From: an uncultured Pseudomonadales bacterium
Lineage (GTDB): Bacteria > Pseudomonadota > Gammaproteobacteria > Pseudomonadales > UBA7434
DNA length: 64,000 nt
Direction: 5' to 3'
Assembly: GCA_943788835.1 (NCBI GenBank)
Contig: CALSRU010000012.1
Span: 62,001 to 126,000, forward strand
Positions 1-64,000 of this stretch are shown here, piece after piece. The notes below the pieces were generated by a model. The model worked only from the letters and a program-made list of their open reading frames with translations. It searched no databases and was not told the DNA's origin. Numbering within the stretch: position 1 is the stretch's first letter; each line of letters opens with the position of its first letter. The translations under genes and the position numbers were made by a program.

Positions 1-2
1 TA

Positions 3-257
3 GAGCAAGTTAAAAGTGAGCTGCAGCTAATAGCCGATGCCGATCAGCGAATTTTGCATGATAAAGGCGTGACGATTGGCGTTGTAGAGCTTGCCGACTC
101 GTCAGTGAATTTAGTGTTTCGCACTTGGGTTAATACGGCTGATTACTGGGGTGTAAGGTTCGATTTAACTGAGCGTGTAAAAAATCGATTTGATGAAGTG
201 GGTATTGAAATACCATTTCCGCAAATGGCTGTTCATACTCATACTTCGACGGCATAA
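3..257 (+). CDS. Small-conductance mechanosensitive channel (MscS family), C-terminal fragment truncated by window edge
   Basis: Open frame from the window start; C-terminus ...VKNRFDEVGIEIPFPQMAVHTH is typical of MscS C-terminal domains. Confidence 0.8.
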   Translation, partial: EQVKSELQLIADADQRILHDKGVTIGVVELADSSVNLVFRTWVNTADYWGVRFDLTERVKNRFDEVGIEIPFPQMAVHTHTSTA

Positions 258-385
258 GTGATCTCGATAGCTTGAGCTATGGCTGTGCTTATGCGTGACG
301 TTTATTGTCATCGCCTAGCTTTTATATATAGCCATGTTTCATTTGAAGATTTATTGAAAATCAACGTAAACTGGAGAAAAACTGA

Positions 386-1099
386 ATGTATAAGAAATTA
401 TTAATTGCAAGTTGTGTAGTCGCGGCTTTGCAGGTGAGTGCCGAACCGATCAAAGGCGAAGCTGAATTAGGGTTAGTTGTGACTACCGGTAACTCAGCAA
501 CCGAAAATCTCAATACTAAACTCAAGCTGACCAAGGTCTCTGGTGAATGGTTGCACGAGGCCAATTTAGGTGCGTTGAGTAGCTCTAATGAAGATCAAGC
601 AACTGGCGAAGATGAAACTACAGCAGAAAAATATTTTATCAATTACAAAGCCGATCGCACTCTCGATGAGCACAGTTATCTATATGGTGTTACGACTTAC
701 GAAGATGATCGCTTTAGTGGCTTTGAATATCAGGCTACAGCCGGTGTGGGTTATGGTTATAAAGTGATTGCAGAAGAGGATAAAACACTGTCTGTTGAAT
801 TGGGCCCTGGCTATCGCATCAATAGCATTGAAGGCGCTTCCAACGAGAATGAAGTAACCCTGCGCGTTGGTGAAAAGTTCAGTTGGCAATTCAGTGACAA
901 TGCAGAGCTTAACCAGTACCTCACAGTTGAAGGGGGCGAAGACAACACAATTAGCAATTTGGGAGTGGGCATTAAATCGATGCTCAATGGAACCTTGTCG
1001 TTAAGAGTGGGTATTGATCTTAAGCATACGGAAAACCCAGTCGGTGATAAAGATGACATTGACACAGAAACTTACGCAACGATTGGCTATAGCTTCTAA
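386..1099 (+). CDS. DUF481 family (YdiY-like) outer membrane protein
   Basis: Signal peptide, GEAELGLVVTTGNSATENLNTKLKL start and repeated beta-strand pattern ending in aromatic ...YATIGYSF. Confidence 0.8.
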   Translation: MYKKLLIASCVVAALQVSAEPIKGEAELGLVVTTGNSATENLNTKLKLTKVSGEWLHEANLGALSSSNEDQATGEDETTAEKYFINYKADRTLDEHSYLYGVTTYEDDRFSGFEYQATAGVGYGYKVIAEEDKTLSVELGPGYRINSIEGASNENEVTLRVGEKFSWQFSDNAELNQYLTVEGGEDNTISNLGVGIKSMLNGTLSLRVGIDLKHTENPVGDKDDIDTETYATIGYSF

Positions 1100-1115
1100 A
1101 TAGTTATGCTGCACT

Positions 1116-1148
1116 AAAAAAACGCCGCTTAATTGCGGCGTTTTTTTT
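1116..1148. terminator. Rho-independent (probably bidirectional) terminator
   Basis: aaaaaaCGCCGCttaattGCGGCGtttttttt between convergent genes. Confidence 0.85.
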
Positions 1149-1194
1149 GAGAGGTATGTTGCATGCAGTAGTTAAAATATGGAGGGCGACTGCT

Positions 1195-2199
1195 TTATAT
1201 TTGTAGCCACTTAGGCACGGGCAAGCCTTTATTCTCGAGAAAAACAGGGTTGAATAATTTGCTTTGGTAGCGCGTGCCATAATCACACAGGATGGTCACA
1301 ATGGTGTGCCCCGGCCCTAGTTCTTTGGCAAGCGCTACGGCCCCAGCCATATTGATACCTGCTGAGCCGCCAACACAAATACCTTCGTGCGCTAACAAAT
1401 TGAATATAAGCGGTAATGCATCACGGTCGTCAATTTGGCAGGAAAAATCTACTACAGCATCGGCTAAATTAGGCGTGATATGGCTAATACCAATGCCTTC
1501 TGCGATTGAATTGCCTTCAGATTTTAACTGTCCGTGTTGATAGTGATTGTATAGCGCCGAACCCATAGGGTCGGCTAAACCAATCTGGATATTAGAATTA
1601 TATTCTTTAAGTCGCTGTGAAACGCCACCTAAGGTGCCGCCGGTGCCAACGGCGCAAATAAAACCATCTACCTTGCCATCCGTTTGCTGCCAGATCTCAG
1701 CGCCTGTGGTTTCGTAATGAATTTGGCGGTTAGCGGTGTTGCCAAACTGATTGGCCCACATCGCGCCGTTGGGCAGTTTTTTATTGAGCTCAGTGGCCAG
1801 GCGTTCGGCTGTATGCGTGTAGTGCTTGGCATCGTCATAAGAGGTGGCCTGTACCAAATGTAAATCGGCGCCAAACAGCTCAAGTGAATCTATTTTCTCT
1901 TTACTTTGTGTCACAGGCATAACTACAACGCTTTTATAGCCTAAGGCGTTAGCCAGTAGTGTTAGGCCTATACCCGTATTGCCGGCAGTGCCTTCAACAA
2001 TAGTGCCGCCGGGTTGCAGTGCTCCGGATCGCTCGGCATCACGAATGATGCCCAGCGCTGTCCGGTCTTTTACCGAACTGCCCGGATTTAGAAATTCTGC
2101 TTTGCCGTATATGTTGCAGCCGGTTAATTCTGAAATTTGCTGCAGTTTGATCAGTGGCGTGTTGCCTATAAGTTGAGTTATGTCTTTGTTGTAGTTCAA
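1195..2199 (-). CDS. cysK: Cysteine synthase A / PLP-dependent O-acetylserine sulfhydrylase
   Basis: IGNTPLIKL, GSSVKDRTA (PLP lysine), EGTAGNTGIGL and GTGGTLGG motifs. Confidence 0.85.
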   Translation of the reverse strand: MNYNKDITQLIGNTPLIKLQQISELTGCNIYGKAEFLNPGSSVKDRTALGIIRDAERSGALQPGGTIVEGTAGNTGIGLTLLANALGYKSVVVMPVTQSKEKIDSLELFGADLHLVQATSYDDAKHYTHTAERLATELNKKLPNGAMWANQFGNTANRQIHYETTGAEIWQQTDGKVDGFICAVGTGGTLGGVSQRLKEYNSNIQIGLADPMGSALYNHYQHGQLKSEGNSIAEGIGISHITPNLADAVVDFSCQIDDRDALPLIFNLLAHEGICVGGSAGINMAGAVALAKELGPGHTIVTILCDYGTRYQSKLFNPVFLENKGLPVPKWLQI

Positions 2200-2401
2200 T
2201 ATAAATTACCAGTTGAAGGAGAGGGTCGTTGAGGCACTGCGCTAGCTGACTCTATAAGTGTAAGCTATCTGCTTATATCAAAACTACCGATTTGAGTTTT
2301 GTTTGTGGAGTTAGAGCAGCTAGCGCTATTATCTCTGATAGGTTGCTAGAGATTTTGAGCGTATTAGCACAGGAATATTGGGAAAGAGAGTAAATTTACA
2401 G

Positions 2402-2437
2402 AAAAAAAAACGGCACCTATTGGGCGCCGTTTTTTGT
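2402..2437 (-). terminator. Rho-independent terminator downstream of SGNH hydrolase gene
   Basis: A-run, then ACGGCACCtattGGGCGCCGT hairpin with T-run; lies just beyond the minus-strand stop at 2450. Confidence 0.6.
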
Positions 2438-2449
2438 TTATACAGTTAA

Positions 2450-3419
2450 CTAGGCATGCTGAGTTTTTCTAAATCGCTTGAAAAAGCCCAAACCCATCAA
2501 TGCTGAAAGCATGAGTGGAAGTGCTGCAGGAACCGGTACTGCATTAGCAGCGATAGATGGGACTGCCAACACGGCGTCTGCAATCAACTGCTGGCCAGCT
2601 GCAGTAGGGTGCAGGTCATCATAGAATAAGTAATCGTCCGGGTTGGCACATTCAGTCACGTTGTCGGCAGCTAAGCAGCGGTCTGTTACATTGGTGAGCC
2701 CGTAAGACGCCGGGTTTGCTACGATGGCGTTTGTCAATGAGAAGGCATCGAGCAGCGTGATGTCGGCTGTTCCAGTTACTCCTGCCACGGCGCCCGCTAA
2801 AATGCTATTAAAGGTAGTAGTGAAGCTTGTAGCGCCCGCCACTGCCGCTGCGCCTGAAGCTGTAACACCAGGAACCAAGCCCAAGTTGGGCAGGTTATTG
2901 ATCAGGATGTTTTGTGCGCCAGCATCAACAAGTGCTTGGGCAATAGTTCCAACCGTCGTTGCTGCAGTGCCGAAGTTGGCTAAGGGGTCACCGCCAAGCA
3001 CGCCATTGATGTCATTACCACCAGTCCAAATCGTATACAGCGCGTTTGGGTCGGCTACATTACTTGTGCTTGCTAAATAGCCGTTAACTTGATCTTGCGT
3101 GGTGGGTACAAGACCGCCGCCGCCGGTGAAGGTTCGAGCGCCACCGTAAGCGTAGTTTGTTCCGCCGGAGAGGGAAGCCGTTGAAGTAACGCCTAGGGCC
3201 GATGCTACTCGTGCAGTCCATACATCACCGTTTGAAAATTGTCCATTATCGTAAGGTGCTGCCGGGGATGCTCCCGCTTGTTGCTAAAAATACATTGCCT
3301 CTGTCCGAAAGGCTATCACCAAAAGAAATTAATTGAGAGTATGCCGCGTGAGTCAGGTTTGATAACGACGCTGACATTAGCACCACGCACGGGATGCTGA
3401 TGCGAGATAAGATATTCAT
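2450..3419 (-). pseudogene. SGNH/GDSL hydrolase with VPxPA-type C-terminal sorting signal; frameshifted near 3276-3290
   Basis: From ATG at 3419 one frame reads MNILSRISIPCVVLMSASLSNLTHAAYSQLISFGDSLSDRGNVFLAT then hits a stop; a different frame continues AGASPAAPYDNGQFSNGDVWTARVASALG...ending VPVPAALPLMLSALMGLGFFKRFRK. Confidence 0.75.
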
Positions 3420-3913
3420 AATATGCCTCCAGGCTTAAAATATTTATTCAAATTTATTGTGTCTGTTTCATGTAATCTGGAAGAGAATGGTAATCACTGC
3501 TAGATTATTTTTCATTGAGCCAAATGCCAGGGGGGGCATTTAGCTTCCACTTTGGGCTTATCAAATCCTTGAATTTACTCGACTACGTTGGCCGTAGCTT
3601 GAGCTGAATCGTGCTTTTTTATTGCCCAATCGCTGGATAAGCGATCACTTGATGAACAAAATAATACTTCTCTGGGCTCAGGTCAAGTGCTTTGATACTT
3701 CTGTAGGAGCGCACTAGGTGTTTATTTTCAAGACGAGCCATAATGTCGACTAAATGCATATTAAAAAACAATGAGTTATGTCTTTTTATTATTTTTTATT
3801 AATTTGTACTTTAGGTCAATATTCTGCGTGTTTGTCGCGAAAACCGGTAATGCTGTGGCTATTTATCCTGGAGATGGCTTGTTGTATTTTCGGCATCAAC
3901 TAAGCAGAACAAG

Positions 3914-4486
3914 CTAATTGCATGATTTGTGACGATAGCAATCGACTAGGTGATCATTCACCATGCCAACCGCCTGCATATAGGCGTAACAAATGGTCGT
4001 GCCAAAAAATTTGAAGCCGCGTTTTTGCATAGCCTTACTAATAATGTCGGAGAGGGGAGTGCTAGCCGGAATTTGCTCATAGCGTTGCCATTGGTTTTGA
4101 ATAGGCACACCGCTCACAAAGCTCCACAAAAATTGGCTGAGCGAGCCTTCCTCGTCGCATAGCTGAAGATAGCAGCGGGCGTTGTTAACGGCCGCGCGAA
4201 TTTTTAGCTCATTGCGTACAATGCCTATGTCACCTTTAAGAGCGACTATTTTTTTTTCAGAATAGCCCGCTATTTTACGCGCATCAAAGCCATCAAAAGC
4301 GCTGCGATAATTTTCGCGTTTCCTTAGTATAGTGACCCAGCTCAAACCAGCCTGTGCCCCTTCTAGTAACAAAAACTCAAACAAGGTTGCATCATCATAG
4401 GTAGGTACTCCCCACTCTTGGTCATGATATTGTTGGTAAAGTGGGTCGTTACCGCACCAGGGGCAGCGTTGCGGTGAAGCGTGCAT
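3914..4486 (-). CDS. tag: DNA-3-methyladenine glycosylase I
   Basis: RCPWCGNDPLYQQYHDQEWGVPTYDD...LLEGAQAGLSWVTILRKRENYR; ORF extends to 4510. Confidence 0.92.
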   Translation of the reverse strand: MHASPQRCPWCGNDPLYQQYHDQEWGVPTYDDATLFEFLLLEGAQAGLSWVTILRKRENYRSAFDGFDARKIAGYSEKKIVALKGDIGIVRNELKIRAAVNNARCYLQLCDEEGSLSQFLWSFVSGVPIQNQWQRYEQIPASTPLSDIISKAMQKRGFKFFGTTICYAYMQAVGMVNDHLVDCYRHKSCN

Positions 4487-4514
4487 TTGAGTTGTTGGAT
4501 GAGTTGCCAAGTTT

Positions 4515-4967
4515 TTGTCTCAAGAGATTTCGGAGTTGACCATGTTTGTTTTAGATTCGCGCCTACAAAAAGACACGCACCCCGTTGCTAATTTGCCTCT
4601 GTGTGAGCTGCTATTGATGAACGATAGCCAATACCCTTGGTTGATTTTAGTCCCTAGGCGGGTCAATTTGCGAGAGCTGGTCGATCTTGATGAGCACGAC
4701 CAACTGCAACTAACCCGTGAGTCTAATGTTGTTGCGCAGTTGTTACTGGAGCAAGTGGGTGCCGACAAGTTAAATATAGCGGCGCTGGGTAATATAGTGG
4801 CGCAGTTGCATGTGCATCATATTGCACGCTTCGCTCATGACCCTGTTTGGCCTGCGCCGGTTTGGGGAGTGCTTGAGCCTGTAGCTTACACACCCAATGC
4901 GCTGGCAGAGCGGCAAACGCTGCTTTGCGAGGGCTTGCATCGGCTAGCACCGCATTGGCGTCAATAA
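4515..4967 (+). CDS. HIT domain-containing protein
   Basis: HIT-like histidine motif QLHVHHIARFAHDPVWPAPVWG. Confidence 0.85.
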   Translation: MSQEISELTMFVLDSRLQKDTHPVANLPLCELLLMNDSQYPWLILVPRRVNLRELVDLDEHDQLQLTRESNVVAQLLLEQVGADKLNIAALGNIVAQLHVHHIARFAHDPVWPAPVWGVLEPVAYTPNALAERQTLLCEGLHRLAPHWRQ

Positions 4968-5033
4968 ATGAGCGGCTAATAACCCCATTGGGTTGGTAAT
5001 TCCGCATAGGCCAGGGCGCTTTCAGTGCAGGTA

Positions 5034-6053
5034 TTAGCCGCCGGTCATATTCATAAAGCGGACGATATCAGGCTGGCTATTTAAATCAAAATAGTGCCGC
5101 TCGGGTTTAAGCAATAGACCTTGTTTAATGGCTGTAGTTAGCGCTTGTTTGTCGGCTGTTTGATTGCGAAGTATTGTGCGCAAATCAACAGAGTGCTCGT
5201 TACCAAGGCACATCAATAAGCGGCCCTCAACCGTGACGCGCACGCGATTACAGTCGCTACAAAAATTGTTGCTGTGCGGCGAAATAAACCCTACATGGCT
5301 ATTACTGTTGTCTAGCCTAAAGTAGCGTGAGGGGCCGCTGGTGGTTTTCTTACTTGGCAGTAGTTTATGCTGCTGTTCAATACGTTGGCGTACGTCATCA
5401 CTCGAGCAATAGGTTTGCGCGCGATCGTGTTCGTTGATTTCGCCTAGTGGCATCTCTTCAATAAAGGCAATATCAATATTCCTAGCAATGGAAAAATTGA
5501 CTAAGTCGAGAATTTCCTCATCGTTGCGTTGCTTCATGATGACGCTATTGAGTTTTATTTGTTTAAACCCTGCTGTGCGTGCAGCATCAATGCCTTCAAT
5601 CACTTGCTCTAAATTACCTGTGCGGGTGATCTGCTTAAATTTGCTAGGATCTAATGAATCGAGGCTGATATTGATTCTTTGCACGCCCAACCGTGCGAGT
5701 TCCGAAGCATATTTGCTCAGCTGTGAGCCATTGGTGGTCAGCGTCAGTTCCTGCAGGCCTTCCAGCGCACCTAACTTTTCAATCAGCCACAGTATATTCC
5801 TGCGTATGAGTGGCTCACCGCCAGTTAGGCGCAGCTTGTTAATGCCGGCATGTACTAAGCCTTGAGCAATGGCATAAATCTCTTCTAGTGAAAGGATTTC
5901 ACTGCGCGGAAGAAATTCCATATCTTCTGCCATGCAATAGACACAGCGAAAGTCACAGCGGTCGGTGACAGATAGGCGCGCGTAGTTGATATGCCGTCCA
6001 AATGTATCGGTTAACATAGGTTCAGGGAGGTCTGTGATGACTGTTGTGGGCAC
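5034..6053 (-). CDS. moaA: GTP 3',8-cyclase MoaA (radical SAM)
   Basis: CDFRCVYCM radical-SAM motif, second cluster CSDCNRVRVT, C-terminal GG. Confidence 0.95.
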   Translation of the reverse strand: MPTTVITDLPEPMLTDTFGRHINYARLSVTDRCDFRCVYCMAEDMEFLPRSEILSLEEIYAIAQGLVHAGINKLRLTGGEPLIRRNILWLIEKLGALEGLQELTLTTNGSQLSKYASELARLGVQRINISLDSLDPSKFKQITRTGNLEQVIEGIDAARTAGFKQIKLNSVIMKQRNDEEILDLVNFSIARNIDIAFIEEMPLGEINEHDRAQTYCSSDDVRQRIEQQHKLLPSKKTTSGPSRYFRLDNSNSHVGFISPHSNNFCSDCNRVRVTVEGRLLMCLGNEHSVDLRTILRNQTADKQALTTAIKQGLLLKPERHYFDLNSQPDIVRFMNMTGG

Positions 6054-6201
6054 TCTTTATTCCGTTGCTGTGAAGAAAAGCTAAGCGAGCATTTTACCAC
6101 GTGCAGCGTGTTATCGGCACGGTGTTTAAAAACCGCTTGATGCCCCCCATTGCCTTCGCTTTAATGGCTTTGGTTGCGATCACCTTCTGTGGAGATTAAA
6201 A

Positions 6202-7290
6202 ATGCGAATTTTTCTAGGCATGCTGGCAGCGATAGGGTTGAGTGCTTGCTCCGATGTTCTTACCACCGTTCATACCGAGCAAGACTGTGAGCCGCAGGGC
6301 GATTTGCAAGTTGTTTGTGGTATTCAGGCCCCAGAAGACCTTGCGGCCTTGCCTGATCAATCAGGGCTATTGATTAGTGAGTATGGTCATCAAGGCATTA
6401 TGGGGGGGCGTTTGTCGCTCTATGATATAGCCACTGGGAGCACGCGTATTCTGTATGATCTTGCTAGTATCAATGATCTACGTTTGGGACAGAATCTCTG
6501 GGGCGACGACCATTGTGCAGAACCCGAAGTCTTTTCTCCTCATGGTCTTGACTTGTCACAGCGGCCTAGTGGGCGATGGCAGTTGTTGGTCGTTAATCAT
6601 GGCGGGCGTGACACTATTGAAATGTTTGAGTTGATCAAAAGCCAGCAGAGCGGGTGGGCACTTGAGTGGCGGGGTTGTGTGATGGCCGATGGCAATAGTG
6701 TGCTTAATGATGTTGCAGCCACCGATAATGGTTTTGTTGCTAGCGAAATGGTGCAAGTTGATTCTTTTTTTAATGGTGGGCTGGATTATATCCTAGGTCG
6801 ACAAAATGGTCGGTTATGGCGCTGGACATTGCAGGCAGGTTTGCAGACGGTGCCAAATTTACAAGGGGTAGGCTTTAATGGCGTGGTTAGCGATAATCAG
6901 AATAAGCGGTTTTATGTTAATGCTTATGGTGAAAACAAAATAAAAATATTTGACCGCATTAAAAAATTAACAACAGGCGAAGTGGCCATTGAAAAAGCCG
7001 ATAACACTAACTGGGATTCTACCCGTGATGGTTTTTTACTGGTGGCTTCTCATCGGGCTAATTTATTGCAAATGGCTTGGTGTGTTGGTCACGGTGAAGC
7101 CAGCTGTAAAGCTCCGTTTAGTATATACGAGGTGAATATCGATACCTTGCAGAAAAAAGAAGTCTTTCATAGCGACGGAGAATATTATGGCGGTGGCACA
7201 GCGGCCATTCACATTAACAACCAACTTTTTATTGGCTCCTTTGCTGGTAACCGCTTACTTATTGCACCTATGGGTTACGGTGTAAATTAG
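6202..7290 (+). CDS. Putative lipoprotein with SMP-30/gluconolactonase-like beta-propeller fold
   Basis: Lipobox-like GLSAC near N-terminus; propeller-type repeats. Confidence 0.5.
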   Translation: MRIFLGMLAAIGLSACSDVLTTVHTEQDCEPQGDLQVVCGIQAPEDLAALPDQSGLLISEYGHQGIMGGRLSLYDIATGSTRILYDLASINDLRLGQNLWGDDHCAEPEVFSPHGLDLSQRPSGRWQLLVVNHGGRDTIEMFELIKSQQSGWALEWRGCVMADGNSVLNDVAATDNGFVASEMVQVDSFFNGGLDYILGRQNGRLWRWTLQAGLQTVPNLQGVGFNGVVSDNQNKRFYVNAYGENKIKIFDRIKKLTTGEVAIEKADNTNWDSTRDGFLLVASHRANLLQMAWCVGHGEASCKAPFSIYEVNIDTLQKKEVFHSDGEYYGGGTAAIHINNQLFIGSFAGNRLLIAPMGYGVN

Positions 7291-7362
7291 TTTTTGATCG
7301 TTCGAAAAAGCAAACCGTTGATATTGAACTTCGTGTATTAAAAAATAGTTGAGGAAAGCCTT

Positions 7363-8754
7363 TTGTCGCAAACAACTTCGCTGAAAAATTCTGCGTTATT
7401 GATGGGCCCCTGCATAGCGTTTTTGGCAGGCCTTATAGCAGCGGCTTCACTAGATGGTATGGCAGCTATCACTGTCGCGGTAACAGTATGGTGTGTTATT
7501 TGGTGGGTTGCCGAGCCGGTCCCCATACCTGTGACTTCGTTAATTCCTATGGCGGTATTTCCATTAACCGGCGTGTTAAACGGGCAAGAAGTGGCTGCGG
7601 CTTATGGTAGTCCCTTAATTATTTTGATGTTGGGTGGTTTTATTTTGTCTCGCGGAATGGAATCTACGGGGACACATCGCCGACTAGCTGTGACGATGGT
7701 CAATATGTGTGAGCGTATTGCCGGCGGGAGTAGTGAGCGCTCATTGGTAGCAGGTTTTATGCTGGCTGCCGCTACGCTGAGTATGTGGATATCAAATACG
7801 GCGACAACGTTAATGTTGCTGCCTATTGCTTTGGCTATTCTTGAAAAAACCCAAAGCAAAGTATTGCCCATGGCATTGATGCTAGGCATTGCCTATGCGG
7901 CTAATGTGGGCGGTATGGGCACGCCAATTGGCACACCACCCAATCTAGTGTTTATGGAGGTTTTCACTCAAACCACGGGCGAACGTATTGGTTTTGTTCA
8001 GTGGATGAGTTGGGGGTTGCCCGTAGTGATTTGTTTGTTGCCTATTATCATTTGGTGGTTAACAAGAAACTTAAGTGGTGGGCATGATGTTAAATTACCG
8101 GCGGTTGGTGCGTGGACTTCTGCAGAACGGCGGGTGTTGTTTATTTTTTCTATGACGGCGCTTTTGTGGATTACTCGCAGCGACCCATGGGGAGGCTGGA
8201 GCACTTGGTTTGGGCTTGAAACAGCTAACGATGCCGCAGTGGCTTTGCTGGGGGCGATTTGTCTTTTTGTTGTGCCTAATGGCCGTGGTGGCCGTTTGCT
8301 GAATTGGGAGCAGGCCAATCAAATACCTTGGGGGATGTTGTTATTATTTTCTGGTGGAATCTGTATTGCTCGCGCTTTTTTAACTTCAGGGCTCAGCGCT
8401 GAGTTGGGCGAGTTGTTCGGGGTGCTGGCCGGCTGGCCTATCTTCATTATGCTGTTGGTGCTTTGTTTGGGCGTGAGCTTCTTGACCGAAACAACCAGCA
8501 ATACCGCGACCACAACGTTGCTGATGCCGGTGCTCGCCGCTGCAGCAATGGGAGCCTCAATTGCGCCTGAGTTACTAATGGTGCCTGCTGCTTTAAGTGC
8601 GAGTTGCGCATTCATGTTGCCCGTGGCCACGGCCCCTAATGCCGTCGTGTTCAGTAGCGGAAAAATTGTAGCGGCAGCTATGATGCGCACGGGCTTAGTG
8701 CTGAACATTGTTGGGGCATCAATAATTGCGTGCCTCAGCTGGTTGTTGATTTAG
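7363..8754 (+). CDS. SLC13/DASS family anion:sodium symporter
   Basis: Many TM segments; SNTATTLMLLPIA and TETTSNTATTTLLMPVL motifs; TTG start. Confidence 0.85.
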   Translation: MSQTTSLKNSALLMGPCIAFLAGLIAAASLDGMAAITVAVTVWCVIWWVAEPVPIPVTSLIPMAVFPLTGVLNGQEVAAAYGSPLIILMLGGFILSRGMESTGTHRRLAVTMVNMCERIAGGSSERSLVAGFMLAAATLSMWISNTATTLMLLPIALAILEKTQSKVLPMALMLGIAYAANVGGMGTPIGTPPNLVFMEVFTQTTGERIGFVQWMSWGLPVVICLLPIIIWWLTRNLSGGHDVKLPAVGAWTSAERRVLFIFSMTALLWITRSDPWGGWSTWFGLETANDAAVALLGAICLFVVPNGRGGRLLNWEQANQIPWGMLLLFSGGICIARAFLTSGLSAELGELFGVLAGWPIFIMLLVLCLGVSFLTETTSNTATTTLLMPVLAAAAMGASIAPELLMVPAALSASCAFMLPVATAPNAVVFSSGKIVAAAMMRTGLVLNIVGASIIACLSWLLI

Positions 8755-8930
8755 CCTTTAATCTGAAAATTTTCAGCCTGGCTTACTCGCAAGGCGGTTT
8801 TTGTCATCACCAGGCTGATCAATAAATCTATTGAGCCCTTGAAAATCGCTTCAGTGCCCGCAGTTCTATTATGAGGCTTGCGTAAAGTAGGCCGTTATTG
8901 ACCTATGCAGGCTAATTAATAGGTGGAAAT

Positions 8931-11390
8931 ATGATAAAAAAACGTGGTGATGGCCATAGCGGGCCCTACACTAAAGCGATGAAAGACGAGGCGAGCCTAG
9001 ACACTTCGCTTGATAGCTTTGGCACAGAGTCGGTTGGCGATCTTGCTCTGCCGGGCGATATCTTGCCTGAAAAGTTGTATGTCATTCCCGTGGGTAACCG
9101 GCCTTTTTTTCCTGGCCAAATACAACCCGTAGTGGTCAACAAGAAACGCTGGCACGGTACGCTAGAGCAGGTAGCTAAGGCGGGTCACAATTATGTTGGG
9201 CTGGTGTATGTAGATGGCAACGATCCTGAGGCCGCTAACACAGCCGATTGCCCTGCAATCGGCTGTGTTGTGAGGCTGCATAATGTCACAGTCGTTGGCG
9301 AGAATATGCAACTTGTTGCTCAAGGTGTTAAGCGTTTTCGTGTTGAAAGTTGGGTCTCTAGTGAGCGGCCTTTTATGGCTTATGTTAGTTATCCAACTGA
9401 CAAGCAGAAGTTTATTGATGAGCAGCTTGATCTTGCCGAACAAACGAAAGCGCATGCAATGGCCTTGATCAAGGCTATTAAGGAATTATTGCCACTCAAC
9501 CCATTATATTCGGAAGAGCTTAAAGATTATTTAAGTCGCTTTAGCCCCAATGATCCGTCACCGCTAGCTGATTTTTCTGCGGCTATTACTACGGCGCAAG
9601 GAACTGATTTACAGGCTGTTCTTGAAACCTTGCCCCTAGTGGAGCGCATGAAGAAAGTGCTCATTCTCTTGCATAAAGAAATTGAAGTAGGCCAGCTGCA
9701 AACCGAAATTACTGCGCAGGTCAATGAGAAGGTAAGCGATCGTCAGCGAGAGTTTTTTTTAAGAGAGCAGTTAAAAATCATTCAGCAAGAACTCGGTATA
9801 GAAAAAGACGATAAAACGGCCGATTCGGATGAGTTTCGAGATCGGCTTCAGGGTATAGATGTACCTCAATTGGCGCAAAAACGTATTGACGAGGAGCTCA
9901 AAAAGTTGGGTTTTTTGCAATCGGGATCGCCTGAATTTTCGGTTACACGTAATTATCTAGATTGGCTAACGTCATTCCCATGGGGTGTTAACTCTAAGGA
10001 CAACCTCGATCTAAAGATGGCTCGGCAGGTATTGGAAAGTCATCATGACGGCCTTGACGATGTAAAAGAAAGAATTATCGAATTTTTAGCGCTAGGGTCG
10101 TTTAAAGGCGAGATGTCAGGGTCCATCGTTTTGTTGGTGGGGCCGCCCGGTGTAGGTAAAACATCTATTGGGAAATCGATTGCCGATGCTTTGGGGCGCA
10201 AATTTTATCGTTTTAGTTTGGGTGGAATGCGTGACGAGGCAGAAATAAAAGGCCATCGGCGTACTTATATTGGCGCCATGCCGGGTAAGTTTGTTCAGGC
10301 GCTTAAGCAGGTTGAAGTTTCTAACCCTGTGATTATGCTTGATGAAATCGATAAAATTGGCGCTTCTTATCAAGGCGATCCCGCATCGGCTTTATTAGAG
10401 GCTCTTGATCCCGAGCAGAACAGCAGTTTTCGCGATCATTACCTTGATTTGCCGGTCGACTTGTCTAAGGTCCTGTTTGTGTGCACGGCAAACCAGCTCG
10501 ATAGTATTCCGGCGCCATTGCTTGATCGTATGGAAACTATTCGTTTGGCCGGCTACATTACCGAAGAAAAATTACTAATTGCTAAAAACCATCTGTTACC
10601 TAAGGCGTTAAAAAAAGCTGGAGTAAAAGCTAGGCAGCTACGAATTGCCCGGCCTGCGTTACGCAAAATTATCGAGCAGTATGCCCGCGAGGCCGGTGTG
10701 CGTAATCTTGATAAGCAATTACAGCGTATTATTCGCAAAGCTGTGGTTCAGCTGTTAGAAAAACCCAGCGAGCCGGTACGCATAGGTACCACTGATCTCG
10801 AACACTATTTAGGCGCGCCTGTGTTTCGCGATGAGCGTATGATTAATGGCGCGGGGGTAGTCACTGGCTTAGCCTGGACGTCAATGGGCGGCGCAACTTT
10901 GCCTATCGAGGCGACGCGTGTGCATACTAAGCACCGAAGCTTTAAGCTCACAGGCCAGCTGGGGGATGTTATGAAAGAATCCGCCGAAATAGCCTACAGC
11001 TATGTGGTCTCGCACTTGGCGCAGTATGGTTGCCCTAAAGATTTTTTTGATGAATCGTATGTTCATTTGCATGTGCCTGAGGGGGCCACTCCTAAAGATG
11101 GGCCTAGTGCGGGCATCACAATGGCCACGGCGCTACTCTCTTTAGCCCGTAAGCAGAAGATTCGCCAGCCATTGGCCATGACGGGAGAGCTGACGCTTAC
11201 CGGGCAGATTTTGGCTGTAGGCGGCATTCGTGAAAAAGTCATTGCGGCTAGGCGCCGAAAAATAAATCAGCTTATTCTGCCGGAGGCTTGTCGTCGCGAT
11301 TACGACGAGCTGCCCGACTATCTCAAAGCCAATATAAATGTCCATTTCGCAGCGCATTTTCGCGAGGTTTTTGAATTCATTTTCAAGTAG
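8931..11390 (+). CDS. lon: ATP-dependent protease La (Lon)
   Basis: GPPGVGKTSIGKSIADALGR Walker A, EIDKIG Walker B, PKDGPSAGITMATAL catalytic serine. Confidence 0.95.
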   Translation: MIKKRGDGHSGPYTKAMKDEASLDTSLDSFGTESVGDLALPGDILPEKLYVIPVGNRPFFPGQIQPVVVNKKRWHGTLEQVAKAGHNYVGLVYVDGNDPEAANTADCPAIGCVVRLHNVTVVGENMQLVAQGVKRFRVESWVSSERPFMAYVSYPTDKQKFIDEQLDLAEQTKAHAMALIKAIKELLPLNPLYSEELKDYLSRFSPNDPSPLADFSAAITTAQGTDLQAVLETLPLVERMKKVLILLHKEIEVGQLQTEITAQVNEKVSDRQREFFLREQLKIIQQELGIEKDDKTADSDEFRDRLQGIDVPQLAQKRIDEELKKLGFLQSGSPEFSVTRNYLDWLTSFPWGVNSKDNLDLKMARQVLESHHDGLDDVKERIIEFLALGSFKGEMSGSIVLLVGPPGVGKTSIGKSIADALGRKFYRFSLGGMRDEAEIKGHRRTYIGAMPGKFVQALKQVEVSNPVIMLDEIDKIGASYQGDPASALLEALDPEQNSSFRDHYLDLPVDLSKVLFVCTANQLDSIPAPLLDRMETIRLAGYITEEKLLIAKNHLLPKALKKAGVKARQLRIARPALRKIIEQYAREAGVRNLDKQLQRIIRKAVVQLLEKPSEPVRIGTTDLEHYLGAPVFRDERMINGAGVVTGLAWTSMGGATLPIEATRVHTKHRSFKLTGQLGDVMKESAEIAYSYVVSHLAQYGCPKDFFDESYVHLHVPEGATPKDGPSAGITMATALLSLARKQKIRQPLAMTGELTLTGQILAVGGIREKVIAARRRKINQLILPEACRRDYDELPDYLKANINVHFAAHFREVFEFIFK
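9237..9269. repeat. Perfect inverted repeat (15-bp arms, 3-nt loop) inside lon
   Basis: AACACAGCCGATTGC-cct-GCAATCGGCTGTGTT. Confidence 0.95.
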
Positions 11391-11474
11391 AATATGGCGA
11401 TCTAGCGCTCTGTGTATATTATTCAGTAAATATTTTAGTCATTGATCACAATCAAAAGTAAAGGAGAAAAAAGT

Positions 11475-11954
11475 ATGGCCATTCAGACAGGCGATAAAGT
11501 ACCTGCATGCACCTTAAAGGTTATGGGTGCTAACGGCCCAGAAGACATCACCACAGAGGCAATTTTTGCCGGTAAAAAAGTGGTTTTATTTGCCGTGCCG
11601 GGCGCGTTTACGCCAGGTTGTTCACAGGCCCATGTTCCGGGTTTTGTTGTTAATGCCGATAACATCAAGGCAAAGGGTGTCGACACAATCGTATGCTTAT
11701 CTGTCAATGATGCTTTTGTCATGGGTGCATGGGGCGACGCGCAAAATGCTCAAGAGTTGTTGATGCTTGCCGATGGTAACGGCGAACTGACAGGTAAGTT
11801 AGGTTTAGAGCTTGACGGGAGCGGGTTCGGTTTAGGCAAGCGTTCGCAGCGTTACGCAATGATTGTCGAGGACGGTACGATCACTACTTTAAATGTTGAG
11901 CCTGCAGGTGACATTGGCGTGAGTAGTGCCGAAACTATTCTTGAAGCGCTGTAA
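11475..11954 (+). CDS. Peroxiredoxin (Prx5-like redoxin)
   Basis: PGAFTPGCSQAHVPGFV active-site motif. Confidence 0.9.
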   Translation: MAIQTGDKVPACTLKVMGANGPEDITTEAIFAGKKVVLFAVPGAFTPGCSQAHVPGFVVNADNIKAKGVDTIVCLSVNDAFVMGAWGDAQNAQELLMLADGNGELTGKLGLELDGSGFGLGKRSQRYAMIVEDGTITTLNVEPAGDIGVSSAETILEAL

Positions 11955-12040
11955 GTACCAGGCTAATTCTCAGTGTAAGAATGAGTAGGCGCACAATGAA
12001 TAGTTATGCGCGTGCTCATTTTTCTTGCTGGCCTGTCGAG

Positions 12041-14890
12041 TTAAGTATTAATAATAATACGTACTGCTTGTAGGTTGGCCGATGCGTTTTTCAAGTGCGC
12101 TAAGGCGCTTGTTTTTTGATTCGCAAAGTAATCTATTTCAGCTGGACGAATAGATTGATTGCGCTTATTTAATTGTTGCAATCGTAATAGTTCAGCATCA
12201 AGTTTTTCGCTCAGCCGCACGCCGGCGGTTTCTATAAGTGGTGTCGCTTCGGCATCTGCTATGCGTTGCGCGCAGGCCACCATTTTTTCTAGTTCTGGTT
12301 TTAATTGTTTTACAATAGCCGGTCGCGATGTGCGCTTTACGTGGCTGCGAATTTTATTCAGCTGGGCGTATTTGATCGCTTTGGTTAAAACATTGCCCTG
12401 CATGTCAATGAGCACGCGCATAGGGGTTGCCGGTAAGTAACGTTGTATTTGCAGATCGCGCGGGGCGCTGCACTCGGTGACGAAAAAACATTCTAACAAT
12501 ACGCTGCCGGCTGGCAGTGATTTTACTTTGATGGCACCAATAGCTGCGTTACCTAATTCTGTACCAGCTATCATTTCCATGGATTCATCGACCATGGGGT
12601 GTTCCCACGTCATGAATTCCATGTCCTCACGGCTTTGTGCTTTGCTGCGGTCGTATGTAACAGTTACGCCTTCTTCTTTCACCCCAGGAAATTGTGCAGT
12701 TAGCATTTGATCGGTCGGCCTCAATACTTGGCAATGTTCGGAGTGGTAGTCTTGTTCAATGCCAAAGGTATCGAAAACTAAAGACATATAGTTGCTAAGC
12801 ACTTCGCTTTGCTCGGCCTCGCCAACGGTTTCTATTATGTTGGTGGCGATTTCTACGTTGCAAGAATTTAACTCTAAAAGCTGGTCTCGTCCTTGGGCCA
12901 GTTCATTGCGCAAGGCGGCGGTATGCGTGATAGTTTTTTCAAGCAGTGCTTCAAACGTTGACTCATCAGTAGGAGTGGTTTCTGCAAGCCACGGCTGTAG
13001 ATTTTTTTCGAAAAAATTATAGACAGCAAGGCCTGCAGAAAAGCTGTGCCTGAATGCATTGAGTCCTTCATGGTACCAGCGGTATAAGTACTCAGACGCG
13101 CCGCCCTGAAGATAAGGGATATGAATTTGAATATCATGTGCTTGGCCAATACGATCAAGACGACCAATGCGCTGTTCAAGTAAGTCAGGGTTGGTAGGCA
13201 AATCAAATAAAACTAAATGGTGAGCGAACTGAAAATTGCGGCCTTCGCTGCCAATCTCCGAACAAATCATTACCTGAGCGCCGGCTTCGGTGTCGGCAAA
13301 ATAGGCCGCAGCTCGATCGCGCTCTATGATCGATAAGTCTTCATAAAAGGCGGTGCTGCGTATGCCGGCATTAAAGTGTAAATGTTTTTCCAGGTCGATT
13401 GCAGTTGATGCGTGGTGACAAATCAATAGAACTTTTTCATTGCGTAATCCTTTGAGTAGACCTTCAAGCCAGGCCACCCTAGGATCTTCGCGTAACCATT
13501 TTCCATTTTGCCCGCTGATTAAATGTTCTGGATATAAGCCGCCGCGCTCACGATAAATATCGGGTTTTTCCAAAGAGTAGCCAACCGGTATGCGAGCTGG
13601 GAAATTCTTTATTGCAGCTCGGGTATTACGAAATAATACGCGACCTGTGCCGTGGCAATCGAGCAGCTGATTCACCAGTTGCTGCGTATCGCTTCCCTGC
13701 TCATCAGGTTGAATATATTGCGCCAGTACGGCTTGTTGAGTTGCGCTCAATGGCTGTTGGTTGAGTAATTGAGTGAGTACTTCGTTCAGGCCAACAAATT
13801 TTTCTTGCTGTGCAATGAACTCATTGAGATCGTGAAAGCGAGCGGGGTCAAGCAGTCGCAAGCGCGCAAAGTGACTGGCAATGCCAACCTGCTCTGGAGT
13901 CGCCGTTAGCAACAATAAACCGGCGCAGCTTTTCGAAAGCTCTTCAATAACGTGATACTCGGTGCTCACGCCGCTGCGGTCACTGGGCGTGGAGGCGGGT
14001 GCGGCATCGGCGCTGCTGATGTTATCAGGCGACCAGTATAAGTGATGAGCCTCATCAACAATTAACAAGTCCCAGTCAGCCCTTTCGGCGTTACTAGCTA
14101 CGGCAGGGTCGCTGCATAATAGGTCGAGACTGCAGAGGACGAGCTGCTCAGATTCAAAAGGATTGATTTCACCGGCTTCTTGCAGTGCGGTATAGCGGGC
14201 TTTATCAAACAGCGAAAAGCGTAAATTGAATTTACGCAGCATCTCTACTAGCCATTGATGTAAAAGGGCGTCGGGCACAACAATAAGCGAGCGTTTGGTC
14301 AGCCCCGTTTGCAGTTGGTAGTGCAAAATCATACCGGCTTCAATTGTTTTTCCTAAGCCAACTTCATCGGCAAGCAAAACTCGGGGGGCAAAGCGGGAAG
14401 CGACTTCGCTGGCAATATACATCTGATGCGCCAACAAATTAGTTCGCGGGCCCAGTAATCCGCGTGCTGCAGATTGCTGTAATTGAGCGCGGTACTGCAA
14501 AGTGGCTACACGTAACTGGAATGTTTTATTTTTATCAAATTGACCACTATACAGACGTTGCGTTGGTGAGCTGAGTTGAATAAGGCCAGATAGTCGGGAC
14601 TCGGGCAAAATTTGCTCTTCGCCGCTGGCATCCTCTGCTAGGTAGTAGTTAAGCCCTTTGAGCTCTTCAACCGCTTTAACAGTGAGTAGCTGTTGTTCTG
14701 CATCGTGCAGCGTATCGCCGGCCTGGAAGGCGATACGAGCTAGTGGCGCACTATATGCTGCATACATGCGCTCCTCTTCACAGGCGGGATAGTGCACTGT
14801 AATATGCCGGCCATCTGTTTCTACTACAATACCAAGTCCTAACTGCGGCTCTGCTTGGCTTACCCAGCGTTGACCTACGACAAAATCCAT
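12041..14890 (-). CDS. rapA: RNA polymerase-associated protein RapA (Snf2-family ATPase)
   Basis: N-terminus MDFVVGQRWVSQAEPQLGLG; LLADEVGLGKTIEAGMI, DEAHHL and QRIGRLDRIGQ motifs. Confidence 0.95.
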   Translation of the reverse strand: MDFVVGQRWVSQAEPQLGLGIVVETDGRHITVHYPACEEERMYAAYSAPLARIAFQAGDTLHDAEQQLLTVKAVEELKGLNYYLAEDASGEEQILPESRLSGLIQLSSPTQRLYSGQFDKNKTFQLRVATLQYRAQLQQSAARGLLGPRTNLLAHQMYIASEVASRFAPRVLLADEVGLGKTIEAGMILHYQLQTGLTKRSLIVVPDALLHQWLVEMLRKFNLRFSLFDKARYTALQEAGEINPFESEQLVLCSLDLLCSDPAVASNAERADWDLLIVDEAHHLYWSPDNISSADAAPASTPSDRSGVSTEYHVIEELSKSCAGLLLLTATPEQVGIASHFARLRLLDPARFHDLNEFIAQQEKFVGLNEVLTQLLNQQPLSATQQAVLAQYIQPDEQGSDTQQLVNQLLDCHGTGRVLFRNTRAAIKNFPARIPVGYSLEKPDIYRERGGLYPEHLISGQNGKWLREDPRVAWLEGLLKGLRNEKVLLICHHASTAIDLEKHLHFNAGIRSTAFYEDLSIIERDRAAAYFADTEAGAQVMICSEIGSEGRNFQFAHHLVLFDLPTNPDLLEQRIGRLDRIGQAHDIQIHIPYLQGGASEYLYRWYHEGLNAFRHSFSAGLAVYNFFEKNLQPWLAETTPTDESTFEALLEKTITHTAALRNELAQGRDQLLELNSCNVEIATNIIETVGEAEQSEVLSNYMSLVFDTFGIEQDYHSEHCQVLRPTDQMLTAQFPGVKEEGVTVTYDRSKAQSREDMEFMTWEHPMVDESMEMIAGTELGNAAIGAIKVKSLPAGSVLLECFFVTECSAPRDLQIQRYLPATPMRVLIDMQGNVLTKAIKYAQLNKIRSHVKRTSRPAIVKQLKPELEKMVACAQRIADAEATPLIETAGVRLSEKLDAELLRLQQLNKRNQSIRPAEIDYFANQKTSALAHLKNASANLQAVRIIINT

Positions 14891-15063
14891 CAAGTATCTC
14901 TGCCTACAACAATATAAATAAAACACTGTTAACTTAGCGCATTGGCGCGACAGAAGATAACGAGTAGTTGCTGTGTGAGCTCAGCCCTGCACAGGGTTCA
15001 TTTCAATAATTATTTACGCGCTACCTATTTTAAAGCAACATCGGACTTTATTAACCTGCAATA

Positions 15064-15957
15064 TTAAGTCATTGATGCCGCATAAATAGATTTTATAGCC
15101 GCATTAAGGGCCAAATTAAATTCGTCATCAGTTTGTTGAGCGCTCAATCCTTCGGTAAGTGCTCGCGAAAAGCTTGCAATCATTTTTTCGTTTGCGGTTA
15201 GGCGTTGATCGGCCTCTTCGCGCGTATAGCCGCCAGAAAGGGCTACCACCTTGAGGACTTGAGGGTGTTGCATTAGCTCGCGATAAAAATTAGCTTGCTC
15301 GGGCAATGTCAATTTGAGCATGACGCATTGGTGAGCCGGGAGCTGATCTAGGTGAGTGAGTAGTTCGGCCTTGAGTTGCTCTTCGATTGCGGCCTTTTCG
15401 TGGGAGTGGATGTCAACTTCAGGTTCAATAATAGGAACAAGCCCAGCGGCCAAGATTTTTTCGCCCAGCTCAAATTGTTGCGCCACCACCTTCGTGATAC
15501 CGTCTGCGTCATAATGTTTGATCAGTGAGCGCATTTTGGTGCCAAATACACCGCGCTCTTTAGCATTTTTTAGCAATGCCGCTAGGTTGTCGATCGGTTT
15601 CATGAGTTGTACGCCCTGCAACTCGTCAGCTAGACCTTTATCGACTTTCAAAAACGGCACAATTTGTTTGTCTTCCCATAAGAATTGCGCGGCATTTTTA
15701 CCTGCAAAGTCACGGTCGAGGGTATTTTCAAACAAAATAGCACCTAGTATGCGTTGGCCATCGAATACTTCGCTGGTGACAATGCGTTCACGCATTTGAT
15801 GAACAAGCGCGTACATTTCTTCATCGTTGGCGTAGTCTCCTTCGTTAATATCGTATAAGCGCAGTGCTTTTGGCGTGCTGCCACCACTTTGATCAAGTGC
15901 AGCAATGAACCCAGGCTGCTGTTTGATTTTTGCGAGCTGCTGATCGAATGATGGCAT
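15064..15957 (-). CDS. Fructose-bisphosphate aldolase class I
   Basis: ALDQSGGSTPKALRLY, ...KVDKGL..., PIIEPEVDIHSHEK, VALSGGY. Confidence 0.93.
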   Translation of the reverse strand: MPSFDQQLAKIKQQPGFIAALDQSGGSTPKALRLYDINEGDYANDEEMYALVHQMRERIVTSEVFDGQRILGAILFENTLDRDFAGKNAAQFLWEDKQIVPFLKVDKGLADELQGVQLMKPIDNLAALLKNAKERGVFGTKMRSLIKHYDADGITKVVAQQFELGEKILAAGLVPIIEPEVDIHSHEKAAIEEQLKAELLTHLDQLPAHQCVMLKLTLPEQANFYRELMQHPQVLKVVALSGGYTREEADQRLTANEKMIASFSRALTEGLSAQQTDDEFNLALNAAIKSIYAASMT

Positions 15958-16331
15958 GAGAGGCGTTCCTGTGAGGCTGGATAACGTCTATTTCAGTGGC
16001 GGGTGGTTTGTGATTGGCACAGCTATCAAGCTATGTTTTTGCGGAACAAGAGTTTATCACAAGGTACCCAATCCTCTCGACTCGAAGAATGACAAATTAC
16101 ACCTGAAATACTCAAATTTGTGGTTCATATGTGCATCTTGGGACTTCAAGTTACCAAGAATCACGCATATAAGTGGTAAACAAATTGCTCGCGAGGCCCG
16201 CTTGGGCGACAATGTCGCGCCCCGAAAAGGCGCGAGGCTAGATTTTCTGACCTTGATCTCGCGCCGCTAGGCCAATATTGGCGTGGGGGCAATTTTTCGC
16301 TCATCAAACCAATTATCAGGAGTCATGCTTC

Positions 16332-18329
16332 ATGCCTACACGTCGTGATTTAGCCAATGCCGTTCGTGCGCTTTCAATGGACGCAGTCCAAGCAGCTAAT
16401 AGTGGCCACCCTGGCGCCCCAATGGGTATGGCAGACATTGCTGAAGTGCTGTGGAATGACTTTATGCGGCATAACCCCAAAAACCCGCAATGGCCTGATC
16501 GCGACCGTTTTGTACTCTCGAATGGTCATGGCTCAATGTTGTTATATTCATTGTTGCATCTCAGTGGTTATGCGCTGCCGATAGAAGAATTGAAAAATTT
16601 TCGCCAGCTTCACTCTAAGACGCCGGGTCATCCTGAATATGGTTATGCACCGGGTGTTGAAACCACCACTGGGCCATTGGGGCAAGGAATTAGTAATGCA
16701 GTAGGTATGGCTCTGGCTGAGAAAACATTGGCTGCGCAATTTAATCGCGACGGGCATTCCATCGTCGATCACTTTACCTATTTATTTTTGGGCGATGGTT
16801 GTTTGATGGAAGGCATATCTCACGAGGCTTGTTCACTTGCCGGCACTCATCAGCTGGGTAAGTTAATTGGCTTTTACGATGACAACGGTATTTCTATTGA
16901 TGGTGAAGTAGAGGGTTGGTTTACCGATGACACGCCCAAGCGCTTTGAAGCCTACGGTTGGCAGGTGATTCCGGCGGTTGATGGCCACGATGCTGACGCT
17001 ATTAAGCGGGCTGTTGAGGCAGCCAGAGCCGACACTACGCGGCCTACGCTCATTTGTTGTAAAACAGTCATCGGCTTTGGTTCGCCTAACAAAGCGGGTA
17101 CCTCGGGTGTGCATGGTGCTGCGTTGGGTGCCGACGAAGTCGAAGCGGCGCGTGCGCAATTGGGTTGGTCTCATCCGGCGTTTGAAATCCCTGAGGATAT
17201 TGGGCGAGGCTGGAATGCGACCGATCGCGGCGCGGCATGCGAAAATGACTGGCAGCAGCAATTTCATGAATATAAAGCCGCTCATCCTGAATTGGCCGCA
17301 GAATTTGAGCGTCGCATGAGCGGTACGCTGCCCGCAGATTTTGCCGAGCATGCTCAGCAGTATATTGATCAATGCCAGCAAAATGCCGAGAGTCCAGCCA
17401 CGCGCAAGGCCTCACAAAATTGTCTTGATGCGTATGGCCCTAAATTACCGGAGTTACTCGGTGGCTCCGCTGATCTAGCAGGCTCCAACAATACTATTTG
17501 GAACGGCAGTGTGCCTATTACTGCAGGCGATGCAGCGGGCAACTACTTCTATTACGGTGTGCGCGAGTTTGGCATGTCAGCCATGATGAATGGCATGACC
17601 TTGCACGGAGGGTTCATCCCTTATGGTGCTACCTTTTTGGTCTTTATGGAGTATGCCCGCAATGCAGTGCGTATGGCGGCCTTAATGCGCCAGCGCGTTA
17701 TTTTTGTTTACACCCATGATTCGATAGGCTTGGGCGAAGATGGGCCTACTCACCAGCCAATTGAGCAGCTTACTAATTTGCGCACTACGCCCAATATGTC
17801 TACTTGGCGACCCTGTGACTCGGTAGAGTCGGCGGTGGCGTGGAAAGCTGCGTTGGAAAAGGCTGATGGCCCAACCTCGTTGATTTTTACGCGCCAAGGT
17901 TTACCTCATCAGGCTCGTGAATCACAGCAAGTGGCGGCCATTGAGCGTGGTGGCTATGTCTTACACGACGTGCCCCAGCCTGATGTCATTCTGATTGCCA
18001 CTGGTTCGGAGGTGGGGTTGGCAATGCAGGCTGCTACGCAGCTAAGTGAAACCGGTATCGCTGCGCGCGTGGTCTCTATGCCTTGTACTGAGGTTTTTGA
18101 TGCGCAAGATGTAGCGTATAAGGAATCTGTGTTGCCATCTAGCGTTACTGCGAGAGTGGCGGTTGAAGCGGCTCATGTAGACTTTTGGTATAAATATGTA
18201 GGTCTGAATGGCAAGGTTGTAGGCATGCATAGCTTTGGTGAGTCGGCGCCCGCAGAGCAGTTATATGATCTGTTTGGTATTACCGTGGCAGCAGTGAGTG
18301 AAGCGGCTAAGTCGGTTATTGCAAATTAA
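16332..18329 (+). CDS. tkt: Transketolase
   Basis: [59 protein letters not shown] ThDP motif. Confidence 0.96.
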
Positions 18330-18437
18330 TTAGAGCCAGTGATTAACCAAATCTTAAGGCAGTTTAGTATGGGTTTTAATGACTCATTAGGGTGGTGCAT
18401 TGCAGCGTTTAGCCATGAGTGACTTGGCGGTAGTTTT

Positions 18438-19448
18438 ATGCGTGTAGCAATTAACGGTTATGGCCGCATTGGCCGCTGCGTGCTACGCGCAGCCATAGAG
18501 CGAGACGACTGCGCGGCACTGGAGTTTGTTGCTATCAATGAGTTGGCCTCACCCGAGTCACTACACTACCTTACCCGTTACGATAGTACGCACGGCCGCT
18601 TTCCGGGCACGGTTGAACTTGAGTCTGGCCACCTTGCTTTAAGCTCGGGCAATCGTCATGTTAAACCGGCGTTGTTAGCTCGAGCTGATCCCGCCGCCTT
18701 ACCTTGGCAGCAGTTGCAAATAGATATGGTGCTTGAATGCAGCGGGCAAGTCACTAGTGCTTTGCAGGCGCAAGCTCATTTGGATGCTGGTGCCGATCAC
18801 GTACTGTTGTCTAACCCGGGTGAGTCGGGTATTCCTGTTATTGTTTGCGGCGTTAACCCGGCACTGCTTGATACCTCGCCTCCACTTGCATCGGCTGCCT
18901 CTTGCACGAGTAATGCGTTGATTCCAGTTTTACATGTGCTGCATGAGGCCTTTGGAATTAGTAACGGCATCATTACTACTATTCATGCGTCGATGCATGA
19001 CCAGCCTGTGATTGATGCCTATCACAGCGATGATTTACGTAAAAACCGGGCTGCTTCACAGTCGATTATTCCTGTCGATACAGGGCTTGCGCTGGGCATT
19101 GGTAGGGTGCTACCTGAGCTGGAGGGTAAATTTTCTGCGCATGCTGTGCGCGTTCCGGTCAATAATGTTTCTGCTTTGAATATCACACTCAATCTAAATT
19201 GCCGAACCGACGTTGCAGCGGTGAACGACGTTTTGCAGCAGGCTGCGAAAACTAGTCTTGAGGGTGTGCTCGGTTTTACGCAAGAGCGGCTTGCTTCATG
19301 CGATTTTAATCATGATGCCCGCTCTGGCATAATTGATGCTCAGCAAACTTTAGTGAGCGAAAACACGGTTAATCTATTGGTTTGGTTCGACAATGAGTGG
19401 GCATTCGCTAACCGTATGCTCGATTTATTATTGCGTTATCCTGATTAA
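18438..19448 (+). CDS. epd: Erythrose-4-phosphate dehydrogenase / GAPDH-family protein
   Basis: NGYGRIGR Rossmann, ASCTSNALIPVLH active-site Cys, TTIHASMHDQPVIDAYH and RAASQSIIPVDT as in Epd; followed by pgk. Confidence 0.85.
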   Translation: MRVAINGYGRIGRCVLRAAIERDDCAALEFVAINELASPESLHYLTRYDSTHGRFPGTVELESGHLALSSGNRHVKPALLARADPAALPWQQLQIDMVLECSGQVTSALQAQAHLDAGADHVLLSNPGESGIPVIVCGVNPALLDTSPPLASAASCTSNALIPVLHVLHEAFGISNGIITTIHASMHDQPVIDAYHSDDLRKNRAASQSIIPVDTGLALGIGRVLPELEGKFSAHAVRVPVNNVSALNITLNLNCRTDVAAVNDVLQQAAKTSLEGVLGFTQERLASCDFNHDARSGIIDAQQTLVSENTVNLLVWFDNEWAFANRMLDLLLRYPD

Positions 19449-19570
19449 CGTGGGTGCCGGTATTCGAACTGGCTTAAGAGACTAGGTACGGTTGTTATAC
19501 GATCTAACAGCTCCAGTTTTTGGGCTGCCTAAAAACCAAAAAATTATGTAGTAAGCATTTCAGGAACTCT

Positions 19571-20761
19571 ATGTCTGTACTATTGATGCAAGATCAAGCA
19601 CTCAGCGGCAAGCGGGTGCTTATTCGCGAAGATTTAAATGTGCCAATAAAAGAGGGCGCGGTTGTATCCGATGCGCGTATTCGAGCTGCAGTGCCAGGTA
19701 TTGTGCAGGCGATAAGCGCAGGCGCGCAAGTGATCGTGATGTCGCATTTGGGTCGCCCCGTTGAGGGCGGTACGGACGCTGACAACACGGCTTATAGTTT
19801 GGCGCCAGTGGCAAGCCATTTGGCCGAGTTGCTCGGTTGCGACGTTCCATTAGTCACTGAATGGTACGAATCTAAAAATGTTGAGTCGGCTTTGGCCGGC
19901 GCGGGTATCTGCATGCTCGAAAACGTTCGTTTTAATGTCGGTGAGAAAAGTAATGATGATGGCCTAGCTAAGCAATACGCAGGCTTGTGTGACGTTTTTG
20001 TGATGGATGCTTTTGGTACTGCTCACCGTGCCCAAGCGTCAACGCATGGTGTTGCCAAATATGCCCCGGTAGCCTGTGCTGGACCCTTGTTGGCTGCCGA
20101 GCTTGAGGCGCTTGCTCAGGCCATTGCCAGCCCGGCACATCCTGTCGTTGCTATAGTGGGGGGGTCAAAAGTCTCCACTAAGCTCACAGTGCTGGAGTCA
20201 CTGGCAAAAGTGGTCGATCAGCTGGTTGTAGGCGGCGGTATAGCGAACACTTTTTTAGCTGCGGCGGGAAAAAATGTGGGTAAATCGTTGTGTGAGCGTG
20301 AGTTACTAGGCACTGCTCGGGATTTGGCGGCCAAAATCGATATTCCGCTACCTACCGATGTAGTTGTGGGCGCCGAATTTTCGGCGAGTACCGAGGCGTG
20401 CTTAAAGCCCGTTGATGAGGTGCAAGCCGACGACATGATTTTTGATATTGGTCCGCAGGCAAGCGCTCAGTTTGCCAAAATATTACAAGAGGCAAAAACT
20501 ATCATCTGGAATGGTCCGGTGGGCGTATTTGAATTTGAACAGTTTAGTGCGGGCACTCAAGCACTGGCTAAAGCGATTGCTTCAAGCAACGCGTTTTCTA
20601 TTGCCGGCGGAGGCGACACTCTGGCCGCTATCGATCAGTTTGGAGTTGCTGATCAAATATCGTATATCTCCACAGGCGGCGGGGCATTTTTAGAATTTGT
20701 AGAAGGTAAGGTGTTGCCAGCGGTAGCTATATTGGAAGCGCGCGCACAAGGTTTAGAGTAG
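19571..20761 (+). CDS. pgk: Phosphoglycerate kinase
   Basis: [33 protein letters not shown]. Confidence 0.96.
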
Positions 20762-20805
20762 TGGCTATTGTCTTTTGATGAGTATCCTGCAATAAAGGTA
20801 ACACG

Positions 20806-21828
20806 ATGACAATCAACAACGGTGGCAGCCAGCGCTCGAGCAACTCCGGCGCGTCAGATGAGCAGCTTATGAATGTCGATGAGCTAAGAAGGCAGCTTAG
20901 GCCGCTTGATTTATCGGGCACGCACGAGCACTCTGATGCAGAGCGCGGTTATTTCGATTTTTACGATATCAATTTCAGTCAAAAGCTTGACCGTGTTAAG
21001 CATCATTTTGGTTACGTAAAAAGTAATGACTCTCGATTGGCTTGCCACTATTTTGAAAATGAAGGTGCAGAAAGCACGTGTTTTATTGTGCATGGCTTCC
21101 TCGATCATGTGGGCTTATTTAATAAAGTCATCGACTATTTGTTACATCGTGGTTGCAACGTGGTGGCGTTTGATTTGCCTGGTCATGGCCTTTCCAGCGG
21201 TAAGCGTGCGCATGTAGAAAGTTTTGGTGACTATGTGCTGGCATTGCGGCAATGCTTGGAGTTTTTTTACAGGAAGACATCCACCCCGTGGCACGTGGTC
21301 GCGCAGAGTATGGGAGGAGCTATTGTTATGGACTACCTTCTAAGCCAGCAGTACGATGAGGCTACAGGGCCATTTGAAAAAGTGTTGTTGCTGGCCCCTT
21401 TGGTGCGTCCCGAAGGTTGGATGTCCATTAAAATTGCGAACAGGTTCTTGCGAGCATGGTTGCCTAGCACGAAACGGAAGTTTACGGTTAATTCGCACGA
21501 TCAGGAATTTTTAGACTTTGTTAGAACGCAAGATCCCCTCACTATAAAAGCTATTCCGCTTAAGTGGCTGTCTGCATTGGTTGTTTGGGAGCGACGTTTT
21601 CGCGAGCTTAGCTGGGGAGACAATGCTTTGTTGGTTGTGCAGGGTGATGATGACGGTACAGTTGACTGGCGTTACAATCAAAAGAAAATTGCTGAAAAAT
21701 TCCCAAAGGCTCGGTTTATGCCGATTAAAAACGCGCGTCATCACCTAGCTCATGAAAGCGATGAGTATTTTTCCCGAGTGACGCAGGCGGCCGATATCTA
21801 TTTCGAGCGACGAACTAAGCCGCGCTAG
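20806..21828 (+). CDS. Alpha/beta hydrolase (lysophospholipase/monoacylglycerol lipase-like)
   Basis: FIVHGFLDH, DLPGHGLSSGKRAHV, VAQSMGGAI nucleophile elbow. Confidence 0.8.
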   Translation: MTINNGGSQRSSNSGASDEQLMNVDELRRQLRPLDLSGTHEHSDAERGYFDFYDINFSQKLDRVKHHFGYVKSNDSRLACHYFENEGAESTCFIVHGFLDHVGLFNKVIDYLLHRGCNVVAFDLPGHGLSSGKRAHVESFGDYVLALRQCLEFFYRKTSTPWHVVAQSMGGAIVMDYLLSQQYDEATGPFEKVLLLAPLVRPEGWMSIKIANRFLRAWLPSTKRKFTVNSHDQEFLDFVRTQDPLTIKAIPLKWLSALVVWERRFRELSWGDNALLVVQGDDDGTVDWRYNQKKIAEKFPKARFMPIKNARHHLAHESDEYFSRVTQAADIYFERRTKPR

Positions 21829-21927
21829 CCAGATGCTATTTTTTTGGTAGCGGTGCGATAAACAATCAAACTATTTCAGGCAGCACTATCATGCTGCATA
21901 ACGAGTTAATTTATAGGATTCTTTCAG

Positions 21928-22503
21928 ATGGGTAAACAAGCCACTAGTGATGTTTTAGCAACGCATTACAAAAGTATTATTGAGGGTGTCGGTGAAGATG
22001 TTTCGCGCGAGGGTTTGCTAGATACGCCAACTCGGGCAGCGAAGGCTATTTTGTCAATCACTAGCGGTTATGAAAAGTCGTTAGATGATATTGTTAACGG
22101 CGCTGTATTTGAGTCGGGCAGCGACGAAATGGTTTTGGTTAAAAGTATCGAGATGTATTCGGTTTGTGAGCACCATGTTTTGCCTTTCATCGGCACCTGC
22201 CATATTGGCTATATTCCTAATGGTAAGGTGCTGGGGCTGTCAAAGTTTGCGCGCATAGTTGACATGTACTCGCGCCGCTTGCAAATCCAAGAGCGTTTAA
22301 CTCGTGAAATTGCCGATGCCATTTTATCTGTAACCGGAGCAGCCGGGGTTGGTGTCATTGTTGAAGCAAAGCATATGTGCATGATGATGCGCGGTGTTGA
22401 GAAACAGCATTCAACGATGGGCACTTCAGTCATGCTGGGTGAATTCCGTGAATCTTATAATACGCGACAAGAATTTTTGCGTCTGCTAGGCGACATGGGT
22501 TGA
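21928..22503 (+). CDS. folE: GTP cyclohydrolase I
   Basis: [50 protein letters not shown]. Confidence 0.95.
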
Positions 22504-24284
22504 AATTTAAAAGCATGTCGCTCAGCCATTTTTGCAAGCTCACTTTCGGCGCATTGCTGTGCTTGAGTTTGGGCGCCTGCAGTTCTTGCGATAAGGCAAG
22601 CTGTGATGGCAGTGAAAACAATGGTGGCGGCACCGGAGGTGGTGACGATGGCCCATGCCCTGCCTTGGGTGATTTGACGGTTGAATTCGTTCAAGCGTTT
22701 GGCGGCGATACTTTTTGCGAAATAAGCGGCAGCTTGAGCACCAATGCAACACTCAAGGCCGATATAGATTGGCGACTTAATGGCACGGTTAGCGTGGGTG
22801 ATGAGGCGGGCAGTAGCGCCTCTTTGGTCATTGAGCCGGGCGCGACGCTCAAAGGAAATATTGCAGGCACAGTAACTGAGTATGTCTACATTTACCCGGG
22901 TTCTTCATTGCGTGCCGTGGGCACTGCTGATGCGCCGATTATTTTTTCATCTAACGATGATGGATACAGCCTTGAATCGGGTTTAGGTGAGTGGGGCGGT
23001 TTAATTATTGAAGACAGTGTAGCGGTGCAGACTAATGTTCAGCTCGAATACTTCGTGGTTGCCGAGGCGGGCGCGCCGGTCACCGTTGCAGGAAATGACT
23101 ACGCGGCTAACATTTCATTATATGGCGATCACGATACGTCTAAGTTGCGCTATGTGCAGTCACATGTGTCAGGCAGGGACGGTATCAGTATTACCGCTGC
23201 CGACAACGCTAATCTGGCACGACTAGAATGGTTGTTGGTGACTGGCGCGAATCGTGATGGCGTGCATTACACTAATTTTAGTGGCTTGATTAAAGATTTA
23301 TTAGTTATCCATAGTCCAGGGCTTTTCCCACCCGGTGTCGATCAAGGAGTTGGGGGCCGCGCGGGCATTCGAGCTGGCGGTAATCCTACAAAAGCTCCGT
23401 TGATTGTTAATGCCACATTGGTGGGCCGTGACACTTCGCAAGCATTGCCTGGTAACTTCAGTCGTGAATTTGGCTTGGTGTTTGAGGATGGCCTCAAGGC
23501 GGCACGCATAGCCAATATGGCAATTGCCAATTTTAGAAACGGTTGTTATGAAATTGGTTTGAATAATGAATTTGATGAGAATGTTGATTTATCGAGCATG
23601 GCGCTACTGACTCCAGCCGCTAACGATAGCAACTTTGTCGACGGCGTGCATTGCGTGAACGAAACAGAAGTTATCGATGGCTCCGGCGGATCCTTCAAAA
23701 CAGTGAGGTTTGGTGGCGGCGATATTCCTCCCGAGCTGCAGGGTTTAGGTGATGGCGAGGGCATCAGTTTTTACAGTGGTTTTAATAGCATAGATTTTTC
23801 TGGCGAAAGCGTTAGTGCAGGCAATGGCAATACCTTCACCTCGAGTTGGTTTGTTGACAGCATAGCTGGCCTTGCCAATCAAACCATAGATTTAAGGCGC
23901 TATAACGAAGGTGATACGAATGACAATGGTGTGGTCGACACGATTGATGATAATTTTTCACCGCTGTTTGATAGTGACTTAGACCCATTGTTTGGTGGAG
24001 TCTTCAAGCCCGCAGTATTTATTGATTTTGATTCAGAGTCGCCCAATTACTTGAACCCACTCGACCCCCAACCTACCGGCAGTTTTGTATGCGGGTTTGT
24101 GCAAGGCGTCAGTTCAGTCGAGTTTTATTGCGGGCCGGCAGGTTCATCGGGCGCTCTTACCTACGAAGGCTTCAGCCTCACAGTGGTGGGTGCGGTGCGC
24201 TCACCTCTAGATAGTGAAGCGACACAGTTTGACGGCTGGACAATACAAACGGATGAGGATGAAGGCTTTCGCCCATTACGGTAG
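22500..24284 (+). CDS. Secreted lipoprotein, probable right-handed beta-helix; unknown function
   Basis: LSLGACSSC lipobox, Gly/Asp-rich linker, repetitive beta-strand pattern; TTG start overlaps folE stop. Confidence 0.55.
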
Positions 24285-24335
24285 AGGCTTGCGTGAAGAA
24301 ATCTAATCCGATTTCTAGGCAAATTCCCCATATTC

Positions 24336-25019
24336 TTAACTAGATTCTTTAACCGTAACGCCATTGGCGCCGCCCACAATTAAAATATCAGCGGCGCGTG
24401 ATGCAAATAAACCATTTGAGACTACGCCCACGATATTGTTAATAGTTTTTTCTAAATCAATAGGGTTAAGAATTTTTAAATTGTGTACGTCCAAAATATG
24501 ATTGCCATTATCGGTGACCACCCCTGCGCGGTACTCTGGCATTCCGCCTAGGCCGGCAAGTTTGCGTGCTACATAGCTGCGCGCCATAGGAATAACTTCA
24601 ACCGGCAGCGCAAAGGCCCCGAGCACACCTACCAGTTTGCTTTCATCCACAATACAAACAAACTTTCTGGCCACCGCAGCAACAATTTTTTCGCGCGTTA
24701 AAGCGGCGCCGCCACCTTTAATCAGTTGCAGATGAGTATTACTTTCATCGGCACCATCCACATAGAATTCAAGCTCATTCACTTCGTTGAGGTCCATCAC
24801 GCTAATGCCGTGATCTTGCAGCCTTTGTGTGCTTTCATCAGAGCTGGATACGGCTGCCCTAAATAAATGCTTTACACTGGCCAATTCGTCAATAAAGTAA
24901 TTCACCGTTGAGCCGGTGCCGACGCCCACAATGCTATTGTTTTCTAGCATCGGTTTAATGTGCGCTAAAGCAGCTTTGGCTGCATCCATTTTTTGTTGGT
25001 TTTGAGCGGTCTGTGACAT
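24336..25019 (-). CDS. rpiA: Ribose-5-phosphate isomerase A
   Basis: [35 protein letters not shown]. Confidence 0.95.
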
Positions 25020-25107
25020 GGCAAAATCCAATAGCAAAGAGTGAATAAATTGGGTGCCCACTATAAGCGAACTTGTACAGTAATGCTTAGACTGAGAGGG
25101 GTCTTAA

Positions 25108-25710
25108 TTAAAAATATGTTACCGCTTTTTCAGTAGCGATGGCATCTAGCTTGATGTCCCATGGTTGCGCAGCAATAGGGGTTGTTTGTTGGCAGCTGTG
25201 GGCAACGCCCATGATAACCGGCCGGCGCGATTTTTTAGTTGTCTGCATTGCTCCGCCATACTGCGCTAAAAAGCGATCATAGTATCCGCCGCCACGTCCC
25301 AGCCGATTGCCTTCAAGGTCGAATGCCACCAGTGGCGTTAATATAAGATCAAACGCAGGTAGCTTAATAGGGGTTGTTTGCGCTGCGGGCACCTTGACTC
25401 CCCACTGCTTTGTCATCAGCTGATCGCCTTTTTTATAGCGCACAAAATACATTTCCTTGCGTGCATTAAAGGCGGGCGTGTATATGGCTTTACCTTGCTG
25501 CCAGGCCTTGGCAATAATATTTTGCAGTGCTATTTCGCCGTCGTCGGCAATATAAGTAGCGATAACTTTGGCGCGTAAAAAAGAGGGCGTTGCGCATAAT
25601 TGTTTACTCAAGCGCAGTGCGGCTTGCTGCTGCTGCCTGGGTCTGAGCCGACGACGTTGTTGTCGATGCTCTTGGCGTAGTTTGGATCGGGCTGCGTGGG
25701 TCAAATGCAA
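25108..25710 (-). CDS. fau: 5-formyltetrahydrofolate cyclo-ligase
   Basis: DLILTPLVAFDLEGNRLGRGGGYYDRFL motif; located downstream of 6S RNA. Confidence 0.9.
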   Translation of the reverse strand: MHLTHAARSKLRQEHRQQRRRLRPRQQQQAALRLSKQLCATPSFLRAKVIATYIADDGEIALQNIIAKAWQQGKAIYTPAFNARKEMYFVRYKKGDQLMTKQWGVKVPAAQTTPIKLPAFDLILTPLVAFDLEGNRLGRGGGYYDRFLAQYGGAMQTTKKSRRPVIMGVAHSCQQTTPIAAQPWDIKLDAIATEKAVTYF

Positions 25711-25984
25711 AGTTCACTCAAGATCATTGAAGTGCGCTGGCTCTTCCTGCCTATACGCTTAATGAGGATGATACTGCGTTAGTGCAACCTAGGGCAACGC
25801 AGGGCTTTGATAGCAGGTGATGTTTATGGGTCGATGCGGGAAATGTGTAAAGAAAAGCGTGGTGAAGGTTAGATCGGTTTAGCTAGGTTGAAATTGGCTT
25901 GATTTAAACAAGCTGATTTCAAAAGGTTTGTTTAAATTAGCAAGGCAACGCCGATTAATGCAGTGTTAGCTTATGTGAAGTGGT

Positions 25985-26168
25985 GCGCCCCAGGGTACCG
26001 CTGTCGTTGCGGCCTCGAACCGAAAGGTTCAAGGTGGTGGCACTGTTCGCGTCAAAGGCTTCCCGGTAAACCAGGCATGCACACAAACGCGGCGAGTAAC
26101 CCCCAAAGCGGTATTATCGGCTCAAGGACATGCTGACTGGCAAATACCTCAGGGTGCCGAAGCAGTAT
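25985..26168 (-). ncRNA. ssrS: 6S RNA (SsrS)
   Basis: Minus-strand sequence contains CCTTGAGCCGATAATACC, GCATGCCTGG, GGGAAGCCT and ACCACCTTGAACCTTTCGGTTCGAGG, resembling E. coli 6S RNA; complementary closing stem; zapA-ssrS-fau synteny; ends approximate. Confidence 0.88.
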
Positions 26169-26303
26169 AAACTAGAAGTTCGCGCACCGATACTAAATAG
26201 TTAGAGCGTTTGAGTTTAAAGTGGAGTGATTTATTTTTATAACGTTATATAGGCGCGCAGTACCGTCATAATTTATGCGCTGAGGCAGGCCGGTTGCTTG
26301 GGG

Positions 26304-26334
26304 AAAGTTAAAAAACTTTACGTTTTTTAACTTT
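26304..26334. repeat. Perfect 13-bp AT-rich inverted repeat, 5-nt loop
   Basis: AAAGTTAAAAAAC-tttac-GTTTTTTAACTTT between zapA and ssrS. Confidence 0.9.
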
Positions 26335-26480
26335 ATTCTTGTTGGCTTTGACTAGCACTTCAAAGTTTTTCAATTTGACGACGCTGCATCGCTCACTAGA
26401 TTTATTGATAGTAATTACTATTGTGGTATTACAAGCGCGCAAGCTTTTTTGTGCTGACTGCTCGGACGCGCAACCTTTAC

Positions 26481-26837
26481 TTATATTTCCATTTGCTTGG
26501 CGCTTTGTAAGGCGTTGTCGAGCTTGCGGTTGAGCTTTTTCAAAAGGTTGGTGGTTTCTTTGCCCTCTGCGCGATCTTTAGCTTGCAAAAATTCATGCGT
26601 GATATTGAGCCCCGCCATTACAGCTATTCTTTCTAGGCCAATTACTTTACCGGTTTCACGGATTTCTCGCATGCGCTGATCAAGCTGTGTGGCGGCCAAT
26701 ACAAGATCGTCTTGCTCGTCAGCAGGGCAGGTTACCTGATAATCTTTGCCTAAAATTTTTACATCGATAACCGTCGGCTCATCGCCTTCGGGTTTTGTAG
26801 GTTTGGGTGGCACAGTACCGCGCGACAAACTGGTCAT
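26481..26837 (-). CDS. zapA: Cell division protein ZapA
   Basis: VDVKILGKDYQVTCPADEQDDLVLAATQLDQRMREIRETGKVIGLERIAVMAGLNI. Confidence 0.9.
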   Translation of the reverse strand: MTSLSRGTVPPKPTKPEGDEPTVIDVKILGKDYQVTCPADEQDDLVLAATQLDQRMREIRETGKVIGLERIAVMAGLNITHEFLQAKDRAEGKETTNLLKKLNRKLDNALQSAKQMEI

Positions 26838-27040
26838 TCGCCATTCTCCATTGATTTAAGTCGACTAATCATTGCTTCTACTTTTGTGCGAGCGGTTTCA
26901 TTTTTAATGAGCAACTGTCTGCGCTCGCCCAGCCAATCATTTTCACGCGTGCGCAAACTTTTGTTTTCTTTGTCCAGTGCGCTGCATAGCGCAACAAGCT
27001 CATCAACCTTTTCTTCAAGGTTTTCTAAGTAGTCTCTCAT
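26834..27040 (-). CDS. Small coiled-coil protein (TIGR02449-like), coupled to zapA
   Basis: LEEKVDELVALCSALDKENKSLRTRENDWLGERRQLLIKNETARTKVEAMISRLKSME; overlaps zapA start. Confidence 0.75.
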   Translation of the reverse strand: MRDYLENLEEKVDELVALCSALDKENKSLRTRENDWLGERRQLLIKNETARTKVEAMISRLKSMENGE

Positions 27041-27432
27041 GAACTTTTATCCGAGTTTGACAACCGCTGACGGTTGCGCGCAAGCGCAGCGTTGCATGTG
27101 TGGTTAACTGTGTGACAGCTCGTTATGGCCTAGAGCAGCACTGCATGTGTGGTGCGGCGGTTAATAAGTGCTTGTTGTGGCGCTTAGTTGGCAGCTATTG
27201 AGCCGGTATTTCAGCAACAGTGCGCGTAAGGCCTCGTTTTTACTCCGCTATAACGTCATTGAATGCCATACGGTTTAATCTAGACAGCTAATATAGTGCG
27301 CCTGAGCAAGATGGTCAATCATTGCGCGACAATTCCGAATACACAATATTACTGCCTGTCGATTAGTCAGGATGTCCCCTATAATCGCTCTGTTGAAATG
27401 GCCTATCAAAATTAAGGCACAGCCGGCGGCTA

Positions 27433-28242
27433 TTGAATTGGCGGCAACCTAAAACGAGTAAAGGTGAAAAGTTGGATAACGCACAAAGAAGTACTCTCAA
27501 TGCTCCGCAAGATTTTGATGAGCTGGCCGACTGGCTGGTGACTATTGGCAGTCAGTTTTCACCGGCTGAATTACATGGTGCCTTGGTGGGAGCGTTGTCT
27601 GGTGCGATGCGTCTGCCGGCGCGTCAATGGGCGCTGTTTGGGCTGGCGGTCACTGGCGCCGATCAGCGTTTAGATGAGGGTCAGTTTGAAGAAGCTATAG
27701 GCATACTGGGAGGACTGGCGAGTACACAGCTTGAGCAGCTCACCGATATTGAAATGGCTTTTCAGTTGTTTCTACCCGATGATGACCATGAAATTGAGCA
27801 GCGTACTGAGAGTTTGGCTCATTGGTGTAAAGGTTTTTTGGGCGGTTTTGCCGAGGCTCGAGCGCATACGGGTAAAGCGGCCAAAGATCAGTCGAAGCCT
27901 GAGTTAACGCCGTCGGTAGTAGAGGCCTTGCAAGATATGGCGGCTATTGCGCAAGCCAGTGCTCAGGGCGCTGTGGCGTCGCAAGACGATGGCGATCATC
28001 AGCCCGAAGAGGCGGCTGACTGGGACGAAGAGAATGATCTATTCGATCCGCTTGCGGTTGAGGCCCCTCGCGAGAGCACTGGCGACGAGGAAGCCGAGCG
28101 CGATTATGTGGAGGTGATTGAGTACTTGCGCCTTGCCGCATTAACGGTCTTTACCGAACATGGCTGGGTTGAGGCAACACCAGTGAGCAAAACTTCACCG
28201 AAGCCAGCACCGCCTGCGGATAACGAGCGTACATTACATTAG
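27433..28242 (+). CDS. ygfB: UPF0149 family protein (YgfB-like); start may be TTG at 27472
   Basis: SPAELHGALVGALSG, LAHWCKGFLGGF; upstream of pepP-ubiH. Confidence 0.85.
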   Translation: MNWRQPKTSKGEKLDNAQRSTLNAPQDFDELADWLVTIGSQFSPAELHGALVGALSGAMRLPARQWALFGLAVTGADQRLDEGQFEEAIGILGGLASTQLEQLTDIEMAFQLFLPDDDHEIEQRTESLAHWCKGFLGGFAEARAHTGKAAKDQSKPELTPSVVEALQDMAAIAQASAQGAVASQDDGDHQPEEAADWDEENDLFDPLAVEAPRESTGDEEAERDYVEVIEYLRLAALTVFTEHGWVEATPVSKTSPKPAPPADNERTLH

Positions 28243-28319
28243 AGCGCACCGGTAAACGCTTATAGATGCTTACTGTTAATGAGCGCAGCTTTTTGGACAT
28301 ACTCAACTGACCCCATACC

Positions 28320-29966
28320 ATGCCTACATCGAATAACTACAAGCCAAAGATTACTCCCAGTATTTCTCGCCAAGAATTTGCTAGGCGTCGTCGTAATTTA
28401 ATGCAGCAGATGGAAGTTGACAGTATTGCCATTGTGCCTTCAGCCTCAATGGTCATTCGCAACCGTGACGCTGAATTTAAATTTCGCCAAGACAGCGATT
28501 TTCATTATTTGACCGGTTTTAATGAGCCAGAAGCGGTGTTGGTGTTAATACCCGGGCGGGCGCATGGTGAGTGTTTACTATTTTGTCGTGAGCGTGATCC
28601 CGAGCGCGAGCTGTGGGATGGCTATCGGCAGGGGCCGGAGGGCGTTGTTGAAAATTTTGGCGCCGATGATGCCTTCCCTATCAGCGACATTGACGATATT
28701 TTGCCAGGCTTGCTAGAAAGCCGAGAGCGCGTTTATTACGCAATGGGTAAGTGGCCGGATTTTGATCGCCAGGTAATGGATTGGGTTAACGTATTGCGCG
28801 CCAATGCGCGAGCTGGTGCGCATCCGCCAGGTGAGTTTTTGGATTTGGATCACCTCTTACACGACTTGCGGCTTTACAAAAGCGCTGCCGAACTGCGCGT
28901 TATGCGCGCAGCCGCCTGTATATCGGCCGAGGCACACATGCGCGCCATGGCAAAGTGCCGGCCGGGGATGATGGAGTATGAGCTGGAGGCGGAATATCTC
29001 TACGCCTTTGGAACCGCTGGTGCTCAGCATCCGGCGTACAATTCAATCGTAGGCGCTGGTGTTAACGGCTGTATTTTGCACTATGTTGAAAACGACAGCA
29101 TGATTCGAGATGGCGACTTGGTATTGGTGGATGCCGGTTGCGAGCTCAATTGCTATGCATCAGATATTACGCGTACTTTTCCGGCTAACGGCAAGTTCAG
29201 CAAGGCCCAGCAAGCTCTGTATGAGGTGGTTTTGGATGCTCAACTCGAAGCTATTAAAGCAGCCGTGCCGGGTAACCATTGGAACGAGCCGCACGATGTG
29301 ACGGTGAGCGTCATCACGCAAGGCTTGATTGATTTAAAGCTGTTATCGGGTGAGCTCAACGAGTTAGTTGAGACCGAAGCTTACAAGCCTTTTTACATGC
29401 ATCGAGCGGGACATTGGCTGGGTATGGATGTGCATGATGTAGGTGATTATAAAGTTCATAATGAATGGCGGGTGCTCGAGCCGGGTATGGTGATGACCAT
29501 AGAGCCGGGCATTTATGTGGCGGCAGCCAATACTAAAGTAGCAGCCAAGTGGCGAGGTATTGGAATACGTATTGAAGATGACATCGCGTTGACGCAGTCG
29601 GGTAATGACGTTTTGACCCGCGATGTTTGTAAAAGTGTGGCCGATATTGAGGCGCATATGCGTCAGTCGCATGCAATCCCCGCTGTTTCAGGTTCCGCCA
29701 AAGCCAAAATCAAAGCTGCGAGCAAGAAAGCAACTGCTAAGACGGTAGCCACCGCTCGGACTAAAGCCACGGTTGAGAGTAAAGCGAAGCCCAAAGTGAA
29801 ATCTCATGCGTCGTTAAAATCTAAAGCGGCGTCAAAGTCTAAGTTAAAAGCCAAGGCTGCATCCAGCAGCAAGACAAAGCCGACTAAAAAAACATTGCCT
29901 AAGAAAAAATCGGTGTCGGTGGTAAAAAAATCTCCACCTAAGCCTCGTTTGAGAAAGCGTAAATAA
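28320..29966 (+). CDS. pepP: Xaa-Pro aminopeptidase with Lys/Ala-rich C-terminal extension
   Basis: FRQDSDFHYLTGFNEPEAV, DAGCELNCYASDITRTFPANGKF, HRAGHWLGMDVHDVG, TIEPGIYV; unusual basic tail. Confidence 0.93.
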   Translation: MPTSNNYKPKITPSISRQEFARRRRNLMQQMEVDSIAIVPSASMVIRNRDAEFKFRQDSDFHYLTGFNEPEAVLVLIPGRAHGECLLFCRERDPERELWDGYRQGPEGVVENFGADDAFPISDIDDILPGLLESRERVYYAMGKWPDFDRQVMDWVNVLRANARAGAHPPGEFLDLDHLLHDLRLYKSAAELRVMRAAACISAEAHMRAMAKCRPGMMEYELEAEYLYAFGTAGAQHPAYNSIVGAGVNGCILHYVENDSMIRDGDLVLVDAGCELNCYASDITRTFPANGKFSKAQQALYEVVLDAQLEAIKAAVPGNHWNEPHDVTVSVITQGLIDLKLLSGELNELVETEAYKPFYMHRAGHWLGMDVHDVGDYKVHNEWRVLEPGMVMTIEPGIYVAAANTKVAAKWRGIGIRIEDDIALTQSGNDVLTRDVCKSVADIEAHMRQSHAIPAVSGSAKAKIKAASKKATAKTVATARTKATVESKAKPKVKSHASLKSKAASKSKLKAKAASSSKTKPTKKTLPKKKSVSVVKKSPPKPRLRKRK

Positions 29967-30016
29967 ATTGAGCGTGTCCCTCCCTATGTGCTGCAAATCA
30001 TTGAAGGTTCTGTCGA

Positions 30017-31282
30017 ATGCGTCATGACTTTGACGTCATTATTGTCGGCGCTGGTATTGCTGGCAGCGCTCTTGCTTGCAGCCTGAGTTCAGGCTTTTAT
30101 GCCGGCACCAAGGGCTTGCGTATTGCCTTAGTTGAGGCGCATAAAGTTTCCGACAAGTTGCCCGCTCAAGGCGGCGAGGTTAAAGGCTTCGATGCTCGCG
30201 TGAGTGCGTTGACGCGCGCATCGATCGACTATTTTGAAAAGCTTGGAGTATGGTCGGCAATGACGGCCCTGCGCAGCTGCCCGTTTGTGGGCATGCAAGT
30301 TTGGGATGCGCGTGGTACGGGCGAAATCAATTTCGATGCGCAGGCCATGGGTGTAGGTTATTTAGGCCATATTGTTGAAAACCGGGTGATCACCGCGGCC
30401 TTAATGAGTGCTGTGCGTGAGCAGCGAGTTGAAATATTAGATGGCTGTGCCGTATCGTCCATTGTGTTGCCTAAAGCCGGCGAACGCCAGCAGGCTGATG
30501 GTGGTGCTCAGGTGACGCTGAACAACGGCTCTAGGATGACAGCGGATTTGGTTGTGGCGGCCGACGGGGCGCATTCACCTTGTCGCCAAATGCTCGGAAT
30601 GCCAGTGCGTGCCTGGGATTACCAGCAAGATGCCATTGTATGTACGGTCGCTGTTAGTCAGCCCCATCAATATACCGCTTGGCAAACTTTTACTGGCACA
30701 GGGCCATTGGCATATTTGCCGTTGATGACTGAGCCGAAATCAAGTGACCACGCAGGTCCACACTATTGCTCTATCGTTTGGTCGCAGACGCGCGAGCGAG
30801 CAGAGCAGCTGCTGGCTTTGCCCGAAGCTGAGTTTTGTCAGCAGTTGGCGAGTGCGCTGGAATTTCGATTAGGTGATGTTGTGGCGGTGTCTCGGCGTCA
30901 ATCTTTTTCTTTGCAGCAGCAGCATGCCATCGACTACGTACATGAAGGCTTTGCCTTGATTGCTGATGCGGCGCATACGATTCATCCGCTGGCCGGGCAG
31001 GGCATTAACCTGGGTATTGGCGATGTGCAAGAGTTGGCGCAGACTATTGCCATGGCCACTGCTGACGGCGCGCCGCTCGGAGAGCTTGCTCGCCTGCAGC
31101 GATATCAGCGCGCGCGCAAAACTGATAATCTCGCTATGATGGCTGTGGTTGAGGGCTTTAAGCGTTTGTATGAGCCGGTACCGTTGCCAGTCATGTGGTT
31201 GCGCAACTGGGGTATGCAGCAAGTGAATAGCCTGCCATGGCTTAAAAATAAAATCCTTAAATACGCAATGGGGTTGGGCTAG
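30017..31282 (+). CDS. ubiH: UbiH-family FAD-dependent hydroxylase
   Basis: DVIIVGAGIAGSALA, DGAHSPCRQ, ADAAHTIHPLAGQGINLGIGDV. Confidence 0.9.
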   Translation: MRHDFDVIIVGAGIAGSALACSLSSGFYAGTKGLRIALVEAHKVSDKLPAQGGEVKGFDARVSALTRASIDYFEKLGVWSAMTALRSCPFVGMQVWDARGTGEINFDAQAMGVGYLGHIVENRVITAALMSAVREQRVEILDGCAVSSIVLPKAGERQQADGGAQVTLNNGSRMTADLVVAADGAHSPCRQMLGMPVRAWDYQQDAIVCTVAVSQPHQYTAWQTFTGTGPLAYLPLMTEPKSSDHAGPHYCSIVWSQTRERAEQLLALPEAEFCQQLASALEFRLGDVVAVSRRQSFSLQQQHAIDYVHEGFALIADAAHTIHPLAGQGINLGIGDVQELAQTIAMATADGAPLGELARLQRYQRARKTDNLAMMAVVEGFKRLYEPVPLPVMWLRNWGMQQVNSLPWLKNKILKYAMGLG

Positions 31283-31364
31283 ATCAGTGCCGGTGTTTTC
31301 TGTTCAGGCTTTGCTGCCCGCCGCATTATGAATATCGCCGCTACTGGATTTGAGCTGAGACCTT

Positions 31365-31982
31365 ATGAATAACCATTTTTTCGCCTATTTGAGTAAAATG
31401 CGCTGGATTCATCGCTGGGGCATGAAGCGCAATGCTATTCAAGAAAACGTTATGGAGCATTCGTTTGAGGTTGCCGCTATTGCACATTGCTTAGCAATTA
31501 TTGGAAAATCCATTTATGGACGCGATATCGAGCCAGAGAAGATTATGGCGGCAGCGTTATACCATGATGCATCCGAGGTACTAACCGGTGATTTGCCGTC
31601 GCCGATCAAGTACCATAATCGAAAAATTCGTGATGCATATAAAGAGGTGGAGTATGCTGCCGAGCAAGAAATGTTGTCGACGCTGCCTAAAGCGTTGCAA
31701 CCTGTTTACCGTGAGTTTTTATTGCACGATCAGCAGTCAGAATCTACTGCTGCTCTAATTAAGGCGGCCGACTTGATTGCCTCGCTCATTAAGTGCAAGG
31801 CAGAGATTAATGCTGGCAATCGTGAGTTCGCCAAAGCCGTTAGTGATGTAGAGCAGCGCTTAGATACGATGAATTTAAAAGAGGTAGTTTACTTTCGCGA
31901 GCACTTCTTAAATAGTTTTGATCTGACCCTAGATGAGCTGATCACGCATAGCGAGAAACTTTTTCCTGATGCAGGCAAGTAA
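31365..31982 (+). CDS. yfbR: 5'-deoxynucleotidase YfbR (HD domain)
   Basis: MRWIHRWGMKRNAIQENVMEHSFEVA, AALYHDASEVLTGDLPSPIKYHN. Confidence 0.93.
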   Translation: MNNHFFAYLSKMRWIHRWGMKRNAIQENVMEHSFEVAAIAHCLAIIGKSIYGRDIEPEKIMAAALYHDASEVLTGDLPSPIKYHNRKIRDAYKEVEYAAEQEMLSTLPKALQPVYREFLLHDQQSESTAALIKAADLIASLIKCKAEINAGNREFAKAVSDVEQRLDTMNLKEVVYFREHFLNSFDLTLDELITHSEKLFPDAGK

Positions 31983-32048
31983 ATTTCAGGTCGGCTGAAA
32001 TTTTTTGATGCATATTTTTTAGTACAACTACGATAGAGAAATGAAAAC

Positions 32049-32435
32049 ATGAGCAACTTACCAGAAGAACTTCGTTATGCCACCAGCCATGAATGGGCAA
32101 GGCTTGAAGAAGATGGCACCATCACTGTCGGCATTACTGACCATGCGCAGAGCCAGTTGGGCGATGTGGTTTATGTTGAGTTACCTGAAATTGGCGTTTT
32201 GTTGGCTGCTGCCGACGAAGCCGGCGTGGTAGAGTCAGTCAAAGCGGCCTCTGATGTTTATGCGCCATTGTCTGGAGAGGTGATTGCTGTCAATGAGGGC
32301 TTAGAAGATGAGCCTGAAATGGTTAATAGCGAGCCTTATGATGGTGGGTGGTTTTATCGGTTGAAACCTGCCGACGTTGGTGAGCTAGATAGCCTGTTAA
32401 ATGCCGATGATTATTCTGAGGAAATTGCTGAGTAG
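32049..32435 (+). CDS. gcvH: Glycine cleavage system H protein
   Basis: [40 protein letters not shown], lipoyl-lysine [13 protein letters not shown]. Confidence 0.95.
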
Positions 32436-32476
32436 TTAGGTGGTCTGTTAATGTTGGGCGAGTGTCGCCTTGACGA

Positions 32477-32508
32477 ATAAAAAAGGCCCTGTTGGGCCTT
32501 TTTTATTA
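32477..32508 (+). terminator. Rho-independent terminator after gcvH
   Basis: aataaaaAAGGCCCtgttGGGCCTTttttatt. Confidence 0.85.
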
Positions 32509-33065
32509 TGCGCAATAAATTCATCGATTGTTTTCGATTAACATTAGCTAACTAAATGTTTTAGTCAATTTTTTGGCCGCCAAACGCAGTTAAATATAAA
32601 AGGCGTTTTATTTGCAGAATATTCCATTACTGGTTGTTGATGAAAAAAATAAAGCTAGGCTTTTTGTAGCGGGAAAAATAATTGAACCCACAGTCGACTC
32701 GATTAGTTTAGCGTTGGCTCTTCAAGACTAAGGTAGTAATGCATAATGCCGTCGTAATTATCTAGGCCCACATTATTTACAAAATAAAAATAACTAAATG
32801 TTTAAGCGGCGGTTGTTTTTTAGGCTGCTTAAGATCAAAAAACGTACACGCAATATCTTTGACTTAACCCCTTTCGTGGTCTTTACTCTAAAACAATAAT
32901 AAAAACATTAACTAATTTTTTTATGGGAGATATTCAGTTTTATCTTCTGTGGCTGATCAAAGTTTGAGCTCGGCGAGGATTGTGCAAAGCTTGATCAGGT
33001 GTGACAAATTTTTAAACGGGTATTTTTTTAAAACCACGATCAGTTCAACTGCATAGTCACTTTGT

Positions 33066-33950
33066 ATGAACAGACAAATTTTAATCGACGCTATTAGCGC
33101 TTCTAGTAAGTTGCCGGTATTGCCGCATAGTGCAACGCAGTTGATTGCTCTTGCGGATGACCCAAACCTGTATGCGGCTCAGCTCGAAGCGGTGATTTCT
33201 GGCGACCCGGTGCTGGCGGCGCGCATTTTACATGTGAGCAATTCGGCGCTGTTTGCCCGACGCAACGAAGTGACCAATTTAGGCGCGGCGATTACCCTGC
33301 TTGGTGTTCGTCTTACGCTAGATCTTGCAACGGGCATTGCGATTGTTGATTCTTTGCGCGATACAGAGAAATATGAGTTCGATTACGATACTTTTTGGCG
33401 AAAAAGTGTTTTGAGTGCGATTGCCGCGAATGAAATGTATGGCGATCTTAATGTGGGGTCGCGCGGAGATTTATTTGTTGCTGCGCTGCTACAAGATATC
33501 GGTATGTTGGTGCTGCTCACGACCATCGGTCCCAAGTATGGGCAGTTGGTTAGCTCGGCACGCAGTCATTTTGACCTGGTAGAGTTAGAATTGCGTGCGT
33601 TCGGGATCGATCATGCCGAGATTGGCGCGATGCTAGCAAAGCGTTGGAATCTACCAGTAGCTCTGCAGGAGGCTATTCAGGCCAGTCACGCGTTATTTGC
33701 TGAACCACCAGCACACGATCTTTCTGACCTTCAATATGGTGTTGCCTTTGCGGGTGTGCTCGCCGAGCTTTGGGTGATAGAGGAGCTTGATCAGGACGTG
33801 TCTAATAGAGCTATCCACGAATATTTGAGTAAAGTGGGCGAGGAACAGTACCAAAATACGATTGAAAGTATTTTGCACGCCATCCCTGGCGCCAATAACT
33901 TATTTAATATGCAGTTACTTTCAGATGAGCAAATGGCTAGCGTAGCTTAA
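33066..33950 (+). CDS. HDOD domain protein
   Basis: LPVLPHSATQLIALADDPNLYAAQLEAVISGDPVLAARILHVSNSALF. Confidence 0.88.
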   Translation: MNRQILIDAISASSKLPVLPHSATQLIALADDPNLYAAQLEAVISGDPVLAARILHVSNSALFARRNEVTNLGAAITLLGVRLTLDLATGIAIVDSLRDTEKYEFDYDTFWRKSVLSAIAANEMYGDLNVGSRGDLFVAALLQDIGMLVLLTTIGPKYGQLVSSARSHFDLVELELRAFGIDHAEIGAMLAKRWNLPVALQEAIQASHALFAEPPAHDLSDLQYGVAFAGVLAELWVIEELDQDVSNRAIHEYLSKVGEEQYQNTIESILHAIPGANNLFNMQLLSDEQMASVA

Positions 33951-34252
33951 GACTATCGGCATTAGCTTTAAGCCCATACTTCCATAGTTTTAGGTTTTCA
34001 TTGGTTTGCTCATTTCCTTGCCTGTCCTCCTACCCTTGCTGGTACGCCAGCCTCTCTTGATCCGCTCTATTTAGATTGACTCTACTGAGGTGGTTCTTTT
34101 GGTCCCTCAAACTGCCCTATAGTTTTTTGGTCCTCACCCATGTTTCATCTAGGCAGGGCTAACGCAGTATAATATGAGCCCGCCTGGTCATTGGCATTAA
34201 TAGCCATGGCGTTTTGTTAGGTCAATTTTAATCCGTCATAGGATCGTATCAA

Positions 34253-35287
34253 GTGCAACACCGCTGGCTAAAGCCTTATGAATTTTGGAATCCTAGGCTT
34301 TTTGAGACGCCTTTTTATGTCTACCTTGCTTGGCAGTGCATGCGCAACGGCATCGCTGTTCGCGACTTGGCTAAGGCTAATTTTTCGCTTGATCATGGTG
34401 AGATTGGCATAGGCTCAAAATTCCACACCCAGCAGCAGTTTTCGCAGGACCTTTTTCTTCCCACGATAGTACTGTCTAGCGATAGCTCTGCGTCCCAACG
34501 GTTACATAATATTGCTGAATTTGCCGAAAAATTTGCTTACCCAGTTATTTTAAAGCCGGACCTTGGTATGGTTGGTAAAGGCATTTTAAAAATAAATAGC
34601 TATGCCGAGGCGCAGTTGCGAGTTGTAGATATTCAGGGTGCTTATTTATTGCAGCAATACTGTCCGTTGCCCGAAGAGTATGGGGTTTTTTATGTGAGGC
34701 AGCAGGGGCAGTCGCGTATAACAGGCATTAATCGAAAACATTTTCCTTTCGTTGTAGGCAATGGCCGCGATTCACTGCTAACGTTAGCCCAAAACCACTA
34801 TCGTTATACCGAACATTGGAGCAGCTTTTTACAGTATTTAGACACCAGCCGAATACCAAGCAATAACGAGAAGGTGCAATTATCTTTTATCGGTTCGCAC
34901 ACGTTGGGCTGTATGTTCACCGATGATAGTCACCTGTTGACGGCCAATCTAGAGAAGGCGGTTTTTGGAGTGTGTGAACCTCAGCAGGGTTTTAATTTTG
35001 GTCGTTTAGATGTGCGTGCGGCATCCCAGGCTGCGATGTTGCGCGGTGAGTTCAAAGTGATTGAAATCAACGGCGTTTCATCGCTACCTACTCATATGTT
35101 TGATCCAAGCAAGTCCGTCTGGCAAGCGTATAAAATTTTCTTTGAGCATGGTCGCTATCTTGCCAGTATTGCGCGCGAGTATCGAGATGTACCAATGCAT
35201 CTACTGCCGTTGAGGCAAGTATTATTGAAGGTGCGCGAAAGCCAAGCCGAACTCGATCGAATTCATAATCAGCTCAGGCAAGGTTAG
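34253..35287 (+). CDS. ATP-grasp domain protein of unknown substrate (GTG start)
   Basis: AYPVILKPDLGMVGKGILKI ATP-grasp lysine/Gly-rich loop; EFKVIEINGVSSLPTHMFDP metal-binding E-x-N. Confidence 0.65.
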   Translation: MQHRWLKPYEFWNPRLFETPFYVYLAWQCMRNGIAVRDLAKANFSLDHGEIGIGSKFHTQQQFSQDLFLPTIVLSSDSSASQRLHNIAEFAEKFAYPVILKPDLGMVGKGILKINSYAEAQLRVVDIQGAYLLQQYCPLPEEYGVFYVRQQGQSRITGINRKHFPFVVGNGRDSLLTLAQNHYRYTEHWSSFLQYLDTSRIPSNNEKVQLSFIGSHTLGCMFTDDSHLLTANLEKAVFGVCEPQQGFNFGRLDVRAASQAAMLRGEFKVIEINGVSSLPTHMFDPSKSVWQAYKIFFEHGRYLASIAREYRDVPMHLLPLRQVLLKVRESQAELDRIHNQLRQG

Positions 35288-35389
35288 TTTTTGCGATGGT
35301 AGTTATTGGGTAAAATTGGAGGCTGAGAGGCTAGCCGAAATATGCTCTAATAGGAATATATGATAGGTACGATAACGGAGACGGCAACG

Positions 35390-35932
35390 ATGTACAAAAT
35401 GGTTTGGGGTTTAATAGCATTGTGCGGGCTTTCGTTGCATGCGGCCGCTAATGAAATTGAATTATCCATAAGTGATGAGATTATTGATTTAAGGTTTACG
35501 GCCAATTACGAGCAAGATTTTAGTGGCACCTTCGCTTTGCTGCATGCAGATCATAATAATGTAAAAAGTGACCAGGTGAGTTATACCTTTGCTACTCGTG
35601 GAACCATTGACCGGGTTGATATAACCTTGGGTACGCGGCTCTTTCTTTTGGGCGTAGATAGTGACGATGGCTTTGGCGCTGCACTAGGTCTTGGTGCAAG
35701 CACGAATCTTGTGGGCAGGGTCTTCATAACCGGCGAAGTCTTTTACGCACCTGAAATTATTACAGGCGGCGATTTCGATAGCACTCTCGATGCAGAGCTG
35801 CGTTTGTGTTATCAGCTTATTGATAACGGTTTGTTGTATATTGGTTATCGTCAGTTTGAGGTCGATAGCAAGCAGATTGGTAAGCAAGATATTTACGAAG
35901 ACCCATTTATCGGCATTAAATTTACATTCTAA
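35390..35932 (+). CDS. YfaZ-like outer membrane protein
   Basis: Signal peptide, beta-barrel pattern; C-terminal ...PFIGIKFTF; ORF opens at 35360. Confidence 0.65.
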   Translation: MYKMVWGLIALCGLSLHAAANEIELSISDEIIDLRFTANYEQDFSGTFALLHADHNNVKSDQVSYTFATRGTIDRVDITLGTRLFLLGVDSDDGFGAALGLGASTNLVGRVFITGEVFYAPEIITGGDFDSTLDAELRLCYQLIDNGLLYIGYRQFEVDSKQIGKQDIYEDPFIGIKFTF

Positions 35933-36039
35933 CTTGGGTTGTCGGTTTCACAGGCGATGGAAGGGTGTAGCAATAAAATCTGCAGCCCTCAGGGTTTTTG
36001 CTTCTGTGCCTTGTGCCTATTGAATGATGCCTAATACCT

Positions 36040-38133
36040 ATGCCCTCCAAAGAAATCCCCTACATAGAAAAAGAGCTTAGCTGGCTCTCTTTTAATCAGC
36101 GCGTCCTACAAGAAGCCGCAGATCAGTCGGTACCCATCATCGAGCGGGTGAGATTTCTTGGTATTTTTTCAAATAACTTAGACGAGTTTTTTCGCGTACG
36201 CGTGGCTGATGTCAAGCGTCGTTTGATTATAAAATCTGAAAGTGGGCAGGCAGCATCTTCCAAGCATTTACTCACTAAAATTCAAGGTAAGGTCTTACAG
36301 CTTCAAGAGCAGTTTGATAAGATTTATCTTGACGTTATTAAAGGCTTGGCCAAGAGCCATATCTTTTTGATTAGCGAGCATCAGCTAACTGATGAGCAGG
36401 GCGAATGGTTGCGCCAATATTTTAGAAATAAATTACTGCGCTATGTAGCCCCAATTATCATCAAGCCAGGTGCTGATTTAACTAAAGTTTTAAAAGACGA
36501 TCTGACCTACCTGATCACCCAAATGGTCAGTCAAGGTTCTACTCTTTACGCAGCTATTGAAGTGCCCACTGACGATACGCCGCGTTTTATCGAACTGCCA
36601 AAGGAAAAGGGTAGCCAGCGAAAAAATTTGATAATGTTAGATAATATTATTAGATTTTGTGCGGATGAGATTTTTCGACCATTTTTCAACTACGATCATT
36701 GTCAGTCTTATTCAATGAAAATAACGTGTGACGCTGAATATGGTGTCACTGATGATATTGATTTATCGCGAGTTGAGCAGATGTCAGAGGGCTTGAAGCA
36801 GCGCCTCACCGCTGCTCCAGTTCGATTTGTTTATGATCGGGAGATGCCTGAGTCCATGGTAGGATTGCTAAAGGCCCGTTTAGGTATTACTGGTCTCGAT
36901 TCAATCGTGCCGGGCGGCCGTTATCATAACTTCAGAGATTTTATTGACTTTCCGAATGTGGGACGTGGCTATCTGGTCTATCCGAAAATTCCTGCCTTAA
37001 CCTCGAGTGCGCTAGATTCTGGGCCAAATATATTTTCAGCGATTCGTCAAAAAGACGTTTTACTTTATTACCCCTACTACCGTTTTAAATACCTTACGGA
37101 CTTTTTGCGTCAGGCGGCACTTGACCCGTTAGTAGAAGAAATAAAAATATCGATCTATCGGCTCGCAAAAAATAGTCGAGTCATAAAATCGCTTATTGAT
37201 GCTGTTGAAAATGGCAAGAGCGTCACTGTTTTTATTGAACTGGCTGCACGCTTCGATGAGGAGGCAAATATAGAGTGGGCTAAGGTGTTGACTGATGCTA
37301 ATGTCAAGGTTGAGTTTGGTATACCATCACTTAAGGGCCATGCAAAAATAATTAGCGTGAAGCGGCGCGAAGAGGGAGGAATTATTCATTATGTCCATGT
37401 TGGCACGGGCAACTTCAATGAGAAAACGGCAAAGATATATACCGATTTTTCTCTATTTACTTGCCGAGAAGAAATTGCCGGCGAAGTGTTGAAGGTTTTT
37501 GATTTTATGGTGCGCGGCTATAAAGATTATCAATTTGAGCATTTAATGGTGTCACCAAAAAATGCGCGTGAAACTATTGTGATGTTAATTGATAACGAAA
37601 TAAAATCAGCATCAATGGGTGAAGATGCATTCATACAAATAAAAGTAAATAATATTGTTGACTACAATATTATAAAAAAATTGTATGAGGCGAGTAACGC
37701 TGGTGTGAAGATTAAAATTATTGTGCGTGGTATCTGCTCATTGGTGCCTGGCTTAAATGGATTTAGTGAAAACATCTCGGTTATCTCAGTGGTTGATCGT
37801 TTTCTTGAGCACCCTCGAGCGTTTATTTTTTGTAATGGCGGTCAAGCGCGGGTATACATTTCTTCGGCTGACTGGATGTCTCGAAATCTCGATCGGCGTG
37901 TTGAAGTGGGCTGCCCTATTTATGAAGAAAGCTTAAAAAGAAAAATAATAGATATTTTTAACTTGCAGTGGTCTGATACCACTAAGGCTCGACTCATAGA
38001 CCAAGAACAAGCGAATCAATATAGATTGCGTGGCAATAAAAAGAAAATTCGCTCGCAAGTGCAAATTTATGAGTATTTAAAGACGATCGAACAGCGTGAG
38101 CGTGTGGCACTCACTAAGCAGCGAGACTTATGA
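36040..38133 (+). CDS. ppk: Polyphosphate kinase 1
   Basis: ELSWLSFNQRVLQEA, FSNNLDEFFRVRVA, HVGTGNFNEKTAKIYTD, SADWMSRNLDRRVEVGCPI. Confidence 0.95.
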   Translation: MPSKEIPYIEKELSWLSFNQRVLQEAADQSVPIIERVRFLGIFSNNLDEFFRVRVADVKRRLIIKSESGQAASSKHLLTKIQGKVLQLQEQFDKIYLDVIKGLAKSHIFLISEHQLTDEQGEWLRQYFRNKLLRYVAPIIIKPGADLTKVLKDDLTYLITQMVSQGSTLYAAIEVPTDDTPRFIELPKEKGSQRKNLIMLDNIIRFCADEIFRPFFNYDHCQSYSMKITCDAEYGVTDDIDLSRVEQMSEGLKQRLTAAPVRFVYDREMPESMVGLLKARLGITGLDSIVPGGRYHNFRDFIDFPNVGRGYLVYPKIPALTSSALDSGPNIFSAIRQKDVLLYYPYYRFKYLTDFLRQAALDPLVEEIKISIYRLAKNSRVIKSLIDAVENGKSVTVFIELAARFDEEANIEWAKVLTDANVKVEFGIPSLKGHAKIISVKRREEGGIIHYVHVGTGNFNEKTAKIYTDFSLFTCREEIAGEVLKVFDFMVRGYKDYQFEHLMVSPKNARETIVMLIDNEIKSASMGEDAFIQIKVNNIVDYNIIKKLYEASNAGVKIKIIVRGICSLVPGLNGFSENISVISVVDRFLEHPRAFIFCNGGQARVYISSADWMSRNLDRRVEVGCPIYEESLKRKIIDIFNLQWSDTTKARLIDQEQANQYRLRGNKKKIRSQVQIYEYLKTIEQRERVALTKQRDL

Positions 38134-39620
38134 TGTTGCCCGATAATAAAATTTTGGCCGCGGTAGATATTGGATCTAACAGTATCCATATTGTTATTGC
38201 GCGCGTTGTGAAGGGTTCTTTGCAGATCATCAGCAGCCATCGTGAGCGAACGCAGCTTGCTTTGGGTTTAGGCGAAGAGCTTTTGTTAACCGGTGCTGCC
38301 ATGCAGCGAGGCTGGGAGTGTTTGCAGCGCATGTCCAAGTTGCTGAGCGATGCTCAGCCTGATCAAGTGCGAGTGGTGGCGACATATGCATTGCGCGCGG
38401 CACATAATCGAGATCTTTTTTTAGAGCAAGCAGAGACATTGCTAGGCTACCCCATTGAAGTGATTGCCGGCCGCGAAGAGGCGCGCCTTATCTTTCAAGC
38501 GATTGCTCATACAGAGAAAATAGAGCACGAATCTCTAGTGTTTGATATAGGTGGTGGGAGTACCGAGTTGGCGGCGGGTGTGAGCTTTGATCCGCAATTT
38601 CGTGCCAGTTGTGCAATGGGCTGTGTGAACTATCGAGAGCAGTTTTTCAGTAAGGGTTTTACTCGTGAAGATTTCGCACAGGCTAATCGCGCAGCGCTGC
38701 AGTCACTAGAAGCTTACCTGCCTCAGTTAGGACGGCGTAAGTGGCACAGTGTCTATGCCACTTCAGGGTCTGCCAAGGCGTTAGCGCAGGCAGCGAGGCA
38801 GGATGATGACACTGATGCTTCGGTAAGCTTGCAGCAGCTATTGTCTTTGCGAGAAAAAATTATTGCTCATAACGGGGTTGGCTGGTTGGGCGAGTTAGGT
38901 ATAAGTGATAGCCGCACCTTGTTAGTTCCGGGTGGGTTGGCAATTATGATTGCCTGTATGCAGTGCCTAACGATAGACCGTATTTATTATAGAGACGTTG
39001 CGTTGCGTGAAGGGGTGCTGTACGAATTGGTCGAGCAAATGCGCCACCCCGACATTCGGGTTCGCACACGAACCAGTATGCAGTTGCGCTACTGTACAGA
39101 CACAGCCCATGCTGAGCGCGTAACCGATACGGTGGGTGCTATTTTAGAGCGCTTGCCTACTGCTTGGTTGGGTAGCAGGGAAGATGTGCATGAGATTTTG
39201 TATGAGGCCGCGCATTTACATGAAGTTGGGTTGCAAATCAGTGCGGGTGGTTTGCAAAAACATTCAGCCTATATTTTAGCAAGCAGTGATTTACCCGGAT
39301 ATAACGAAGAGCAGCAGTTATTATTGGCGAGTTTGGTAGGCGCGCACCGGAAAAAAATTCGTTTAGATGATTTGCCTAAGTTGCGTATTATTGAGCGTCC
39401 AGCTTTGCTGCGGCTTATTATCGTATTGCGCTTAGCCATCATTTTCAATATCACGCGATGGCCTATCGATTTGACCCATGTTGAGCTTAGCGTCCAGCCG
39501 GATGAGCTGCATATCGTGGTTGATAAACAGTTGATAGAAGCTCGGCAATTACTAGAGGCGGATTTACAGCGTGAAAGTGATCTGCTGGCAGCCGTTAATT
39601 TTAATTTAATTATTCGCTAG
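38130..39620 (+). CDS. ppx: Exopolyphosphatase (Ppx/GppA family)
   Basis: AAVDIGSNSIHIVIARV, FDIGGGSTEL; overlaps ppk by 4 bp. Confidence 0.95.
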   Translation: MMLPDNKILAAVDIGSNSIHIVIARVVKGSLQIISSHRERTQLALGLGEELLLTGAAMQRGWECLQRMSKLLSDAQPDQVRVVATYALRAAHNRDLFLEQAETLLGYPIEVIAGREEARLIFQAIAHTEKIEHESLVFDIGGGSTELAAGVSFDPQFRASCAMGCVNYREQFFSKGFTREDFAQANRAALQSLEAYLPQLGRRKWHSVYATSGSAKALAQAARQDDDTDASVSLQQLLSLREKIIAHNGVGWLGELGISDSRTLLVPGGLAIMIACMQCLTIDRIYYRDVALREGVLYELVEQMRHPDIRVRTRTSMQLRYCTDTAHAERVTDTVGAILERLPTAWLGSREDVHEILYEAAHLHEVGLQISAGGLQKHSAYILASSDLPGYNEEQQLLLASLVGAHRKKIRLDDLPKLRIIERPALLRLIIVLRLAIIFNITRWPIDLTHVELSVQPDELHIVVDKQLIEARQLLEADLQRESDLLAAVNFNLIIR

Positions 39621-39689
39621 TCACTTTCCATTGAGCGCCCGTTTAATAGCGGTCTGGCGCGTAACAATTTTTTAACGTTGATAGGCATT

Positions 39690-40583
39690 ATGAATATACT
39701 CATTACCGGAGGCACTGGTCTCATCGGCTGCCATTTTATGAATACGGTGGGCGGGCATCAATACACGGTATTAACTCGTTCGCCCGAGCAGGCAAAGAAA
39801 AATCTCCCCGTATCGGTTCGCCTAATCAGTAGCTTAACTGAGTTGACCACGCTTGATATTTTCGATGCGGTTATTAATTTGGCTGGCGAGCCTATTATTG
39901 ATAAGCGTTGGACAAAAAAGCAAAAGGCAGTGATCAGTAATAGTCGCTGGGATATTACTCGGCAGTTGGTCGATCTCTTTCGAGCGAGTAGTGAACCTCC
40001 GGCAGTATTTTTAAGTGGTTCAGCGATCGGTGTTTATGGCGATCAGGGGGATGTGATGGTTGATGAGACCTTCTCTTCGCTGCCCGATGATTTTGCTGCG
40101 CAGTTGTGTGCACGTTGGGAGGCTCTTGCGCAAGAAGCTGCTTCTTATACTCGTGTCGTTTGTCTGCGAACAGGTATTGTTTTAGATGCGCAAGCCGGTG
40201 CGCTAGCTAAAATGCTGCTGCCCTTTAAGTTGGGTTTAGGTGGGCCTGTGGCCAAGGGCGAGCAGTTCATGTCATGGATTCATATTGATGATATGGTGCG
40301 GGCAATTGAGTTTTTACTGGTGCAGTCGCAAGCTTGTGGCGCGTATAACTTGGTCGCGCCAGAGCCCGTACGAAATCGTGATTTTACGCAAGCACTAGCA
40401 GCACAGCTAAAAAGATGGGCGATATTGCCTGCACCTAAAAAGCTTTTACAGGCTTTGCTAGGCGAGTCATCGGCTTTACTGCTCGATAGTCAGCGAGTGG
40501 TTCCTAAAAGATTATTGGAGGAGGATTTTATTTTTAGCTTCGCCGAAATAAATTCCGCACTGAACGATTTGCTAAAGAAGTAA
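39690..40583 (+). CDS. TIGR01777 family SDR/epimerase (YfcH-like)
   Basis: MNILITGGTGLIGCHFM, NLAGEPIIDKRWTKKQKAVISNSR, SGSAIGVYGDQGD. Confidence 0.9.
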   Translation: MNILITGGTGLIGCHFMNTVGGHQYTVLTRSPEQAKKNLPVSVRLISSLTELTTLDIFDAVINLAGEPIIDKRWTKKQKAVISNSRWDITRQLVDLFRASSEPPAVFLSGSAIGVYGDQGDVMVDETFSSLPDDFAAQLCARWEALAQEAASYTRVVCLRTGIVLDAQAGALAKMLLPFKLGLGGPVAKGEQFMSWIHIDDMVRAIEFLLVQSQACGAYNLVAPEPVRNRDFTQALAAQLKRWAILPAPKKLLQALLGESSALLLDSQRVVPKRLLEEDFIFSFAEINSALNDLLKK

Positions 40584-40735
40584 TTTATAACATTAAACGA
40601 TGAATATTTTTGTAGTGCGCAGATGTAGTAAATGGCATGTCATAGGCATAGCGATGAGTGGCTATTTAATTGCACCGTTAGAATTTTATCTTCGTGTCTA
40701 GAGTGGTTATAAGAATATGCTTTTGAGCCAAAAAA

Positions 40736-41693
40736 TTAGCGGCCCAGTACAACTAGCACTTTACGCTTTCTGTCGCCAGAAAAGGGCAATCGTCCGTGCA
40801 TGGCTAGGTTGTTGTCGACCACTGCAACATCACCGTCTTGCCAAGGTAAATTGTACGAGTGCTGTTTAGCGATATCGACTATGGTGTCGAGAAGATCTTT
40901 GCTGAAGTCCGTATTATCGCCAAAGCATAACGCGCTGCTAGGATTTTCTTTTACGCCTTTCCAGCCAGAATAGGCCGCAATGATCTGATTAAAAAATACT
41001 TTTCGGCCGTCATCCAGTGACCGTATTGCGGGCAGTGCAGCAGTTTGAGCTTTGAGTGAACCATCGTCCATCCATTGCCACACATAGCCTAAGGTTTTTA
41101 ATTTTTTTTCAGCTTCAGAAACTGAAGTGACACTCAATGTACCTTTCCAGCTTCTGCCTTGCCCTGTTTCAGGATCGTCAGTCAAAGGCATGAGGGTAGT
41201 GTATTTCACCCCTGTCCTGCTCTAGCTTTTCGGTAAGTTCAGGTTCTTTCGAATGGAGTTTTTCGTATATGAGATCGGATCTGCATAGTATGGTTTCACC
41301 GCCTTTTTCCGCTGCACTTTCGCAAAACAAAGAAATAATGTTTGGATAAAATGGCGTCTGTGCCATTTCATTGTGCAGATAGATTTCAATATTTTTGGGC
41401 GCTTCGTTGGCAGTAAAGACGCGTTCAGTATGGTTGATCCGCACGGCATTAGATAAAGATTCTTTATAAGTAAAGTTCTCGTAGCCAAAAGCTGAGAAAA
41501 AATCATCATAACTCATGGCATCGGTAATCGGAAAGCCACGGAACAGTACGGCGCCGGTGTTTGCAAGTTCTTTTTTTATTTGTGCCTTGTTGTCAGCAGC
41601 CCACGCCTCAGCATCAGTCAACGTTTGGACTGAGCCATCGTTTACTATAATGGTAGGGAAGTTCTTAGAGTCAAACTCTAAATCATTAAGCAT
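40736..41693 (-). pseudogene. TauD/TfdA (SyrP-like) Fe(II)/2-oxoglutarate dioxygenase, single-base frameshift at C4 run 41209-41212
   Basis: N-terminal ORF (41178-41693) has GAVLFRGFP and YLHNEMAQ (HxE); C-terminal ORF (40736-41209) continues KYTTLMPLTDDPETGQGRSWKGTL to VVDNNLAMHGRLPFSG (distal His). Confidence 0.85.
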
Positions 41694-41722
41694 GCTACTT
41701 ATATAGGGAATAACGCTCGCTC

Positions 41723-42682
41723 CTAATCATAAATTGGATTGAATCGATGAAAAGCGGCTTCGCAAAAGTCGCCGGGGTCGTTAAAACGGCGATTTTTATT
41801 CAAGGCAGCAATACTGTCCATCTCGGTGTTACTTAGTTCAAAGTCAAATATATCTCGGTTTTCTTTTAGGCGGCTTACCTGATTGCTTTTACAAATTAGC
41901 GTGCAGCCGCGTTGAATCCCCCATCGCAGGACTATTTGTGCCGGCGTTTTTTGATATTTTTCGGCCATTTCAATTATCTTTGATTGAGCCAGTACAGAGT
42001 CTTTGGCGTCAGCCATATCTAATTCGAGATAGGACATTGCGCCTAGGGGCGAAAACGTGGTGACTGCAATGCCATAGTTTTTGGCCAGTCGTATTAGTCG
42101 CTGTTGCGTTAGGTAGGGATGCGATTCAATTTGTAGATCGGCTGGCTTGATTTTGGCATAGGCCATTAAATCATTGAGCAATCCTGTGTTGTAATTACAG
42201 ACGCCGATAGTTTTGGCTAAGCCGGCCTCCACGAGCGATTCCATCGCTTGCCAAGTTTCATGTAAAGGTACGGCTGCAACCTCCATTTTCGGTTCGCTTG
42301 CGTCAGGATCGAAAATCCACTCGGGGGGGTATCGAGTTTCAAAAGGAATGAATGGTTGCGCGATAGGGAAGTGAATTAAATAGGAATCTATGTAATCAAT
42401 ATTCAAGTCCCTTAGGGTTCTCTCAAGTGCCGGCTTTACATGTTCTTTACCATGGTACGTGTTCCATAGCTTGGATACGATGAATAGCTCGCTCCTTGAG
42501 CAGACGCCGTCAGCGATCGCTCGGGTAATACCCTGGCCAACTTCTGCCTCGTTGCCGTAGTCGCATGCACTATCTAAATGGCGATAGCCCACTGAAATTG
42601 CGTTATATACGACGTCAGCACACGCGTCTTTTGGAATCTTCCATAGACCTAGGCCTATATCTGCAGGTCTTTGTCCTGACAT
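41723..42682 (-). CDS. Aldo/keto reductase, aldose (D-xylose) reductase type
   Basis: GLGLWKIPKDACADVVYNAISVGYRHLDSACDYGNEAEVG, FIVSKLWNTYH, SYLIHFPIAQPFIPFETRYPPEW, RFNDPGDF. Confidence 0.9.
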   Translation of the reverse strand: MSGQRPADIGLGLWKIPKDACADVVYNAISVGYRHLDSACDYGNEAEVGQGITRAIADGVCSRSELFIVSKLWNTYHGKEHVKPALERTLRDLNIDYIDSYLIHFPIAQPFIPFETRYPPEWIFDPDASEPKMEVAAVPLHETWQAMESLVEAGLAKTIGVCNYNTGLLNDLMAYAKIKPADLQIESHPYLTQQRLIRLAKNYGIAVTTFSPLGAMSYLELDMADAKDSVLAQSKIIEMAEKYQKTPAQIVLRWGIQRGCTLICKSNQVSRLKENRDIFDFELSNTEMDSIAALNKNRRFNDPGDFCEAAFHRFNPIYD

Positions 42683-42715
42683 TTTTTCCTCTTAGAAGGT
42701 TGACTAATAATGTTT

Positions 42716-42743
42716 AACATGTATCTTATATAAGACATATGTT
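42716..42743. promoter_or_regulatory. Candidate GntR operator, copy 1 (divergent promoter region)
   Basis: AACATGTATCTTATATAAGACATATGTT; 18-bp core identical to 50326-50343. Confidence 0.7.
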
Positions 42744-42885
42744 TTGTCAATCCCCTATGATTGGGCAATAGTGCGTTCCAGTAAAAGTTTAGGCAATTCT
42801 TTTGCGTTGTCGGCGGTGCCCGTCGACTTGGAGCTCAATGCCCGAGCCAAGCCATTTTTAAGGCGATAAACAATGTGAGGCCTTT

Positions 42886-44631
42886 GTGGCTGATCTTCGG
42901 AATACCTCCATGTTATATAAGTTGCTCCCGGGTCTGCTGTGGCTGCAAGGCTATCGTCGCGATATGTTTAAAAGCGATATTGTTGCCGGCGTTACGATTG
43001 CCTTTATGCTGATTCCTCAGGGTATGGCTTACGCTGTAGTGGCGGGTTTGCCTCCGGAGTACGGCCTTTACGCCTGCGTTGTTCCACCGATCATTTACTC
43101 TTTACTCGGCACATCAAACAAAATTTCTATGGGCCCAGTGGCTTTGGACTCAATTCTGATTTTAACCGGTTTGAGCGTCTTGGCAGAGCCCGGTTCTGAT
43201 CAATATTTAGAGCTTGCTATCGCACTTACATTCCTAGTGGGTGTGATCCAAAGTTGTTTGGGATTTCTTCGTTTCGGTTTTATCGCTAATTTCTTATCGC
43301 ATCCTGTTATTGTTGGTTATACCTCAGCCGCTGCGTTAATTATTATGGGTAGCCAGCTGGAAAATCTGCTCGGAGTGAAAGTGCAAGGCGGCAACATCTT
43401 TCAGCTGGTCTATCAACTCTTACAGCAATTCACGCATTGGAGCTGGGCGACTGTCGGTGTCGGTGTTTTTGGGCTTCTTTTCATGATTTTACCGAAGCAA
43501 ATCTTCCCTGCATTGCCAGCAGCACTCCTACTAATGATGTTGGGAATGTTGGCAGCGGGATTCGGCGACGCACGCAGCTATGGTGTAGATGTCATTGATT
43601 ATGTGCCGCAGGGTATGCCGTCGCTTAATATGCCCACATTATCGGTGAGTGAATACAGCCGTTTATTCCCGGTTGCTCTAACCGTAGCATTAATGGGCTA
43701 TGTAGGAACTATGTCGATCTGCAAGTCCCAAGAAAAACTCACAGATAAAATTAGCCCCCAGCCTAATCAGGAGCTCGTGGCCGTTGGGCTTGCTAATTTT
43801 GTTGGTGCGCTGTTCAAGGCTTTCCCAGTTTCCGCTAGTTTCTCTCGCAGCGCTGCTTTTCGTGCGGCAGGCTCACTCACGCAAGTTTCTGCGGTTACGT
43901 CATCGTTGTTTATCATTATAGTCATTCTTTATTTGACTCCCCTTTTTCAGCAGTTCCCATTACCGAAAGCGTTGTTGTCAGCCATCATCATTGTTTCAGT
44001 AGCAGGCCTTTTTAAGTACGCATTAATGAAACAACTATGTCAACAAAATAAGCTTGAGTTTATCCTCCTGATGGTTACGTTTTGGATGACATTGCTGCTG
44101 GGTGTTCAGCAGGGGCTCCTCATTGGCGTCGCCTTGTCCATCTTGATCCTGATTTATAATACGGCCAACCCCCACATGACTGAATTAGGTGCAGTTGGCG
44201 ACGGTATTTATCGAAACACCAGCCGATTCTCGCAAGCGGTAATTCGCAACGATATTTTGATCTTCCGTTTTGATGCCCCTTTGTATTTTGCCAACAAAGA
44301 CTTTTTTGTACAAAAGGTTTATCACTGGATTCAAGACAGGAATTCGAATGTTTTACGCTATGTGGTGTTCGATGCGGAGGCCGTCAATAGTATTGATAGC
44401 ACTGCTATTATCATGCTGCAGCGCATGATCGAAAATTTGGGCGAGCAGCATATTAAATTCATTATTACCAACCCTATCGGCCCAGTCAGAGACGCTATTA
44501 AAGAGTCTCCTTTGCATGCCTACATGTGCGAAGAGTCGATTTTTTCAACTATCAATGATGCGATTGTTTTTATTGATGAGGGTATTAACCGCCATCCGCA
44601 GCACGCTTTGCAAACAAATAGTCAGCTATGA
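42886..44631 (+). CDS. SulP family anion transporter with STAS domain
   Basis: DIVAGVTIAFMLIPQGMAYAVVAGLPPEYGLYACVVPPIIYSLLGTSNKISMGPVA; C-terminal STAS region VVFDAEAVNSIDSTAIIMLQRM. Confidence 0.9.
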   Translation: MADLRNTSMLYKLLPGLLWLQGYRRDMFKSDIVAGVTIAFMLIPQGMAYAVVAGLPPEYGLYACVVPPIIYSLLGTSNKISMGPVALDSILILTGLSVLAEPGSDQYLELAIALTFLVGVIQSCLGFLRFGFIANFLSHPVIVGYTSAAALIIMGSQLENLLGVKVQGGNIFQLVYQLLQQFTHWSWATVGVGVFGLLFMILPKQIFPALPAALLLMMLGMLAAGFGDARSYGVDVIDYVPQGMPSLNMPTLSVSEYSRLFPVALTVALMGYVGTMSICKSQEKLTDKISPQPNQELVAVGLANFVGALFKAFPVSASFSRSAAFRAAGSLTQVSAVTSSLFIIIVILYLTPLFQQFPLPKALLSAIIIVSVAGLFKYALMKQLCQQNKLEFILLMVTFWMTLLLGVQQGLLIGVALSILILIYNTANPHMTELGAVGDGIYRNTSRFSQAVIRNDILIFRFDAPLYFANKDFFVQKVYHWIQDRNSNVLRYVVFDAEAVNSIDSTAIIMLQRMIENLGEQHIKFIITNPIGPVRDAIKESPLHAYMCEESIFSTINDAIVFIDEGINRHPQHALQTNSQL

Positions 44632-46253
44632 ATATACGAGAAAACAATCTCAATAAGCTAAGTGAAGACGAGATCTATGACGTCTTGATACTCGGCGGAG
44701 GCATTAATGGCGCGGTGGCAGCCGCCTCTTTAGCGGCCAAAGGTGTTAGGGTTGCGTTAATCGAAAAAGGCGACTTTGCGGGTGAAACCAGTTCTAACTC
44801 TTCCAATTTGGCGTGGGGGGGTATCAAATATTTAGAAAGTTATGAATTACTCTTAGTCAATAATTTGTGCAAAAGTAGAAATCGTCTGATGCGCAGCTAT
44901 CCGTCGACCGTCAAGGAAGTCCGTTTTTTGACAACCGTTGCAAAAGGTTTTCGTTACCCACCTTTTTTAATTTACCTTGGTGCGATCTTATATTGGTTTA
45001 TCGGTCGTTGCTTTACTAAAAAGCCAACATTCCTAAGCTGCCGGCAGCTCATTAAGAAAGACCCCAGTATAAATGTTATTGATGTTGCAGGTGGTCTTGA
45101 GTATTCAGATTGCTTTCTCTATGACAACGATGCGCGATTCGTTTTTAACTTTATTCGTAGTGCTTTGGATTACGGTTGCATAGCAGTAAACTATGTCGAA
45201 TCACAGGGCGCTGCACGAGAGGGTGATGTCTGGGTTACACAGGCAAGAGATAATATTACCGGTAATCAATTCAGAATTAGGTCCAAAGTTTTGATTAATG
45301 CCTGCGGCCCACATGTTGACTTACACAATGAATTAACTAGTCAGCTAACAGTGCATCGACACCTCTTTTCAAAAGGTGTCCACCTGATTGTTGACAGGCT
45401 TACTGCTAGCGATAAAGTTCTAGCTTTTTTTGCGAGTGATGGGCGTTTATTTTTTGTAATTCCTATGGGCCCAAAGACTTGTATTGGCACGACTGACTCC
45501 CAAGTTGATACCCCTAACGTGTCTGTGGAGCCGGATGATCGAACGTTTATTTTGGACAATGCCAATAGACTGTTAAATTTGTCGAGGCCACTGACAGTTG
45601 AGGATATCATCGCAGAAAGGTGCGGTGTCAGACCGCTAGCAGTAAAGGGGAGTGATGGGGTTGCTGATTGGATTAAGCTCTCGAGGAAACATGCCATTGA
45701 TGTCAATGAGCGTGATCGTCATGTCAGTATTTTTGGCGGTAAGCTTACCGACTGCATTAATGTTGGCGATGAAGTGGCAAAGATTATTGCCCAGCTAGGC
45801 GTGGATATTCCATTCGCCAATAAGATTTGGTTCGGCGAGTCGTCCAGAGCAATTAAAAAAGATTTTTTTCATCAGGCTGCTCTTATGAATCTCGATAATT
45901 TCACGGATCCGGCATCATCTGAGCCGTTGACGCAGAGGTTGTGGCGTCGTTACGGCGCAGAAGCGCTGCAAATGCTGGAGGATATTCGTAATGATCCAGA
46001 AAATTCTAAGGTTCTTATTGAGAACGCAGAGTATTTGCGCTGCGAGCTACGTCATGCTGCTCAGAGTGAAATGGTCACCAAGCTCGAAGATTTTTTGCGA
46101 AGGCGGTCGAAAATCGAATTAGTTGTTAGAAGAAGCGATATTATTAATGGAGAGGGGATAGTCGAGGCATGTGACATTTTGTTTGGCGACCAAGCCGAGA
46201 AAAAGTTGCAGGAGTACCTCGAATCATTTGAGCAAAGTCCGCGCGCTCATTAG
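44628..46253 (+). CDS. FAD-dependent oxidoreductase, glycerol-3-phosphate dehydrogenase (GlpD)-like
   Basis: DVLILGGGINGAVAAASLAAKGVRVALIEKGDFAGETSSNSSNLAWGGIKYLES; IGTTDSQVD; 4-bp overlap with SulP gene. Confidence 0.8.
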   Translation: MNIRENNLNKLSEDEIYDVLILGGGINGAVAAASLAAKGVRVALIEKGDFAGETSSNSSNLAWGGIKYLESYELLLVNNLCKSRNRLMRSYPSTVKEVRFLTTVAKGFRYPPFLIYLGAILYWFIGRCFTKKPTFLSCRQLIKKDPSINVIDVAGGLEYSDCFLYDNDARFVFNFIRSALDYGCIAVNYVESQGAAREGDVWVTQARDNITGNQFRIRSKVLINACGPHVDLHNELTSQLTVHRHLFSKGVHLIVDRLTASDKVLAFFASDGRLFFVIPMGPKTCIGTTDSQVDTPNVSVEPDDRTFILDNANRLLNLSRPLTVEDIIAERCGVRPLAVKGSDGVADWIKLSRKHAIDVNERDRHVSIFGGKLTDCINVGDEVAKIIAQLGVDIPFANKIWFGESSRAIKKDFFHQAALMNLDNFTDPASSEPLTQRLWRRYGAEALQMLEDIRNDPENSKVLIENAEYLRCELRHAAQSEMVTKLEDFLRRRSKIELVVRRSDIINGEGIVEACDILFGDQAEKKLQEYLESFEQSPRAH

Positions 46254-46302
46254 ATCGCGAGCGTCCATATGTGAAGGGCGTTTATTTCAGTGTTGATTTT
46301 AA

Positions 46303-48396
46303 TTGGAGAATATTTTGACCGACGATTTAAGTTTGAGCGTACCTGATTGGAATGTAGTTCCACAGTTATCAGTCAACGGGCCTCTAGAGCATTCCTCGTC
46401 GCGATGCGTCGTTATTCCAACTACGCAAGGCAGTTTAAAGATTAGTCTGCATCAGTTCGGCGCACGCCTGCATTTTGGCGTCTGCAGCTTTGGCGGTGGC
46501 ATCGAGAATGCCTATGGCATGTTGCTTGACGACGCCTTTGTGCACGCTCCGCCATTCGACTTGATTGTGGATAGTAGTCAAGCGGCGGTGAGCAAAATCG
46601 GTGGAGGAGAGTTTATCTTAACCATCAATCACTCACCTCTCTCGTTTGAGTTAAGGAAGGGCGAGCGTCTCATTCAACAGTCGCCCACTGATGGGCATTT
46701 TGTGCGTCAATTTCGGTTGCCGCCTGTAGCTCGGATGGATAAAGGTTGGCTAGTTACCTTAGACCTGCGTGCCAGCGAATCAGTTTATGGCTTAGGAGAG
46801 AAATGGGGTAAGCTTGATAAGCGTGGACAGTTGATTCGCTCATTTAACCATGATGCGCTTGGTGTGAATGCTGAAATATCCTATAAAAACACGCCTTTTG
46901 CATGGAGCAATAGTGGGTGGGGTGCTTTTGTGCATACCGCAGCCCCCGTTCTTCATAGTGTTGGCTACGCGCCTTGGTCTCAGCGCGCTTATGGCATCTT
47001 GGTTGAGGATAGTGCTTTAGATCTTTTCCTTTTAGCCGGCAAGGATGGTGGCGATATTATTGGCCATTACACAGCATTGACGGGCCGCGCTCCGGTGCCG
47101 CCACGCTGGAGTACAGGGGTCATTCTGTCTAAAGCCTATTACCAAGATGCCGATGAGCTATTAGCAACAGCGCGAGAAGTTAGAGCGCGTAAAATGCCGT
47201 GTGATGTTATTACCATCGATGGTCGAGCTTGGCAGGACACAGAAACGCGTTTTACCTTCGACTGGGATCCTAAGCGCTACACTGATCCTGGCGCTGTTAT
47301 TGATGAATTAAAAACTTTAAATTTTAAAGTTTGCTTGTGGGAGTATCCGCTGGTTTCTGTTAAGCACACTCTGTTTTCTATGATGGAGAAAAAGGGGTGG
47401 TTGTTAAAAGATCGCAGAACGGGTGAGGCGTACCGTTATAATTGGGATACCAGTTGTTTTGGTGATGTGCTTACCGAGCTGCCCGAGTCAGGTATAGTCG
47501 ATTTCACACACCCTGAGGCCTATAATTTCTGGCGCGACTCACATAAATCGTTATTCGACCTGGGTGTCGATATGATCAAAGCTGATTTTGGTGAGCAGAT
47601 TGAATCCAATATGGTTGCATACAATGGTGATGCGGGCGATGTACTGCACAGCGTATATAGCTTGTTGTATAACCGTTGTGTTTATGAAGCAGCCGAGATG
47701 TATTGTCAGTCGGGCGCCTTTCTATTTAGCCGGTCATCGTGGATCGGGTCGCAGCGCTATCCGTCCCAGTGGGGTGGAGATCCGCAAGCCGACTGGGGTG
47801 GATTAGCGGGCAGTATCCGTGGCGGCTTGAGCTGGGGCATGACAGGTGCACCTTTTTATGCCACCGACGTGGGCGGTTTTTATGGTGATCAGCGTGATGC
47901 CGAATTATATGTGCGCTGGATTCAATTTGCGATTTTTTCAGCGCACATACGGCTGCATGGTATTGGGCAGCGTGAACCGTGGTCATACGAGGGAGAGCCT
48001 CTAGGTGAAGAGGCTAATGCTGCAGCTACACAGGCGCTAAAGCTGCGTTATCGCTTGTTACCATATATACAGCAGGCTATGCAGGTGGCGAGTGATTCTG
48101 GCTTGCCCGTGCAAAGAGCGATGGCTTTAGCATTTCCTAACGATCGAGCCGCATGGGCTTTTGAAGAGCAATTTATGTTGGGTGACGATCTTCTTGTTGC
48201 GCCGTGTCTGCAAGCAGGCGGGTGCACCGAGTTTTATCTGCCTGCCGGCCGATGGCAGCGGTTGTTGCATGACGAGGTGTTAGAGGGCGGCCGATGCCAT
48301 CAGTTACAATTACCTCTCGATGAGATGGCAGTTTTTTTCCCAGAAGGCGCAGTGATTCCGCTAGGGCCGGTTGTTGAAAGTACATCCGAATTATAA
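46303..48396 (+). CDS. Glycoside hydrolase family 31 (alpha-xylosidase-like)
   Basis: GVDMIKADFGEQ nucleophile region, QWGGDPQADWGGLAGSIRGGLSWGMTG acid/base region, RLHG, FYLPAGRW; start may be internal. Confidence 0.88.
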   Translation: MENILTDDLSLSVPDWNVVPQLSVNGPLEHSSSRCVVIPTTQGSLKISLHQFGARLHFGVCSFGGGIENAYGMLLDDAFVHAPPFDLIVDSSQAAVSKIGGGEFILTINHSPLSFELRKGERLIQQSPTDGHFVRQFRLPPVARMDKGWLVTLDLRASESVYGLGEKWGKLDKRGQLIRSFNHDALGVNAEISYKNTPFAWSNSGWGAFVHTAAPVLHSVGYAPWSQRAYGILVEDSALDLFLLAGKDGGDIIGHYTALTGRAPVPPRWSTGVILSKAYYQDADELLATAREVRARKMPCDVITIDGRAWQDTETRFTFDWDPKRYTDPGAVIDELKTLNFKVCLWEYPLVSVKHTLFSMMEKKGWLLKDRRTGEAYRYNWDTSCFGDVLTELPESGIVDFTHPEAYNFWRDSHKSLFDLGVDMIKADFGEQIESNMVAYNGDAGDVLHSVYSLLYNRCVYEAAEMYCQSGAFLFSRSSWIGSQRYPSQWGGDPQADWGGLAGSIRGGLSWGMTGAPFYATDVGGFYGDQRDAELYVRWIQFAIFSAHIRLHGIGQREPWSYEGEPLGEEANAAATQALKLRYRLLPYIQQAMQVASDSGLPVQRAMALAFPNDRAAWAFEEQFMLGDDLLVAPCLQAGGCTEFYLPAGRWQRLLHDEVLEGGRCHQLQLPLDEMAVFFPEGAVIPLGPVVESTSEL

Positions 48397-48443
48397 AAAT
48401 CGTTAAGTAATATAGGCTCAATAGTATTGGGAGTAATAATAAG

Positions 48444-50174
48444 ATGGCATTGAACGACCTGTTATTGACCTTTGGTTCATGCGCCTTTTTTATGGCCGTC
48501 GTGGCATTGATCTCGTATCAAAAAACGAAGGGAGACGTAGGTACAAAAGATGGATATTTTTTAGCCGGGCGTGGCTTAACCGGGGTTTTTATTGCCGGTT
48601 CTATGTTGCTGACTAATTTATCGGCTGAGCAACTTATAGGTTTAAATGGTTCGGCCTATGGCTACAACATGAGCAGTATGGCGTGGGAGGTCACGGCTGC
48701 ATTTAGCACGATCTGCATGGCGCTAATTTTTCTACCTAGATATTTGAGCGGAGCTTTTACTACTTTGCCTGAATTTTTAAGTAGTCGTTTTGATGATGAT
48801 GTAAGACGTCTAACGGTTATTTTGTTTATGGTGGGCTATAGTCTGGTCACTATTCCTTCGGTTTTATATTCAGGCTCTATTGCAGTGATGCGACTTTTTG
48901 ATGTGCCAGGTCTACTGGAGGTTAGTTACAGTCAAGGTTTGATGGTGACCATTCTTGCGGTGGGTATTATAGGCGGTCTTTACGCCGTGTTTGGTGGTCT
49001 AAAGGCGGTGGCCATTTCCGATACGATTAATGGTTTGGGTTTGCTGATAATCGGTATACTCGTTCCGGTACTTGGGTTCGCGGCTTTAGGCAACGGAAGT
49101 TTCTTAGATGGCGTTACGGCAGTAACAACCACGCATACTGAAAAGTTAAATGCCATTGGCACCAGCACTGATCCGACGCCATTTGGAACCATTTTTACAG
49201 GAATGATCTTTGCTAACCTAGCGTATTGGTGCACCAATCAATATGTCATTCAGCGAACGCTCGGAGCTAAAAATCTAGCCGAAGGTCAGAAGGGTGTCAT
49301 TTTTTCTGGCTTTTTTAAAGTGATGGTTCCTTTCATGATGATGATGCCGGGAATTGTCGCTTTCCATCTTTATGGAGGTGGGTTGCAATCAATTGACCTG
49401 GCTTTTCCACAACTGATCAAAGATGTTCTTCCGGTTTATATGTCGGGATTTTTCCTTGCCGTTTTGCTGGGTGCGGTGTTTAGTTCATTTAATTCCTTAT
49501 TAAATAGCGCTGCAACTTTGTTTTGCTTAGATGTCTATGAGCCTCTAAAAAAGGGCAAAGTGAGCGACAAGGAAATGATCAAGGTGGCCAAGATTGCGAG
49601 TGTAGTGATTGCAATCTTTTCGTTTATTGTAGCGCCTCTATTGCAGTATGCACCCGAAGGCCTGTGGCAGGTTATCCGAATTTTTACGGGTTTTTATAAT
49701 ATCCCTATTGTCGCTGTCGTTTTAATCGGCCTCTTCACTAAGCGCGTCCCTGGGCTGGGTGCCAAGGTGGCCATTATCTTTCATGTTATCGCCTATGGTT
49801 TATTAAAGTTTGTTTTTGATGAACAAGTCGATATTCATTTCTTGCACTTGTATGCGATTTTGTTCTTTATTGAAATTGCCATTATGTTGGTGATTGGTTA
49901 CCTCAAGCCTCTAGATGAGCCTTGGCAGTTTGAGCGTAAGAACAAGGTCGATATGGTTCCGTGGGCCTATGCCATACCGGTTTCTATTACTCTCTTCTCT
50001 TGCGTTGCAGCTTTATATGTTCTTTTTTCGCCTTTAGGCGTTGTTGGCGGCTTTGGTTCTCTTTTTTGGCCTGCTTTGTTCTGCATCATTGCAGCTAACA
50101 TGTTTGCTTGGTTTTACAGCTTAAAGTACTGGCGCCATCGCTATGCGAATTATATTGCAGTCAATGTTGGCTAG
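48444..50174 (+). CDS. Solute:sodium symporter (SSS/SLC5 family)
   Basis: Multiple TM segments; GYFLAGRGLTGVFIAGSMLLTNLSAEQLIGLNGSAYGYNMSSMAWE. Confidence 0.88.
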   Translation: MALNDLLLTFGSCAFFMAVVALISYQKTKGDVGTKDGYFLAGRGLTGVFIAGSMLLTNLSAEQLIGLNGSAYGYNMSSMAWEVTAAFSTICMALIFLPRYLSGAFTTLPEFLSSRFDDDVRRLTVILFMVGYSLVTIPSVLYSGSIAVMRLFDVPGLLEVSYSQGLMVTILAVGIIGGLYAVFGGLKAVAISDTINGLGLLIIGILVPVLGFAALGNGSFLDGVTAVTTTHTEKLNAIGTSTDPTPFGTIFTGMIFANLAYWCTNQYVIQRTLGAKNLAEGQKGVIFSGFFKVMVPFMMMMPGIVAFHLYGGGLQSIDLAFPQLIKDVLPVYMSGFFLAVLLGAVFSSFNSLLNSAATLFCLDVYEPLKKGKVSDKEMIKVAKIASVVIAIFSFIVAPLLQYAPEGLWQVIRIFTGFYNIPIVAVVLIGLFTKRVPGLGAKVAIIFHVIAYGLLKFVFDEQVDIHFLHLYAILFFIEIAIMLVIGYLKPLDEPWQFERKNKVDMVPWAYAIPVSITLFSCVAALYVLFSPLGVVGGFGSLFWPALFCIIAANMFAWFYSLKYWRHRYANYIAVNVG

Positions 50175-50325
50175 ACTCGGTTGGCGACTGCTTAGCGCGG
50201 GCCAATCCGGTGCGGCGTCGCACCAATAAAATCAAAAAAAAATAAAAAAGCGGCAGATTTGGTTAAATTGCAACCGTTTAGGTTTTTATTTAATCGTTAT
50301 TGGCCTCCATCGTATATTAATTACG

Positions 50326-50343
50326 GTATCTTATATAAGACAT
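50326..50343. promoter_or_regulatory. Candidate GntR operator, copy 2 (upstream of TonB-dependent receptor)
   Basis: GTATCTTATATAAGACAT, identical to 42721-42738. Confidence 0.7.
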
Positions 50344-50473
50344 CAGATGTATGCTTTTGCGTGACTGATAGTACATCAGTTAACGATCTGGGCCCTAAGA
50401 CCTAGACGAGTGACAAGATAAAAATTTAGTAAGCATATAAATCAAAACGTAAAACCAATGGGAGAGTTGACTT

Positions 50474-52744
50474 ATGTTCAATAAAAAAATGGTTTGTCGG
50501 GCTTTAGCCCTGGCAATACCTGCGGGCTTGGTGTTTCAAGTTCCTGTTGCAGGGGCTGCCGACCTTGAAGAGGTGGTCGTGACAGCGCAAAAGCGCGAGC
50601 AAAAACTCAGTGATGTGCCAATTGCTGTGTCGGTTCTGGGAGCCGACCAAATTGATGCGGCTTTTGCCAATAATATCGAGTCGTTGCAGGCCTATGTTCC
50701 TTCAGTGAGCTTTCGAACGGGTAATACAACGCGAAACTCAGCCTTAACCGTGCGCGGAATTGGCACCATTTCTTTCAGTGTGGCTGCCGAGCCTAGCGTT
50801 TCAACCGTGGTTGATAATGTCGTGCTGGGCCGTTCTGGCCAAGCGTTCGGCGATTTGTATGATTTGGAGCGCGTCGAAGTGTTGCGTGGTCCTCAAGGTA
50901 CGCTATTTGGTAAAAATGCCTCGGCTGGCGTGGTTAATATGGTTACCAAAAAGCCAACAGAAGAATTTGAAGGCTACCTTGATTTATCGTTTTTTCAAGA
51001 TGATGAATATCGCGCTAAAGCACGCGTTTCAGGTAAGTTAACCGACCGAATTAACGCCAGCTTAACAGTCCTTGATGCTGAGTTTGATGGTTACATCGAT
51101 AACGTTTACAACAACGAAAAAATCAATGGTTACGATAAGCAGGGTGTTCGCGCCATGTTTGATATTGAGCTGAGCGACGATACGCAAGCGTTGGTGATTT
51201 ATGAAGACTACAGTGCCGATAACGACTGTTGTGCCGATTTAGTAGCACGCACAACGAATGACTCACGACCACTAGACCCCGAGGTATTCGTCAGTGGTGC
51301 GGGCTTGGATCTAGACCAGCGCAAAGCGGATAATGACTTTACGACGCGCACTTTAGATTCAACGACTGCGCTCTCGGTACAGTTAACGAAGCAAATTGGC
51401 GATATGACATTAACATCCATCACTGCGCGCAGAACTTGGGAGAATACTGAGTTTCGTGAAGGTGATTTCACCTCGGAAAATGGTGACTTAGCATCGCCCG
51501 TTGACTTTAGCACCGTAGGCTTTCAGCTGCACGATGTAGGTCCTCAAGAGTGGCGCCAATTCTCGCAAGAAGTTCGTTTGGCCTCGAATGGCGACGAATT
51601 TTTTGATTGGCAAGTGGGTGCCTTCTATTGGGATATCGACTCGGCTCGTAATTTTACGCGTGATGCAAGTTGCCAAGTAACAGCCGACAATACTGCGATT
51701 GTTGATGCCGCGAATGCCGCAGACCCCAATCTAGGCTTAACCTGTTTGCAAAACGACATTGTCTCTGCCACGGCTTACATGAGCACTGAGTTTAGTAACT
51801 ATGCGGTGTTTGGTGATGGTAGCCTGGATTTGACGGATGCCTTAACGGTACTGTTTGGTTTGCGTTACACCGACGATGAAGTGAGCTTTAAGCACAACCG
51901 TGTTAATAACGACGAATTTGGCCGTCGCGGTGTAGGCGTGAGAGAAGCTGCGTTAAATACTGATTTTGAAGGCTCGACTGATGACACGAATCTATCAGGA
52001 AAAATTGGCGCGCAATTGCGTCTGAGCCCGCAAAATATGGTCTATGCGACTTACTCTACTGGCTATAAAGGCCCTGCATTCAATGTTTTTTATAACATGA
52101 GCGCGAATGATATCAATCCAATTGACGCTGAAGAATCCAAGTCAGCTGAGCTGGGTTATAAATTCACGGGTGATAGCGTATTCTTGAGTGTAGCGCTTTA
52201 TCAAACTGATATTGATGACTTCCAGGCTAATGATTTCGATGCATCCGATGGCACCACGACGACCGGCTTCACTAACGGTGGCGATGTTGAGACACAAGGT
52301 GTTGAAGTGGACTTTCAGTGGCGCGCAACCGAGCAACTGAGTCTGATGGGTGGCTTGGCTGTATCTGACGCTGAGACTACGCTGGGCGATGATCTGCCTT
52401 TTGCCCCCGACACCAAGTACACGTTAGCGGGTGTTTATGACATTCCATTAGATAGTGGTGCGGCGTTCGTTGTGAATGCGTCATACGTTTTCACCGATGA
52501 GCAGTTGTCGGGTAATATCGGTCAAAACGGGCAAACCAACCCCGAGGTATTGCTACCTGATTATGAAATCGTTAATGCCAGCGTGACGTACCACGCTCCG
52601 AATGATCAATATCGGGTGTCTTTGATCGGTAAGAACTTAACCGATGACTCTTATGCCACTACTTACAGCGGTGATGGCTTCAGATATCAAATTCCACGTG
52701 ATGCAGACCGATATTTTGGTGCGAACTTCCGCTTTAACTTCTAA
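50474..52744 (+). CDS. TonB-dependent receptor
   Basis: DLEEVVVTAQKREQKLSDVPIAVSVL TonB box/plug; LRGPQGTLFGKNASAGVVN; C-terminal YFGANFRFNF. Confidence 0.95.
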   Translation: MFNKKMVCRALALAIPAGLVFQVPVAGAADLEEVVVTAQKREQKLSDVPIAVSVLGADQIDAAFANNIESLQAYVPSVSFRTGNTTRNSALTVRGIGTISFSVAAEPSVSTVVDNVVLGRSGQAFGDLYDLERVEVLRGPQGTLFGKNASAGVVNMVTKKPTEEFEGYLDLSFFQDDEYRAKARVSGKLTDRINASLTVLDAEFDGYIDNVYNNEKINGYDKQGVRAMFDIELSDDTQALVIYEDYSADNDCCADLVARTTNDSRPLDPEVFVSGAGLDLDQRKADNDFTTRTLDSTTALSVQLTKQIGDMTLTSITARRTWENTEFREGDFTSENGDLASPVDFSTVGFQLHDVGPQEWRQFSQEVRLASNGDEFFDWQVGAFYWDIDSARNFTRDASCQVTADNTAIVDAANAADPNLGLTCLQNDIVSATAYMSTEFSNYAVFGDGSLDLTDALTVLFGLRYTDDEVSFKHNRVNNDEFGRRGVGVREAALNTDFEGSTDDTNLSGKIGAQLRLSPQNMVYATYSTGYKGPAFNVFYNMSANDINPIDAEESKSAELGYKFTGDSVFLSVALYQTDIDDFQANDFDASDGTTTTGFTNGGDVETQGVEVDFQWRATEQLSLMGGLAVSDAETTLGDDLPFAPDTKYTLAGVYDIPLDSGAAFVVNASYVFTDEQLSGNIGQNGQTNPEVLLPDYEIVNASVTYHAPNDQYRVSLIGKNLTDDSYATTYSGDGFRYQIPRDADRYFGANFRFNF

Positions 52745-52995
52745 ATAGTTCAGCGCAAATTCGGCGCAAAGTAGTCGAGTAAAAGGGGGCGGAATTTCTG
52801 CCCCTTTTTCTTGCACGAAAGAATTTTGGTGCTTCTTTTTAGCGGCGATTAGCCGTAACATGGAAAATATTGAAGTGGTTTTTTAGTTTAAAAATCGATG
52901 TTGTCAGTGCAGGTACGCCGAGCAGTTAGCGTGGTTTGTTGTGATGGTTTGGTCGATATAACCAAAAGCTTGAAGGGTATTCTTAGGGTCGCATT

Positions 52996-53715
52996 ATGTC
53001 TTCAATGGCAAATTTCCAGCCTCTGTATAAGCAAGTGTATGAGTTGCTGACTGCGCGTTTAGTGTCAGGGCAGTGGAAGGCTTCCGCCCCTATTCCAAGT
53101 GAAATGGCGCTCGCAAAAGAGTTGGGCGTCAGTCAGGGCACTGTGCGCAAGGCACTCAACCAAATGGTGGCTGAACAATTGCTCGAGCGCCAGCAGGGCA
53201 AAGGCACTTTTGTTGCGGAGCATACGCAGGAAAGCTCATTGTTCCGTTTTTTCAGATTGCGTGAGCCGCATGGCGAAAGCCTTATCCCTCGAACTCAAGT
53301 GCTTTCTTCTTTGCGTCGCGCGGCCAAGAAAAACGAGCGTGAGATTTTTTCTTTAGATTCCAATGAGCAGGTCGTAGAGTTACGACGTCTGCGTTTTTTA
53401 AAAGACACTCCAATTATTTGCGAGAAAGTGATTCAGCCGTTGTCGATTTTCCCCGACATTGATAAAGAACCACAGTTGCCTAATTCTCTTTATACACTGT
53501 ACCAAGAAAAATACGGGATTAGTATTGTTTCGGTAAACGATGAGTTGCGTGCGCATACATTGCCTTCCGAGTTTGCCGAACTTTTGGAGCTGCCCGTGGG
53601 CGCGCCGGTTTTGGCCGTAGAGCGAGCAAGCAAGCATATTGATGGTCGAGTGGTAGAGTTAAGTTATGCTTATTGCAACACCGAGCGTTTTGTTTACTCG
53701 GTTCAGCATAAGTAG
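52996..53715 (+). CDS. GntR family transcriptional regulator (HutC/UTRA type)
   Basis: PLYKQVYELLTARLVSGQWKASAPIPSEMALAKELGVSQGTVRKALNQMVAEQLLERQQGKGTFV. Confidence 0.92.
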   Translation: MSSMANFQPLYKQVYELLTARLVSGQWKASAPIPSEMALAKELGVSQGTVRKALNQMVAEQLLERQQGKGTFVAEHTQESSLFRFFRLREPHGESLIPRTQVLSSLRRAAKKNEREIFSLDSNEQVVELRRLRFLKDTPIICEKVIQPLSIFPDIDKEPQLPNSLYTLYQEKYGISIVSVNDELRAHTLPSEFAELLELPVGAPVLAVERASKHIDGRVVELSYAYCNTERFVYSVQHK

Positions 53716-54071
53716 AGCATATTGGTCGCTGTACTTGTCTAGTATTGGTATTAACTAGCCCCTTCCTTGTTTTCCGCAGAGGTGACTACAGTTACCGTAT
53801 GACCTTTTTTATTCTGGTACGCTAGAAAAGTCGAATGTAAAGCACCAGCCTTTTAATAGTGGGCGATTCTGGTAATCAGCCATAGCATTTTTAGTTTGTC
53901 GTCGAATGACTAACCGATTAGGGCGTTACTTATTTGCTTTTTCTACAGCGTGATTTTTTAACGTTAGGCAACGCCTTATGATTTTTTAAAACAGGCAGCT
54001 TACAGTTGACTTAAGAGATGATATTGGTCAAGTACAATTTTTTCTGCTGGTAAGTCCTTAGAGGATGAGAA

Positions 54072-54674
54072 ATGAATTTTGATGTTGCAGAATTAGAACC
54101 ACAACAAAAATATCGTCTGCTCAATGGCGGTGTCACGCCAAGGCCTATTGCATGGGTCAGTACCACCTCTAAAAAAGGAGTAGCCAACTTGGCGCCATAT
54201 TCTTTCTTTACAGTGGCAAGCTGTAATCCGCCTGTGCTCCTCTACACACAGGTAGCGCAAAGAAATGGCATAGATAAAGATACCTTGCAAAACTTGAGAG
54301 AGACTGGCGAGTGCGTGGTTAATATTGTTAATGCAGATATGTTAGAGAAAATGAATATGACTAGCGCAGCCCTTCAGCTCGATGAAAGTGAGTTTGAATT
54401 TGCCCAAGTAGAGCAGAGCAGTAGTTGCAAAGTGGCTCCCTTTTCTGTGAGGCAGGCGCCTATTCGTTATGAGTGTACGTTGCGAGAGATAATGCTGTTG
54501 AGTGAATTGCCTGCAGGTGGCACCGTTGTGTTGTTAGATGTGAAATCGATCTATGTTCAAGATGAGCTGTATGATGATGGGCTGATTAATCAAAATTTGA
54601 TTGATTCGGTAGGGCGTATGGGTGGCGATGCCTACAGCTTTACGTCAAGCCTCGAGGAGCTTAAGCGCCCTTGA
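54072..54674 (+). CDS. Flavin reductase-like FMN-binding split-barrel protein
   Basis: GGVTPRPIAWVSTTSKKGVANLAPYSFFTVASCNPPVLLY. Confidence 0.85.
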   Translation: MNFDVAELEPQQKYRLLNGGVTPRPIAWVSTTSKKGVANLAPYSFFTVASCNPPVLLYTQVAQRNGIDKDTLQNLRETGECVVNIVNADMLEKMNMTSAALQLDESEFEFAQVEQSSSCKVAPFSVRQAPIRYECTLREIMLLSELPAGGTVVLLDVKSIYVQDELYDDGLINQNLIDSVGRMGGDAYSFTSSLEELKRP

Positions 54675-54844
54675 TCAGCTGGTGTAGTTGTGAATAACGA
54701 TAGGCACTCCTGCGCCGCGATTTTTCTGTAAAGTTTAAATCCTTCGTCAATTGGCTGTTCGTCTTATTTTTATTCGTTTGTGCTGGATGGCGAGTCGCGG
54801 CCAGCAGTAGTTGCCTTATAGGTGTCCGCTTCGCTGTGCTAGGA

Positions 54845-55507
54845 TTAGGCCGCTATTTTTTTTCGAGTAACCATACATCCCACTAATCCGCAAGCCATCA
54901 GGCTGAGTATGCCGGGCTCAGGGACGTTAGCCGTTACGCTTACTGAGTCTATAAAGTTGCCTACCGTGCCGGATTTAGGCTTCATTGAAGTGAATTGCAA
55001 GGTGGTTTTATCGCCTGTACCGACGAAAGTGTTTGAAAATAAACTCCAGCTACCTTTTACGTGATCCTTCTGTACCGTATTAAAAATCGTACTGTCCGCG
55101 GTAAAGAGTTCAAATCGAAATTTTTCTTTATTATTCTTGCGTGCGCGATAGGCAAAGCTAACCGTGTATTCTTGATTTTCTACCGTCTCAAACTCTTGGA
55201 AGATAGAAAAAGGGCCGCCGTGGTTAGGATGGGAATTAAGCTCACCATGCTGAACGCCGCTGTGTGACCCGACGCCGTTAAAGCCTGTCCTCCAAATTTC
55301 TATATTATCTCCGCCCCAGCTGTGACCTTGTTCGGCGGCAAAGTAGTTCCAGCGCGACGAGCATGAGCGGCCGCCGTTGTTCGATGTAACATCGCCGCAA
55401 TTACTGATGTCGGGAGACTCGAAGCCACCCCCAATAATTAGGTTGGCTTGAGCGTTACTTGAAATTGCTAGTAAGGCGATCAATAGACCGATTGACTGTT
55501 TACTCAT
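54845..55507 (-). CDS. PEP-CTERM protein with DUF642-like domain
   Basis: Signal peptide; NLIIGGGFESPDI...; C-terminal VPEPGILSLMACGLVGCMVTRKK. Confidence 0.8.
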   Translation of the reverse strand: MSKQSIGLLIALLAISSNAQANLIIGGGFESPDISNCGDVTSNNGGRSCSSRWNYFAAEQGHSWGGDNIEIWRTGFNGVGSHSGVQHGELNSHPNHGGPFSIFQEFETVENQEYTVSFAYRARKNNKEKFRFELFTADSTIFNTVQKDHVKGSWSLFSNTFVGTGDKTTLQFTSMKPKSGTVGNFIDSVSVTANVPEPGILSLMACGLVGCMVTRKKIAA

Positions 55508-55881
55508 GACTGTGTGAGATCTCTGCTGTCTAAGTTTGAGGCCATTTTGGCTGCGCGAAATTATAGACGAAATAATAATCAATTACTATGCCATAATTGA
55601 TACACACTTGTTTTTAAATAGCTTTTGCTGCGGCTGAGCAGTTCCTTCGATCGCCAACTGTAATTTTTTTCGACACTTGTCCGTAAGGAAGGGTCGGACG
55701 CATGGTTCTTGCCGATTAAGCGGCTGCACCAGCGTTGCAGTCACGGCCTATATTTTTATCGCTTTTAACGGACTTCTTGCCCCATTATAATTGTCCGGCA
55801 GTCATGGATGGGTCTAGTCTATCCTGTCGTCCAATGGTCATTCTAGTTCCTTATAACAAATAAGATAGGTGTTCTCTCGAC

Positions 55882-58800
55882 ATGTCATCTAGTCACTCAG
55901 CGCCGCGCTATCCTCACTACACCAACTCTGTTTTGCGTTTTGCAGGCTGGGCGCGCCTCAGTGTGCTGGCTGCAATTCTTGCCGTTAGTGGCTTGTTTGC
56001 AGTGAATGCTCAGGCTTATGACGTTGAACAGGGTAGCATCGGCAATCAGGTTTTTATTCTGCTGATGAATGAAAACCCATCGGCTTCTTTTGAGTCCATT
56101 AGCTTATCTAGTGATGCAACGGGCATGGTTGACACGGCAGTGGCTAGCATTGTGCCCAGCTCCGTGGCAATCGGTGGAAGTGCGCTAGCCGCCATTGATT
56201 TCGACATCAGTCAATATGCGCCGGTTGGCACACAGGATGACTTAGTGATTACCGCTTCGGGCTTGGCAGGGGGGCTGCCCGTTGATGTGGTGGTGACGAT
56301 CCCATTAACTCTGGTCTCAAGCGCAGCCTCGGCGCAAGGGTTTTTTGGTGCTACGGTGCCGAGTCCTGATCCGGGTGGCGTGGATACCGATGGCGACGGC
56401 GTGAGTGACGCGCTCGAAATTTCCTATGGCTCTAACCCCAACAATGCGCAGTGGCTGCCGGGTTTAGTGGTTGAAGAGAACGTGCCCTTACTGGGTGTGA
56501 TGGGCGCCATTGTGTTGGCGGCCCTATTTTTAGGTGCGGGATCATCGGCTGCACGACGTCACAGGATGAGCGTATTGGCATTGGCAGTTGTAATGCTGTT
56601 GCCGCTCAACATGTTGGCAGGCTCGGCTACGCGCATCCAAGTGGTTGCGTCTATTCCCATTCCGCCACCTCCGCCACCACCTCCGCCAGAGCCTGAGTTG
56701 CTTTCGGCTACGGCCACGTCAAGTACCAATGAAACGCCTGCTACATTAGCCTCCTATGCCGTGGACAGCAACATGGCCACACGTTGGAGCTCACAATTCA
56801 GTGATGCTCAGTGGCTCACGCTTGATTTAGGCACGGCATACTCATTGTCAGAAGTCATTATTCATTGGGAGGCAGCCAACGCTGCCACTTACGAAATGCA
56901 GGGTTCAAACGACAATAGCAGCTGGACCACAATGGCCAGTGAATCGGGCGGCACCTTTGGGAATCGAACCGACACAGTCGCATTAGCGGGTAGCTATCGT
57001 TACGTGCGCATGCAAGGACTAACGCGCTCTAGTGTTTATGGTTATTCTATTTTTGAAATAGAGGTCTGGGGCGTACCTGCGGCCGATGAAGATGGCGACG
57101 GTGTTGATGATTTGGTTGATCAATGTGCAGGCACTCCAGCCGGCACGGCGGTAGCGGCTAATGGCTGTCCCGATTCGGATGGCGATGGCGTGAATGATGG
57201 CATTGATCAATGCCCCAGCACGCCGTTTGGTACGCTGGTGGATGCAACGGGTTGCGTGATTGTAGATAGTGACAATGACGGTGTGCCCGATAACACGCCC
57301 GACTTATGCCCGAATACGCCGCCAGGCGCTAACGTGAACGGTTTTGGTTGTACCATCGTGATTCCCGTGAACGAAGTAGCTTCTATTAACGACATTTTGG
57401 TCGGTGGCTCGGGCTCATCGCAGCCAGGCTTTACGCTTTATGTTTGGGATAATGATCCAACGAACGGTGGCGTTAGCAACTGTAATGGAGGTTGCGCAAC
57501 AAGCTGGCCGCCGCTGCTAGTGACCGACGGCGTTGCCTCTGGCGTGGCCGACTTGGCAATTATTACGCGCAGTGATGGCACCGAGCAGGTTACTTATGCG
57601 GGGCGTCCGTTATATTTCTTTATTAACGATAATGCGGTGGGCGATACGAATGGTGATTCCCCAACGGGCACGTGGCATAAAGTGGATTATTCGCAGCTCT
57701 ACGCACCGCTGTTTGATAACACCTCGGTACTTGAGCCCGATACTCAGTTTGAAACCGCTGACGCGCTAGTCACGCGCTGGTCCGATCGCCCGCGCACGCG
57801 TCATGCGCGTGAAGACCAATTCCAGTCTTACGATCATTATGTGAAGTTCTATTTTGAAGACCGCTCGACCAATATTGAAATTGTTGATTATGTTGCAAAA
57901 GGCGGCACTAGCATAGAAATGAACGTTCGAACTATTTGGCCACTTAACTCCATTGAAGCGGAAAATCGCTGGTGGTATGCAGGCCCGAGCGCTACCTATC
58001 ACTGGAATAGCATTATGGATTACATGGGTAGTGAGGTTATTGATGGCACTACTTACTATCACTACCAAAAAACCGGTGACTTTTACCGCAATGCGAACAA
58101 CCGCGGTATTCAAATGGGTGACCGTTTAGAATTTGAAGTGAGTCAGTTCAGTGCGCCGGGTATTCCAAACGGTCAGCTCAATTATTATGGCACCGTCTTC
58201 CTTTATATAGTGGGTGAAGGTATCGTGCCTTGGTATGCTAAAACGGGGGACGAGGCCAGCGAGAAAATTCCTGAAGAGTATTGGCTGGGTGGCAAGACCA
58301 GTACTCACTACCAGTACTCCGATGAGCCTAACGACCATTTTCTGCAGATGGCCACGAATTTGGGTTACGATAACGGACAAACGTTCTTGTTAGGCCGTCG
58401 TGTGCACCATTCCTCTTTTGTTAGTGGTGCTCATGATGAAGATCCGGACAATGGTGTCCTCCCATCAAATGCAGGCTTAACAGGGCCGCGTTACATTAAC
58501 GAGCGATGTTCGGATTGTCATGAGCGCAACGGAGGCGCTTCAGTGGTGGGTAATGGCGAGTTACTCGATCGCTGGGTCTTTAAGGTAGGTGATGCCAACG
58601 GCAACCCACATCCCGATTTGGGTAGTGTGCTGCAGCCTAAAGGCAGTGCCAGTGAGGGCAGTGTTTCAATCGCGTCCTGGACCGAGAGCAATGGGCTGCG
58701 GTCACCTAACTATCAGTTTGGTGGTGTTACGCCTGATACCTTCTCGGCACGCATTGCACCGCGGTTGGTGGGTTTAGGTTTGTTAGAGGCAATTGTTGAA

Positions 58801-59589
58801 GCTGATATTGAAGCCTTGGCCGACCCTGCAGATCTTAACGGCGACGGTATTTCTGGTCGCGTGAATGTGGTAACTGATGCACTCACCGGTGAAAATCGCA
58901 TCGGTCGATTTGGCTGGAAAGCAGCTCAGCCTAATGTAAGACATCAAGCAGCATCAGCGCTTAATACAGACATCGGCGTGCGCACTTCTATGTTCCCTAG
59001 TTTAGATTGTGGTTCTGCACAAACTAACTGTAATGGTAGTGCTCCACTCATGCCCGAGGAGAATTTAGATACGCTTACTTTGTATCTCTCTGCACTGGGT
59101 GTTCGTCCGCAGCGTGTTTGGAAAGATGGCGTAGAAGATCAAGATGTACTGCAAGGGAGAGAGTTATTTAGAAATATTGGCTGTGTTGGTTGTCACACTG
59201 AAACCTTCCAAACAAGTGAATTTCATCCTTTGGCTGAAGTGCGTGACCAAACAATACACCCCTATAGTGACATGTTATTGCATGACATGGGTCCCGGGCT
59301 TGCTGATACTTTAAGCGAAGGCACAGCCACGGGTTCTGAATGGCGTACCACACCATTGTGGGGATTGGGTTTAGCGGCCTGTGTGACAGGTGGTGTGGTT
59401 AATCCATCGGGAGCCGAGGGCGGCGAGATCTGCACGCCTCATCATGCTTATCTACACGATGGAAGAGCGCGCTCTATTGAAGAAGCTATTTTGTGGCACG
59501 GTGGGGAAGGGCAGGCAGCCAATAATGCTTACCAAGGTTTGCCAACGTCCGATCAGCAATTAGTCTTGCGCTTCTTAGAATCTTTGTAA
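55882..59589 (+). CDS. Multidomain di-heme oxidoreductase with mid-protein sorting-like segment, discoidin-like, TSP3-like and Lipoprotein_15-like regions
   Basis: Two CxxCH motifs (CSDCH, CVGCH); DxDxDGxxD repeats; VPLLGVMGAIVLAALFLGAGSSAARR in the N-terminal third; TLYVWDNDP...CNGGCATSWPPLL segment. Confidence 0.8.
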   Translation: MSSSHSAPRYPHYTNSVLRFAGWARLSVLAAILAVSGLFAVNAQAYDVEQGSIGNQVFILLMNENPSASFESISLSSDATGMVDTAVASIVPSSVAIGGSALAAIDFDISQYAPVGTQDDLVITASGLAGGLPVDVVVTIPLTLVSSAASAQGFFGATVPSPDPGGVDTDGDGVSDALEISYGSNPNNAQWLPGLVVEENVPLLGVMGAIVLAALFLGAGSSAARRHRMSVLALAVVMLLPLNMLAGSATRIQVVASIPIPPPPPPPPPEPELLSATATSSTNETPATLASYAVDSNMATRWSSQFSDAQWLTLDLGTAYSLSEVIIHWEAANAATYEMQGSNDNSSWTTMASESGGTFGNRTDTVALAGSYRYVRMQGLTRSSVYGYSIFEIEVWGVPAADEDGDGVDDLVDQCAGTPAGTAVAANGCPDSDGDGVNDGIDQCPSTPFGTLVDATGCVIVDSDNDGVPDNTPDLCPNTPPGANVNGFGCTIVIPVNEVASINDILVGGSGSSQPGFTLYVWDNDPTNGGVSNCNGGCATSWPPLLVTDGVASGVADLAIITRSDGTEQVTYAGRPLYFFINDNAVGDTNGDSPTGTWHKVDYSQLYAPLFDNTSVLEPDTQFETADALVTRWSDRPRTRHAREDQFQSYDHYVKFYFEDRSTNIEIVDYVAKGGTSIEMNVRTIWPLNSIEAENRWWYAGPSATYHWNSIMDYMGSEVIDGTTYYHYQKTGDFYRNANNRGIQMGDRLEFEVSQFSAPGIPNGQLNYYGTVFLYIVGEGIVPWYAKTGDEASEKIPEEYWLGGKTSTHYQYSDEPNDHFLQMATNLGYDNGQTFLLGRRVHHSSFVSGAHDEDPDNGVLPSNAGLTGPRYINERCSDCHERNGGASVVGNGELLDRWVFKVGDANGNPHPDLGSVLQPKGSASEGSVSIASWTESNGLRSPNYQFGGVTPDTFSARIAPRLVGLGLLEAIVEADIEALADPADLNGDGISGRVNVVTDALTGENRIGRFGWKAAQPNVRHQAASALNTDIGVRTSMFPSLDCGSAQTNCNGSAPLMPEENLDTLTLYLSALGVRPQRVWKDGVEDQDVLQGRELFRNIGCVGCHTETFQTSEFHPLAEVRDQTIHPYSDMLLHDMGPGLADTLSEGTATGSEWRTTPLWGLGLAACVTGGVVNPSGAEGGEICTPHHAYLHDGRARSIEEAILWHGGEGQAANNAYQGLPTSDQQLVLRFLESL

Positions 59590-59616
59590 GTTAAGGCGCG
59601 GCATGTAAAAACTAAA

Positions 59617-59646
59617 AAGCCCCGACTTCAATCGGGGCTTTTTAGT
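59617..59646 (+). terminator. Rho-independent terminator
   Basis: aaAAAGCCCCGActtcaaTCGGGGCTTTtta. Confidence 0.88.
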
Positions 59647-59688
59647 TTGATCTGCAGCTCAATGGTTATGAAAAGTAGTCAGGCAGCA

Positions 59689-60759
59689 TTAAAGTCCATT
59701 GCTAGTGCGAATAATTTCATTTGTGCCGGCTGGTAAAGAGAAAGCTACGCCGTCTTCACCTATGGTGTAGTCTGGAAAAATATCTTCAGCCCCATTTAAA
59801 AAGAGTGCCTTTTGTCCCGGTATGACTAACGGAGGCACAATGTGGTAGTACAGAAGATGTCCTACGCCGGCGTCTCGAGCAGTTTCGGCAGCGTCAATCG
59901 GGCTGGCATGATAGTCAAGAATGTCATGTGATATCTTAGCCAAAATTTTATTGCCACTTTTGCTTGCCGCTTCCCCCATCATCATCACAAGATTTGGCGC
60001 CAGCGCTTCATGAACTAACAAGTCGATGCCAGTGGCAAAGCGCTGAATGTTCTCCATTTTGGTTGTGTCGCCAGTAATCAGCAGCGATCGGCCCTTGTAG
60101 CTGAAGCGATAACCGACGGCAGGTTCAACAGGTGCATGATTGACGGCCAGCGCCTCCACTATTAGGCCGCCGCTGTCATAAACTGTCGTTAGCTCACCGA
60201 TAGCCGGTTCCGCAAAAGGCATGGCTAACATACCCGCGCCTGACAACGGTGCTACCATGTCGCCGTGATGGTCATTACGATAAGTGAAGTCTTGTGCATA
60301 CGCGCTATTGAGCCCATCAACAAGCCGCTCAACACCTTGTGGGCCGTACACCGGCAAAGGGCTAGGATTGTCACCGCCTGCCCAGCGAATCGTCGCCATC
60401 TCACCAAGGCCATCAATATGATCGGAGTGAAAGTGGGTCAGAAACACCCCTTGAATCGTGCCGGGCTGGTAGCCCATGCGGCCAAGATTGCGAACGCCAT
60501 CAGTCCCTGCATCGATTATAAATAGTCGCTTGCCCGCTACCACAGCTACGCATGGCCCGGAGGCGTTAGGTGCAGGCATGGGGCCGCCGGCACCACACAG
60601 AGCTAAGTGCAAACCATCTTCTAAACCAGCTACATAGTCAGCATTGATTCGTACTTCCAGCCCCCTCTCCATCAGGCGACTGACGATATTACTGCGTTGG
60701 CTGACAGCGATTATTCCAACGATCACGATAAACATAACCACAGCAAGTTTCTTATTCAT
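59689..60759 (-). CDS. Secreted/membrane-anchored MBL-fold metallo-hydrolase (RNase Z/arylsulfatase-like)
   Basis: N-terminal TM; LTHFHSDHIDGLGE metal motif; LLITGDTTKMENI. Confidence 0.85.
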   Translation of the reverse strand: MNKKLAVVMFIVIVGIIAVSQRSNIVSRLMERGLEVRINADYVAGLEDGLHLALCGAGGPMPAPNASGPCVAVVAGKRLFIIDAGTDGVRNLGRMGYQPGTIQGVFLTHFHSDHIDGLGEMATIRWAGGDNPSPLPVYGPQGVERLVDGLNSAYAQDFTYRNDHHGDMVAPLSGAGMLAMPFAEPAIGELTTVYDSGGLIVEALAVNHAPVEPAVGYRFSYKGRSLLITGDTTKMENIQRFATGIDLLVHEALAPNLVMMMGEAASKSGNKILAKISHDILDYHASPIDAAETARDAGVGHLLYYHIVPPLVIPGQKALFLNGAEDIFPDYTIGEDGVAFSLPAGTNEIIRTSNGL

Positions 60760-61100
60760 CTCAAATTCCTAGTTATATTTCGCCCCAATAAATCAATTAA
60801 GCGGAATATTATATTATGTCATTAGTTGTGTCATGGTTTTTTTCTAGAGGGCAGCGAGGGTAGTTGAAGCTTGATTGTTGTGCGCTGTTCTAAATCCTTC
60901 GAGAGCCGATGAGCTTGTTTTTCTTATCGGTAGCAATGTACACACTGGCTACCAGATCTGTTACGTGCTGTATCGAATGGGTAAGTCGCGCACCGGCCCA
61001 CAAAGTTTTAGGTAGGCTCTATCGTTATATCAGGATTTAAACGCGGTGTTACAGGAGGGAAAATTTTCTGATTTAACCAAGTATGTAATCTTTGAGAGAA

Positions 61101-63131
61101 TTATTTGCGGACGAACCTTGTTACATTTGCCTTTGGTGTGAGGGCTTTTTCTGCGTCGTCCGGATGCAAAGGTTTACTAAAATAATAACCTTGAATAGTG
61201 TCGCATTCCATTGCTCTGAGGATGTCGAGCTGTTCTGCAGTTTCCACACATTCCGCAACTATAGACATATTCAAACTTTTGCCCAGTGTGATAATTGATT
61301 GCACTATGCCTTGGTTGGCCATACTGCCTCCCAATTTATTTACAAAGCTACCGTCTATTTTGAGTGTGTTGACCGGTAACTCCTGTAAATAGCTCATGCA
61401 AGAATAGCCTGTTCCAAAGTCATCAATCGCAACACAAACACCTAGATCGTTTAGCGATTGTAATGTCCTTCTCGCTGTTGTGCTTGATCCCAAGAAAGTC
61501 TTCTCCGTAAGCTCTATTTCCAAGTATTTAGGTGCTAAGCCAGTATTTTGGAGCGCTGACTGGATATCCATTAAGCACTGGGGCTGCAAAATGAATGAGG
61601 CCGGCAAGTTTACTGCAATCTTCGCCCTTGGGAGGTCTGCTCTTTGCCACTTCATATTCTGCATACACGCTTGTTTTAGTATCCATAACGACAAGCGATG
61701 CATGAGTCCTACTTCCTCTATTATCGGAAGGAATTCATTTGGGGGTATAAGCTTTCCATCAAGCTCCCAGCGTATTAACGCTTCAAAACCCACAATTAGT
61801 TGGCTGTCGCTTGTATATTGCGGTTGATAGACCAGAAAAAACTCTTCGTTTTCGATTGCACGATGTAAATTCGTTTCCATTTCCAAGCGGCGGACTGATT
61901 TGTTCAGCATATTTGGATTGAAGTAAGAAAATTGTCCTACCCCTTCGGCCTTAGCTTGATACATACTTATATCGGCATGTTTGAGTAAGCTAACGCTATC
62001 GGCCCCATCTTGAGGGAAGCGAGCAATACCTATACTGGTTGTCACGTGTAAGAGGTGGCCACCTACCACTGTGGGTTTGGCTAGCTCGAATAGGATTTTG
62101 CTGACAACGGTGTCTATCTCTTGATCTTTTTGGATATTCTCAAGCAGTATGACAAATTCGTCGCCACCCCAGCGACTGATGGAATCAGATTTACGTACGA
62201 CATTGCCGAGTTTAGCCGCTACCTCTAAAAGTAACTCATCACCAATGCGATGCCCTAAGCTGTCGTTGACAACCTTAAACCTATCTAAGTCTAAAAAAAG
62301 TAGAGCTATTTTAGAGTTGTTTCTTTCGGCAACATCAATAGCGTGATCCAGACGCTCCATTAGCAAATGGCGATTAGGCAGTTGAGTTAACTCATCGAAG
62401 TGGGCGCGGTTGTATAGCTCGCGCTCATGATTCTGTATTGTGTCTAACATTGTGTTAACGCCCACAATAAGATTTCCTATTTCGTCATATCGTCCATTGT
62501 CGAGCCGTTTGTTATATAGTTTGTTCTCGGCGACGTATCCTACTAAACCAATTAAGTCACTAATGGGTTTAGTGAAACGCTTTTGTAACTTCCAATTGAG
62601 TAAATAAGCCAATAACAGGCTGCCAGCTAAAGCTAGCCCTATAATTGATATGTATCGCTGCTTTTGAAAGTTTATCGAGTTTGTGTCAGCTGATATTACA
62701 GCCGTACCAAGATACTCGTCGTTCATCATGATTTTTTTTGATAAATAAATGCTGCCACCCTTGAGGAGGGTCTCCTCGTCTAGAGTGTTGATGTCCATGT
62801 CGATACTCTGTCCAGAGCGCTTGTACTCTGCAAATAAATCCATATTGGCATCATAAATTTGCGCATAGCGAGTGGACTTATAGGCTTTGAGAGATTCTAA
62901 TAAAGCTGTTGCAGCTTCTACGTCGTCAAAGAGTAATGCGGACTTACTGGTGCCTACCAATACATTTATCTCGCTGTCCATTGTCTCCATAAGACCGCTT
63001 TTATAATCGCTCATGAAGTTGGTGTAGAGAAGCCAAGACATAATAAACAGCGGCAGAATATTGATTGTGACTACAGCAATCAATTGCTTATAAAAAAAAC
63101 TTACTCTATCTTTTTTCTGATTTTCGATCAT
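61101..63131 (-). CDS. GGDEF-EAL protein with periplasmic sensor and HAMP-like region
   Basis: SISRWGGDEFVILLEN; FEALIRW; DDFGTGYSCMSYLQELPVNTLKID; two N-terminal TM segments. Confidence 0.92.
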   Translation of the reverse strand: MIENQKKDRVSFFYKQLIAVVTINILPLFIMSWLLYTNFMSDYKSGLMETMDSEINVLVGTSKSALLFDDVEAATALLESLKAYKSTRYAQIYDANMDLFAEYKRSGQSIDMDINTLDEETLLKGGSIYLSKKIMMNDEYLGTAVISADTNSINFQKQRYISIIGLALAGSLLLAYLLNWKLQKRFTKPISDLIGLVGYVAENKLYNKRLDNGRYDEIGNLIVGVNTMLDTIQNHERELYNRAHFDELTQLPNRHLLMERLDHAIDVAERNNSKIALLFLDLDRFKVVNDSLGHRIGDELLLEVAAKLGNVVRKSDSISRWGGDEFVILLENIQKDQEIDTVVSKILFELAKPTVVGGHLLHVTTSIGIARFPQDGADSVSLLKHADISMYQAKAEGVGQFSYFNPNMLNKSVRRLEMETNLHRAIENEEFFLVYQPQYTSDSQLIVGFEALIRWELDGKLIPPNEFLPIIEEVGLMHRLSLWILKQACMQNMKWQRADLPRAKIAVNLPASFILQPQCLMDIQSALQNTGLAPKYLEIELTEKTFLGSSTTARRTLQSLNDLGVCVAIDDFGTGYSCMSYLQELPVNTLKIDGSFVNKLGGSMANQGIVQSIITLGKSLNMSIVAECVETAEQLDILRAMECDTIQGYYFSKPLHPDDAEKALTPKANVTRFVRK

Positions 63132-63673
63132 TTAACCCTAGCTATTTTTAGTAATTCGGAGCTCACAGTAACTCGTGTTTGCGAAATACTTTTCTGATTT
63201 ATTTCAAAGCGGAGCTTTTTTCTTTTTTCAAAAAATAACACGGAAATATTTGGATATGATATTTCATTCCGATCAGCTACCACGACAACATGCTTTCCAA
63301 CTTGTCGATATGGCGAATTAATTTTTGTCACATAAATCAATTCGCAGTTCCTGGCCGCGTCGAGCGATAACGCGAGCGCATTTTTTTTCATCTTTCCAAT
63401 TTTTACATTGGCCGCCATTTTATTAAAGAAGACAATAAAATCAGCAGAGCTATCTGTGCAAATTCGAATGTCAGAGGCTGCTTCGCCCACTTCTGGCACC
63501 GGCCACTCCATGAATTTGGTAAAGTTTAAAATATAAGCTGCCTTGAGCTTCTCTTCTTTACTTAAAGTAGTGTTGGCGACAACCACACTGCAAAGAAATA
63601 AGCATGTCAGACTAGCAAGCCAGCGCATCAACATTTTCGCGCGCGGCCGTCTTTGTCCACCAAAGAAGAACAT
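63128..63673 (-). CDS. YfiR family periplasmic protein (DUF4154)
   Basis: KAAYILNFTKFMEWP...IRICTDSSADF...ARNCELIYV; 4-bp overlap with GGDEF-EAL gene. Confidence 0.85.
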   Translation of the reverse strand: MFFFGGQRRPRAKMLMRWLASLTCLFLCSVVVANTTLSKEEKLKAAYILNFTKFMEWPVPEVGEAASDIRICTDSSADFIVFFNKMAANVKIGKMKKNALALSLDAARNCELIYVTKINSPYRQVGKHVVVVADRNEISYPNISVLFFEKRKKLRFEINQKSISQTRVTVSSELLKIARVK

Positions 63674-63682
63674 GACGGCTTG

Positions 63683-64000
63683 CTAGTATGATTTTGAAAC
63701 AGAGAGGGCACTACGCCACTGCTCTTTGGGTTGGGGCCCATTGAGACTTTGATAAATGGGCTTGCCGAATTCCGCGTTCAGGCGGTACTCGTCTGAGATT
63801 TTCCACAAAAAACCCACCCTGCCACTGATTTTTTCACCTCCATAAAGATTGGGGTTAGTAATACTGGCGGGGTAAATAGTCGGCGGCTCACCGAGCAACA
63901 AGGAATCATCTTGCCCATTTATAGAGTCGCGGTAGTGAAATGTTAGCCCTGCATAGCTTTTCCAGCGCTCAGATAGGTCAAATTTGTACCGCGCTTTAAC
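63683..64000 (-). CDS. TonB-dependent receptor-like protein, C-terminal fragment truncated by window edge
   Basis: Frame open to the window end; RYKFDLSERWKSYAGLTFHYRDS...GRVGFLWKISDEYRLNAEFGKPIYQ resembles beta-barrel strands. Confidence 0.6.
   Translation of the reverse strand, partial: VKARYKFDLSERWKSYAGLTFHYRDSINGQDDSLLLGEPPTIYPASITNPNLYGGEKISGRVGFLWKISDEYRLNAEFGKPIYQSLNGPQPKEQWRSALSVSKSY

Follow-up and report, generated by a model that had tools for sequence, protein, structure and literature searches.

A probable sulfoquinovose catabolic island with a GH31 glycosidase of a YicI-related lineage in an uncultured Pseudomonadales bacterium

Sulfoquinovose (SQ) is the sugar head of plant and algal sulfolipids, and some 10 billion tons of it are produced annually (PMC10755693). 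A block of catabolic genes in a 64,000-nucleotide stretch of DNA from an uncultured Pseudomonadales bacterium (hereinafter, the window) raises the question of whether its GH31 glycosidase releases this sulfonated sugar or a xylose; a preliminary description had favored the former with reservations and named the latter as the rival. All nine open reading frames listed in that description were found where it had placed them and belong to the families it had named (Table 1).

The block is, for the most part, an island with sharp boundaries. Because a genome of the same genus, G007, has an exact empty site at the same place, the limits of the island can be set at window positions 40585..53769 (13,185 bp). 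In a blastn comparison with contig C31 of this genome, window positions 35259-40584 correspond to 1-5290 and positions 53770-55684 to 5292-7205, and a single base separates the left flank, which ends at 40584, from the right flank, which starts at 53770. The island encompasses eight genes, which encode an SqoD-like dioxygenase, an aldo-keto reductase (AKR), a SulP transporter, a GlpD-like dehydrogenase, the GH31 enzyme, an SSS symporter, a TonB receptor and a GntR regulator. The notion of one compact block holds for these eight genes, which are cleanly present or absent, but not for the flavin reductase that had been counted as the ninth: it belongs to the flank and is 98% conserved in the island-free G007. 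Its position beyond the island boundary and its lack of co-conservation with the island genes also led us to reject this flavin reductase as half of a two-component SQ monooxygenase.

Table 1. Features of the island and its right flank (window coordinates).
Feature	Position	Strand	Support
SqoD-like Fe(II)/2OG dioxygenase, split in two ORFs (41178-41693 and 40736-41209)	40736..41693	-	Pfam TauD in both halves
Aldo-keto reductase (AKR), candidate 6-dehydroglucose reductase (SquF role)	41723..42682	-	Pfam Aldo_ket_red
Palindrome TCTTATATAAGA, candidate GntR operator, located where the AKR and SulP operons diverge	42724..42735	.	
STAS-domain anion transporter of the SulP family, candidate for sulfite/sulfate export	42886..44631	+	TIGR00815 above cut-off
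GlpD-like FAD glycerol-3-phosphate dehydrogenase, candidate for use of released glycerol	44628..46253	+	
GH31 glycosidase, YicI-related clade, candidate sulfoquinovosidase	46303..48396	+	Pfam 273 bits
YidK-type sodium:solute symporter (SSS), candidate for import of SQ or SQ-glycerol	48444..50174	+	NF007790 above cut-off
Palindrome TCTTATATAAGA, candidate GntR operator, upstream of the TonB receptor gene	50329..50340	.	
TonB-dependent outer-membrane receptor, candidate for SQ-glycoside uptake	50474..52744	+	
GntR/UTRA regulator, candidate SQ-responsive repressor	52996..53715	+	
Flavin reductase, flanking gene outside the island	54072-54674		

We consider it highly probable that the island is a unit for the uptake and sulfolytic catabolism of SQ-glycosides of the sulfo-SDO type, in which the GH31 enzyme is a sulfoquinovosidase of a separate, YicI-related lineage. 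The dioxygenase-type SQ pathway suggested in the preliminary description is supported by the gene context, by the operon-for-operon exchange of GH31 for GH188, by the presence of the same GH31 in sulfo-EMP-type and sulfo-ED clusters, and by a common palindrome. Under this model, in which the names of the pathway enzymes are candidate assignments made from sequence, SQ-glycerol would be imported via the TonB receptor and then the SSS symporter, and the GH31 enzyme, which has no evident signal peptide, would split it in the cytoplasm into SQ and glycerol, as the context and the active site suggest. By analogy with the known sulfo-SDO pathway, the Fe(II)/2OG dioxygenase would oxidise C6 of SQ to yield sulfite and 6-dehydroglucose, and the AKR would convert the latter to glucose. 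The sulfur anion would leave via SulP, and the released glycerol would be used by GlpK, encoded in the same genome, and the island GlpD.

The AKR retains the catalytic tetrad D37, Y42, K71 and H104, adjoins the dioxygenase in 38 of the 39 loci scored and is co-conserved with it at 60-77% identity, and is a candidate for the 6-dehydroglucose reductase. The SSS symporter is 65-72% identical to its counterparts in GH188 operons. SulP is a candidate for the export of sulfite or sulfate; TauE/SafE stands in for it in Alteromonas and Pseudoalteromonas loci. No other close GlpD was found in the genome of the window, and several loci of the SAR92 type likewise have GlpD next to GH31.

The GH31 enzyme is outside the YihQ-type sulfoquinovosidase subfamily. 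Sequence comparison, tree and predicted fold all place its clade as sister to the alpha-xylosidase YicI, and its monophyly with YihQ, AtSQase and SftG was rejected (AU test p=0.014); a sulfoquinovosidase role was previously not known for this branch. A search for YihQ homologues among 274 Gammaproteobacteria at 1e-60, run without a positive control and hence uninformative, gave no match. Across 85 aligned members of the clade, the nucleophile D428 and the acid/base D493 are invariant. In YihQ, R301, W304 and Y508 form the Arg-Trp-Tyr sulfonate site, and the preliminary description had failed to see its Arg and Trp in the window enzyme. In our alignment, the arginine does have a counterpart, Arg316, which is invariant in the clade, whereas the Trp304 and Tyr508 positions are indeed occupied by other residues, Phe319 and Phe526. 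Furthermore, compared to the YihQ type, the clade has two additional invariant residues, Arg308 and Glu347. The clade-specific Arg308 is located where YicI blocks C6 by its Cys-Phe pair, which is replaced here by Gly307-Arg308-Ala309. Judging from the aligned residues, R308 and R316 are candidate sulfonate-binding residues.

We scored the context of the clade by tblastn, ORF-based calls being unreliable in high-GC loci. SQ-pathway genes are found alongside the GH31 gene in 60 of 80 loci: a dioxygenase in 40, an isomerase/kinase/aldolase set in 19 and an Entner-Doudoroff (ED) set in one. In the isomerase/kinase/aldolase loci, the isomerase hits the sulfoquinovose isomerase model of NCBIfam with an E-value of 5e-80. 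Among 19 checked genomes whose GH31 locus was without a dioxygenase, 10 have one elsewhere, and no pathway was assigned for about 10 of the 80 loci, several of which are short contigs. In genome G112, the clade GH31 lies beside an SDR that is closest to the Pseudomonas putida SQ dehydrogenase and retains both sulfonate arginines of that dehydrogenase. Elsewhere in the order, in four further families, the SSS-AKR-dioxygenase operon includes a Gfo/Idh protein in place of GH31; its best structural matches are the GH188 sulfoquinovosidases FlSqgA and ArSqgA, and the sulfonate-binding loop is intact. GH188 and the clade GH31 were found together in none of the 80 loci, and GH188 was not detected in the window's own genome (G000), G010, G386 or G112, all of which carry the GH31. 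These patterns suggest that the YicI-related lineage took over as sulfoquinovosidase in clusters of the SDO, EMP and ED types. More broadly, we think it likely that this is a second GH31 sulfoquinovosidase lineage, which descends from an ancestor resembling alpha-xylosidases and binds the sulfonate at a two-arginine site of its own. Alpha- and Gammaproteobacteria would share it across their sulfo-SDO, sulfo-EMP-type and sulfo-ED clusters, many of them under one GntR/UTRA regulator acting through TCTTATATAAGA.

In the preliminary description, a grouping of the GH31 with alpha-xylosidases was among the outcomes expected to refute the sulfonate model, and the kinship with YicI is formally such an outcome. 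It also speaks for xyloside use, with GH31 as an alpha-xylosidase and the AKR as a xylose reductase feeding pentose metabolism, as do the best solved relatives of the AKR, which are yeast-type aldose and xylose reductases, and a XylFGH-like transporter that the genome encodes, with an FGGY kinase, at an unlinked place. Nevertheless, the SQ substrate survives this phylogenetic placement, because none of the classifiable clade loci is a xylose cluster and the xylosidase-like GH31 of the order, which does adjoin xylA and xylB, is only 36-38% identical. Moreover, the 99% complete genome has no match to xylose isomerase (xylA; TIGR02630), whereas control genomes were positive, the Cys-Phe pair is replaced, the clade co-occurs with SQ enzymes in most of its loci, and this AKR and dioxygenase are found in the company of GH188 sulfoquinovosidases as well. 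Xyloside use thus appears very improbable. A subtler alternative, to which we give a small chance, is that the island degrades SQ that enters free and the GH31 acts on some other alpha-glycoside, for instance an alpha-glucoside or another sulfosugar conjugate. The position of the enzyme outside the characterised subfamily, and sulfonate contacts drawn from alignment only, leave room for this reading. Against it, the clade provides the glycosidase of three kinds of SQ clusters and, accompanied by GH188 in none of the 80 loci, fills the GH188 slot beside the same symporter.

Whether the island functions in this strain is a separate matter, which does not compete with the assignment of the substrate. 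Close to a short G run, somewhere from about 41180 to 41215, the reading frame of the dioxygenase is interrupted through either a recent mutation or a sequence error, and the HxE motif and distal His are kept, divided over the two halves. Because of this break, the strain may be unable to cleave the C-S bond. Decay of the island into a non-functional state seems to us unlikely, though its chance is appreciable. In addition to the broken frame, it is favored by the lack of the whole island in the near relative G007 and by a GH31 of the same clade in G040 (locus L025) with most of the barrel missing. However, the two halves are each about 73-75% identical to the intact protein of the same-genus G010, similar to the neighboring AKR, SulP, GlpD and GH31, no second lesion was seen, and a base-calling error is equally possible. 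The gene is intact in most relatives' loci as well. The best PDB matches of the dioxygenase are 9yut, which is absent from its fold-search listing, and At3g21360; its designation as SqoD-like is a putative one, made by homology. The locus of G010 (L021) also encodes two luciferase-like monooxygenases beyond the dioxygenase, for which blastp with G010's own copies found no counterpart in the other loci.

The palindrome TCTTATATAAGA precedes SQ operons at 86 exact sites, compared to 0 in simulations. In the window's own genome, it is confined to the two copies in the island; in G112, it occurs both at the GH31/ED cluster and at an unlinked AKR-dioxygenase pair. Conservation of the site makes it a candidate operator through which GntR would govern the two island promoters, although GntR is absent from 6 of the 45 stretches with the palindrome. 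As the linking of the two loci in G112 illustrates, TCTTATATAAGA offers a sequence-only handle for further SQ genes. Marker-based SQ surveys use YihQ-type GH31 or GH188 and, if our reading is true, would miss the lineage of the window. The clade is spread across Alteromonadaceae, SAR92/Porticoccaceae and many alphaproteobacteria, and Paraglaciecola polaris, Alteromonas portus and Glaciecola pallidula are among its cultured carriers; if it represents a third sulfoquinovosidase type common in these groups, marine sulfolipid turnover has been undercounted.

Among the closest known systems is the sulfo-SDO (sulfo-ASDO) pathway of Marinobacterium aestuarii, which, as far as it is outlined in PMC12890257 (after Ye et al. 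2023), consists of SqoD and SquF. A 2OG dioxygenase, a reductase, an importer and a sulfur-anion exporter are shared, but the window GH31 is not a known sulfoquinovosidase type and the window dioxygenase is frameshifted. This pathway has been reported from Oceanospirillaceae and Alteromonadaceae (PMC13372026), in accord with the many Alteromonadaceae loci in the present set. With YihQ-type enzymes (YihQ, AtSQase, SftG and BmSQase), the window GH31 shares the fold, the catalytic Asp pair, the arginine in the R301 column and the association with SQ clusters, but differs in its separate position next to YicI, in the Phe replacements of W304 and Y508, and in the extra invariant Arg308 and Glu347. 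The GH188 enzymes (SqgA) are NAD-dependent sulfoquinovosidases (PMC10755693) that hold the place of the GH31 next to the shared SSS, AKR and dioxygenase, yet have the unrelated Gfo/Idh/MocA fold and are absent from the window's genome. Escherichia coli YicI has the closest fold and belongs to the neighboring clade, but lacks Arg at both 308 and 316, has the pair that blocks C6 and resides in a xyloside context. Finally, the sulfo-ED cluster of P. putida SQ1 has no parallel in the window, which is without ED enzymes, whereas G112 combines a similar enzyme set with the clade GH31 and TCTTATATAAGA.

The nine genes that the preliminary description combined into a candidate glycoside catabolic island, possibly for an organosulfonate sugar such as sulfoquinovose (SQ) in view of its GH31 glycosidase, dioxygenase and AKR, are all present, at the positions and in the families it reported. 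In the same-genus genome G007, whose flanks are ~91% identical to the window in DNA, the counterparts of positions 40584 and 53770 lie one base apart, so that the island spans 40585-53769 and comprises exactly eight genes. The flavin reductase (54072), previously counted in the block, belongs to the flank: it is 98% conserved in G007, where the flanks are joined. GH31 is present in 2 of the 12 genomes of the genus searched. The same block is found in the same-genus genome G010, with proteins 71-88% identical; there the dioxygenase is intact, a further GntR is present and the genes bordering the block are not those of the window. The dioxygenase of the window is split, with the iron-binding HxE in the first part and the distal His and 2OG Arg in the second; the split is either a mutation or a sequence error. 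Two secreted proteins are encoded beside the island (Table).

Coordinates of features in the window and in other DNA stretches (L-numbers)
Feature	Coordinates	Strand	Remarks
Dioxygenase, two parts of one TauD-family protein	41178-41693 and 40736-41209	minus	each 73% identical to intact same-genus protein
Palindrome TCTTATATAAGA	42724-42735		between divergent AKR and SulP operons
Palindrome TCTTATATAAGA	50329-50340		before TonB receptor
Small secreted protein	54845-55582		PEP-CTERM-like sorting tail; immediately right of flavin reductase
1235-aa secreted protein	55882-59589; paralogue L161:12120-15443		discoidin-like stretch, Asp-rich repeats, CxxCH haem motifs; 1107-aa paralogue elsewhere in the genome
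XylFGH-like transporter, FGGY kinase	L161:3984-9635 (G000:C4)		genome without recognisable xylose isomerase
Two luciferase-like monooxygenases	L021:963-2889 (G010)		directly beyond dioxygenase; not seen in other loci
Clade GH31 cut to 302 aa	L025:955-1863 (G040)		between AKR and SSS; most of barrel gone

Among solved structures, the nearest relatives of the GH31 are 5f7c and the E. coli alpha-xylosidase YicI (about 330-346 bits), with the known sulfoquinovosidases (SQases) YihQ at 145 bits and AtSQase and SftG near 120; the predicted structure (pLDDT 86, pTM 0.90) also matches YicI best. In the subfamily tree called for by the preliminary description (maximum likelihood, 44 rows), the GH31 clade (100/100) adjoins YicI (93/94), although exact sisterhood is less sure because of long branches. 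Constraining the clade together with YihQ, AtSQase and SftG was rejected (p=0.014), and the Trp and Tyr of YihQ are not kept, so that the GH31 fails as a member of the YihQ subfamily. The earlier impression that the YihQ-type Arg and Trp are both missing is correct for the Trp but not for the Arg: the alignment column with the sulfonate Arg in the three known SQases holds R316 here and Trp in YicI. In the alignment, R308-A309 occupy the place of the Cys-Phe pair that blocks C6 in YicI. Seven residues, namely D428 (nucleophile), D493 (acid/base), G307, R308, T315, R316 and E347, are invariant in 85 clade members, and R308 and E347 are absent from every outgroup. Judging from sequence, the clade plausibly has its own features for binding sulfonate.

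When 84,980 species genomes were scanned with a five-member alignment, 190 relatives were found, of which 80 loci (51-71% identical) were kept, from SAR92/Porticoccaceae, Paraglaciecola, Glaciecola, Alteromonas, Pseudoalteromonas, Arenicella, Nitrospirillum, Rhodothalassium, Marinicaulis and others. When the DNA stretch of each locus was scored by tblastn, SQ-pathway genes were found at 60 of the 80: the dioxygenase at 40, all or part of the isomerase/PfkB kinase/aldolase set at 19, and the Entner-Doudoroff (ED) set at one, with GH188 at none. The kinase shares 40-45% identity with YihV and the aldolase 25-29% with YihT, and the only NCBIfam match of the isomerase is sulfoquinovose isomerase (5e-80), though under the strict cut-off of that model. 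Ten of 19 checked genomes lacking the dioxygenase beside GH31, including every Paraglaciecola tested, encode it elsewhere. In genome G112, a TRAP transporter and a TauE exporter lie on either side of GH31, and the cluster further encodes an SDR, a lactonase, a dehydratase, an aldolase and an aldehyde dehydrogenase. The best structure for the SDR is the P. putida SQ dehydrogenase, and the SDR retains the two arginines that PMC12133307 names as sulfonate-binding. The dehydratase, taken alone, would be named L-arabinonate dehydratase, so that the ED assignment depends on this SDR and on context.

The symporter, AKR and dioxygenase also occur together in four other families of the order, there as a compact operon with a Gfo/Idh/MocA protein and without GH31. 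The best structures for this protein, 8qc2 and 8qc3, are the GH188 SQases FlSqgA and ArSqgA (PMC10755693). The Arg-x-Pro-Phe-Leu-x-Lys sulfonate loop, the Lys motif and the Glu-Lys-Cys-Cys-His motif are intact in 16/16 aligned proteins, and the distal His in all 15 that extend to that position. These matches and motifs anchor a sulfoquinovoside as the predicted substrate of the symporter-AKR-dioxygenase set. GH188 was not found in G000 (the genome of the window), G010, G386 or G112, all with the GH31 version; the same complementarity is shown by GH188 and known GH31 SQases (PMC10755693). G257 has one GH188, on a separate contig of an assembly with 6% contamination. G040 has a GH188-like protein and a GH31 lacking most of its barrel, which may reflect ongoing replacement or faulty assembly. 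The dioxygenases of L078 and L079 (G169, G351), 66% and 51% identical to PDB entry 9yut, form a second clade, with a closer GH188 homologue nearby; L078 also encodes a TRAP transporter and an AKR of a different kind. These are possibly Marinobacterium-type SqoD clusters.

The exact palindrome TCTTATATAAGA occurs 86 times in the 80 GH31 loci, as against 0 when sequences were simulated ten times under a first-order Markov model. Nearly all of the sites lie upstream of TonB receptor, GH31, AKR, GntR or kinase genes, at a distance of no more than 300 bp. Genome-wide, G000 has only the two island sites, and three same-genus genomes without the island have none. The only two copies in G112 precede the GH31/sulfo-ED cluster and an unlinked AKR-dioxygenase pair (L023 and L062). 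A GntR homologue is also found at 39 of 45 loci with the palindrome. The site is not universal, being absent in exact form from SAR92 clade H231 (G386) and from the GH188-operon genomes. The E. coli SQ regulator CsqR belongs to a family other than GntR, and the literature searched yielded no operator of this kind for SQ.

From these data, we infer a route in which SQ-glycerol would be imported and hydrolysed by GH31, the dioxygenase would release sulfite by dioxygenolysis, and the AKR would then reduce 6-dehydroglucose; the sulfur anion would be exported by SulP, or by the TauE found instead in Alteromonas and Pseudoalteromonas loci, and glycerol used via GlpK and the island GlpD. The rival reading of the island as a system for xyloside use fails on three counts, namely the lack of a recognisable xylose isomerase (xylA) in the genome, the GH31 active site and the gene context. 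That the GH31 acts on a different alpha-glycoside appears quite improbable.

The sulfo-SDO (dioxygenase-type) pathway is already known, with reports from Oceanospirillaceae and Alteromonadaceae (PMC12890257, PMC13372026). Only YihQ-type GH31 and GH188 enzymes are named as SQases in the literature checked, which covers the field in part; within that coverage, both the YicI-related GH31 clade as a candidate SQase and the candidate operator appear to be new.
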